Assembly (NCBI GenBank): GCA_903830725.1
Contig: CAIKVH010000017.1
Location: 1-41,435, forward strand
Source: an uncultured Burkholderiales bacterium
Lineage (GTDB): Bacteria > Pseudomonadota > Gammaproteobacteria > Burkholderiales > Burkholderiaceae_C
Length of the DNA stretch: 41,435 nucleotides
Reading direction: 5' to 3'
Shown: one piece after another, positions 1-41,435 of the stretch
Layout of the letters: every line of letters starts with the position of its first letter
Numbering within the stretch: position 1 is the first letter of the stretch
Position numbers and translations under genes: made by a program
Notes under the pieces: generated by a model
Databases searched by the model: none
The model's input: only the letters and a program-made list of their open reading frames with translations
What the model was told of the DNA's origin: nothing

Positions 1-48
1 ACCTTTGGCAAACTCCTTTGCCAGCTCTTTTAGTCTTTCTTGGTCCAT
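1..48 (-). mobile_element. N-terminus of IS256-family (mutator-type) transposase, cut by the window edge
   Basis: Only the first 16 codons are visible, reading MDQERLKELAKEFAKG toward position 1. This start, rich in K/E/L followed by AKG, is typical of the 'AKGIKTEADL' type of IS256 transposase, a DDE enzyme that moves the element by a copy-out mechanism. A GGAG ribosome binding site sits about 9 bases upstream of the ATG. The element's outer end lies about 75 bases further upstream (97-125). The catalytic part is outside the window, so activity cannot be judged. The family call rests on a short N-terminus plus the nearby end sequence. Confidence 0.6.
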
Positions 49-96
49 TGTGAAAGTCTCCATTTGTCTGCCCATGTGGCAGAATAATACAAAATG

Positions 97-125
97 TTAA
101 CTTACACAAAATCCTTTACAGTCCC
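97..125 (-). repeat. Terminal end sequence of the IS256-type element
   Basis: Read on the minus strand, the end starts GGGACTGTAAAGGATTTTGT and continues toward the transposase start at 48. A 28/29 match to it lies at 29565-29593 in the same orientation. Its outer edge (about 125) is fused to the coding sequence of the ligase-like gene. The last nine codons of that gene (GDCKGFCVS plus stop) come from this IS end. The other end of the element and its target-site duplication are outside the window. Confidence 0.65.
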
Positions 126-1542
126 CTTTTTCCCAACCTTTTTTTATATTCGCCTCGATCAACTCCTCTGCAAGTTTCATAGCTTGAACTTCGTCTGGTG
201 CAGGACGAACTTCCCTATCAAGAGGGGATGCTCGACCAGCGCTGTAATCTGTCCAATGCACAACGAACTCAGGATAAAGACTGTTAACCTTAGATTTATT
301 TGTCTTCCATACTAATAACTTTCGAACAGCTAGTTGACCCTTTGTTGTCTTAGTCCAAACTTCCCGTCTCAACACAGTACTTGTGGGAAGGGGGCCACTT
401 GCAACTATAGTTACCCGACCGGATGGTAAATATTCTTCAACCTGGGCGAAGCGGACGTCAGTTTCATTGATCTTTTTGTCCTCCCTTATCCGCTCAAATA
501 CTGGGTGCAATAGACTTGGCGATTGAACTGATCCAACCAGAGTCCATTCGTCATTAGAATAACCAACAGTTGATACAACTGGGATACTGCCATCTGACAA
601 TTCGCCTTGTAGATCAGTCACAACAAACTGCGCAACTATCTCAGGCTTGACGAACTGGTATAGCCCCCCACTGTCGCTTGCTCTTCGCACGCGCGACTCA
701 GTGTTTAATTTACTTAGTCGTTTAAACCAATCAAGTCGATCTGCATTTGAACCAATATTTCCACAGGCACCTACAACTGCGTAACTACCCTCTTTCGTAA
801 TTAGTCCGAGCAATATCGATCTACATGCCTTAGGCTCGTCGGCTTTTACGGTATAGCCTATGACAACCGCGTCAATGTTAATCTCAGGTTTAACTTTGTA
901 GACAATTCCATTTGCATGATGAACAACTAAGCCCTCGCTACTTCCGTTTAGAACATCTGCTGTAAAACGTTCGTGCACCTCTAGACCTGTATGCAAAGCA
1001 GTCACTTCTACAACGTTGAAATGAGAACCATCCGACACCAACTGGGTGATCTGCTTTAGTTTCTCGTCATAGGCAATGGGCACAGGTTGTCCGGCTATTT
1101 GAAGACTATCAAAAGCTACATACATCAGATTGTCATCTGCATTTTTCCCGTCTTGAGCTAAGGCGCTTGCCAAATCGCCCACACGCTCGCGGCGGCCCGA
1201 AACTTTTGCGTACAACTCCCCAGCCAAAATACTGTTATCGGGTAGTGATTTAGCCTCGGTCAGGACTGGCAACTTACCTGCGATTACTGAACCAGAAGGA
1301 CTTGCAAGGAAAACCTCCTTGCCCTTATTTACTAAAAACCAGGTTTCACCGTCAAACTTTCTAGAAACCCACATATTAGATGCACTTAACTCCCCTAGTT
1401 TGCTAGGGGGTAGCGAACGATATGAGCTTGCCACTCGTCGTTTATAGGCTTGAAGAAGCTCAATCAAAGCAGGGTCGGATAATCTTGCATATTTGACCCC
1501 ACCACCAAACGGCTCTCCTCCAGTATAGTTTTTAGAAGTCAT
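97..1542 (-). CDS. DNA/RNA ligase-like covalent nucleotidyltransferase, 3' end replaced by an IS end
   Basis: Carries the ordered motifs of the ATP-dependent ligase/capping-enzyme superfamily. Motif I is KFDG at about residues 62-65, where the lysine would take AMP. Motif III is LAGEL near 108, motif IIIa is VAFDSL near 144, motif IV is EGLVV near 203 and motif V is YKVKP near 216. About 250 further residues follow, which may hold an OB-fold-like part and an extra domain. The start chosen is the ATG at 1542. It overlaps the upstream gene's stop as TGATG and has a GGGGGC ribosome site. The last nine residues are encoded by an IS256-type end, so the natural C-terminus is lost or altered, probably by little. 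It is third in a leftward operon divergent from MoxR/VWA/LRR genes. Whether it joins DNA or RNA, or only adenylylates, cannot be told. Confidence 0.72.
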   Translation of the reverse strand: MTSKNYTGGEPFGGGVKYARLSDPALIELLQAYKRRVASSYRSLPPSKLGELSASNMWVSRKFDGETWFLVNKGKEVFLASPSGSVIAGKLPVLTEAKSLPDNSILAGELYAKVSGRRERVGDLASALAQDGKNADDNLMYVAFDSLQIAGQPVPIAYDEKLKQITQLVSDGSHFNVVEVTALHTGLEVHERFTADVLNGSSEGLVVHHANGIVYKVKPEINIDAVVIGYTVKADEPKACRSILLGLITKEGSYAVVGACGNIGSNADRLDWFKRLSKLNTESRVRRASDSGGLYQFVKPEIVAQFVVTDLQGELSDGSIPVVSTVGYSNDEWTLVGSVQSPSLLHPVFERIREDKKINETDVRFAQVEEYLPSGRVTIVASGPLPTSTVLRREVWTKTTKGQLAVRKLLVWKTNKSKVNSLYPEFVVHWTDYSAGRASPLDREVRPAPDEVQAMKLAEELIEANIKKGWEKGDCKGFCVS

Positions 1543-2255
1543 CAATCGCCCCCTTTTGCCACCGCAGGCAGTTTAAGTTCCATATCACTTAGAAGTAAGG
1601 TTAACCGGTAGGCTGTTCCTTGAGTCGCTCCTTCTAGGAAGCCACGATAAGGTCGCCCGTTTGCCTGAAATATCAAAGGGCCAGTGCCCTTCTCCCCCGT
1701 GCCTAATAGCATGACGCTGTGCGCGGACTCTAGTTCCTGCGCCATTCCATACAAAAATTCATAAGTCAATCCATCGCTATGGCGAAGTTGCATCCGCCTT
1801 TTGAAACTAAACTTCCTTACGGCTTCAGATACGTCAATTTTTTTTCCTGTCCACCTGACGGGCGAGGTCGAGTCGGTGTTAGATTCCGTTTCTTGAGGGT
1901 CTCTGCGCTCGCGTTCACTTCCATCCGGATTAAGAAGTAGCTCAATCATTTTAGGTTCTATTGTGAGCACTTCCCCATTAGGATCAAGATAAACAGTTTG
2001 CATTTGCTCTAAATACATACCTACATGCTCTAAATCAACTTCGGGATCCCCCTGAACTAGATGGTTTGCGTAATCTCCGCCAAATTGGCTTGCCATTGAA
2101 GCATGTGTTCCAGACTCGGTGCAAGCAACATAACGGCGAAAAATAGTTTTTTTGCCTGGCAGCGACAGCTTTGGAGCTGACGCAGGTTTGATCGTTGCGA
2201 TCGCTATGAATGCATCGCGACCTTTAGGATTGGTAAGGTGAATGTTAGTAGTCAT
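1542..2255 (-). CDS. Unrecognised 237-residue protein of the ligase/MoxR island
   Basis: No known domain is recognised. The protein is soluble-looking, with no signal peptide or membrane segment. It has a charged, low-complexity linker around residues 110-135 (repeated E, R, D, S, T) separating two compact halves. The C-terminal half contains a glycine-rich stretch (GTGEKGTGP) near 190. It is translationally coupled to the ligase-like gene (TGATG overlap) and starts 8 bases after the previous gene ends. Coupling suggests it acts with the ligase-like enzyme, perhaps as a specificity or scaffold subunit, but this is inference only. Confidence 0.6.
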   Translation of the reverse strand: MTTNIHLTNPKGRDAFIAIATIKPASAPKLSLPGKKTIFRRYVACTESGTHASMASQFGGDYANHLVQGDPEVDLEHVGMYLEQMQTVYLDPNGEVLTIEPKMIELLLNPDGSERERRDPQETESNTDSTSPVRWTGKKIDVSEAVRKFSFKRRMQLRHSDGLTYEFLYGMAQELESAHSVMLLGTGEKGTGPLIFQANGRPYRGFLEGATQGTAYRLTLLLSDMELKLPAVAKGGD

Positions 2256-2263
2256 ATGAAGCC

Positions 2264-2866
2264 TTATAGCATTTCAAAATCTAGGTCATCTTCTGCCTGT
2301 GCAGCATCAATAGGAGGAGTAAAACTTTCCCCCTCCTGCACCCATTCGACACTAAATGGCTTACCCACCAAGGCAAAATAACCTTGATCATTAGCAATAA
2401 GGAAACTACGTTCGACCTCTAGACTAGATGTGTAATTGAAATCACATTCGAATATCTCGCCCGATTTGAGTCGATTGAGCAGGGTCCCTTCAGTTTGCTC
2501 TGGGTTAAGCCTATAAACCGACAGCAACTCAAGATCTAAAACACGGGAAGCCTCAACTGGACCGCGGAGGGCTTGGGCAATCCCTAGGGTGGAGGGCTTA
2601 CTTTCCACAATGGATCCATCAGGGGCAACTCCTACAAGACTAGAACGGGGGACGAATTTATCCTGATCATCAAAATACCCCTGCCCAGACATACCAGATG
2701 CGATCAGCAATTGCCCATCCTGAGTCAGCGATGCCCGAGTACACGAGTTACCTTCTGCGTCCAAGGGAACGCGCTTGCGAGCCCCATAAAGATCGCTACG
2801 CTCAATTTTGTTTATGGCAAAACTAAAAGTCTCCTGCCCTAGCGTTACCATGAGTGGCTTAGCCAT
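2264..2866 (-). CDS. Unrecognised 200-residue protein, first gene of the leftward island operon
   Basis: No family is recognised. The sequence is rich in beta-type segments (MVTLGQETFSFAINKIER at the N-terminus) and ends in a strongly acidic tail (QAEDDLDFEML). No signal peptide or membrane segment is seen. The start ATG at 2866 has a GGGA ribosome site about 8 bases upstream. It is the promoter-proximal gene of the operon that continues into the 237-residue protein and the ligase-like protein. It faces the MoxR gene across a 116-base divergent promoter region, which ties its expression to that of the ATPase operon. Confidence 0.6.
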   Translation of the reverse strand: MAKPLMVTLGQETFSFAINKIERSDLYGARKRVPLDAEGNSCTRASLTQDGQLLIASGMSGQGYFDDQDKFVPRSSLVGVAPDGSIVESKPSTLGIAQALRGPVEASRVLDLELLSVYRLNPEQTEGTLLNRLKSGEIFECDFNYTSSLEVERSFLIANDQGYFALVGKPFSVEWVQEGESFTPPIDAAQAEDDLDFEML

Positions 2867-2982
2867 ATGTGTTCCCTTACAATAATAGAGATAATTCTTG
2901 AGCCGTTATTTAACTTTTTATATTACACTAAATTAGATAACAATTATATTTTACACGTCAAACTTAATTTCGAGTCCATTCT
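2867..2982. promoter_or_regulatory. Divergent promoter region between the two island operons
   Basis: This 116-base AT-rich gap separates the leftward (unknown-unknown-ligase) and rightward (MoxR-VWA-LRR) operons and must hold both promoters. A plausible leftward promoter is TTGACG (plus-strand 2956-2961) with a 16-base spacer to TATCTA (2934-2939). A weaker rightward candidate is TTGAGC near 2898 with TATTAC downstream. No clear operator palindrome was seen. The box assignments are visual only. Confidence 0.4.
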
Positions 2983-4143
2983 ATGTCTGATGACTACATC
3001 ACCTACGGCGCCAAACTAGATTCTGAGTCTGTTACTCGTGCGCTAGATCATATTTTTCGCACAAACCTGGCCAATGAAGAAAAATCTGCACCAGATTCCT
3101 CGGGAACAAATGGTAAACGCCCAACGCCAGTTTGTATTTGGGGGCTACACGGTATTGGAAAAACCGCGATAGTGAAATCTTTCGCAAATGAAAACGGCTG
3201 GAAATTTCGTTATTGCGCACCAGCTCAATTCGAAGAAATGGGCGATTTGAACGGTCTTCCAGTAAAAAATGACCCGAATCCAGACATAGTCGGTGACGAG
3301 ACTACTATTTACATGCCTCCCGATTGGGTCCCTAGTGAGGATGATGTGGGACCTGGAATACTACTGCTGGATGACTTGAACCGTGCGGATGACCGAATAT
3401 TGCGAGGCATCATGCAGTTACTTCAAGAGTTTGAGATGTTTGCTTGGAAGCTCCCTCCAAAATGGCAAATCGTTTGCACCGCAAACCCGGAAGGTGGAGA
3501 CTACTCGGTGAGCACAATGGATGATGCCATGATTACTCGCATGTTGCACTTAACAATGATATTCGATCTCAAGGCTTGGAGCCGCTGGGCCAACTCTTCT
3601 GGCGTAGACCCCAGGGGCATAGCCTTTGTATTGACCTATCCCGAAGTGATTACTGGAAAGAGGACTACGCCCCGAACTTTGGCTCAATTCTTTGATCAGA
3701 TAGCTCCTATTACTGATCTTAAAAAAGAGTTAGAAATCGTTCGTGTTTTAGCTGAAAGCTCCCTAGATTCGATTACTTCCGCAACGTTCTTAGCCTTTGT
3801 AAACGATGATCTTGAACAATTAATAAATCCCAATGACATTTTGAATGCGGAAAAATGGCTACCTGTTAGTAAACGTATCCATGAATTGGCAACCGGCAAA
3901 GGCGAGTCAAAGCGAGTGGACCGAATTGCTACGATCTGTACCCGACTCTATCTTGCACTGATAGACCCTAAATACAAGCAAGAAGCCCCCCATGCAGGTA
4001 ACCTTACTGAATTCCTAATGCACGAAGACATACCTAATGATTTGCGGTTCAGTCTTCATCGCGATCTGATTTCAGCAGGCGGGGATTTACCAGCAATGCT
4101 TCGCTCACCCAAACTTGCAAAGCTAGTCCTTGGAGGCCTTTGA
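2983..4143 (+). CDS. MoxR-family AAA+ ATPase
   Basis: Shows Walker A (GLHGIGKT, residues about 55-62), Walker B (ILLLDDLNRAD, about 125-135), the MoxR-like segment around MQLLQEFEM, and sensor 1 with CTANPEGGDY at about 165. MoxR ATPases act as chaperone-like remodelers that usually work with a VWA-domain partner. That partner is encoded immediately downstream: the stop TGA shares a base with the next ATG. E. coli YehL is a similar protein beside the VWA protein YehP. The 386-residue length is normal for the group. It is cytosolic, with no signal peptide. The start at 2983 has only a weak ribosome site. It is first in the rightward operon of the island. Confidence 0.88.
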   Translation: MSDDYITYGAKLDSESVTRALDHIFRTNLANEEKSAPDSSGTNGKRPTPVCIWGLHGIGKTAIVKSFANENGWKFRYCAPAQFEEMGDLNGLPVKNDPNPDIVGDETTIYMPPDWVPSEDDVGPGILLLDDLNRADDRILRGIMQLLQEFEMFAWKLPPKWQIVCTANPEGGDYSVSTMDDAMITRMLHLTMIFDLKAWSRWANSSGVDPRGIAFVLTYPEVITGKRTTPRTLAQFFDQIAPITDLKKELEIVRVLAESSLDSITSATFLAFVNDDLEQLINPNDILNAEKWLPVSKRIHELATGKGESKRVDRIATICTRLYLALIDPKYKQEAPHAGNLTEFLMHEDIPNDLRFSLHRDLISAGGDLPAMLRSPKLAKLVLGGL

Positions 4144-5459
4144 TGGCAAAGGCTACAGGTACTGCTAAAAGTGCCAAGCCTCCGGTTAATGTGTCGGATG
4201 AGGTCAGTCGAGGCATTATTGCCTTACTGCTCAAAGAACCATTTTACGGCCATCTATTAGGAGGAGTGGTACGAAGCGTTGATGATCGAATTCCTACGGC
4301 AGCTGTAGCGATCACACCCCAAGGTTTGCAGCTAATTGTCAACCCTCTCTTCTTTATGAATGAACTTAAAAAAGATGAGCGAGTAGCAGTAATTAAACAT
4401 GAAGCATTGCACCTCTTATTTCGTCATTTGTACAGACCTCTATTAAAAAAGGGTGACGCAAAGCTATTTAATATTGCAGCAGATTTAGTGGTTAACCAAC
4501 ACATAGCGCCTTGGCCACTGCCAGATATGGCAGTGACAATCAAGCAATTTCCCGATATGGGTCTTGAACCGAATATGACATTGGAGTGGTATTACGAGAG
4601 GTTAAGCAATCTAAGAGATGATATGCAAAGTGGCCAGGACGATGAAGGGGAAAAGGGAGAAAAAGGTACCAGTGGAGATAAATCTCCCATTAGTAAAAAA
4701 GCACTTAAACAAGCATTGATTCAAGAGCAACAAGGCGATCACAGTTTTTGGATTTCCGGGGCAGGAACTGAGCTCAATGAATCTGGAGCCGAAAGTCCAA
4801 TAACAGAGGCCATGAGACAGGCACTAGAATCCGACCTTGAACGACATTTGCTACGAGCAAAGGATCAAACTACAGCCAAGGCCTGGGGGAGTATTCCATC
4901 ACAAATTCGCCAGGAATTAGAAGCAATGGCTGAACGACGGAAACCCCAAATCGATTGGAAACGTACATTAAGGCTTTTCGCTAGCAGCGGATACCGTACC
5001 AAGGTCGTCGCAACCAATCGACGCGCATCCAAGCGGTTTGGCACCTTCCCAGGTATTCGCATACAGCGTAAACAACGTATAGCTGTTGTAATTGATACCT
5101 CAGGCTCCATTCAAGAAAACACTCTGACCCTATTTTTTAGCGAAATTCACGGAATATGGAAAAACGGCGCAGAAATTATTGTAGTTGAATGTGATGCTGC
5201 AGTGCAGCAGACATATTCGTATAAAGGAAAAAAACCCACCGAAGTACAGGGCGGTGGCGGTACGCTATTTGACCCAGCCCTAGCATGGGTACGTACACCT
5301 CGAAATGGGCCTTTCGATGCATGCATATTTCTTACAGATGGATACGCCTCCGAGCCCACTACACCTCCGCGATGTCCCTTATTATGGGTAGTAACTTCAG
5401 ACGGGAACACTGGAGATCACCTCAAATTCGGTAGAACTGTGAAATTACCTGCTACTTAA
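4143..5459 (+). CDS. Zincin-like metallopeptidase domain fused to a VWA domain (DUF2201 type)
   Basis: The N-terminal part (about residues 15-140) matches the DUF2201_N metallopeptidase-like type with the zinc motif HEALHLLFRH near residue 86. A charged linker rich in E, K, G and D follows near 160-185. The C-terminal VWA domain has a MIDAS motif DTSGS near 316, GGGGTLFDP near 365 and FLTDGYAS near 398, so metal binding looks intact. The start is the ATG at 4143, because GGAGG lies 6 bases upstream and it is coupled to the MoxR stop. The upstream in-frame TTG is less likely. The protein is the expected partner of the MoxR ATPase. It could be a regulated protease or a dead zincin used for binding; the sequence cannot decide. 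Confidence 0.85.
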   Translation: MAKATGTAKSAKPPVNVSDEVSRGIIALLLKEPFYGHLLGGVVRSVDDRIPTAAVAITPQGLQLIVNPLFFMNELKKDERVAVIKHEALHLLFRHLYRPLLKKGDAKLFNIAADLVVNQHIAPWPLPDMAVTIKQFPDMGLEPNMTLEWYYERLSNLRDDMQSGQDDEGEKGEKGTSGDKSPISKKALKQALIQEQQGDHSFWISGAGTELNESGAESPITEAMRQALESDLERHLLRAKDQTTAKAWGSIPSQIRQELEAMAERRKPQIDWKRTLRLFASSGYRTKVVATNRRASKRFGTFPGIRIQRKQRIAVVIDTSGSIQENTLTLFFSEIHGIWKNGAEIIVVECDAAVQQTYSYKGKKPTEVQGGGGTLFDPALAWVRTPRNGPFDACIFLTDGYASEPTTPPRCPLLWVVTSDGNTGDHLKFGRTVKLPAT

Positions 5460-5489
5460 GTATTTTGAATTTTTATAGGAACCAAAAAA

Positions 5490-8400
5490 ATGGCCACAGC
5501 TAAGACTGCACGACTAAAACCTCTTAATGCGGAAGCGTCCAGAATATTCAAGCTATGCCAGGACAAAGAGAAAAACACAGCTCTTCAGGGACTGGAACTT
5601 GCCGCAGCCCTGGGTAAACCGCTCGATGGGATACTTGATGAAGTATCTATAAACCCGCAAACCGGAGATCTTGAAAAAGGAAAGCGCTTCTCAGGGAACG
5701 AGAAAACTCAGGAGATGCTTGACGCGTTGTTAATACTTCAGCTTGGGCTTTGTCCAAAGGGTACATCTGGTTATGAAATCCGAACCTCAATCAAAAAACT
5801 TAGCTGCGCAGCACCTGTGATACCAAATCTGAATAATTTCACATCTCTTCAAGAACTTGAACTTAGGCTATCAGCAGACTTTGTTGGCGAGGATGTTAAA
5901 AACTTAGGAGATTTGTCTAAATTAAAAAAACTAGAGATTAAAAAATATAACCTTTGGTATTCTCCTGAAAGACCAATCCTTAAAACCCTGAATGGATTAC
6001 AAACTCCAGCTTTAGAGGAACTTATAGCCAGTCATTTGAGTTTGACTGATGTGAGTGCATTATCAAAATGCGAGAGACTAAAGAAAATTGATTTGCAAGA
6101 CAATAAAATAAATTCTCTAGAATTTATCAAGCCAAGTTTAAAAAGTATTGTTTCAATTGATGTTTCTCGCTGCCCAGGTATTACATCCCTAGAATGTATA
6201 AGTGATGCAAAACGATTAACTCATTTGGATATATCGGGACTTACCTCCATAAAGGATCTTGTCCATCTTGAAAAAATTTCTACTCTTAAAACTCTGGACT
6301 TTAGACAATGTGAGAGCCTACAAACGCTAAAGGGTATACCAATGAAATCCCTATGTAGTCCAGACAATACAGCAGATGAAGAGCCAGGCAATGACTTTTA
6401 CCTTTATGGATTGAAGGGTTTACTATCACTCAGGGATATGCCTCCCCTAAGCCAAGAAGTTGAAGTACTAGCAATTACGCAATCTGTTTCACTTAAAGAT
6501 CTTAAGGGTCTTGAAGCCTCACAGGCTTCACTCAAAATCCTAAAGATCAGTAAAACCAATATTACCGACTTAAAGGTAATTAGTGAACTTATCAATCTAG
6601 AAGTGCTAGAAATAACAAACTGCGATGAACTTATTGATGCAAGTGCCATTGGAAATCTAAAAAAACTTCAAAAAGTAACTATAAAAAGTTGTAAAAAGCT
6701 AGAAACCCTACCTGATATATGGCAATCATCGGTTAGTGTTCTCTCGCTCGCACATTGCCCTGCACTTAAAACAATAAAAGCCTTACCTCCAGGAATCGAT
6801 GCTAAAACAATAGAAATAGATAACAGGCGACTATTGCCGCGAGCTAAACCAGTAAGAGCACTAAAATCAGACTTAGGTGCCATTTGGAAGTTGCTTTCAT
6901 CTCGGGAAGTTGCAAATATACAAATGGGTCTTGAACTCTCTGTGGGGGTTGAAGAGGGCTTAGATACGCTGTACGAAGGCGTAAGCGTCAAAGACGGCCA
7001 ACTGATTAGGGGCAAACGTTTTACTGGTACGGGCCCCGCTCAACCCTACCTTGACTTAGCTCTTCTTGGTCTAATGAGTCGGGCGCAGCCTAAGAGTGCC
7101 TTAGCCACGATGCGAGAAAAAATTACAGAATTAAAATTAACACTAGCACCAATATCACCGGAACTACAAGGCTTCAATAATTTAAAGTCTATAAACTTGA
7201 GTGCAATAAATGGTAGTACTCCCGATCTTTCAAATTTTGGAAAGTTACCTAAACTAATAAATTTAGAGGTCGAGGGTGAGAGGTGGAGTGTAAAGGGAGA
7301 GCTATGCTCTCTAAGAGGACTTGATGCTCCAGATTTAAAAATCGTAAAGCTGAATGATTTGAATTTAGTAGACATTTCAGCACTAGTTAATTCCCCCAAA
7401 ATTACAAAACTAAATTTGGCGGGCAATGAAAATTTAGATGACATTACCCCGCTACGAGCCTGTGCAGATAAACTGGAGGAATTAAATCTACAGGGGTGTA
7501 AAAAATTATTACTTATCGATACACTCATGAATGCGCGAAAATTAAGTTCACTTTATCTAAACGATTGTGAAAATATAAAAAGCATTAAACCGCTAGCAGG
7601 TTGTAGTGCATTAAAAAATTTGAGCCTCACTAATTGTCGCAATCTAATCAGCTTAGAAGGCATTCAAGACCTGACAGTACATTCTAAATTGTATGAATTT
7701 GAAAAAGAAACATTTTCGCTAGATGGTTGTAACGCTCTCACATCTCTTGAATTCTTTCCGAATTTACCCAAAGAGGTTATCCGTCTTTCGTTTGACTATA
7801 TGGGAGCATTAAAAAACTTCAAGGGGATGAGATCTCTCAATCAAGTTATAGGATTAACTGCTTGCAACTCAGGCATAAGTGATCTAAAGGATTTAGGAGT
7901 TTTAGAAAATCTTCAAGGAGTTGATCTAAGCAACAATCCAAATCTTGCTGATGCAACTCCAATTGGCAATTTGCTTTCATTAAATAGCGTAAAAATGAAT
8001 TCAAGCGGAGTTCGATTAATGCCAAACTCATGGAGAAGTTCAGTTACGAATTTAGAACTAAAAAACTGTGCGTCATTGAATTCACTGGGAGGGCTACCCG
8101 ACGCACTAAATACCATTCTCCTTGACGGCTGTGCTGGATTAGTAAAAATTGATGGGATGAAAACATGCGATCGACTCAAAAGTATTTCAGCTGACAACTG
8201 TACTGCACTCAGCGATCTTGGTACTCTGCCCTCAAGCCTAAATAAAATTAGTCTCCTAGGCTGTTCAAAATTAAAAACTCTTAATGGATTAGAGGCTTGT
8301 AACTCACTTCAATCCATTGCAGTTCCAATTTCTATAACTGATGCATCTGCATTAAAAAACTTAGAGCGCGTAACATTGAAAGTAAACATCCTTGAAATCA

Positions 8401-8789
8401 CTTCCAAGCAAAATAAAAAAGACCCCTCTCCTGGGTTTCCAGAATCTTTTACAGTAGCAATAAGTAATTTAAAGTCAGTAGATTTAAAATTGATAGGAGG
8501 TTCAAACTATTCTTCATCTGTAGCTTTTGATCTTGCATCAATCACAAAATTTGAAAATCTTAATACCCTAGACTTTTCAGAATATAACTTTAGTTGCGAT
8601 ACAGGATCGCTATCGTGGATCGTTGATTTTAAGGATCTAAAGGGGCTCTGGTTCTATCCACATGGAAGCATGTCATATAGGCTTAAACAGGGCACAAGCA
8701 TTTACGACACACCAGGAAAAATTAAAAAGCTACAACTTAGCATTTGTGCAGAGGCAAAGATACCTACTCCAGTTCACTTGCTAGATTAA
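5490..8789 (+). CDS. Large leucine-rich-repeat protein with two copies of an N-terminal helical module
   Basis: The 1099 residues consist almost wholly of short leucine-rich repeats of the LxxLxLxxCxxLxxL type, many with cysteine or asparagine at the loop position. A short helical module with the pattern ...GLELAxxL...GxLxxGKRFxG... appears at about residues 10-90 and again at about 456-540, each followed by an LRR array. The protein is therefore an internal duplication of module plus LRR. There is no signal peptide, membrane segment or enzyme motif. It has a good ribosome site (AGGAA) 30 bases after the VWA gene, so it is the third gene of the MoxR operon. By analogy with other LRR proteins it is a likely recognition or scaffold subunit. 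That role is inferred. Confidence 0.8.
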   Translation: MATAKTARLKPLNAEASRIFKLCQDKEKNTALQGLELAAALGKPLDGILDEVSINPQTGDLEKGKRFSGNEKTQEMLDALLILQLGLCPKGTSGYEIRTSIKKLSCAAPVIPNLNNFTSLQELELRLSADFVGEDVKNLGDLSKLKKLEIKKYNLWYSPERPILKTLNGLQTPALEELIASHLSLTDVSALSKCERLKKIDLQDNKINSLEFIKPSLKSIVSIDVSRCPGITSLECISDAKRLTHLDISGLTSIKDLVHLEKISTLKTLDFRQCESLQTLKGIPMKSLCSPDNTADEEPGNDFYLYGLKGLLSLRDMPPLSQEVEVLAITQSVSLKDLKGLEASQASLKILKISKTNITDLKVISELINLEVLEITNCDELIDASAIGNLKKLQKVTIKSCKKLETLPDIWQSSVSVLSLAHCPALKTIKALPPGIDAKTIEIDNRRLLPRAKPVRALKSDLGAIWKLLSSREVANIQMGLELSVGVEEGLDTLYEGVSVKDGQLIRGKRFTGTGPAQPYLDLALLGLMSRAQPKSALATMREKITELKLTLAPISPELQGFNNLKSINLSAINGSTPDLSNFGKLPKLINLEVEGERWSVKGELCSLRGLDAPDLKIVKLNDLNLVDISALVNSPKITKLNLAGNENLDDITPLRACADKLEELNLQGCKKLLLIDTLMNARKLSSLYLNDCENIKSIKPLAGCSALKNLSLTNCRNLISLEGIQDLTVHSKLYEFEKETFSLDGCNALTSLEFFPNLPKEVIRLSFDYMGALKNFKGMRSLNQVIGLTACNSGISDLKDLGVLENLQGVDLSNNPNLADATPIGNLLSLNSVKMNSSGVRLMPNSWRSSVTNLELKNCASLNSLGGLPDALNTILLDGCAGLVKIDGMKTCDRLKSISADNCTALSDLGTLPSSLNKISLLGCSKLKTLNGLEACNSLQSIAVPISITDASALKNLERVTLKVNILEITSKQNKKDPSPGFPESFTVAISNLKSVDLKLIGGSNYSSSVAFDLASITKFENLNTLDFSEYNFSCDTGSLSWIVDFKDLKGLWFYPHGSMSYRLKQGTSIYDTPGKIKKLQLSICAEAKIPTPVHLLD

Positions 8790-8831
8790 ATTTTAATACA
8801 AGAAAATTTCAACAAATCAGCAATTTTTCCA

Positions 8832-9188
8832 TCAATGCCATTTACCTTGAAAACAATGTAAAACCTCGTGAGCGAGAGACTCTGGAAGGGTGTCCCGATT
8901 GGTAATAATCAAACAGGTGCTTTTAGTCCAAAAGCTACAAGCTCTGCTAGGAGATTGAAATGCAGGTTCGCCAATCTTTTGTCTTTCAGCATTACATGCC
9001 TCGCTCACGTTATCTGAATATCGCCAAGTAATTGTAGTACTAGGTGTTAAATTTTTACGAGGATCAATGATCCCCATATTTTGAGCCATGACTGGCGTTG
9101 TCAGTATTACCAAAATGACAAAGGCATACCAAAAATTAAGATTTATTTTGACTAAATGCTTGAATCGTTCAAGCGCATATTTATTCAT
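8832..9188 (-). CDS. Small exported or membrane-anchored protein with an HExxH motif
   Basis: The chosen start (ATG 9188, MNKYALERF) has GGGA 8-10 bases upstream and gives 118 residues. An upstream in-frame start would add 26 residues with no better signal. A hydrophobic segment (WYAFVILVILTTPVMAQ, about residues 18-34) looks like a signal peptide ending in AQ. The mature part has four cysteines and ends in LAHEVLHCFQGKWH, which contains HEVLH, the zinc-binding signature of zincins. With only about 80 mature residues it is very short for a peptidase, so the motif may be structural. It converges on the LRR gene. No family is recognised. Confidence 0.55.
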   Translation of the reverse strand: MNKYALERFKHLVKINLNFWYAFVILVILTTPVMAQNMGIIDPRKNLTPSTTITWRYSDNVSEACNAERQKIGEPAFQSPSRACSFWTKSTCLIITNRDTLPESLAHEVLHCFQGKWH

Positions 9189-9486
9189 ACTGTAATTCCC
9201 AAAAAAATTATTACCTCGAAGCTCCAATACAGTTTGGATTCCAAGCGAAATAAATCTGCATACCACTACTTCAAGATATTAAATTGTTAATATTAATATT
9301 CCCATCGTTGATAAATTTATTCGACGATTTAATTTTTGTCCTACCTAAATTTTATTTAACAATTATTCACTTAGTGATATTTGATAATTTAAAACTCAAC
9401 GCAAAAGCCAGAAATTTTTAAGAATTCGCCGAGGCTCCCCAAAACACTAAATAATTACCACTCTAAACAATCAACTTTTTAGGAGT

Positions 9487-10056
9487 TCAAATATAGGCTT
9501 GAAATGCTTTATCGACGGGAACACCATCCATGATCAAATCTATAAGACAATCACGATACTTTATTATTTCTGCTGAAAATTTATTTTTATTCGAATAATA
9601 ATATTCAGACATCAAATGAATGGCTGCATTTTGTGAAATTCGTTTTCTAGGTGCTATGGAAATCACAACTTCATTTAAATAAGATTCATACTCCAATTTC
9701 TTTGAATTCCAATCGAATTTAAATACCTGATTTCTTGCTTCTACGGGATCAAAACTCTTTAAAAATCCCCCACCACATTCGCCTGAATTTATTCCAATTA
9801 CAAGGGATGTTAAATCTGGTAAGTTTAGAGAATTTGTGAATTTACGAACTACATCTAATCGCCTACCCGTTGAAACTGCTATTGCATTTTGAACGTTCAC
9901 ATTATTGCTATTTAAGACCTTTGCAAGTTGAATTAATTTACCGTAGGTGATAGTTTGTTTTTCGCATGCATATGAGACTAGTATGGGGAAATAACACTTT
10001 GCCAAATCTATATCGATATTGGTTACTCTGGCGAGGTCAATTTTTGTAATGTCCAT
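9487..10056 (-). CDS. Unrecognised 189-residue protein with a 'TYGKL' type N-terminal domain
   Basis: The N-terminal 105 residues follow the pattern YFPILVSYA...ITYGKL...LPDLTSLVIG...GECGGGF. I recall this pattern from small domains found alone or beside nuclease-type genes. It has a winged-helix-like feel and weakly recalls alkyltransferase-like proteins. The C-terminal half is charged and helical. There is no signal peptide. The ATG at 10056 has AGGAC upstream. It sits alone between the small HExxH protein and the divergent DMT exporter. Function is not known, and the domain similarity is an impression from pattern only. Confidence 0.5.
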   Translation of the reverse strand: MDITKIDLARVTNIDIDLAKCYFPILVSYACEKQTITYGKLIQLAKVLNSNNVNVQNAIAVSTGRRLDVVRKFTNSLNLPDLTSLVIGINSGECGGGFLKSFDPVEARNQVFKFDWNSKKLEYESYLNEVVISIAPRKRISQNAAIHLMSEYYYSNKNKFSAEIIKYRDCLIDLIMDGVPVDKAFQAYI

Positions 10057-10245
10057 AATTAGTCCTTTAGGTTAATAATCAAATCATACATTCATATAAA
10101 GACATAAATTGTCTATTGAATTTGGATGCTAAGATATAAGATTCCTCAAAGTGTTCTTAAGTTCAAACTACAATTAAATCCATACAAGGGTAAACCATGG
10201 GATAAATACAGTCCCATTTGGACTTATCCCTGATCCATAACTCCA

Positions 10246-11163
10246 ATGACTAATCTATCAAACCCGATTAAAAAAAATAAACTATCTCCAAAGGCTTTTG
10301 CTACTCTGCTTCTTATCGGATTGATAATGGGTGCAAATCATGTATGTGCTCGGTTTGCGTTTAACGACGGCCTAGACGTAACAACTGCAGTATTAGCAAG
10401 ATCTAGTATCACATGCATAATAGTCGCACTCTTGATTATCATCCAAGGAGTTCCAAGGAATATAGGCAAAAAACATATTAAATATTTATGCTTTGTCGGA
10501 GTATTGATAACAATCCAGAGTACAACTCTGTATGCCTCTGTTGCTCGGATGCCAGTAGCCTTGGCACTTTTAGCCTTTAATACTTACCCGCTTTTTGTCG
10601 CACTTCTAGCAAGATTGATTTATAAAGAGACGATTGAAAAGAAAGTGGTTTGGATCATGCCAATTATGCTTATTGGCCTAGGGCTGGCTCTAGATGTGTT
10701 TGGCGCTACCTCTGGCATTGGAGCGCAAGCACAGTGGAGCGTGATCGGTCTTGGGGTGATTTTTGCCTTGACAGCCTCTTTAAGTTTTTCAGTTGCTTTA
10801 CTACTTACGCAGCACGGTACTCCTGATTTAGACGGTCGAATTAGATCTGGAATTACCATGGGTATGGTAGCAATTATTACCCTATTTATTTGTATTTTCC
10901 AAGGTGGTCCACATCTACCAGCGCATTTTTCAGGATGGGTAGGCTTAGCTTTACTAATATTACTTTACGGAACAGGATTTACAATAATGTTCACAATCGT
11001 TCCACGCTTAGGTGCAGTGGGTAATACATCCATTATGAACGTAGAGCCAATTTGCGCACTAGTTCTAGCCTGGCTTCTATTAGGCCAAGAAGTATCAATT
11101 AGTCAAGTCGCTGGAGCACTTATTGTTGTAGCAGGAGCAATACTTTTAGGACTCAGGAAATAA
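10246..11163 (+). CDS. DMT-superfamily (EamA-type) membrane exporter
   Basis: The 305 residues contain about ten hydrophobic segments arranged as two EamA-like halves. The first half starts FATLLLIGLIMGANHVCARF and the second starts around WSVIGLGVIFALTASLSF, with the usual GTGF...VEPICALVLAWLLLGQ near the end. EamA proteins export or exchange amino acids and related small metabolites across the inner membrane. The substrate cannot be read from sequence. It converges with a hydroxyacid dehydrogenase gene 22 bases away and is not part of the TRAP operon. Confidence 0.85.
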   Translation: MTNLSNPIKKNKLSPKAFATLLLIGLIMGANHVCARFAFNDGLDVTTAVLARSSITCIIVALLIIIQGVPRNIGKKHIKYLCFVGVLITIQSTTLYASVARMPVALALLAFNTYPLFVALLARLIYKETIEKKVVWIMPIMLIGLGLALDVFGATSGIGAQAQWSVIGLGVIFALTASLSFSVALLLTQHGTPDLDGRIRSGITMGMVAIITLFICIFQGGPHLPAHFSGWVGLALLILLYGTGFTIMFTIVPRLGAVGNTSIMNVEPICALVLAWLLLGQEVSISQVAGALIVVAGAILLGLRK

Positions 11164-11185
11164 CAATCACTTTAGCACTATATGT

Positions 11186-12166
11186 TTAAGCATTTCTTCG
11201 GCTCCAATTATCAGCATTCAGCGCACCGTGAGGAACTAGTCCTTCTGAAATTTCGCCCACCTGCTCAACTGTATCAAGAGCTTGTGCAAGTATTGCAGGT
11301 GGCGTTAGTCCTCCAACATGAGGAGTAGCTATAACATTAGATAAACTGGCAAGTTCGATTGTTGGCATCTGATCTGATCCTCTCCCAACATCCAGGGCAG
11401 CACCCGATATAGTTCCATTTTGTAGAGCTTTAATTAAGTCAGCTTCTTGAACTAGATTTCCTCTTGAAGGATTGATAAAAAATGCACTTTTTTTCATTAA
11501 TTGAAAACTTTTTGCATTCATTAAGTTCTCTGTCTCTAGCGTTGCTACGGCTAAGCAAACCACGTAATCTGATAAACCCAGTAATGTTTCCAAATTTACC
11601 AATATGACAAATGGCGGAGTATTTTTAACATATGGATCATATGCAAGTATCTCCATACCAAATGCATTTGCAATATCTGCGGTATGCCGGGCTATTGCGC
11701 CAAATCCAATGATCCCAATAGTGGCGCCACTTAACTGTTTCCCCATTATCGCTTGTGGAATTTCATTTCTATGATATGAATTAACATAACTGGATAGGCC
11801 TCGCGACAAATCGACCATAAATCCGATTATAAGTTCAGCAACAGACTCAATAAAACCTGGTTTTGCTCTTGTAACTAATATTCCGTGTTGCGTTGCTGCA
11901 TCTATATCTATATTCCTTACATCTACAGCGCACCTGAGCACAGCTTTTAACTTAGGTAAAGACTCAAAGACAACAGAAGGAACCGCGGTTAACCGATCGG
12001 CAACAATTAGGTCTATATCCTGGGCAGCAGATACCAAATCCTGAGGTGATAAAGCTATCTCTGACTCATGAAAATAAACAGTGCCGAATTTCTGTAGCCC
12101 TAGTATCGCTTTATCACCATAGTAATTTTTGCGAAGCGAAGGGGTATGAGCGAGTAATATTTTCAC
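11186..12166 (-). CDS. D-2-hydroxyacid dehydrogenase-like oxidoreductase, atypical catalytic loop
   Basis: Has the two-domain fold of the D-isomer 2-hydroxyacid dehydrogenases. The NAD-binding motif is GIIGFGAIAR near residue 150, the arginine motif is NPSRGNLV near 233, and the histidine motif is TPHVGG near 285. In the usual DVFxxEP loop the sequence reads DVGRGSDQMP, so the catalytic glutamate appears replaced. This looks like a feature of a subfamily rather than damage. It lies 13 bases downstream of the fused TRAP permease gene, so it probably belongs to that operon and acts on the acid imported by it. The expected reaction is NAD(P)-dependent interconversion of a 2-hydroxy and a 2-oxo acid. 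Confidence 0.85.
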   Translation of the reverse strand: MKILLAHTPSLRKNYYGDKAILGLQKFGTVYFHESEIALSPQDLVSAAQDIDLIVADRLTAVPSVVFESLPKLKAVLRCAVDVRNIDIDAATQHGILVTRAKPGFIESVAELIIGFMVDLSRGLSSYVNSYHRNEIPQAIMGKQLSGATIGIIGFGAIARHTADIANAFGMEILAYDPYVKNTPPFVILVNLETLLGLSDYVVCLAVATLETENLMNAKSFQLMKKSAFFINPSRGNLVQEADLIKALQNGTISGAALDVGRGSDQMPTIELASLSNVIATPHVGGLTPPAILAQALDTVEQVGEISEGLVPHGALNADNWSRRNA

Positions 12167-12179
12167 TTAAAAACCATCC

Positions 12180-14063
12180 TCAATATCCAAGCCAATGTGG
12201 TAATGCTAAACTTAAAGATGGAATAAAGGCAATAATCAATAAACAAACAAAAAGTAATCCAAGATATCCTATTATTGGCCTAACAGTTTGCTCAATTGGA
12301 ACCCCCCCTACTAAGCAAGCCCCATACAATCCAAGTCCTAATGGTGGGGCAAACAACCCAATCCCCATTGAAATAACCAATACGACACCAAAATGAAGTG
12401 GTGCAATACCTAATTTGATAGCTACGGGAATTAACAGTGGGCCAAATATAATAAGTGCAGCGGCTCCCTCAAGTACGGAGCCCATTACTATTAAAATAAA
12501 AATGGACAGCATTAAAAACATCCATACCCCATGCTCAGCAGATAATCTAATAAGCAAATCTCCTAACGCATGTGGAATTTGCTGAAGAGTCAACACAAAA
12601 GCCAATGACTGAGCAGTAGCCACTATAAAAAGCACTAGTCCAGCTCTGGAAGAAGCTTGAATAAAACTATGAACAGCTTCCTTAAAATTAAGCTCTTTAA
12701 ATACTAACCCGCCTACTACCAGGGCATATAAGGCTGCGAAAGCAGATACTTCAGTAGCAGTTGCAAATCCAGACTTAAAACCAATAAAAATCATTGCAAT
12801 AAGTCCAAAAGAAACAAGGCCTCCAAACCACATCCGGTGCTTTATTACAGATTCTGACTCAGTTACTCCATTGTTTGACTCTAAATCAAATGCATTTTCT
12901 GAAGGTATTGGACTTCCAAAATATATCGAAATGCCAATTAGAGCGGCTGCCATTAAGGCAGCAGGAACAATTCCAGCAGCAAATAGCCCTCCAATAGATA
13001 AATTGGCAACAAAACCCAATATGATTAAATTAATACAAGGAGGTATGGTTTCAGCCATTACCGCTGAAGCAGCAAGAAGTGCTACAGCACTCCCGGGATT
13101 TTGCTTAGAGCGTTTCGCAGCTGGTATTAGGACGGATCCCACAGCAGCTACATCGGCCATTTTAGATCCTGAAATACCTGAAAATAGAACCATGGCAGCA
13201 ACCATAACTACATTTAGTCCCCCTCGAATTTGCCCTACCAATCGTTGCAAGAGTTCAATCAAACGAATGGACATGCCGTTAGCCTGCATTAGATAGCCAA
13301 CAAGGATAAAGAAAGGTATGGCAAGCAAAACAAAATTATCTATGCCTCTAGCCATTTGTTGAGCAAATATGACTCCGGGAATTGAACCCTCTGTCCAGTT
13401 AAATATTAATGCGCACAGTGCCAATGTAAACCCAATAGGAAGTCCCCCACAAAGGGCAATAACGAAACCTAAACCCATAAGTACAGCTGGAGAAGGCACT
13501 AAATTAGGGACAAATGAATTGCATAATATATAAAAGCCCCCTAATGTCAAAATAAGAAAAACAGCTCCAAATACACGTTTTGCACCCAGACAAATGAATA
13601 TTTCCGCAGAGAACAAAGTCATCAGCAACGCACCCAATCCCATCGGATAAAAAGTGAATTGCAGCGGCAGACCCGAACCAGTTGTTTGACCGGTTGTCAT
13701 CAGAGCCATATTTAGGGCGTGAAATGAAATATATCCAGATATACATGTGACCAGACACGCACTAATGGAGGTGCATAAATTTCTAAAAGTTTTAGGCAAT
13801 CTATCTACAAAGAATACGACTCCTGGATTTTCTCCTCTCGCAATAGCACTAGATGCTCCAAAAAAAGCGCTAGCAACCATTAGTCCCCTGGCCATATCAT
13901 CCGCCCACTCTACAGGGGAATTAAAAATTGATCGCGCTATAACCGAGCAAAGTACGACTGATAAATCACATATAAGGAAAATAGCAGCGAAATAATCGGC
14001 AAAGGTTAGGAGAAACTGTAAACGATTGACAACCGGTACAGCCTCAAGTTGAGCCTTATTCAT
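12180..14063 (-). CDS. TRAP transporter fused DctQ-DctM permease
   Basis: The 627 residues join a small permease (about residues 1-170, four hydrophobic segments) to a large DctM permease (about 190-627). The large part shows the typical ...GYLMQANGMS..., FSGISGSKMADVAAVGS and AALIIFGPLL segments. TRAP permeases use the sodium or proton gradient to import an acid delivered by a periplasmic DctP protein. The DctP gene lies immediately upstream (starting at 15138), 49 bases away. Fusions of Q and M are common in this family. The other TRAP system of the window has separate Q and M genes, so the two are distinct systems. Confidence 0.92.
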   Translation of the reverse strand: MNKAQLEAVPVVNRLQFLLTFADYFAAIFLICDLSVVLCSVIARSIFNSPVEWADDMARGLMVASAFFGASSAIARGENPGVVFFVDRLPKTFRNLCTSISACLVTCISGYISFHALNMALMTTGQTTGSGLPLQFTFYPMGLGALLMTLFSAEIFICLGAKRVFGAVFLILTLGGFYILCNSFVPNLVPSPAVLMGLGFVIALCGGLPIGFTLALCALIFNWTEGSIPGVIFAQQMARGIDNFVLLAIPFFILVGYLMQANGMSIRLIELLQRLVGQIRGGLNVVMVAAMVLFSGISGSKMADVAAVGSVLIPAAKRSKQNPGSAVALLAASAVMAETIPPCINLIILGFVANLSIGGLFAAGIVPAALMAAALIGISIYFGSPIPSENAFDLESNNGVTESESVIKHRMWFGGLVSFGLIAMIFIGFKSGFATATEVSAFAALYALVVGGLVFKELNFKEAVHSFIQASSRAGLVLFIVATAQSLAFVLTLQQIPHALGDLLIRLSAEHGVWMFLMLSIFILIVMGSVLEGAAALIIFGPLLIPVAIKLGIAPLHFGVVLVISMGIGLFAPPLGLGLYGACLVGGVPIEQTVRPIIGYLGLLFVCLLIIAFIPSLSLALPHWLGY

Positions 14064-14112
14064 AATATTTATGCTAATTTAATCGCTCATCCACTGTGAT
14101 ACACGAGCAAAT

Positions 14113-15138
14113 TTAGACCTGAGTAGAACGAATGATGTCAACAATAGGTTTTGATTCAGGTCTATTCTTAATAAAGTTATCTGTTTGGGGCAGAACACGC
14201 TTTTTAAAAGCATCTCTATCACATTCAGTGACTGTAACTCCTTTTTCACCGAGCTGTACTAGAGCGTCCTTTTCAACGCTTAGTGCATGTGTTCGCGAGT
14301 CATTAGCGGCCTTTTTAGTAGCGTCAATGAAGCCTTCCTTCAACTTAGGGTCCATCCGAGTAAAACTCATTTCACTCATGTAGATTGCTAATGGTGAAAA
14401 ATTATGTCGTGTTAAAGAATAAAATTTCGCAGTTTCATAAAACTTACTGGCTACCATAGTTGGTGGATCATGCTCAAGACCATCCAGAACGCCAGCTTGT
14501 AGCGCGGTATAAATCTCACCAAAGGCGAGTGGCGTCGCAGCAGCGCCCATCAAGCGGAGACACTCGGTGATAACAGGATTAGGTAGGGTGCGAATTTTAA
14601 GTCCGGCTAAATCCTCTGGGGTCTTGACTGGTTTTCTAGCTAAAACGCTTCTTGACCCAAAGTTATAGGCCCAATCCATAATTCGAATATTTGCCCCCTT
14701 CAGCAATGCCTCCTCAATTGGTTTCGCAGCACCAGCTGCAAACGCCTTAGTCTGCTGTTGAAAACTAGAAAACAAATAACCCAAATCAAAAGTGCCGACA
14801 AGGGGTACTAAATTAGCAGAAATGGATGAACCAGAAATCATCAAATCGATAACACCAAGTTTTAGCGAATTGATTACATCAATTTCTTGTCCTAATTGAT
14901 TATCTGGAAAAAAAGCGACCTCTATTTGCTCCGATAATCCGTTGGCTTTAAGGTGTTTAATTAAATTATCGTAGTAAACCCGGCCATTTGCAAATTTCGG
15001 GTCATTAGCTTGGGAGGATGAAAGCTTTAATTTAACAGAGGCAGCTTGCGCTTTACCAATCAATGCTGGGGCTATAGCACTGGCAGTAATAGCTGTAGAA
15101 GACTTTATAAAACCGCGTCGATTATATTGCCAACTCAT
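14113..15138 (-). CDS. TRAP transporter substrate-binding protein DctP with Tat-type signal
   Basis: The start chosen is ATG 15138 (MSWQYNRRGFIKSS), which has GGAGAA upstream. A longer in-frame start would place the signal 31 residues inside. The N-terminus holds a twin-arginine motif (NRRGFIKSS) followed by a hydrophobic stretch ending AQAAS, so export by Tat is likely. The mature part is a DctP-family solute receptor, with LKIRTLPNPV and GEIYTALQAGVLDGLEHDP as the family's ligand-binding core. The conserved arginine in LKIRT is the usual carboxylate ligand. It is first in the leftward TRAP operon with the fused permease and a hydroxyacid dehydrogenase. The substrate is probably a small organic acid. 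Confidence 0.9.
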   Translation of the reverse strand: MSWQYNRRGFIKSSTAITASAIAPALIGKAQAASVKLKLSSSQANDPKFANGRVYYDNLIKHLKANGLSEQIEVAFFPDNQLGQEIDVINSLKLGVIDLMISGSSISANLVPLVGTFDLGYLFSSFQQQTKAFAAGAAKPIEEALLKGANIRIMDWAYNFGSRSVLARKPVKTPEDLAGLKIRTLPNPVITECLRLMGAAATPLAFGEIYTALQAGVLDGLEHDPPTMVASKFYETAKFYSLTRHNFSPLAIYMSEMSFTRMDPKLKEGFIDATKKAANDSRTHALSVEKDALVQLGEKGVTVTECDRDAFKKRVLPQTDNFIKNRPESKPIVDIIRSTQV

Positions 15139-15598
15139 AGTATCTTCTCCGTTTGATGGATGAACTCTTAAGAACAAAAGATAAGTTAAATCATAGACCA
15201 CAAGATCCACAAAGGGTATCAGGGTATGCATGTAGAAAATAGGACTTCGTTCTTAATATTCGTTTTCAGATTAAATAAAAAATTCTTTTTGAGAAAAGTT
15301 ACAGAATTGAAAGCTACGCCCGCTCGGAAAATTGAGTAGATTCCAATAAGTTAAATCACAAGAAATTAGCGATCTAATTAAATAAAAAATGAAAGCCTGT
15401 CGTAAACCCTTCAGGGATAACACCAGTTAGAAATAGAGTGCGAAATGAAAATTTAATGAATTAAAAAGTTATTATGTTGGAGTAAGCTTTGATCTAAATA
15501 AATAAGAAGTAGTCAGCGTTTGATTGGTCAAAGTTAATACGAGTTGAGTAACTAAGTTAATAAACAAAATTAGAAAATTAATGAAAAGGATATTCGAA
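15139..15598. promoter_or_regulatory. 460-base divergent region between two TRAP operons
   Basis: This gap separates two divergently transcribed DctP genes and must hold promoters for both. It is AT-rich. No rho-independent terminator, riboswitch, tRNA or repeat was recognised. A short CCCT/AGGG inverted repeat at 15407-15416 is too small to call an operator. A small minus-strand ORF across part of it has no supporting signals and was left out. Confidence 0.3.
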
Positions 15599-16615
15599 AT
15601 GAAGTTTTTATCAAATACAAGCTTAACAAAAGTATTTTTATGCTTAGGATTACTAAGTACTGCAACTTTATTCACCAGTGCAAACGCACAAGAAGTCAAG
15701 CACTTTAGCTTCGGATATGACCAACCCCACACTACAGGATACGGTGTTGCTGGTGATATCTTTGCAGCAAAACTTTCTGAACTAAGTAAAGGTACTTTTT
15801 TGATTGATCAGTTTCCTGGTGCTCAACTAGGACAGGAACCTCAAGCACTACAAAAAATTAGAACTGGTGACATAGACTTCCTAATTACATCCACTGCTAA
15901 CGCATCGACCGTTTCGCCACAATCTGGCGTTATGTCACTTCATTATATTTTTCGATCAGAGGATCATTTGATGAAGGTTTTAGCAGATCCCGGGGTTACG
16001 AAAAGTATGCGTGATATGTTTGAAGAAACCGTTAAAGGTGCTCACATGTTAACTCTCGCAACCCTGGGACTTAGAAATCTGTATGGAAAAAAAGAAATCC
16101 ATAAAGTAGACGATCTCAAAGGCGTAAAAATACGTGTTCAAGCTACAGCTACTGAGGACACAATGTTCCCCGCTTACGGATCACAAACTGTACACATGCC
16201 TTTTGGAGACGTTTATACAGCATTGCAAACTGGTGTTGTGGAAATGGCTGAAAACGGAGTAAACGTATACCAATCAAATAAGCACTATGAAGCCGCCCCC
16301 ATAATGTCTATAACAGAGCATGAAGCGAACAATAGCGTTTTATGGATTAGCGATAAGCTTTGGTCATCCTTAACACCGCAGCAAAAGGAGTGGGTCCAAA
16401 AGTCAGCTGAAGAAGTAGGTCGAAACCAGCCATTGAAAGCTTTTGGACTTGAGCACGATTCACAAGCAAAATTAGAAAAGATGGGTGTCCGTTTTGTAAA
16501 AGACGTTCAAAAAGATGGATTTGTAAAAGTTGCTGAACCGCTCCAAAATAAGATAGCAAAAGATCTTGGGCCATCAGCTGTAAAAATACTAGCCCAAATT
16601 AGAAATATCAAATAA
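15599..16615 (+). CDS. TRAP transporter substrate-binding protein DctP (second system)
   Basis: The start used is ATG 15599 because AAAAGGA lies about 10 bases upstream. An in-frame ATG at 15581 has no ribosome site and would add six residues ahead of the signal peptide. The protein begins with a Sec signal peptide ending SANAQE (about 28 residues). The mature part has the DctP pattern, with GVKIRVQATATEDTMFPAYG, GDVYTALQTGVVEMAENG and the carboxylate-binding arginine in KIRV. It is first in a rightward operon with separate DctQ and DctM genes. It differs from the neighbouring leftward DctP in secretion signal and sequence, so the two systems probably take up different acids. Confidence 0.92.
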   Translation: MKFLSNTSLTKVFLCLGLLSTATLFTSANAQEVKHFSFGYDQPHTTGYGVAGDIFAAKLSELSKGTFLIDQFPGAQLGQEPQALQKIRTGDIDFLITSTANASTVSPQSGVMSLHYIFRSEDHLMKVLADPGVTKSMRDMFEETVKGAHMLTLATLGLRNLYGKKEIHKVDDLKGVKIRVQATATEDTMFPAYGSQTVHMPFGDVYTALQTGVVEMAENGVNVYQSNKHYEAAPIMSITEHEANNSVLWISDKLWSSLTPQQKEWVQKSAEEVGRNQPLKAFGLEHDSQAKLEKMGVRFVKDVQKDGFVKVAEPLQNKIAKDLGPSAVKILAQIRNIK

Positions 16616-16676
16616 TTTAAGAGATTACTAAGAACCATTTCAATAACTATCAATTTATTATTATTCAAGGCAATCC

Positions 16677-17252
16677 ATGCGTTTTGGAGAATCAATACTA
16701 CAAACTACAAACAAGCATCTCAAATGGAGTTTTTTAGATCCGTTTGAGATCTTGCTGATGATGTCTTGTGGTGCTTTATTGTGCGGATTTGTAACGTCTG
16801 TTTTTTTTGATATATTCACCCGAATTATTGGAAAGCCTTGGTTTTGGTTACAAGAGGTGACGAGCATTCAATTCATTTATTGTGTTTTTTTAGGTGCTGC
16901 AGTTGCAGTGCGTCGAAGCGATCATCTCCTTCTAACTGCAATAGCTGAATCTTTGACTGGGAACAAAAGGACTGCTCTGGAAACTATAAATCGCTTTGTA
17001 ATTTTGTCTGTAGCCATTTGTATGTGCTATTTCGGAGGTATAAATTTTTCCCAAGGATTTGGAAGTTTTAGGATGCCGTCAATGACTCCCATTGCATTTT
17101 GGTATCTTGCAATTCCATTGTCTGGCTTTTTGATCATTATCTTTACGATTGAGCAAATAGTTAATGGATTAATTAATGGATATGACTATGTTGAACAACC
17201 CCCTGAGCAACTAGATTTATACGAGCTAGAATCACAAGAGGTTAAGCTATGA
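16677..17252 (+). CDS. TRAP transporter small permease DctQ
   Basis: The 191 residues show four hydrophobic segments. The typical DctQ core is FEILLMMSCGALLCGFVTSVFFD...PWFWLQEV near residues 25-60, followed by AVAVRRSDHL. DctQ pairs with DctM in the inner membrane to form the TRAP import channel. The gene follows dctP by 61 bases and overlaps dctM by 4 bases (ATGA), so the two subunits are translationally coupled. The acidic C-terminal tail (EQPPEQLDLYELES) is cytoplasmic. No irregular feature was seen. Confidence 0.9.
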   Translation: MRFGESILQTTNKHLKWSFLDPFEILLMMSCGALLCGFVTSVFFDIFTRIIGKPWFWLQEVTSIQFIYCVFLGAAVAVRRSDHLLLTAIAESLTGNKRTALETINRFVILSVAICMCYFGGINFSQGFGSFRMPSMTPIAFWYLAIPLSGFLIIIFTIEQIVNGLINGYDYVEQPPEQLDLYELESQEVKL

Positions 17253-18592
17253 ATAGTGCATTAGTCCTTGTCATAATGACATGCTTATTTCTATTTTTTG
17301 GCTATAGTGGAGTGCCTGTTGCATTTGCATTGATGGCCGGTGTCTTGGTTGGAACCTCTCTAACTCCAATCAGTTTGCCATCTATAGTTGGACAGATGTT
17401 TAACGGCATTGATTCCGAAGCATTAATGGCGATTCCCTTCTTTCTTCTGGTTGGTGAGCTAATGACTTCATCCAGAATAATCATAAGAATTGTGAATCTT
17501 TCACAAGCCATGGTAGGACACTTTAGGGGGGGATTGGCACAAGTTCTTACCATCTTCAGTATGTTCTTTTCTGGTATGTCAGGATCAGTATCGGCGGATG
17601 TTGCTGTCCTCACAAAAACAATGGCTGAGCCAATGAAGCGTGAGGGCTATTCACCTGCCTTTATTGCTTCTCTAGTTGCTGGCGCATCCACTATTGCGGC
17701 CCTAGTCCCGCCTAGTATCATGGCCGTTGTTTACGGCGCCATAGGTAACGTCTCAATTGCGGGGCTATTTTTGGGAGGTGTCGTACCAGGCTTAATGATT
17801 GGTATTGGCCTCATGATATATAGTTACTTATTTGGTCCAGCGGGGATAAAAAGAAAGCGATCTAGCTTTTCCCAACTAACCACAGCAGCACGCGAAGCAT
17901 TTCTGGCTATCCTTATTCCAATTATCATTTTAGGAGGCGTACTTACAGGTTGGTTTACACCAACTGAGGCTGGAGTCGTAGCAGTCGTCTATATACTTAT
18001 CATCGTATTACCCTTACTTAATCCATCGCATTTAAGAAAATTACCTCACGACTTCATACAGGCTGGAGTCGTCTTTTCATTACCTGTTATTACAATCGCA
18101 GCTGCATCTGCGTTTGGCTGGATGCTTGCTTACTTGCGGGGACCGATAGTCGTATCAGAATGGATAACTGGATTTGCTGGGTCAGATCCACATACCATCA
18201 TGTTTTTATTAGTAGCACTATTCGTAATTGTTGGGGACTTTATAGAACCCATACCTGCTATCGTTATTTTTATGCCAATTGTGACAGTCCTAACAGATAC
18301 CGGAAATATCTCCGGCGTTCATATGGGTGTTGTGCTAATCATTACACTTGCATTCGGACTTATCACACCACCCTATGGGTTGGCACTCTTAATGGCATCG
18401 AAATTTCTGAATGTTAAATTCTCCACAGCTCTAAAAGCTTCATTGCCAATCTATTTGATATTTTTCGCAACTATTGCAAGTGCGATATACATCCCGAATG
18501 TGGTGCTGTGGTTGCCTAAAAAGATTTTTCCTGAATCCGTTGGCTGCTTCAAATCACCTGCTGGAATGACTTACATTTGTCCTGGTGATTAA
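17249..18592 (+). CDS. TRAP transporter large permease DctM
   Basis: The 447-residue protein is strongly hydrophobic with about twelve membrane segments. It shows the family motifs ALMAIPFFLLVGELM, FSGMSGSVSADVAVL and GLITPPYGLALLMASK. It completes the dctP-dctQ-dctM operon. The last 25 residues (IFPESVGCFKSPAGMTYICPGD) are a hydrophilic tail slightly longer than usual. The next gene is convergent, starting on the other strand 11 bases away, with no clear terminator between. Confidence 0.92.
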   Translation: MNSALVLVIMTCLFLFFGYSGVPVAFALMAGVLVGTSLTPISLPSIVGQMFNGIDSEALMAIPFFLLVGELMTSSRIIIRIVNLSQAMVGHFRGGLAQVLTIFSMFFSGMSGSVSADVAVLTKTMAEPMKREGYSPAFIASLVAGASTIAALVPPSIMAVVYGAIGNVSIAGLFLGGVVPGLMIGIGLMIYSYLFGPAGIKRKRSSFSQLTTAAREAFLAILIPIIILGGVLTGWFTPTEAGVVAVVYILIIVLPLLNPSHLRKLPHDFIQAGVVFSLPVITIAAASAFGWMLAYLRGPIVVSEWITGFAGSDPHTIMFLLVALFVIVGDFIEPIPAIVIFMPIVTVLTDTGNISGVHMGVVLIITLAFGLITPPYGLALLMASKFLNVKFSTALKASLPIYLIFFATIASAIYIPNVVLWLPKKIFPESVGCFKSPAGMTYICPGD

Positions 18593-18602
18593 AGAGTTAG
18601 GA

Positions 18603-19181
18603 CTAGCCCAATCCGTTACAAACCAATTCAATTAAATCAACAAAGCTTTGACTTATTAAATATTCTTCTAATTTCAAAACCTCTAATGGGTTCGTTGGAA
18701 ACCAACCGAATAATTTCTTTTTAGAAAAATAGTAAAAACCAATTTTATCGGTGTTACTAGTTATTTTAAAGTTTTCTTTATCCAATTTGGATATATAGGG
18801 CTTCGTGCTTTTAAAAAATGTATTTGGTTTAGTACCGTACTCTAACAAAGGTTCCCAATCCACCAATACAAATCGGTGGCCATCCCAAATCGTATTTCTA
18901 GCAACAATGTCACCGTGATGTAGCATCAGTGAATTGATCGATTCTAATTCTAATGCTAACACTTTTAGCGCGTCTAATGTTGAACTGTAGTTTAGCTCCT
19001 TAGAAGGTTTAACATACTCTGAATTCAGCACTAAAAATTCATCATCAAAAATAAACTGATGCTCTCGTAGACAATTAAAACGCCCCCCAAGATTGTGAAT
19101 TAAATTAATTCGATCAATGTATCTTTTCTCATCACCTCCAAGCTCGGCTAGCCTCCATTTTTTAGTATGAATAGAATTCAA
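18603..19181 (-). CDS. Minimal protein-kinase-like (aminoglycoside-phosphotransferase fold) protein
   Basis: Contains a kinase catalytic loop HHGDIVARN (H89, D91, N96) followed 12 residues later by LVDWEP (D108), the equivalents of HxDxxxxN and DFG. The whole protein is only 192 residues. The part before the catalytic loop is about 85 residues, with no clear glycine-rich loop or obvious ATP-lysine motif. It is therefore either a very compact phosphotransferase or a partial kinase fold. The gene starts 18 bases after the WGR gene ends and is in the same direction, so the two are likely co-transcribed. The substrate is unknown; it may modify a partner protein or small molecule. The kinase-like call is good, while activity is uncertain. 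Confidence 0.62.
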   Translation of the reverse strand: MNSIHTKKWRLAELGGDEKRYIDRINLIHNLGGRFNCLREHQFIFDDEFLVLNSEYVKPSKELNYSSTLDALKVLALELESINSLMLHHGDIVARNTIWDGHRFVLVDWEPLLEYGTKPNTFFKSTKPYISKLDKENFKITSNTDKIGFYYFSKKKLFGWFPTNPLEVLKLEEYLISQSFVDLIELVCNGLG

Positions 19182-19199
19182 GATTCGGTAAGCGTGTAT

Positions 19200-19415
19200 T
19201 TAATATTTTTTGATTTCTACATACCCTTCTTTAAGTTTTTTTGTAATTGCCTTTTGCTCTTCAAGTCCTGCTGCACTTGCAGAATCAAACTCTTTAGTCT
19301 TGCTTTGACCAGTAGCACCAATTTTTCCATAATGAACTGTCATCGAATTAGCACTACAACTAATCTCCCAAAATTTATTAGATTTTTCATCTTTAAATTC
19401 AAAATACCTTGGCAT
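19200..19415 (-). CDS. Single-domain WGR protein
   Basis: The start is ATG 19415 (MPRYFEFKDEK), which has GGAG 7 bases upstream. The longer in-frame start has none. The 71 residues form one WGR domain: an FEF...KFWEI strand pair, then VHYGKIGATGQSKTKEF and a C-terminal helix LEEQKAITKKLKEGYVE. WGR domains occur in PARP enzymes, where they bind DNA ends, and in bacterial MolR/YehI-type proteins encoded near MoxR and VWA genes. Here the domain stands alone, 18 bases upstream of a kinase-like gene. It may be a nucleic-acid-binding or adapter subunit of that pair. Confidence 0.82.
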   Translation of the reverse strand: MPRYFEFKDEKSNKFWEISCSANSMTVHYGKIGATGQSKTKEFDSASAAGLEEQKAITKKLKEGYVEIKKY

Positions 19416-19605
19416 AATAATCTCCAAATAATAAGTAATTTAAACATCGATACCGATTTAAAACTCTATGATATAGCAAAGCATTTAAAAATTAGATTTT
19501 GTTTTCTACTTTCTTAGCCTACGATATTTCATTTTTCAAAAAAGACGATTATTATCAATTACATATCAATAATAATACTTTATATGTATCTAAAAAACTT
19601 TAACA

Positions 19606-20388
19606 ATGAAGATATTTTTTATAGCGCTTAGCCTATTAGCAAGCACCTGCTTTTCTGAGGTAATAACTGTTGATCAAAGTAGCCTCGGGTTTTCCATAAG
19701 TACAACTCCCACTCAAACCCTTTACTGGAGAGGAATTAATTCACAGGCCTTAATACTATTCATACCCGGCGGGAATGGGAATTTGGACTTAAAGCCCGGC
19801 ACTACTGATCGCAAATATTCTTTTTATCAAACACTTAAGAGTCTCACGAATCCAGAGCTAACAACCGGTAAATTCGATGTGGTTTTAATTGATTTTCCCT
19901 TACCCCTTCAAAGTTTAATTGACAGAGGTAGCAACGATCACATGGTTAGGATAGAAAGTATTATTCAATTTTATCAACATAAGACTGGATTACCCATATG
20001 GCTAATGGGGCATAGCAACGGTGGGATCAGTCTTACTAAATTTATTTTCTATCTTCAAAAAAATAACAAAACTCAGGAAATTGCCGGTGTTGTAGCGTCG
20101 GCTGTTAGAAATGGCACTGACTTTAATAAGCCGATAGATTTTCCAATTCTCTTTCTTCATCATGAACAAGATGGATGTATAAATACATCAAGTACACAGT
20201 CACAGAGACTTTTTGAAAAGGTAAAAGAATTGAGTAGTTCTAATATTCAATTCAAATGGATTACCGGCGGCGATTCAGAATCTGCGGACCCATGCCGCTC
20301 TGGTTTTCATATGTATTACAACTCAGGCACTGAGGCATCAAAATTTATTGAAAACTTCATTACATCTACAAGCATCAAGAATGATTAA
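19606..20388 (+). CDS. Exported alpha/beta hydrolase
   Basis: A Sec signal peptide (MKIFFIALSLLASTCFSE, about 18 residues) precedes a 240-residue alpha/beta hydrolase-like domain. It has an oxyanion-type loop IPGGNG near residue 54 and a nucleophile elbow GHSNGG (S137). Candidate acid and histidine residues are HHEQDGC near 186 and SGFHMYY near 237. It acts in the periplasm or outside. The substrate is unknown, and an ester or peptide is possible. It converges on the long STAND gene, 35 bases from its stop, and is not clearly part of any operon. Confidence 0.75.
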   Translation: MKIFFIALSLLASTCFSEVITVDQSSLGFSISTTPTQTLYWRGINSQALILFIPGGNGNLDLKPGTTDRKYSFYQTLKSLTNPELTTGKFDVVLIDFPLPLQSLIDRGSNDHMVRIESIIQFYQHKTGLPIWLMGHSNGGISLTKFIFYLQKNNKTQEIAGVVASAVRNGTDFNKPIDFPILFLHHEQDGCINTSSTQSQRLFEKVKELSSSNIQFKWITGGDSESADPCRSGFHMYYNSGTEASKFIENFITSTSIKND

Positions 20389-20423
20389 TCGATGGTGCAA
20401 AATCAAGTTAAACAAACCAAGTC

Positions 20424-23400
20424 TTAATGGTTATGACTCCCTTCTTCGCTGTTCATAATATCCAACAAAAGTAGTTTTCGACCCGATGCTACGATTGCCG
20501 TCGTACCGATTAATCCAAACAAACGAAGACTCTCGCCATGCCAGCGTACATGGAGTCCCGACTTTCTATAAACAAGTTTAATGGCCTGGCTTGTTCCCTG
20601 AGACCACCACTGTCCCGAGCGATATGCTCCTGCAACCACAGACAACTCTTCCCAGGGGCTGGGGTAAGGAATTACATCTATCCAAAATGCAGGACAGACC
20701 GATATCTGGGAACCGCTTTGGGGACTCCAAAGACGCAGAGTGGCGTCTTCCTCAGCCCATGATAAAAGGTTACCTTCGGAATCGATAACCTCAGCGTCTT
20801 CCACCATCCCTTGATGCCCCTCCAATACAGATATCAAATCACCACTATTAGAGTCCCAAAGGTATAGCGTTCCAACTGAAAAGGCCACCAAAACCATATC
20901 GTTGGGCAACGCTTTGGCGAAGACTATATACCCAATTGCACCGTCCTCCAAGGCATCCGAACGCGAGTAATAACCTGACGGGAAGTACTCTGAATCCTCT
21001 TCAATTAGCTTTAGCGTTGCCCCAGTTGAAGCATCCCAAAAACGCAAGTTATTTTGTACGTCCCATGACAGCCCACGACCATCAGGTAAGAAGTACCCAC
21101 CATCGGCCTTTTCGATCTTCACCGTCTCGAATAACGACTCCCCACTTTTACCATCCCAAAAAAGTATCGTGCCGTCATCTGACCAAGACACTAGTCTTCC
21201 GTCGGGTAGCAATTGGGCATCCAGGATGCTCCCGGTATGACCCTGCAAGGTCGCTGTGTTAGTACCGCTGTCGGGGTCCCACAGCCGGAGCGTCTGGTCG
21301 TCAGACCAAGATAAAACTCTACCGTCATGCAATATTTTTGCCCCTCGAATAAGCCTCTTGTGTCCTTTCATCTCAACTATGGGTAGCCCGCTATTCACAT
21401 CCCAAAGTCTAAGTGTTTTGTCTTCAGCCCAAGAAAGTAATCGGGCACCACGCACGGCTTCAACAAAAGAAATTCGATGCGAATGACCAACTTCACCCGC
21501 GGCAAGGGAACCAGCAACGCAATTCCAAAGTCGCAAGGTTTTATCTGATGACCAAGACAAAATCTGGCCACTTGGAAGGATTTGAGCTCCCGATACTTGG
21601 CTTTTATGTCCTTCTAGCAAAGCGAGAGGTGCTCCACTTTGCACGTCCCATAGCCTCAGCGTGCTATCTGCCGACCAAGACAACAGACGACCATCGGACA
21701 ATACCTGCGCACCAAGAACCTTATCAATATGCCCCTCTAGAACGGTAAGTAATGCTCCACTCTCACCATCCCAAATGCACAAAGTGCCACTCACGGACCA
21801 TGACAACAAACGGCCATCAGGAAGTAACTTCGCACCCAAGACGGATCCTGCGTTTGCCTGTAGAACTAACAAAGGAGCGCCCGTAACACGGTCCCATATT
21901 CGCAGTGAATTGTCTGCTGACCAAGAAAGCAAACGCCCGTCTTTCATTTGTAACGCGCCAAGTACTGAGTCTGTATGTCCTTGCATCACGACAAGCGTTT
22001 CAGTGGTTTTGAGATCCCACAAGCGCAGGGTTTTGCCTCCCCAGGTTAGGGCTTGGCCCTCGGGCAAAATCAAGGCGCCGTTAATTGTCCACCAACTACT
22101 TTCATCCATGACAGCAATTGATGCGCCACTTTCGCCGTCCCATAATCGCAAAGACTTGTCCTGGCGGCCTTCGTTGCCAGCCCAGGTCAGGATACGGCCG
22201 TCAGCTAGAACCTCAACACCCTTAATTGAATCTGTATGCCCTGACATTACAGAGATTAACTCACCGGTACTGATATCCCACAAACGTGCGGATTTATCAA
22301 AACCTTTCTCATTATCCCCATAGCCACTTGCCCACGAAAGTACCCTTTGATTTCCTAGCACTTGAACTTTATCTACACCTGAGGTGTGTCCCTTCATAAC
22401 AGCAATAAGTTCTCCACTTTCAGCATCCCACAACCGAAGCGTTTTATCCATGGACCAAGACAAAATTCGGTTATCGGCGAGAACCTTAACGCCGGATACT
22501 CCACTTAGATGTCCCTCCAAAACTGCAATAGACTGTCCACTTTGGCAATCCCACAGGCGCAGTGACCCATCCGAGGACCAAGACAACAACCGACCAGTTG
22601 GCAATTGAATAACGTCTAAAATAAGTCCTGTGTGCCCTTTCATTACTGCTATGGGTTTGCCAAGTAGGGTGTCCCATAATCGAAGCGTATGGTCATTCGA
22701 AACTAAATCTCCTGCCCAGGTAAGCACCCGAGAATCACTTATGACGAGAACATCGCTAGGGTGGCTAGAATGGCCTTGCATCACTGCTAATAACTCCCCA
22801 TTCTCGCAATCCCATAAGTGCAGACACTTTTCATTCGAATCGTGGCCACCGGTCCAAGAAAGAACGCGGTCGTTGGGCAACAACTTGACGCCTGCAATTG
22901 AGCCCGCATGCATTTCGAACAATAATAGCCCACTCGCAACATCCCAAATGCAAACCTTGTTCACAGACCAGGAGAGTAAACGGTTGTTTGAAAGAACTTC
23001 CACGCCTTCAATTTGATCTAAGTGACCATGCATGACCGCTAAAGATGCACCGCTATAGCCATCCCATAAGCGCAAAGAATTATCATCTGATGCATGACCT
23101 CCCGCCCATGAGATAAACCGCCCGCTAGGTAAAACCTTAACCCCTGTAATCGAAGCAGTATGACCCTGCATCACGGCAAGTAAATCGCCTTTTGCGGCGT
23201 CCCACAAACGCAGAGTACCGTCTGTTGACCAGGATAGAAGTCGGCCGTCGGGCAACACCTCTACATCCCAGATTCGTCCCTTGTGTCCGTTTAGGACTGC
23301 GAGTTGCTTACCATCATCCGAATTCCACAATCTTAAAGTGTTATCGCTCGACCATGACACCAACCGGCTATTGGGTAGCTCACGAACTCCCCAAATAAAA

Positions 23401-26400
23401 TTTGTATGCCCTTGCATGGCTGCTAAAGCAGCGCCACTTTCGGAGTCCCACAACCGTATCGCTGTTCCTCCCCAGGACATAATTCGTCCGTTGCTTAGAA
23501 TTTGAGCATTTGAAATACTTGGTGGTGTTCCCTCCATAACCGCAACCGCTACCCCGCTCTGTTCACTCCATAAATGCAAAGAGTGATGAGTCCAAGATAG
23601 TATTTGCCCACCGGGGAGAAATTTAGCCCCGTAAACATCCTTTGCATGGCCCAACATGTTTACCAACTGCAAACCACTTTTACCATCCCAAAGGCTTAGT
23701 TGTCGATGTGACCACAATAAAGCTCGACCGTCCAGAAGAACTTGAGCTCCAGTTATACCGAAAACACCTACTTCTGCCTTGGAGAGCAAAGTTCTTCCTT
23801 GTGCATCCCATAAATTCAGCATACCGTCCTGAGACCAAGACAAAATTTCTCCGGTCGTCAAGAGTTGCCCTCCCAAAACACGCCGCTTGTGGCCCTCCAA
23901 AACTGCTAGTGGCGCTCCATTCTCTGAGTCCCATAGACGCAGGGTACAGTCCCCCCAGGAGAGTACTCGTCCACCTGGCAAGAGTTTCGTTCCATACACA
24001 GATTCACTGTGCCCCTCCATCACCGCCAACAATGCATTACTAGCCACAATCCTTGGCCTTATTCGATTCCTTATCCAGACCCAATCGCAGCTACTTGAGC
24101 TAAGCCAAACCTGCGCTGCCTTGGTGATAATGCTATCGTCCGCATGTTCAACGCTCAGTTGCAGTAGTATTTTGTGCGCCGGCCAATGCGGGACACCTCG
24201 TCGTAAAATGTGAGCGTTTGCAAATACAAAACTCATCCATAGCCAGGCCTCGCTTTTTGATTCGCTATTATTTTTTATGATGTCATAATTTTCGAGCAAA
24301 TCATCAATCTGGTTGTATGCGCATTTGCCCATACAAAACCCAAAATCAGTTAACAAGTACCTTAGGTCATCATATCTTGAGGCCATTGATAACTGCCAGG
24401 GCTGCTCCATGACCCTGCGCAAAGCGACACTGATCTGCTTACCACCTGCGTCTGTGGATTTAAACAAAGCATTGTCGTTTGTTTCGTTTGGACGTATTTC
24501 CCTATCCAATTCTTTAAACATATCAGCCAATGCACCGTGGATATCCTTTTTGTGCTCCAGGTTTGACAAATATCTTTCTTTAAGCGATTCGGTGAACTCT
24601 CGGTGAAACCAACGCATCACAATTGCACCGTCCACCTCGGCTAGTCCAAGGTAAGGTTGCAGGTCAAAGAAAAGTCGCGACCAAATTATTGGAGGTAATG
24701 ACTTATAACTATTCCACTTAACCTGCGCTTTCTCATTCGCTTGAAACTCTTCACGTACTTGCTCATCTGTTCCTAAAACGCGTCCTAGTTCCTCCTCAGA
24801 TAGCCCAGATCTTCCCGCCGTAAGATATGCCAAAGCACGTTCTGTAAATACTTTCGGGTGGTTCTGTCGTCTAAGTAATCGAGTCTCTATCAATTCCTTA
24901 ATAAGTCCATCAACTGTCAAGGGCAACTCACCCGGTTCGTCCCACGAAGCCCAGGTACTCGCCTCTTCATAAGCCAGTTTGAGCCAAAGCGCTGATCCGT
25001 TTTCGCAGAATGCATTGAGTACAGCATCCTTTTGCTTCAAAGTTAACTGACGGCCAACGGACGGTGCTATTCCTGCATTAAACCAGGCCGATTGTTTATC
25101 AGCCAACCAAGCATCCAACATAAAACGTCCGTCTTGAGCGTTCATGGCAGGTACTTCAACCCAGTTGGTAAACCTTCTCTTGGCTGATTGCTCAACATTG
25201 GTGCTCGCTCGAAGGGAAACTACAATGCGTGAATACACAGGCAAATCAATGGGTAGCCATTCCAAGGTCCAGGCATTGTCTTTACTGTCAAGTTGATCTA
25301 GCGCATCCAAATACAGGTGTAGCGGGCGATCAGTGCTTGAATAGCCTAAGACTTTTACAAAAGCTTCAAATAATTGCTTTGCATTCTCTGGGACAGTCGG
25401 CTCTGGTTGTCCGAACAAACGAGATATATCGTTGGTCAAATCTAAAAGCAGGGTCATTAAAGACTCCGTCCCGGGAACTCCTCCAATGTAGCGCTGGACG
25501 ATTACGGCATTGTTGGACTCCCTTTCCAGATCGGATCTTGCGGATTTTGCTAGAAGTGCTGATTTGCCACTTCCTCCGAAGCCGATCAATACCAGGGGGG
25601 GGGTTGATAAATTAGCTTCTATATTCCCTGTGTATTCGGCAACCTGAGTTAGAAGTTCCTTGCGCCCAGCAAAGACCTTGGATCGACTGGCTCCAAACTC
25701 AAGATGTGCACGAATGCGCTCGTTCATTTCATCTAAGTGATCTATTGCCGAGAGCTCAGATGCAATCAAATTCTTTTGGTGAAGTAAAAAGAGCTTACAA
25801 AAATTGTCTAAATAATCTTGATCAATCGCAGAATTTTTGCCATGCCGATCCCATTTGGTTTCTAATTCATGTACATGATTACTAAGACGGGTTCGAAGTT
25901 CTGTCTCTAACTCAGCTAATCGATCTCTAGCGCCGGGGACAATGCTTGAGTTCTTGGCATCCCAGTCAATATAGTGACGTGCACTCTCCTCCTTAGGCAA
26001 TCCCTCTAAGCGTCGAACGTACACGTGGACGTGGTTAGGCGCATCGGCGGTTAATAGTGCCCCTAGTGCAATTTCTTGGTGCGTTGCTGAAGCAAAGTAA
26101 GGTAATCGGTCATTGCCTTGAAAGCCCGCCGCATCAACAGTACGTCTTAAAGCGGCGAGCAATTGGTTTTCTTCAGATGCACTCTCGTCCCAGGTACCTT
26201 TGCGATTGTGAAGGTGGTAGACAGGGGGAACCGCGTTATGGTCAGGCCCTTGGTAACCAGCAATGATTAAATTGGCATCTTTTGCAGTTGCAACCGCAAT
26301 AATTCGATCCCAGTGCGATAGCGGTATTCTCGCTGGTACTGGCTCCCAACCATAACGATCTCCTAAAAGAACTGCAAAGTTTGGTCTTGGAGATAGCAAC

Positions 26401-26624
26401 TGCGAGTGACGCACTTCTTCTAAGCAAATGCGCATTGTGTCGTGCTCAACCTGAGCTTCTTCGGTAATTCCCCATCGCAAATCCACTGCTTGAAAGCGAG
26501 CTCCCTTTTCGGCACAGAAACGCTCAAGCTCGGGAAATACGCATTTTTGTAATGCTTCTCGCTCGGCGGTAAAGTCACTAAACGTGGAGCTAATGAAAAG
26601 ACGAAATGTGCGATTAGGTATCAT
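20424..26624 (-). CDS. DUF4062-NACHT-WD40 STAND NTPase, 2066 residues
   Basis: The N-terminal domain (residues about 8-120) is DUF4062, with FISSTFSDFTAEREAL and VDLRWGITEE. This TIR-related domain is found in NACHT-WD40 proteins such as TEP1 and NPHP3. A NACHT-type NTPase follows, with Walker A GFGGSGKS at about 346-353 and a Walker B-like LHLYLDALDQLD near 437. A helical winged-helix and TPR-like region runs to about 865. The rest is about 26 WD40 blades of some 38-46 residues with consensus LLSWSxDxTLRLWD. STAND proteins of this shape are signal-sensing switches, often in defence against phage. The WD40 array would be the sensor and DUF4062 the effector or signalling part. The gene has no near neighbour in its direction, and no clear ribosome site was seen. 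Confidence 0.9.
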   Translation of the reverse strand: MIPNRTFRLFISSTFSDFTAEREALQKCVFPELERFCAEKGARFQAVDLRWGITEEAQVEHDTMRICLEEVRHSQLLSPRPNFAVLLGDRYGWEPVPARIPLSHWDRIIAVATAKDANLIIAGYQGPDHNAVPPVYHLHNRKGTWDESASEENQLLAALRRTVDAAGFQGNDRLPYFASATHQEIALGALLTADAPNHVHVYVRRLEGLPKEESARHYIDWDAKNSSIVPGARDRLAELETELRTRLSNHVHELETKWDRHGKNSAIDQDYLDNFCKLFLLHQKNLIASELSAIDHLDEMNERIRAHLEFGASRSKVFAGRKELLTQVAEYTGNIEANLSTPPLVLIGFGGSGKSALLAKSARSDLERESNNAVIVQRYIGGVPGTESLMTLLLDLTNDISRLFGQPEPTVPENAKQLFEAFVKVLGYSSTDRPLHLYLDALDQLDSKDNAWTLEWLPIDLPVYSRIVVSLRASTNVEQSAKRRFTNWVEVPAMNAQDGRFMLDAWLADKQSAWFNAGIAPSVGRQLTLKQKDAVLNAFCENGSALWLKLAYEEASTWASWDEPGELPLTVDGLIKELIETRLLRRQNHPKVFTERALAYLTAGRSGLSEEELGRVLGTDEQVREEFQANEKAQVKWNSYKSLPPIIWSRLFFDLQPYLGLAEVDGAIVMRWFHREFTESLKERYLSNLEHKKDIHGALADMFKELDREIRPNETNDNALFKSTDAGGKQISVALRRVMEQPWQLSMASRYDDLRYLLTDFGFCMGKCAYNQIDDLLENYDIIKNNSESKSEAWLWMSFVFANAHILRRGVPHWPAHKILLQLSVEHADDSIITKAAQVWLSSSSCDWVWIRNRIRPRIVASNALLAVMEGHSESVYGTKLLPGGRVLSWGDCTLRLWDSENGAPLAVLEGHKRRVLGGQLLTTGEILSWSQDGMLNLWDAQGRTLLSKAEVGVFGITGAQVLLDGRALLWSHRQLSLWDGKSGLQLVNMLGHAKDVYGAKFLPGGQILSWTHHSLHLWSEQSGVAVAVMEGTPPSISNAQILSNGRIMSWGGTAIRLWDSESGAALAAMQGHTNFIWGVRELPNSRLVSWSSDNTLRLWNSDDGKQLAVLNGHKGRIWDVEVLPDGRLLSWSTDGTLRLWDAAKGDLLAVMQGHTASITGVKVLPSGRFISWAGGHASDDNSLRLWDGYSGASLAVMHGHLDQIEGVEVLSNNRLLSWSVNKVCIWDVASGLLLFEMHAGSIAGVKLLPNDRVLSWTGGHDSNEKCLHLWDCENGELLAVMQGHSSHPSDVLVISDSRVLTWAGDLVSNDHTLRLWDTLLGKPIAVMKGHTGLILDVIQLPTGRLLSWSSDGSLRLWDCQSGQSIAVLEGHLSGVSGVKVLADNRILSWSMDKTLRLWDAESGELIAVMKGHTSGVDKVQVLGNQRVLSWASGYGDNEKGFDKSARLWDISTGELISVMSGHTDSIKGVEVLADGRILTWAGNEGRQDKSLRLWDGESGASIAVMDESSWWTINGALILPEGQALTWGGKTLRLWDLKTTETLVVMQGHTDSVLGALQMKDGRLLSWSADNSLRIWDRVTGAPLLVLQANAGSVLGAKLLPDGRLLSWSVSGTLCIWDGESGALLTVLEGHIDKVLGAQVLSDGRLLSWSADSTLRLWDVQSGAPLALLEGHKSQVSGAQILPSGQILSWSSDKTLRLWNCVAGSLAAGEVGHSHRISFVEAVRGARLLSWAEDKTLRLWDVNSGLPIVEMKGHKRLIRGAKILHDGRVLSWSDDQTLRLWDPDSGTNTATLQGHTGSILDAQLLPDGRLVSWSDDGTILFWDGKSGESLFETVKIEKADGGYFLPDGRGLSWDVQNNLRFWDASTGATLKLIEEDSEYFPSGYYSRSDALEDGAIGYIVFAKALPNDMVLVAFSVGTLYLWDSNSGDLISVLEGHQGMVEDAEVIDSEGNLLSWAEEDATLRLWSPQSGSQISVCPAFWIDVIPYPSPWEELSVVAGAYRSGQWWSQGTSQAIKLVYRKSGLHVRWHGESLRLFGLIGTTAIVASGRKLLLLDIMNSEEGSHNH
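25595..25603. repeat. Nine-G homopolymer (C9 in coding sense) just before the NACHT Walker A
   Basis: Nine consecutive G on the plus strand encode the proline pair of STPPLVLIGF in the STAND protein, about 10 codons before the Walker A lysine. Long G/C runs are rare in this AT-rich sequence. Slippage would shift the frame and remove the NTPase and all WD40 repeats. As assembled, the frame is intact. Confidence 0.85.
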
Positions 26625-26907
26625 AATGAGTATTGATTACTAATTTGTATATCAAAGGTATATCATATGCATATTATTGTTATTATTTAGCCGAAATCTG
26701 TCTAATAAAACACATTTTGGTGCTCGCGTTAAATAAAAAAGATACATTAAATCATATACTTACACATATTTTCTTGGGAATTCAGTTGCTTTATAAGTAT
26801 TAGATTTTCTAAAATCCAGAATTCGAGCAGAATATTAAAATTAAATCTAAAAATGCGGTTAAGAATTAATTACTTAACTCAATTTTAAACTCATGGGGAT
26901 ATCAATA
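26625..26907. promoter_or_regulatory. Divergent intergenic region between the STAND gene and the DUF4116 gene
   Basis: This AT-rich gap of 283 bases must contain the promoters of both divergent genes. No terminator, operator palindrome or RNA gene was recognised in it. Several TATA-like stretches occur, but none could be tied to a convincing -35 box. Confidence 0.3.
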
Positions 26908-28494
26908 ATGGAAAAAGAGCAGGCTTACAAACTTCTGAATGAATCAGATGACGGTGAGTGCTTTAAGGACTTTTCGGAGTCACTTAAAAAGGATGCTGAA
27001 TTAGCAAGAATAGCTGTTGATAAGAAACCTGGGAATATTCGCCATATTAGTAAAACTTTATTAGATAACCGCGAATTCATGCTTGATTTAATAGCTAGAA
27101 CGAATTTCCTCGAAAATACTGGTTTTCTATCGATGATTCCCGCGCACTATCGTTCGGATAAAGATATCGTTTTAGGAATACTTTCAACATGGGATTCTTC
27201 GTCCCTAAAGCACGCGTCTGATGAACTTAGGAATGATCCTGATGTAGTTTGGTGTGCAATGTTTAAAAATGGAATTCTTTGGTCTCCACTTGCCTACGAG
27301 TTTGCTGGAAAAGAAATATTGAAAGACACTGATTTTTTAAAAAAATGCGTGGCTGAGCTTAAATCGTACCGAGCCTCTCACAGACAAGAACTTATTCAGT
27401 CCATTAAGAATTGGCACAAACTAGCTTTAGCAACTGAAAAAGGCAAAGATGCAGGAAAAATTGAAGAAATAAAAATAAAATTAAAAAAGCTTAAGAAGGA
27501 GATGAAGGAAGCAAGCAATTCATACTACAGGGAAAAAGCCTCTAAAGAGTTAGCAGATATCATTTCTTCAATTTCTGATTTAGGTGATAACGCAAGCCTT
27601 CTGAAACTACTCGTGGAAGTAGATTATTTACAAAACGACTATGAGTGTAAAACACGCGGCAAATCAACCTCCGTTATTTCCAAAAAATTATTAGAAGACG
27701 AGAAATTTGCCTCGTCAATAATGAAAGTTACCGAGGGGGAAGTTCTTGAAAAATTACCGGAAAAATATAGAAATAATATAAATTTTGTCAAAGAAAATAT
27801 TGGAGAAAAGACAAAAGCGTCTTCATTACATTCTTCACTACGAGAAAACAAAGAATTTTTGCTAGAACTTACCCATTCAGTTAGGATCTTTAAATTTAAA
27901 GAATTTCCAATTGAAAAATTATGGACTGACAAGGACTTCGTTTTATCTGTTGTGAAGATTAATGGTCTATATCTCGAAAATGCCGTCGATCATCTTAAAA
28001 AAGATAAAGAGATTGTTTTCGCAGCACTTGAATCCTACCCCTACTCTGTAATCTATGCAGACCCTGAGTTTCATAAAGACAGGGAATACATGCGACTAGC
28101 CATGTCTAGCGAAAACTCGGCTGCTGCTGAATGCTTACGAGAGCCATTGTTATCAGACCTTCAATTTTTATTAGAATCCATATCCAAAATAAAGAAAAAG
28201 AAACAAAGTGGCTTATCAAATCTAACGCGATCTCTAATGCGAACCGTTCCTCTGACATTGCGATCTAATAAAGAATTAGTTATCCCTTGCCTTGAATTAA
28301 ATGGTTGGGCTATTGAAAGCGTTCCAGAAGAGATCAAGTATGACAAAGATGTTCTTAAAGCGGCCTTTAAATCGGGAGCTGCCGCTTATAAAGAATTAGA
28401 TTTAAAAAAGTTACAAACTTTATACACGAAACCTGAATTAAAAGAAATATTAAAAAGCGACTTTTATCTCAATGAAATACTTAATGCCAAATGA
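26908..28494 (+). CDS. DUF4116-repeat protein
   Basis: Several units of about 48 residues match the DUF4116 pattern ...ELRNDPDVVWCAMFKNG..., HLKKDKEIVFAALES and EIKYDKDVLKAAFKSG, at about residues 100, 370 and 480. A charged coiled-coil-like stretch lies around 170-210 (KIEEIKIKLKKLKKEMKE). The start is ATG 26908, since GGGG lies about 9 bases upstream. The ATG at 26893 has no ribosome site. DUF4116 repeats have no assigned biochemical role and are often found in large repeat proteins of protists and bacteria. It is divergent from the STAND gene and followed 30 bases later by an exported lysine-rich protein. Confidence 0.7.
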   Translation: MEKEQAYKLLNESDDGECFKDFSESLKKDAELARIAVDKKPGNIRHISKTLLDNREFMLDLIARTNFLENTGFLSMIPAHYRSDKDIVLGILSTWDSSSLKHASDELRNDPDVVWCAMFKNGILWSPLAYEFAGKEILKDTDFLKKCVAELKSYRASHRQELIQSIKNWHKLALATEKGKDAGKIEEIKIKLKKLKKEMKEASNSYYREKASKELADIISSISDLGDNASLLKLLVEVDYLQNDYECKTRGKSTSVISKKLLEDEKFASSIMKVTEGEVLEKLPEKYRNNINFVKENIGEKTKASSLHSSLRENKEFLLELTHSVRIFKFKEFPIEKLWTDKDFVLSVVKINGLYLENAVDHLKKDKEIVFAALESYPYSVIYADPEFHKDREYMRLAMSSENSAAAECLREPLLSDLQFLLESISKIKKKKQSGLSNLTRSLMRTVPLTLRSNKELVIPCLELNGWAIESVPEEIKYDKDVLKAAFKSGAAAYKELDLKKLQTLYTKPELKEILKSDFYLNEILNAK

Positions 28495-28524
28495 CTAAGC
28501 TACAAGGCACACACAAAGTAACCA

Positions 28525-29532
28525 ATGACAATTCGTATTTTAATAATTTCAATTATATTTCCATTACATACCGCCGTCCTAGCCGCAATAATAGATTCGG
28601 GAGATATTATTGATTGCCAGCCAACTGAACAACAATTTATAGTCGACTCGCAGGTCAATAATCTATTGCCTCTGACAAACCCTTCGAAGATAAGGTTTAC
28701 AGTAATGTCAGATCAATCAATAGAGGCAATTCTTAAAAATAAAACCCCATCACCATCCATACTAAATGGCGCCAAATATGTAGGGGAAGAAATTTTTACC
28801 TCAATTGCCGGTGAACTAAAAGTTAGCAAGTGGAGTAAAGCAGATAAATATCAATCAGAGCACAACCTTTATTTTGCAATCGATAAAAACAAAGAAATCA
28901 TCTTGGAAGAGAGAATCTCTAAAGATCATTTTAAACGCATGTTTGTAATAAGTTATACATGCAAAGTTGTTTCATTAACTGCAAAGAGTTCAAAATCTAA
29001 TGCTAACGATAGAAATCAAAATCTTGAAAGTTTGATTAGCAAATCCAATGAAGATAAATCTAACGACGTTACTCAAGCAATACATAACCCTATTACTAAT
29101 TTAAACAATCAAGAAGCTTATAACCAAACTGATAAGAATCAAAAAGTAGAAAATAACCTTAAACAACAATTCAAATGTTCAGGCAGTTACAAATACAAAA
29201 TCAACAGTAAAGCCACTCAAAGTGCTCCTGCGGAAACAAGTATTATGTTGATTTATGAAAAAGAAGAAGGTAGATTTGAACTCCCTTTCGGTTGGGATAA
29301 ATATACGGAAAATGGCTTGACCGCATGGATAGATCAGAGAGAAAATATTCGGCAAAGCGATCGCAAGAACTTTAAAAAAGTAAATTTGTATGCAACGCTT
29401 GAGACCATTGATGGCGCTAGCTCTACCTTCTTAATTCTTAGAACAGATACATTAAATTTATTTGTAAAATACGAAAAACTCCCTACAGGCCTAATAGATT
29501 CATTTGAGGGGATCTGTACGAGACTGAATTGA
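28525..29532 (+). CDS. Exported lysine/asparagine-rich protein of unknown function
   Basis: A signal peptide (MTIRILIISIIFPLHTAVLAA, about 21 residues) leads two compact regions (about 22-150 and 210-335) joined by a polar linker rich in N, K, S, D and Q. Three to four cysteines are present, one each in DCQPTE, SYTCKV, FKCSGS and GICTRL, spaced to allow two disulfide bonds. No family is recognised. It follows the DUF4116 gene by 30 bases and is probably co-transcribed with it. Its stop lies 32 bases before a solo IS256-type end and a terminator. Function unknown. Confidence 0.6.
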   Translation: MTIRILIISIIFPLHTAVLAAIIDSGDIIDCQPTEQQFIVDSQVNNLLPLTNPSKIRFTVMSDQSIEAILKNKTPSPSILNGAKYVGEEIFTSIAGELKVSKWSKADKYQSEHNLYFAIDKNKEIILEERISKDHFKRMFVISYTCKVVSLTAKSSKSNANDRNQNLESLISKSNEDKSNDVTQAIHNPITNLNNQEAYNQTDKNQKVENNLKQQFKCSGSYKYKINSKATQSAPAETSIMLIYEKEEGRFELPFGWDKYTENGLTAWIDQRENIRQSDRKNFKKVNLYATLETIDGASSTFLILRTDTLNLFVKYEKLPTGLIDSFEGICTRLN

Positions 29533-29564
29533 ATCCGAATCTCTCTATCATTATTTACAAACTA

Positions 29565-29593
29565 TTAACTTAGACAAAATCCTTTACAGTCCC
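29565..29593 (-). repeat. Solo IS256-type end sequence, 28/29 identical to 97-125
   Basis: Core AAAATCCTTTACAGTCCC on the plus strand, in the same orientation as the IS end at the left edge. The single mismatch is one base (C to G) in the inner part. No transposase gene is next to it, so it is an isolated end left by a decayed or excised element. A terminator follows immediately on its outer side. Confidence 0.6.
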
Positions 29594-29622
29594 AAAAAAA
29601 ACGGCAGTCTCGCCGTCTTTTT
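29594..29622. terminator. Bidirectional rho-independent terminator
   Basis: The stem ACGGC (29601-29605) pairs with GCCGT (29612-29616) around a six-base loop. It is flanked by eight A on one side and CTTTTT on the other. It can end the rightward DUF4116/exported-protein transcript and the leftward flavin-type gene transcript. The minus-strand direction has the stronger T run. Confidence 0.8.
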
Positions 29623-29665
29623 GGATTGAAACCTATTAGTTTAGAGAAATGACATTAACCTTAAG

Positions 29666-30172
29666 TCATAATTTAACTTTGGAATGCTGTTCGCTATCTG
29701 TATTCATACGATCCCCAGTCAAGTAAGCCTTTGTCGCACTGTAGGCGTATTTGAGCCCCTGGATCCCGGCGCCATTCCAAAACTCACCCTCAACCCCAGT
29801 AAACTTTAACAAGGCGATGCCTTCATCAGACTTTCCTTTAGGAAACCATACTTTCCAAGTTTCTTTCCATAAAAGTTCAATCAATGTTCTGTCCAGGGAT
29901 AAGGCCAACTCTCCCCGCAAAGATGCAAATTTGCTGGGTCCTTGGAAAGTAAGCAGCGCATGCGGATTCACTTTAATTTCTTCAACTTTTACAGAATTTA
30001 AATCCGTAACAAGGTATACGGTCATTGTGTCCTCCATGCGTGCGATCGCCATAGGTCGGGCATGACTCTTAGAATTACTTTGAGTTACAAGCATAGCCAC
30101 ATCAAAGTTACTCACCAAATCGTGTAAAAGCTTTTTTTCTTCGTTCTGATCGTCGGTATTTTTCATTGCCAA
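29666..30172 (-). CDS. Pyridoxamine 5'-phosphate oxidase-like general stress protein
   Basis: The 168 residues match the split-barrel flavin-binding type. Evidence is VAMLVTQSNSKSHARPMAIAR near residue 27, YLVTDLNSVKVEEIKVNPHALLTF near 55, and the C-terminal FWNGAG segment typical of the 'general stress protein 26' group. Such proteins bind FMN or FAD, but their reaction is not defined. The start at 30172 is followed by a charged N-terminus with no export signal. It ends about 45 bases from a strong terminator. No functional link to its neighbours is evident. Confidence 0.82.
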   Translation of the reverse strand: MAMKNTDDQNEEKKLLHDLVSNFDVAMLVTQSNSKSHARPMAIARMEDTMTVYLVTDLNSVKVEEIKVNPHALLTFQGPSKFASLRGELALSLDRTLIELLWKETWKVWFPKGKSDEGIALLKFTGVEGEFWNGAGIQGLKYAYSATKAYLTGDRMNTDSEQHSKVKL

Positions 30173-30389
30173 TGACTCCTTAGTCTGTTATAGGTTGCGA
30201 GGAAATATCAACTCGCTACGATATACAAAACCACGTTAAAAACAGTGCGCTATCCAACACAAACAATTGATTAATTGTGAATAATTATGTAATTTAGATT
30301 GATTTAGCCTTGGTTGAAAAAACACTCACTTTGTCGCCCGTAAGTAGTAAAGCCAAGTCAAATCAATAGCGCCTAATATTTGTGTCTGA

Positions 30390-31139
30390 TCAAAGTTTAA
30401 AATCAATTTGAACTAACTCTGTTTTTCCCACGTTGTTATACCCTTGCTCGACAAAACAAACATTTCTGTTTCTAAAATGAACAAAGCTTGACGTACGGGT
30501 CCCATAATCGATTGTCTTTATAAAACAAGCAGAAAGGGATCGTTCGCGCTCATAAGGTAGGCCAGTAATAGGTAGGTCCTCGTCTGAAGCAAGAGTATCG
30601 TCACTTAATAAACTCAACATTTGAAATGGATCAGTCATGTTAATTTGCAAGCAACTGTTCAATTGATTCTTTAGATTCTTAAGTTTAGGCCACGGCGTAT
30701 CGAATTGCGCATTTGATAAACCACCTATGCCGGGTTTGATATCGATTACTTTATTGCTATTACTTTCAAAACCCTTAAGCGTAGAACCATCATAAAGCAG
30801 TAAATTGAAAGGATTATAGGATTGGCCTACAGAGGACAAGAAATTCAGATAAGAATCGATACTTTCGTCATTCCTCAAAAAGTCTGCAACTAATTTACCT
30901 CTTGTGGGAGCACTGATAATTCGCTCTTTTGCACTTCGATAGTTGGTAAGTACGGCTAATTTACCTGCTCTACTTACACCGAGCCACGTACCACCCTCTT
31001 GCAGGTCTTTGCCAGCCAAAACTCTTTCATCCCACCAATGCAGTGGCAGCGTTGGACGAGAGTAGAACTCATCTCTGTTGCTTAATAAAATCAAGGGAGA
31101 AGCAGTTTCTGGCTGCCATTTCCACACCACAAGGCACAT
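30390..31139 (-). CDS. NRDE family protein (TANGO2-like)
   Basis: It begins MCLVVWKWQP and contains LLSNRDEFYSRPTLPLHWW, the name-giving NRDE motif. It continues with LAGKDLQEGGTWLGVSRAGKLAVLTNYR, the conserved core of the TANGO2/DUF833 family. Cys2 is in the position of an Ntn-type nucleophile. The bacterial function is unsettled; the human homologue is linked to heme and lipid handling. The length (249) is normal. It lies 53 bases downstream of the TauD-like dioxygenase gene in the same direction and may be the last gene of that operon. Confidence 0.9.
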   Translation of the reverse strand: MCLVVWKWQPETASPLILLSNRDEFYSRPTLPLHWWDERVLAGKDLQEGGTWLGVSRAGKLAVLTNYRSAKERIISAPTRGKLVADFLRNDESIDSYLNFLSSVGQSYNPFNLLLYDGSTLKGFESNSNKVIDIKPGIGGLSNAQFDTPWPKLKNLKNQLNSCLQINMTDPFQMLSLLSDDTLASDEDLPITGLPYERERSLSACFIKTIDYGTRTSSFVHFRNRNVCFVEQGYNNVGKTELVQIDFKL

Positions 31140-31192
31140 GTTTATTTAATCGTTATTTGAGTAGCTAACTTATACTGCGTAGAGATCATTTT

Positions 31193-32038
31193 CTAAATAT
31201 TTACGCCTTTTAGAGGTGCTCCTTTGAGCATAATTCTGTATAAATATCTAAATTCCTCTGGGTTATAGTCTGCATTGGCTTGGTGCATTACTGCTCTGTT
31301 ATCCCAAATCACTAAGTCACCTACTCTCCATTTGTGTCGATATTCATACTTTTCTTGCGTTGAGTGCACATACAACTGATTGATAAGCGCATAAGCCGCT
31401 TCGTCCTGCATATCCACAATCCCCTCCATGCGTCCTGTATTTAAATAAAGCGCAGGACGATGCGTCTCTGGATGTTCAATCACTAGTGGTTGTATTGTTT
31501 GAGGTATTTTGGCCATTTCCTCCGGTGTAAGTTTTGCAAAAGATCGGGGACTTCTACTACTCTCATGAACATGGCGAGATTTTAATTTTATTATTTTCTC
31601 TTTCATCTCAGCGCTTAAATCATCAAATGCTTTTCGAACGTCTACGAATTGAGTATCCCCGCCGTAAGAGGGTATCTCAACAGCAACCAAGGAAGTTGCC
31701 ATGGGGGGCTCCAAATCATTAGAATGATCCGTATGAAAGTTCTCCCCCCTTACTTGTAGCTTCCCATTTATAAGTGGTAAGTCCTTTGTTGAGTTGTAGC
31801 CCACTAATGGATAATCAGAAAGCGTAAATTTCTTTATTTGCTGCTCCATCAAGGGACCAAATATTTCTGCAGCACGAACAAATTGACCAGGAGTAAGGGG
31901 CTGGTTTGGAAATACCAAAACTGCATACTCTGCAAATAAGCTCTTTAGATGATATTTTTCCTGATTAGTTACGGGCAAGGAGAGATCTATTTCTGAAATT
32001 TCAGCACCTAGAGTAGGCGTTAGTTTTTTAATAAACAT
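31193..32038 (-). CDS. TauD/TfdA-family Fe(II)/2-oxoglutarate dioxygenase
   Basis: Shows the iron-binding HxD motif FHTDHS (H102, D104) and the distal histidine in RAVMHQANADY (H252). The 2-oxoglutarate arginine candidates are in FRYLYR (264-268). The N-terminus KKLTPTLGAEISEIDLSLP is standard for the family. Such enzymes hydroxylate taurine, aryloxyacetates or related acids, often releasing a leaving group. The substrate here is unknown. The gene follows the Bug receptor by only 3 bases, suggesting that the receptor delivers its substrate or a related compound. Cytosolic, normal length (281). Confidence 0.9.
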   Translation of the reverse strand: MFIKKLTPTLGAEISEIDLSLPVTNQEKYHLKSLFAEYAVLVFPNQPLTPGQFVRAAEIFGPLMEQQIKKFTLSDYPLVGYNSTKDLPLINGKLQVRGENFHTDHSNDLEPPMATSLVAVEIPSYGGDTQFVDVRKAFDDLSAEMKEKIIKLKSRHVHESSRSPRSFAKLTPEEMAKIPQTIQPLVIEHPETHRPALYLNTGRMEGIVDMQDEAAYALINQLYVHSTQEKYEYRHKWRVGDLVIWDNRAVMHQANADYNPEEFRYLYRIMLKGAPLKGVNI

Positions 32039-32041
32039 AAT

Positions 32042-33034
32042 TTATTCAGCCTTAATTCCTGTTTTCTTTGCGATGACTGACCATTTATTAATTTCATCTT
32101 TTATTAATTTTTCTAATTCAGCCCTGCTCAAAGACACGGTTTCCGCCCCCTCGTTTTCTAGATGTTGTTTCATTTGAGCGCTTCCAAGCACCGAATTTAT
32201 ATCGCGATGTAGCGCCTCGACAATCGGAAGTGGAGTTCCACTTGGCGCAAGTATTGCCCACCAATTACTTGCATCCATATCTATCGAAGATTCATGCAAA
32301 GTAGGAATATTTGGAATGAGATCAATTCTTTTAGGTCCCGCAACTGCTAACAATTTGACTTTTCCAGATCTGATGAAATTTTGCATTTGGATTAAACTAC
32401 CAAGTGCAACTTGAACATGCCCTGAAGCCAAATCTACCAAAGCTGGGCTACCTCCTTTATAGTGAATAGTAGTTATATCTGCGCCACTTTTTAATTTAAG
32501 CAACTCAATCTGAAAATGCTGAAAACTAGCGACCCCTGCAGAGCCAAAAAATACAGTTCCAGGATTTTTTTTAGAATAATCGATAAATTCTCGCATATTT
32601 TGGACCGGTAATTGTGTGTTTACCACTATTACACTAGGCCCCATCCCAATCATCGAAACTGGTATAAATGATTTGATAGGGTCATAATTCAACTTCATGA
32701 TAGATGGATTCATCGTGAAGGTTGAGGAAATGAGAACCAAGGTATTGCCATCAGGTTCAGAATGTGCCCCCATATCTGTGCCCATAACGCCACCAGCACC
32801 TGGACGATTTTCAACAAATACATTCCTTTTAAGTCTTAAACTCAGTTCCGTCGCTAAGGCTCTTCCGACGATATCATTGCTGCCACCGGGTGCAAAAGGA
32901 ACTATTATTCTTAGGGGTTTGGATAGATTATCGGTATTAACATCTAATGCTATTGCTAAAGAGGGTAAGCTTGAGTACAAAATTAATATCAATAATATGA
33001 ACAATAGCTTTTTATAAACAAATTTAAATTTCAT
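32042..33034 (-). CDS. Bug/TctC-family periplasmic tricarboxylate-type receptor
   Basis: A signal peptide (about 28 residues, ending near SLAIALD) is followed by the family core PLRIIVPFAPGGSNDIVGR. VENRPGAGGVMGTDMGAHSEPDGNTL and ALHRDINSVLG come after it. Bug proteins bind carboxylated solutes in the periplasm and are highly expanded in Burkholderiales. Many have no dedicated transporter gene beside them, as here. It sits in a leftward operon between a hydroxyacid dehydrogenase (49 bases upstream) and a TauD-like dioxygenase (3 bases downstream), so its ligand is probably a hydroxy- or sulfo-/aryl-acid handled by those enzymes. Confidence 0.92.
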   Translation of the reverse strand: MKFKFVYKKLLFILLILILYSSLPSLAIALDVNTDNLSKPLRIIVPFAPGGSNDIVGRALATELSLRLKRNVFVENRPGAGGVMGTDMGAHSEPDGNTLVLISSTFTMNPSIMKLNYDPIKSFIPVSMIGMGPSVIVVNTQLPVQNMREFIDYSKKNPGTVFFGSAGVASFQHFQIELLKLKSGADITTIHYKGGSPALVDLASGHVQVALGSLIQMQNFIRSGKVKLLAVAGPKRIDLIPNIPTLHESSIDMDASNWWAILAPSGTPLPIVEALHRDINSVLGSAQMKQHLENEGAETVSLSRAELEKLIKDEINKWSVIAKKTGIKAE

Positions 33035-33083
33035 CTGTATTTCTTTTAATTACCAGGTACAAGAGAAAATAAAAAAAGAATAA

Positions 33084-34019
33084 TCACACCACTCGATTTT
33101 CAGTTATTCGTCCAGCCAATGCGTCTATAACTTGCTGAGCTACTTGCAAAGCACTTCGTTCTTGGGTTTCTTTAGTACCCGCTGCAGCGTGCGGAGTGAA
33201 AATCACGTTGTCGAATTGAAGTAAAGGGTTATCCGCTGTAAGAGGTTCAATTTCAAATACATCAAGGCCTACGCCGAATAAATGTCCACTTTTCAGCACT
33301 TTATAAAGCGCGCTTTCATTCACTATTCCACCTCTGGATACATTTATTAGAACTGCATCTTTTTTCATCATCTCAAGTTCACGCAAAGATATAAGGTGAT
33401 GGCTCTCATTGGTCAAAGGAAGATGAAGTGTGAGTAAATCTACTTGAGGAATTAAGTCATGTAAATTATTCGCTCGGGTATGTTCAATTTCAGACCAAGC
33501 ACTTTTGGGCGCAAGCGGATCGAATGCAATCAGATTCGCATTAAAGGCTCCTCTCCATTTTGCAGCAACTCTGGTACCAATGTTACCCATACCCACAATA
33601 CCAACTGTTTTTCCCCACATCTCGACTCCCAAATGCTCTGGACGAACAATAGGGACGCCTGCGCGCAACAGCCTGTCAAATCTTGAAATCCTTCTACAGA
33701 CAGCTAGTGCTAATGAAAAAGCCATTTCAGCAACAGCCTCACTGTTTATTCCCGGTGTTCTGTAAACCTGTATGCCCAATTCTTTTGCAGCCTCTAGATC
33801 TATAGTATCAAGCCCAACCCCTTGTTTACATATCACCTTGAGTTTCTTTGCCTTTTTCATTAAGTCGCGTGTGATCGGTGTCATTCGAACCATAAGTGCA
33901 TCTGCATTATTGATCCATTCCTGTAAGTCGGGGTCCGACCAGTTTGTGACATTAGCATGTTTCCCTGCTAGAGTAACTCCAGATTGGTGAAAAGCGTCCA
34001 ATATAAAAATATGATGCAT
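33084..34019 (-). CDS. D-2-hydroxyacid dehydrogenase (phosphoglycerate dehydrogenase-like)
   Basis: Contains the NAD-binding motif GIVGMGNIGTR near residue 142, the arginine motif NVSRGGIV near 228, the glutamate loop LDVFEIEPL near 258 and the histidine motif TPHAAAGT near 281. All catalytic residues of the family are therefore present, unlike the paralogue at 11186-12166. It would interconvert a D-2-hydroxyacid and a 2-oxoacid with NAD(H). It is probably first in the operon with the Bug receptor and TauD-like dioxygenase. The 311-residue length is that of the short form without a regulatory ACT domain. Confidence 0.9.
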   Translation of the reverse strand: MHHIFILDAFHQSGVTLAGKHANVTNWSDPDLQEWINNADALMVRMTPITRDLMKKAKKLKVICKQGVGLDTIDLEAAKELGIQVYRTPGINSEAVAEMAFSLALAVCRRISRFDRLLRAGVPIVRPEHLGVEMWGKTVGIVGMGNIGTRVAAKWRGAFNANLIAFDPLAPKSAWSEIEHTRANNLHDLIPQVDLLTLHLPLTNESHHLISLRELEMMKKDAVLINVSRGGIVNESALYKVLKSGHLFGVGLDVFEIEPLTADNPLLQFDNVIFTPHAAAGTKETQERSALQVAQQVIDALAGRITENRVV

Positions 34020-34277
34020 ATTTTGTTAACTATTTATTAAATCCAGTAGAAGTTTTCTAAAGATTAGGTAATGGGTCGATTTGAATCAAATTCTTTTATT
34101 CATTAAATTCGTGCCTGGTACAAACTTTTAGTCAGACGAAGACTAAACTGGGAGCAATTTAAAAGGAGTGCTTCAACCGTGCGAAAATGACACAATTAGG
34201 AAAAAGGCGCAAGCGATCATCGCCCAACTTTCTCACAGTCGTCCGCTTTATGACACTCAAATGATTGATACCGAAAA

Positions 34278-35357
34278 CTATTTACCGAGGTGTTTATTAA
34301 AAAAAGTAGCTATCTCTTCAAACGCCTCCCTGACCTCAGGGATACGGTCATCGCGGTAATATTGGGCATGAGATTGGCCTTCAAAAACTTGAAGCGTTGC
34401 TTCTGTTCCTGCTTGACGCAATGCACGGTGCATACGTACTGTATTGCTGAGTAAAAGATCCCTAGTGCCACTTGTAAATATTGCGGGAGGGAATCCGTGT
34501 ACGTCGCCGTAGACTGGTGAAAGCATAGGATCCTTTAAATCATGCCCATTTGCATAAAATAAGGTTGCTGCATCGCAAAACCCATCTGGCGATACCAATA
34601 CGTTATCAACCATTGCATTCGTCTGAAATGTATCCCCTTTCTTTGTCACATCTGACATAGGCGTTCCAGGAGCAATTGCACCAGGCATAGGCAAGTTTTC
34701 TTGCTTAGCACGCAACATCATCTCAAGCGTTAGGGCGCCACCAGCAGAACTACCAAAAACTGCAATATTCTTCGATTTAATAGATTTAATTTGTGCTTTA
34801 TAAACAGTCATTGCATCATCTAGTGCTGCCGGATAATAAGCCTCTGGGGGCATTCTGTAGTCAACACTAATGACCTTCATATGCGCAAATCCAGCCATGA
34901 AGATAGCCTCAGGAAGAGAGGCTTCGCGAGGATTTAGTACATAGCAACCACCGTGTACGTGAATTGCTAGCCTATTTTTATTTTCTTTTGCAATTGTGTT
35001 GGGGGTGATAGTGTATGTGCGTACACCATTTATTGTCGAGGGCTCAATCTTTACACCCATACGATCAGCCATCGCAGGAATTTGAGGTGCCACGTTAGTA
35101 GCAATACTGTCCGCCAATTGCTTCCAACCTTCAGGAGTGGTCGGTGGCTTATCCCAATTGTTCCTCAAAGGCTGAGCAATGATCGCTTGCATCTGAGAAC
35201 TAACTGTGCTTGGTACAGGGATTGACTTGGCAGGCACCTCTCTATTCGCAACTGTTGGAGCACTTATTGCAACAGGCGTTTGAGCTGGTGTTTGCGACAG
35301 AGACGGCAAGCTAAAGATTAAGATTGCGCCTGCAATACAAATTAGACGAGAGTACAT
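34278..35357 (-). CDS. Exported HSL-type alpha/beta hydrolase (esterase)
   Basis: A signal peptide (MYSRLICIAGAILIFSLPSLSQ) and a proline/alanine-rich linker (to about residue 50) lead a hydrolase domain. It has the HGGC oxyanion motif (135-138) of the hormone-sensitive-lipase group and the nucleophile elbow GSSAGG (S204). The acid is probably in SGTRDLLLS (about 305) and the histidine in EGQSHAQYY (about 337). Periplasmic esterase or lactonase activity is expected; the substrate is unknown. It lies 62 bases after the molybdenum hydroxylase large subunit gene in the same direction and may belong to that operon. Confidence 0.85.
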   Translation of the reverse strand: MYSRLICIAGAILIFSLPSLSQTPAQTPVAISAPTVANREVPAKSIPVPSTVSSQMQAIIAQPLRNNWDKPPTTPEGWKQLADSIATNVAPQIPAMADRMGVKIEPSTINGVRTYTITPNTIAKENKNRLAIHVHGGCYVLNPREASLPEAIFMAGFAHMKVISVDYRMPPEAYYPAALDDAMTVYKAQIKSIKSKNIAVFGSSAGGALTLEMMLRAKQENLPMPGAIAPGTPMSDVTKKGDTFQTNAMVDNVLVSPDGFCDAATLFYANGHDLKDPMLSPVYGDVHGFPPAIFTSGTRDLLLSNTVRMHRALRQAGTEATLQVFEGQSHAQYYRDDRIPEVREAFEEIATFFNKHLGK

Positions 35358-35419
35358 TTAATCAAATCCTTTAATTAACTTATTCATAAAAATATATTTA
35401 AACCATCAATTTACTGGCT

Positions 35420-37660
35420 CTAAACCTTGACAAGTCGCTCATTTTTTAGGGGCAAACTTCTCACAGGCCTTCCGATTGCAAGTGAAATCGCATTGACCAC
35501 GGCAGGAGCGACTACTGCAATTGTTGGTTCACCAATTCCGCCCCAAGGACCTTCAAGTGCAGGCTGAATATAAGTTTCAACTTTTGGCATTTCTGCTAGA
35601 CGCAAAACCCTGTATTTATCAAAGTTTGTTTGAACAATTTTGCCCCGCTCAACCGTACATTCACCCCAAAGCGCTGCACTTAATCCGTAAACAATAGAAC
35701 CCTCCACTTGAGCTTGGATTTGACTAGGGTTAACGGCGTAACCGCAATCAAGCGTTAAGACCACTCTGTGTACCTTAACTTCGCCTTGTTTATTAAGAGA
35801 AAGTTCAACCACGCAGGCACAGTAGGTCCCGTAACTCATAAACTGGGCTACGCCTTTATAAATCCCCTTAGGTGTGCTCTTATCCCATCCCCCTTTCTCC
35901 GCGGCAAGGTCAAGCATTGCCAATTGGCGAGTTTGAGTGGGCATCATTGATCTTCTAAATGCAACAGAATCCATCTTGGCTGCGCGCGCTAACTCCTCGA
36001 TGAAGCATTCCATATAAAAACTATTTTGAGGAACGTTAACACCTCTCCAGGTTCCAACCGGAACATGCGTATTACGCATTGCATATTCAATTAATAAACT
36101 GGGGAGTGAATAACATAATTGTTGATCGCTCTTAGGATCTTTAAACCACCCCTGCAATTGAAAATCATCTTTATACCCTTCCATGTTTGCAGTGGGGTTT
36201 CGCCATGCGTAAATAGATTGACCAGATAAACGTACATGCATGCCAACTACTTTTTTATTACTATCCAGTCCTGCAGTAAATTTACACATTGATATAGGAC
36301 GGTACTGACCGTGAGCCATATCTTCTTCACGAGTCCAAATCATTTTGATCGCCACGCCAGGCATATTCATAGCAATTTGTACGGATTGAATCACATAGTC
36401 TGAAACCCGCCCTCGACGTCCAAAACCGCCACCTGGATCGTATCTGTTTAAAACACATTTATCCAAGGGCACACCGCTTGTTTTTGACATGGCTAGCAAA
36501 GAACCTTCTGGGTCTTGCGTGGGAACCCATACCTCGACTCTGTCGGCGGTGATCATGGCGGTACAGTTCATGGGCTCCATAGTCGCATGGGCTAAGAAAG
36601 GAGCAAAGTAAGTCCCTTCTACTCGAGTAACGGCACCTTCTATTGCGGCTAAAGGGTCACCCTCCTTCCTAAATTCATAAAGCCCTGTTTTAGTTTGTAG
36701 CCCGTCTTTTAGGCGCGCCAAAATGGTTTGATCAGACTCACTCTGATTAGCGCCTTGATCCCACACCACCTTAACGGCAGTTAGAGCATTCTTTGCCCGC
36801 CACCAAGTGGTTGCAATCACTGCGTATGCGTCATCCCCAACCTTCACTACTTTTTTTACACCAGGCATTTTCAGTGCTTGACTATCATCCAAACTCACCA
36901 ACTTGCCCCCAAAAACTGGACAAGCCACGACTGCTGCATTTAGCATTCCGGGCAAATTAACGTCAACTCCGTATTTTTTCTCACCATTTAACTTGTCTAG
37001 TGTGTCAATCCTTTTTAAAGGTTGACCAATTAATTTCCATTCTTTTGGAGTTTTCAAAACCACTGATTTTGAATCGGGGGGCGTCAGTAAAGCAGCTTGA
37101 GTTGCAACTTTTCCATAAGTTGTAGTTCGCTTGGTAGGGGTATGGGTAATAACCCCTTTATCAACTGATAATTCAGATACAGGAACATTCCACTCATTGG
37201 CAGCAGCAGTCAATAACATCAACCGAGCTACTGCACCGCCTCGACGGACATAATCTTGAGAAAAACGAATTCCAAAGCTACCAACAGTGAGCATTTGACC
37301 CCAAACGTTTTTTCTTGCCAAGTTCGCCTGAGGGGAGACACGCTCAGGGACAACTTTATCCCAATCTGCGTCTAGCTCATCCGCAACCAACTGGGCAAGT
37401 CCTGTGAGTGAACCCTGCCCCATCTCTACGCGGGCAATTCTTATGACACAAGTATCGTCGGGTTGAATGCAAACCCAGGCATCTATCTCTGTTGATGAAC
37501 CACCAAGGTTAGCTGCATCGTTTACAAATTTTCGGTCAGCAGCTATTGATGTGTCTGATCCGAATGTAGTAATCGCCACAAGGGGAATTTGGAAACCCAA
37601 AGTAAATCCTGCCCCCAGTGTTGACGAAGAAACCAAAAATTGACGTCGGTTTGTTTTCAT
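35420..37660 (-). CDS. Molybdopterin-binding large subunit of an isoquinoline-1-oxidoreductase-like enzyme
   Basis: The 746 residues begin with a twin-arginine signal (NRRQFLVSSS). They contain the xanthine-oxidase-family molybdenum domains: RIARVEMGQGSLTGLAQLVADEL near residue 75, GGGFGRRGRVSDYV near 410, VGTWRGVNVPQNSF near 540 and the catalytic-glutamate segment GGIGEPTIAV near 712. Enzymes of this type hydroxylate aromatic heterocycles or oxidise aldehydes with water as oxygen source. IorB-type members are exported by Tat together with the iron-sulfur subunit and pass electrons to cytochromes, since no FAD subunit is encoded here. The start is 9 bases after the small-subunit stop. The substrate is unknown. 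Confidence 0.9.
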   Translation of the reverse strand: MKTNRRQFLVSSSTLGAGFTLGFQIPLVAITTFGSDTSIAADRKFVNDAANLGGSSTEIDAWVCIQPDDTCVIRIARVEMGQGSLTGLAQLVADELDADWDKVVPERVSPQANLARKNVWGQMLTVGSFGIRFSQDYVRRGGAVARLMLLTAAANEWNVPVSELSVDKGVITHTPTKRTTTYGKVATQAALLTPPDSKSVVLKTPKEWKLIGQPLKRIDTLDKLNGEKKYGVDVNLPGMLNAAVVACPVFGGKLVSLDDSQALKMPGVKKVVKVGDDAYAVIATTWWRAKNALTAVKVVWDQGANQSESDQTILARLKDGLQTKTGLYEFRKEGDPLAAIEGAVTRVEGTYFAPFLAHATMEPMNCTAMITADRVEVWVPTQDPEGSLLAMSKTSGVPLDKCVLNRYDPGGGFGRRGRVSDYVIQSVQIAMNMPGVAIKMIWTREEDMAHGQYRPISMCKFTAGLDSNKKVVGMHVRLSGQSIYAWRNPTANMEGYKDDFQLQGWFKDPKSDQQLCYSLPSLLIEYAMRNTHVPVGTWRGVNVPQNSFYMECFIEELARAAKMDSVAFRRSMMPTQTRQLAMLDLAAEKGGWDKSTPKGIYKGVAQFMSYGTYCACVVELSLNKQGEVKVHRVVLTLDCGYAVNPSQIQAQVEGSIVYGLSAALWGECTVERGKIVQTNFDKYRVLRLAEMPKVETYIQPALEGPWGGIGEPTIAVVAPAVVNAISLAIGRPVRSLPLKNERLVKV

Positions 37661-37669
37661 GTGTGCACC

Positions 37670-38182
37670 TTAAGCTTGAAGTTGATCAGCTGAACTGGAG
37701 ACTTCAGCGCTTTTACTCATCTTTGCCCCAGCCATCAACTTAACTGCAACATGCAATGCCTCCCTAATCCTTTGGTAAGTTCCGCAACGACAAATATTAG
37801 TCATTGCCTCATCAATTTCCTTGTCCGTTGGATTTTTTTTGCGCTTCAACAGCGCAGCTGCAGCCATGATCTGACCCGATTGACAATATCCACATTGGGG
37901 AACATCGACCTCGGCCCAGGCTTTTTGTACTGGATGATCTGAGTGCTCTGAGAGTCCTTCTATTGTTGTGATTTTGTCCGTGGGTTTGATCGCTGATACT
38001 TGGACAACACACGAACGCAGTATCTCTCCATTTATAAATACTGAGCACGCACCACACTGCGCAATACCACAACCAAATTTAGTCCCCGTTAAACCGATCT
38101 GTTCACGTATAACCCATAGCAAAGGGGTCTCAGGCTCGGCGTCGACGGTATAGATTTTGGAATTAACATTCAACTTAAACAT
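37670..38182 (-). CDS. [2Fe-2S] small subunit of an isoquinoline-1-oxidoreductase-like enzyme
   Basis: The start chosen is ATG 38182 (MFKLNVNSKIYTVD), with GGAG 10 bases upstream. A longer start would add 15 residues outside the family pattern. The plant-type cluster ligands are C38, C43, C46 and C58 (FGCGIAQCGACSV...RSC). The second-cluster ligands are C97, C100, C131 and C133 (CGYC...CRC). All eight cysteines are present. It forms a heterodimer with the downstream molybdenum subunit and likely rides out of the cell on that subunit's Tat signal. The C-terminal tail is serine-rich. Confidence 0.92.
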   Translation of the reverse strand: MFKLNVNSKIYTVDAEPETPLLWVIREQIGLTGTKFGCGIAQCGACSVFINGEILRSCVVQVSAIKPTDKITTIEGLSEHSDHPVQKAWAEVDVPQCGYCQSGQIMAAAALLKRKKNPTDKEIDEAMTNICRCGTYQRIREALHVAVKLMAGAKMSKSAEVSSSADQLQA

Positions 38183-38476
38183 AGGACAAATACTCCAGCA
38201 GTGATTAAAATATACCAATCGACCCATTTAGCTATGCAGCCAACCCGCAACATAATATAAAGAAAGTTATTTGCTTCCTTCGCCTGGTTTACCCTATAAA
38301 AACGAAGCCGATGTCCATTTTCTTTGCGTCTCAAATCGTCTATTTTTAAGACTTCGGGATGGGAATACAACCCATTCATATTAACTCAACTTATCAGACA
38401 TTTAGCTACTGAACAAGGGACTCACAACCCAGTAAACCCTTAAGCAAAAGCTCACTTTGCATGCTAATCTCTAGCC

Positions 38477-39718
38477 ATGTTGAATGCACCTGCCTCAGAA
38501 GAATTAATTGACTCTCGTTACGCGGCTTGGCGGCTCCTGATTACTTTATGCTTAGTAACCTTAGGTAGTAGCTGCATGTATGTTGTCGCAGTCGTATTGC
38601 CCCCCGCCCAAGCAGAGTTTGGCATCAGCCGAGCAAACGCCTCCCTACCTTACACCTTAATGATGATTTGTCTTGGTTTAGGTGGCGTGTGGACCGGAAA
38701 ATTAGCTGATCGAATCGGCATTTCCCCAGTTTTATGGATAGGTTCTGTAGCAATTTTGGCGGGATTTGTGGTCGCCGGCTTAGCGCCCAATATTTGGGTA
38801 TTTGGATTGGCGCACGGCTTACTTTTGGGACTACTGGGCAGTTCCGCCACGTTTGCTCCGCTAATGGCAGACACATCCTTGTGGTGGAATAAAAGAAGGG
38901 GTGTTGCTGTAGCCATTTGTGCAAGCGGTAACTACGTAGCAGGGGCGGTTTGGCCATTGCTTGCCCAGTGGGGAATAGAGTCGATTGGCTGGAGAAATAC
39001 CTATATTGCAATGGGGGTGTTTTGCGGTGTTTGCATGGCTTTACTCTCATTTGCAATGCGTCAACGTCCGCCTTTAGCGATAACTAGAGCAACAAAAACA
39101 AATGCAATATCTTCAAGTTTCTCCTCCTCTACTCCTTTTGGCTTGCAAATAGGACGAGCCCAGATTCTTCTTTGTATAGCTGGTTTCTCGTGTTGCGTAG
39201 CTATGGCTATGCCTCAAGTGCATATCGTCGCCTACTGCGGAGATTTGGGTTATGGCGCAGCGAGGGGGGCACAAATGCTATCGTTGATGCTCACATGTGG
39301 GATAGTTAGCCGATTACTATCGGGTTGGATTTGTGACCGTATCGGTGGAGTTTCAACTTTGCTGCTGGGTTCTGCGCTTCAAGGTATTGCATTATTGTTA
39401 TTCCTACCGTTTAAAGGGCTAGTCCCGCTTTACATCATTTCTGGGATGTTTGGGTTATTCCAAGGAGGAATCGTTCCCTCCTACGCAATCATTGTTCGCG
39501 AGCATTTCCCACCCAATGAGGCGGGAGCTAGAGTTGGAGCAGTGATCATGGCCACTTTAATAGGAATGGCCGCAGGTGGTTGGTTATCGGGGAAGATTTT
39601 TGATATGACAGGCTCTTACCAAGCTGCATTTTTGAACGGCTTAGCATGGAATTTACTCAACCTTTCCATTAGCCTTTGGCTATTTTGGAGGTTACGGTCG
39701 AAAAACCCTCAAACTTAG
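38477..39718 (+). CDS. MFS transporter
   Basis: The 413-residue protein has about twelve hydrophobic segments and the MFS signature between helices 2 and 3 (GKLADRIGISPV, near residue 75) plus its repeat in the second half (SGWICDRIGGVSTL, near 278). It resembles the monocarboxylate/oxalate-type MFS group, judged from the general pattern only. It is divergent from the molybdenum hydroxylase genes across a 294-base gap in which no clear operator was seen. It may import or export the substrate of that enzyme. Substrate unknown. Confidence 0.88.
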   Translation: MLNAPASEELIDSRYAAWRLLITLCLVTLGSSCMYVVAVVLPPAQAEFGISRANASLPYTLMMICLGLGGVWTGKLADRIGISPVLWIGSVAILAGFVVAGLAPNIWVFGLAHGLLLGLLGSSATFAPLMADTSLWWNKRRGVAVAICASGNYVAGAVWPLLAQWGIESIGWRNTYIAMGVFCGVCMALLSFAMRQRPPLAITRATKTNAISSSFSSSTPFGLQIGRAQILLCIAGFSCCVAMAMPQVHIVAYCGDLGYGAARGAQMLSLMLTCGIVSRLLSGWICDRIGGVSTLLLGSALQGIALLLFLPFKGLVPLYIISGMFGLFQGGIVPSYAIIVREHFPPNEAGARVGAVIMATLIGMAAGGWLSGKIFDMTGSYQAAFLNGLAWNLLNLSISLWLFWRLRSKNPQT

Positions 39719-39752
39719 TCGCAAGAGCTAATTGCTGGGTAGTTTTATAGCT

Positions 39753-40034
39753 TTATTTTTGCTTAATCGCTGGCGCAGCTGGAGCTGAGTCCCGACTGTA
39801 CAACTCATTCGTAGGGGCTATTTTAAAAACAAAAATGATTGAGAAAATACACACACCTAACCAAATATATATCTTAGTCAAATGATTGGTTGAAATCTCA
39901 GAGGCACCTTTGTGCAAAGTATCAAGTGCTTTTTGAAATTTTTTATACTTCAAATGAGCCTTACCGGAGCGAAAAGCAGCATAAAGCGCCAGGTAACTCA
40001 AAAGTAGCATTCCTATATGATTAAAAGTGTTCAT
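39753..40034 (-). CDS. Small two-helix membrane protein
   Basis: The 93 residues hold two hydrophobic segments (NHIGMLLLSYLALYAAF and IYIWLGVCIFSIIFVF). Between them is a basic, lysine-rich stretch (SGKAHLKYKKFQKALDTLHKG), and the tail is rich in A, P and K. No family is recognised. The layout suggests an inner-membrane protein with the basic loop in the cytoplasm. It converges with the MFS gene 34 bases away. Function unknown. Confidence 0.45.
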   Translation of the reverse strand: MNTFNHIGMLLLSYLALYAAFRSGKAHLKYKKFQKALDTLHKGASEISTNHLTKIYIWLGVCIFSIIFVFKIAPTNELYSRDSAPAAPAIKQK

Positions 40035-40169
40035 GTTCTAGCTCAGTGATGTAATTATGTTTTAGACTTTTCTTTCAGAGGCATCGCTTAGGTGATAAAT
40101 AAGTCCGACCAGCCGATTTTAAACCTTCCTGCGATTTCCCCATCTTTTTGGTATCTTTTCTTTGAGATT

Positions 40170-40347
40170 CTCCCCTGCCTAAAGGCAGCGGATTCCTTCG
40201 GTACTACACATGACTTGCCTCACGCATAGTCGCCTCGGTGGGTTCGTGCTTCATAGCAGGCTGGTTTAGACTTTCGCTTACGCGCAAGGTTTGCAACATG
40301 GCGAGCCATGATGGATGAGGTGATGAACTGGAATCAGTTTCTACAAC
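40170..40347 (-). pseudogene. Remnant of an IS200/IS605-type TnpB 3' end with its terminal hairpin
   Basis: Read on the minus strand, an open frame ends NQPAMKHEPTEATMREASHV with its stop at 40204-40206. This resembles the extreme C-terminus of TnpB proteins (the KQEPTEAT type). It is followed within 30 bases by a hairpin CTGCCT-aa-AGGCAG (40175-40188) preceded by GGAATCCGCTG. This is the arrangement seen where tnpB ends overlap the guide (omega) RNA and the element's right end. The zinc-finger and RuvC parts are absent, and the sequence further upstream does not look like TnpB, so it is a decayed end. Recognition is by pattern only. Confidence 0.4.
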
Positions 40348-40484
40348 TACAAAAGGCTACACTCAAATTTAGGTTATTGGAGCCCCATGGAGTTTGAGAG
40401 ACGATGACATGCAACACGAAAAGACTTTGCATAATTCAAAGAGTTAAGAAGTATGTTTAACAGGGGCAACCTCACACTGAAGAT

Positions 40485-40841
40485 TTAACGGCGTAATTCT
40501 TCACGAATAACTCTGCGCATAGTTTCCTCTATTGTATGAATCGTCATAGCCTCTCTTAGGGTGGCATTGATTAAAGTCTGATAGCCTCTTCCACCAGCCT
40601 GCGCGCGGTACCAGCTCAGTACGTCTGGGTCAAGAGTAATATTAATCTTTTTCTTTTTAAGTTCCGAACGAAAAGCCACCTTACCTTCAAGGGGGGTGAC
40701 CTCCTTGCCGGCAATCCTCCATACTCCACGATCAAGGCCAAGTTCTGTTAATTCTGGAAGCTCATCGTACTCTTTCGATGATATTTCGTGCAAATCAACT
40801 TTTACTAAATTACTGCCTAAATTTTGATTGTTCGCGCTCAT
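40485..40841 (-). CDS. brnA: BrnA-type antitoxin
   Basis: The C-terminal half (KKKINITLDPDVLSWYRAQAGGRGYQTLINATLREAM) is a ribbon-helix-helix DNA-binding domain of the BrnA type. The N-terminal part binds and neutralises the toxin in this family. AGGAAA precedes the ATG. The gene overlaps the 3' end of the BrnT gene by 32 bases in the toxin-first order that is normal for brnTA. At 118 residues it is slightly long because of an acidic N-terminal extension (KEYDELPELTELGLD). It is expected to repress its own operon through the palindrome at 41098-41133. Confidence 0.9.
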   Translation of the reverse strand: MSANNQNLGSNLVKVDLHEISSKEYDELPELTELGLDRGVWRIAGKEVTPLEGKVAFRSELKKKKINITLDPDVLSWYRAQAGGRGYQTLINATLREAMTIHTIEETMRRVIREELRR

Positions 40842-41079
40842 TTGCTTTCCTCATTGAATAAATGTGGCGAGTATCGCCACGTTGAACATAGCCAACCACC
40901 ATCAAACGACCATAGAAGTACCCATAACAAACCATGCGTTTTTCACCATAGTTTTGTCTTTCATCCTCAAATTCAAGCGTTGGACCGTCAAAAATCACTT
41001 TAGCATCCGCAAAATCAAGACCACGGTCAACTAATGTTGTTTGTCGCTTTGATTCATGCCAAGTTAGTTTAAAGTACAT
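40810..41079 (-). CDS. brnT: BrnT-type ribonuclease toxin
   Basis: The start is placed at ATG 41079 (MYFKLTWHESKRQTTL) to match the usual BrnT start 'FxWDExKxxxNxxKHG'. The upstream ATG at 41109 lies inside the -35 region. The family pattern is kept: RGLDFADAKVIFDGP, RMVCYGYFYGRLMVVGYV and RHIYSMRKANEREQ. BrnT is a RelE-like ribonuclease that stops translation under stress and is neutralised by BrnA. There is almost no 5' leader if the promoter assigned at 41087-41114 is used. The 89-residue length is normal. Confidence 0.9.
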   Translation of the reverse strand: MYFKLTWHESKRQTTLVDRGLDFADAKVIFDGPTLEFEDERQNYGEKRMVCYGYFYGRLMVVGYVQRGDTRHIYSMRKANEREQSKFRQ

Positions 41080-41086
41080 TTGACGT

Positions 41087-41133
41087 ATTTTAAAGATAAT
41101 TATCTCCATGTCAAGATGATTATGGAGATAATT
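41087..41133 (-). promoter_or_regulatory. brnTA promoter and palindromic operator
   Basis: A perfect 12-base inverted repeat (AATTATCTCCAT at 41098-41109 and ATGGAGATAATT at 41122-41133, 12-base spacer) flanks and overlaps a promoter with consensus TTGACA (plus positions 41109-41114), a 16-base spacer and TAAAAT (41087-41092). Binding of the BrnA ribbon-helix-helix protein here would block RNA polymerase, as known for brnTA autoregulation. The expected transcript start is within a few bases of the brnT ATG. Confidence 0.75.
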
Positions 41134-41321
41134 AAAAGTAATTGAATTCTATAGTTTTGAACGACTCAAAGGGTAGACGTTACAGTAGATGGGGGATTAG
41201 CGAGATGCATTAATTTGGTGCGGGGTGATATTTCAGGTAAACCTCCGGCGGAGATTGAGTGGGTGTAAAAAGGGTGTGATAAGTTACTTTACACCAAAAA
41301 ATAAAACCCTCGAGGCGTACT

Positions 41322-41435
41322 TTACAAAGACTCTTTCGCGAAGTACGCTGTCGCCTTTTTTAGGATATCTCGCTCCATCTTCACCCGAGCTAACTCGGCT
41401 CGAAGTCTGGCCAATTCCATCTGCTCTTGGCTGAT
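41322..41435 (-). pseudogene. IS3-family OrfA C-terminus, element truncated after the frameshift region
   Basis: The visible part reads QMELARLRAELARVKMERDI and ends AYFAKESL before a TAA stop. This is the leucine-zipper end of IS3-family OrfA (helix-turn-helix regulatory half of the transposase). In the next frame the usual OrfB start KYA appears but diverges at once (KYASRVLFFGVK, stop), and no OrfB follows in the 200 bases before brnT. The element is therefore cut off just past orfA. The rest of OrfA is beyond the window. Confidence 0.75.

Follow-up and report, generated by a model that had tools for sequence, protein, structure and literature searches.

A recurrent, swappable six-gene island joins a DNA-ligase-type enzyme to a MoxR, zincin–VWA and LRR operon

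Bacterial genomes hold many unassigned MoxR–VWA pairs. In the stretch of DNA analyzed here (the window, 41,435 nucleotides from an uncultured Burkholderiales bacterium), one such pair stands back to back with genes for a ligase-like enzyme (LIG) and two further proteins (UNK1 and UNK2), which raises the question of whether the two operons belong together and, if so, what they act on. We find that the six genes are a real, swappable gene unit composed of two separable modules, A (ligase–UNK1–UNK2) and B (MoxR and zincin–VWA, often with LRR). The unit is apparently undescribed: the literature searched contained no description of this ligase/MoxR–VWA/LRR combination, in agreement with the earlier note on this DNA, which did not place it in a described system. 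We favor, at somewhat less than an even chance of being right, a modular system for handling DNA strand breaks that is remodeled by MoxR–VWA and addressed by LRR proteins. The recurrent link to a DNA ligase with intact catalytic motifs and constant partners would give one MoxR–VWA pair a likely target, broken DNA, in a form that is directly testable. Two protein families without known fold (UNK1 and UNK2) would gain a role, and LRR, BRCT and WGR-like neighbors suggest modular addressing of a repair or immune enzyme.

Two divergent operons

The six open reading frames (ORFs) form two tight operons around a shared 116-base gap, at the coordinates first read from the sequence:

97–1545, minus strand: LIG, ligase-like (ORF list)
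1542–2255, minus strand: UNK1 (ORF list)
2264–2866, minus strand: UNK2 (ORF list)
2867–2982, no strand: divergent intergenic gap of 116 bases between UNK2 and MoxR
2983–4143, plus strand: MoxR-clade AAA+ ATPase (ORF list)
4140–5459, plus strand: DUF2201 zincin fused to VWA (Pfam)
5490–8789, plus strand: LRR protein with two related halves (Pfam and half-versus-half alignment)

In both operons, successive genes overlap by 4 bases or are separated by 8–30 bases. The divergent gap contains one weak sigma-70-like site at 2922–2950 (plus strand), and positions 2700–3100 contain two such sites against 0.8 expected.

The identification of the plus-strand operon as MoxR, DUF2201 zincin–VWA and duplicated LRR also held, with the window MoxR matching AAA families in Pfam only below threshold. 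A scan of genome_contigs gave 203 relatives of this MoxR, and the Walker A pattern is present in 94 of 94 MoxR profile matches (some genes counted twice). The VWA protein matches DUF2201 (3.4e-20) and the DUF2201_N metallopeptidase (5.1e-20), with HExxH in 68 and DxSGS (MIDAS) in 70 of 73 VWA profile matches (some genes counted twice); it ends 3 residues past the DUF2201 match, and only zincin and VWA were matched in it, with no fused effector domain. The protein encoded at 5490–8789 matches only LRR families in Pfam. Its two halves share 30% identity across 443 aligned columns (E 3e-41), and each is led by a module of ~100 residues that occurs in 13 of 84 related loci versus 0 of 38 other loci. 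A search of L061/L146 found no LRR of the window family.

Recurrence in distantly related bacteria

Gene presence was scored by six-frame profile search, as simple ORF calling overlooks the UNK2 of L033 and the LIG of some high-GC loci. LIG was found in 26 genomes, from which G1085 (L216), with ~55 residues of ligase C-terminus, was excluded. Window-type MoxR–VWA lies nearby in 10 of them, another MoxR–VWA type in 2 and neither within ~8–10 kb on both sides in 6, and the stretches of the other 8 do not extend far enough for a call; the MoxR share is inflated because 15 of the 26 come from the MoxR-selected set. The earlier note would have given up its reading if the ligase were usually found with a different operon, and these counts bear that out in part. 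The co-occurrence scan of the modules took in 50 of 80 loci, passing over L045 (same MAG as L039) and 29 lower-ranked loci, and without L035 it covered 49 genomes; L030 and L038 carry an identical MoxR sequence. Samples around G604 and G593 were centered on known LIG carriers, and another was centered on the window.

The 10 genomes with LIG and window-type MoxR–VWA at one locus, window included, belong to Burkholderiales, Bacteroidota and Verrucomicrobiota according to record titles, which for MAGs may reflect misbinning, and the island is thus not an accident of one strain. All six families occur together in seven genomes: the window and L033, L046/L142, L050/L143, L051, L062 and L066, these six being titled Burkholderiales, Polynucleobacter, Bacteroidetes and Flavobacteriales. 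In L145, another of the 10, the ligase is truncated and UNK1 and UNK2 are absent. Such recurrence in distantly related bacteria argues that the combination is a real gene unit.

Neighboring genes and a possible conflict role

Module B resembles the MoxR–vWA ternary conflict systems, in which effector domains typically accompany the vWA component and third components include VMAP, iSTAND, FtsH and beta-propellers (Kaur et al. 2020, PMC7159879, in the portion available). As in those systems, the island has a MoxR AAA+ gene adjacent to a vWA gene, a further large component, a patchy spread and variable neighbors; unlike them, as far as that portion describes them, its VWA is a zincin fusion, its large component is an LRR protein and it carries a DNA-ligase module. 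In the MoxR operon, the large protein has LRR matches only; at a distance of 11.6 kb there is a WD40 protein. The same portion of PMC7159879 contains no WGR, BRCT or DUF2201, speaks of 'ligase' solely with respect to ubiquitin and mentions LRR nowhere but in a reference title.

A defence role is plausible in view of caspase and BREX neighbors. The island may be an anti-invader MoxR–vWA-type conflict system with the ligase module as effector or antidote, which might, for instance, seal the host's DNA during the action of an associated nuclease or caspase; we regard this as a serious contender, if one we would not quite bet on. Its patchy, cross-phylum spread is consistent with such a system, as are immune-looking neighbors: caspase and DUF4407 in L062, with homologs in L066; WD40/P-loop proteins in L033 and L034; and BREX genes next to G876, a copy from the same genus (read from neighbors; PADLOC models matched). 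In Polynucleobacter, where 30 of 186 genomes have some caspase match, the close homolog (E 0) belongs to the two carriers of the six-gene island, and between these carriers the island differs much more than does the adjoining caspase operon, as if exchanged as a cassette. Other observations point away from conflict. PADLOC families show no excess near the island, 108 being matched by 100 neighbors versus 125 by 100 control proteins (100 of 119 neighbor ORFs, after dropping 19 LRR/WD40-like ORFs and broken pieces, and 100 of 188 control ORFs; 25 families listed per set), and so give no sign of the defence-island clustering that the earlier note suggested looking for. Some copies, the deltaproteobacterial L138 and L168, sit among genes read as housekeeping, which tells against the reading we favor as well, and no empty site was found in Polynucleobacter, where close caspase-operon matches occur only in the two carriers. 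A search of PADLOC-DB 2.0.0 with the six proteins, up to E 0.1, returned one weak match for MoxR (PDC-S01, 0.0099) and none for the other five.

Three other genes in the window may be associated with the island:

19203–19439, minus strand: WGR-like stand-alone protein, possible associated gene (79-codon frame, ~71 amino acids from ATG; same family in L030, L055 and L057)
20424–26624, minus strand: WD40-repeat protein, possible associated gene (WD40 match; homologs inside the L033 and L034 clusters and in L042, L036 and L054)
26893–28494, plus strand: DUF4116 repeat protein, possible associated gene (same family in L030 and in LIG stretches L209–L211 and L215)

The WD40-repeat protein presumably has a P-loop and a DUF4062-like start. 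Of 25 genomes with the ligase trio, 8 have a BRCT protein in their stretch, versus 1 of 74 MoxR loci without the trio in their stretch (L051 set aside; L036, L037, L044, L049, L052 and L059 of the latter set carry the trio elsewhere in the genome). Set against a small random control, where the count is 1 of 13, the difference falls short of significance (p 0.07). Iteration of the BRCT search further picked up an ordinary DnaQ–BRCT protein in a control and, in L051, a LigA-like protein, hence the omission of that genome. An NAD-ligase-like protein with a WGR-like part is found among the neighbors as well. Together, the BRCT, WGR-like and DUF4116 neighbors point to DNA breaks, the target in the reading that we favor.

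Linkage between the modules

Two independent modules might instead gather in the same genomic islands with no joint function, which we consider unlikely. Each module does occur without the other, and inter-module gene order varies between loci. Among further LIG loci in an order-wide Bacteroidota sample, MoxR–VWA was present in 0 of 9 stretches (4 of the 9 reach ~9 kb both ways), so module A does not need module B. Joint loci in three phyla argue against independence, however, and among 186 Polynucleobacter species the two with LIG are also the two with window-type MoxR–VWA, adjacent to each other. Same-strand spacing can be tight, with matched LIG and MoxR stretches 78 bases apart in L066 and matched UNK1 and MoxR stretches 203 bases apart in L051. 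LIG and MoxR protein distances are also correlated (r 0.77, Mantel p 0.0003, 9 loci); the corresponding correlation is 0.94 for LIG–UNK1 and 0.95 for MoxR–VWA. In the MoxR tree, trio-bearing genomes are confined to one supported half (16 of 39 tested rows versus 0 of 11, rows not being independent). Between the two Polynucleobacter carriers, the six proteins are conserved despite saturation or near-saturation of synonymous sites, a comparison that uses pS and protein identity, dS being infinite for 5 of the 6 genes.

A DNA-ligase-type enzyme with constant partners

That LIG is of the ATP-dependent DNA-ligase type, rather than the capping or RNA-ligase type, is well supported by profile comparisons. 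LIG matches DNA_ligase_A_M (PF01068, 5.6e-8) and, slightly below the 27.5 cut-off, DNA_ligase_A_C (PF04679, 2e-5, 25.3 bits); a profile of seven members matches archaeal DNA ligases at 1.2e-18 and, far more poorly, mRNA capping enzyme at 0.016. Where the earlier note had read a ligase/capping-type nucleotidyltransferase with intact motifs I, III, IV and V, the joining enzyme and the motifs stand, and the capping type gives way to profiles that favor DNA ligases. Motifs I, III, IIIa, IV and V are all present in the rows covering them, as is an OB-fold motif VI (HPVFERIREDK in the window) absent from that first list. Residues K63, D65, G66, E110, F145, D146, E204, G205, K217, K219, R354, D356 and K357 are invariant wherever covered in an 18-row alignment, of which 16 rows cover motifs I–IIIa and 17 cover IV–VI, 9 later genomes being pattern-read only. 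The L065 ligase lacks the nucleotidyltransferase half that carries motif I.

LIG thus shares nucleotidyltransferase and OB domains and motifs I–VI with ATP-dependent DNA ligases (archaeal/LigI type and the bacterial NHEJ ligase domain). It differs from them in that no N-terminal DNA-binding domain was matched, the motif-I arginine is missing, an extra conserved C-terminal domain follows the OB fold, and UNK1 and UNK2 are constant partners. At 43.8 bits against a cut-off of 227.75 for NHEJ_ligase_lig (NCBIfam), LIG is not classed as a bacterial NHEJ ligase (LigD/Ku). Its C-terminal domain aligns with WGR-like sequences at an hhalign local probability of only 31%, and we set aside WGR membership in favor of a weak likeness.

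The canonical form of motif I is KxDGxR. All 19 of the 27 LIG rows that are pattern-readable have KxDG followed by E, H, Y or F, with no final arginine, and one of seven members matches Pfam RNA_ligase (0.0045), both of which would suit an enzyme of RNA-ligase or capping type that serves RNA repair. We judge that reading improbable, given that DNA ligase profiles dominate and RNA ligase and capping families are not the best match, that motif VI retains RxDK, and that the neighbors include BRCT proteins and the NAD-ligase-like protein.

Of the 26 ligase genomes, 24 have UNK1 and 22 have UNK2 within 3 kb of LIG. As first noted, neither has a recognizable domain, profile searches giving no credible PDB or Pfam match for UNK1 or for UNK2. 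UNK2 ends in a conserved, acidic–hydrophobic tip (DDLDFEML in the window), and the tail is present in the 14 genomes examined.

Phage and plasmid relatives

Group 2.2 jumbo phages carry a MoxR–zincin–vWA pair of the same domain layout, proposed to act in virion assembly and, in the portion of the source available, mentioned with no LRR or ligase trio (PMC7824862). The pair also occurs on phage-like contigs L023, L031 and L032 (MoxR identity 37–47%), which were retrieved through an alignment including distant plasmid MoxR after a single-protein IMG/VR scan with MoxR had given nothing. An origin of the MoxR–VWA pair in phage virion assembly, whether through domestication or within a prophage, is nonetheless very improbable: the three phage-like MoxR rows belong to the opposite half of the tree, in which the trio is absent from every tested row; a search of 50,697 phage records and IMG/VR scans gave no LIG match; and the ORFs of the window include no phage structural genes that we could see, those outside the island reading as bacterial metabolic genes. 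In the plasmid collection UNK1 had no match and the only ligase was a distant, NHEJ-like one, and plasmid leads L005 and L006 proved not to be the same system.

A proposed mechanism

For the strand-break-handling system that we favor, module A would be a dedicated DNA-end or nick-sealing complex, with DNA as its presumed substrate: LIG would adenylate and join DNA ends, with UNK1 and UNK2 as constant partners. The LRR protein may guide this complex to its target or to a signal. More speculatively, the acidic tip of UNK2 could dock a partner protein, and the MIDAS site of the VWA protein could grip a peptide, perhaps this tip. The MoxR ring might then dismantle or reshape the complex, and the zincin may add proteolysis; this order of action, and the purpose as repair or anti-phage defence, are speculative. 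The scheme of the earlier note, in which the LRR protein senses, the ATPase and VWA protein remodel or degrade, and the ligase acts on damaged nucleic acid, is a possible one. A broader proposal, which we put forward only tentatively and would expect to fail rather sooner than hold, is that LIG–UNK1–UNK2 forms the core of an undescribed, widespread bacterial DNA-break response system with interchangeable partners, MoxR–zincin–VWA–LRR in some lineages and BRCT/WGR-like/DUF4116/ion-channel sets in others, with the UNK2 tip as a docking peptide much like the tail of SSB.

One known structure is among the closest comparisons. The Bacteroides fragilis protein 2ra8 (titled an uncharacterized protein in the PDB), which we take to contain WGR and LRR parts, has to our knowledge no known link to a ligase; it was recovered here as a WGR-like match, and WGR-like and LRR parts also occur in these gene clusters.

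A recurrent two-module gene set

The two-module gene set is real and recurrent. Its six ORFs in the window lie exactly where the earlier note had placed them: UNK2, UNK1 and the ligase-like gene LIG (the trio) run leftward from a 116-base gap, and MoxR, the zincin-VWA gene (VWA) and the LRR gene run rightward, with the genes of each arm overlapping or almost abutting. Pfam assigns DNA ligase nucleotidyltransferase (NTase) and OB domains to LIG, DUF2201 metallopeptidase and VWA domains to the second right-hand gene, and LRRs to the third; the window's MoxR has only sub-threshold AAA matches in Pfam, and its MoxR-like identity comes from relatives. The profile search proposed in the earlier note for UNK1 and UNK2 gave no credible match for either in Pfam, NCBIfam, PADLOC or the PDB.

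Scanning IMG/VR with a two-row MoxR alignment gave a 47% relative, and a second IMG/VR scan a 60% relative; a five-row alignment against genome_contigs gave 203 relatives, the best 80 of which were retained. A whole-genome profile search found LIG in 15 of 49 MoxR-bearing genomes at E 8e-63 or better, through its C-terminal domain, and four more had weak NTase-region matches only. The 26 LIG carriers comprise these 15, the window, G876 (of the window's genus) and nine further genomes belonging to the same order as G593, a MAG titled Flavobacteriales. Close to its home taxon the system is rare: one of 200 genomes from the order has UNK1, and one of 299 from the phylum has LIG at family-level score, each time the window's own, with LIG matches at E about 1e-6 in two further genomes of the phylum.

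The trio behaves as a unit

Window proteins and family profiles tested on the MoxR loci show that the three trio genes go together. UNK1 is found less than 3 kb from LIG in 24/26 genomes, the exceptions being L145 (truncated LIG) and L211 (a 6-kb contig), and UNK2 does so in 22/26, being absent near LIG in these two and in L034 (contig end) and L138 (not detected). Most measurable gaps between trio matches (22/29) span 5–23 bases.

A seven-row LIG profile matched archaeal and eukaryotic DNA ligases (best 1.2e-18, profile positions about 45–312), whereas a capping enzyme reached only 0.016. Thirteen catalytic positions are invariant wherever alignment rows cover them, and the motif-I arginine is missing in all 19 rows readable by pattern. 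The last 100 residues have no Pfam match and weakly resemble WGR (31%). In 14 genomes the UNK2 C terminus consists of an acidic stretch followed by [LM]DF and three final residues (for example EML, SML, GML, EMF or DAL); three additional ends read VDFGML, MDFAMF and MDFAMF. Because this extreme end is conserved across phyla, it suggests a putative docking peptide.

Linkage to MoxR-VWA is repeated but optional

LIG and window-type MoxR-VWA share one locus in 10 of the 26 LIG genomes, with record titles naming Burkholderiales, Polynucleobacter, Flavobacteriaceae/Flavobacteriales, Bacteroidetes and Verrucomicrobia. Seven genomes hold all six families, which contradicts the possibility, raised in the earlier note, that the genes co-occur only in this strain.

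Loci joining LIG and window-type MoxR-VWA
Window, L033, L142, L143, L051, L062, L066: all six families
L034: contig stops within UNK1
L146: LRR of the window's family not found at the locus
L145: LIG truncated, UNK1 and UNK2 absent

Elsewhere, a different MoxR-VWA type lies directly downstream of the trio in L140 (the Synechococcus genome of L036) and 11 kb away in G876, whose ligase straddles two contig ends. No MoxR was found within about 8–10 kb on both sides of LIG at L168, L138, L209, L210, L212 and L214; in 8/26 LIG genomes the stretches are too short for judging MoxR presence. Among 186 Polynucleobacter species, LIG and full-length MoxR occur in the same two, a third MoxR match being partial (E 5e-4); among 121 window relatives LIG occurs at family score in two and window-type MoxR in one; and in the sample from G593's order, 0/9 of the added LIG loci have MoxR in the fetched stretch. 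Given the joint loci, the LIG loci lacking MoxR and the differing samples, the link is real and repeated, yet not obligatory. The LRR gene is likewise not obligatory; of the profile-tested loci, 22 have one cluster of related LRR proteins and 12 another.

Protein distances correlate within each module (LIG–UNK1, r 0.94; MoxR–VWA, r 0.95) and between LIG and MoxR at r 0.77 (9 loci, Mantel p 0.0003). An 85-row MoxR tree, built by a quick method with SH-aLRT only, splits into two halves (support 100), one of which holds all 16 tested trio-bearing genomes (16/39 vs 0/11, p 0.008, rows not independent); the trio label changes eight times, and the opposite half contains the three phage rows. Between two Polynucleobacter loci, pS is 0.72–0.81 for the six genes and 0.39–0.44 for four genes in the adjacent operon; the six proteins have identities of 94% (MoxR), 85% (VWA), 79% (UNK1), 70% (LIG and UNK2) and 57% (LRR). 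Since the six-gene pS exceeds that of the next operon while the proteins are conserved, the genes act as a single unit that has a separate history and is constrained, and the LRR protein evolves fastest. Within the Polynucleobacter sample, the close homologue of the caspase in the adjoining operon is confined to the same two genomes.

Operon adjoining the six genes in Polynucleobacter
L062 12953-20885 and L066 12572-20419: OmpA-domain, DUF4407 and caspase-domain genes (Pfam for L062)

Neighbouring genes point to a probable role in DNA-break handling

The gene set is most likely a DNA-break-handling ligase complex, coupled in some lineages to a MoxR-VWA-LRR remodeller. BRCT proteins of the LigA/RFC1 kind share the stretch with the trio at L142, L143, L140, L209, L210 and L211, and a BRCT is fused to an LRR protein in L065/L145 (3.9e-10), where the first half of the ligase-like protein, including motif I, is missing, and in L030, a locus without the trio (0.0027). 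PDB matches support the BRCT in L142 and L065. A BRCT occurs in 8/25 trio genomes versus 1/74 MoxR loci with no trio in the stretch (p 5e-5) and, against random loci, in 9/26 versus 1/13 (p 0.07).

Neighbouring genes
L065 12375-17962, +: DUF285-BRCT-LRR protein of 1558 aa; the adjacent ligase-like gene is without its motif-I half
L167 12161-14806 (G876), -: NAD-dependent-ligase-like protein with WGR-like and BRCT-like parts, in the trio cluster
Window 19203-19439, -: stand-alone WGR-like protein, 79-codon frame
Window 20424-26624, -: 2066-aa WD40 protein
L146 13437-15713, +: ligand-gated or voltage-type ion-channel gene beside the trio (Pfam)
L210 6586-7425, +: ligand-gated or voltage-type ion-channel gene beside the trio (our own reading; relatives in L208 and L209)

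A second VWA fragment adjoins the 1558-aa gene in L145. The L167 cluster also holds proteins that we read as ankyrin, TIR-like, SLOG-like and SbcC/SbcD-like, and the PDB gave no match for the SbcC-like one.

DUF4116 occurs in LIG stretches L209–L211 and L215, in the window at 26.9 kb, and in 4/74 MoxR loci without the trio versus 0/13 controls. Besides the window, with its frame at 19.2 kb, L030, L055 and L057 have WGR-like mini-proteins or parts; a longer opposite-strand ORF over the window's frame is probably spurious. Homologues of the 2066-aa protein, which we take to have a P-loop and a DUF4062-like start, are part of the gene clusters in L033 and L034, the two closest relatives, and such WD40/P-loop homologues occur in 5/84 MoxR loci versus 0/38 others. 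Because these three families recur at related loci, the window's island may once have extended as far as 28.5 kb, its parts being separated today by metabolic genes.

The trio of G876 adjoins genes read as BREX, and the pooled neighbour set matches the PADLOC models BrxA, BrxB, BrxC and PglX. The clustering in defence islands that the earlier note proposed checking did not emerge: 100 neighbours matched 108 PADLOC families, compared with 125 for the same number of control proteins, so we claim no enrichment.

MoxR-vWA systems with other third components have been described (Kaur et al. 2020, PMC7159879); term searches of that text gave 'ligase' in the ubiquitin sense only and no BRCT, WGR or DUF2201, and term searches in passages of a 2021 follow-up (PMC8195603) likewise gave no DNA ligase, BRCT or WGR. 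Open-access titles and abstracts yielded no description of this gene set, which does not prove novelty. A jumbo-phage paper proposes virion assembly for a MoxR-zincin-vWA pair (PMC7824862). In the phage-like contigs L023, L031 and L032, this pair adjoins genes read as nuclease, DnaJ-like and replication. The window's genome carries two more, distant MoxR-type genes, C101:304-813 and C141:2103-2597, the latter (L169) with an adjoining VWA match.
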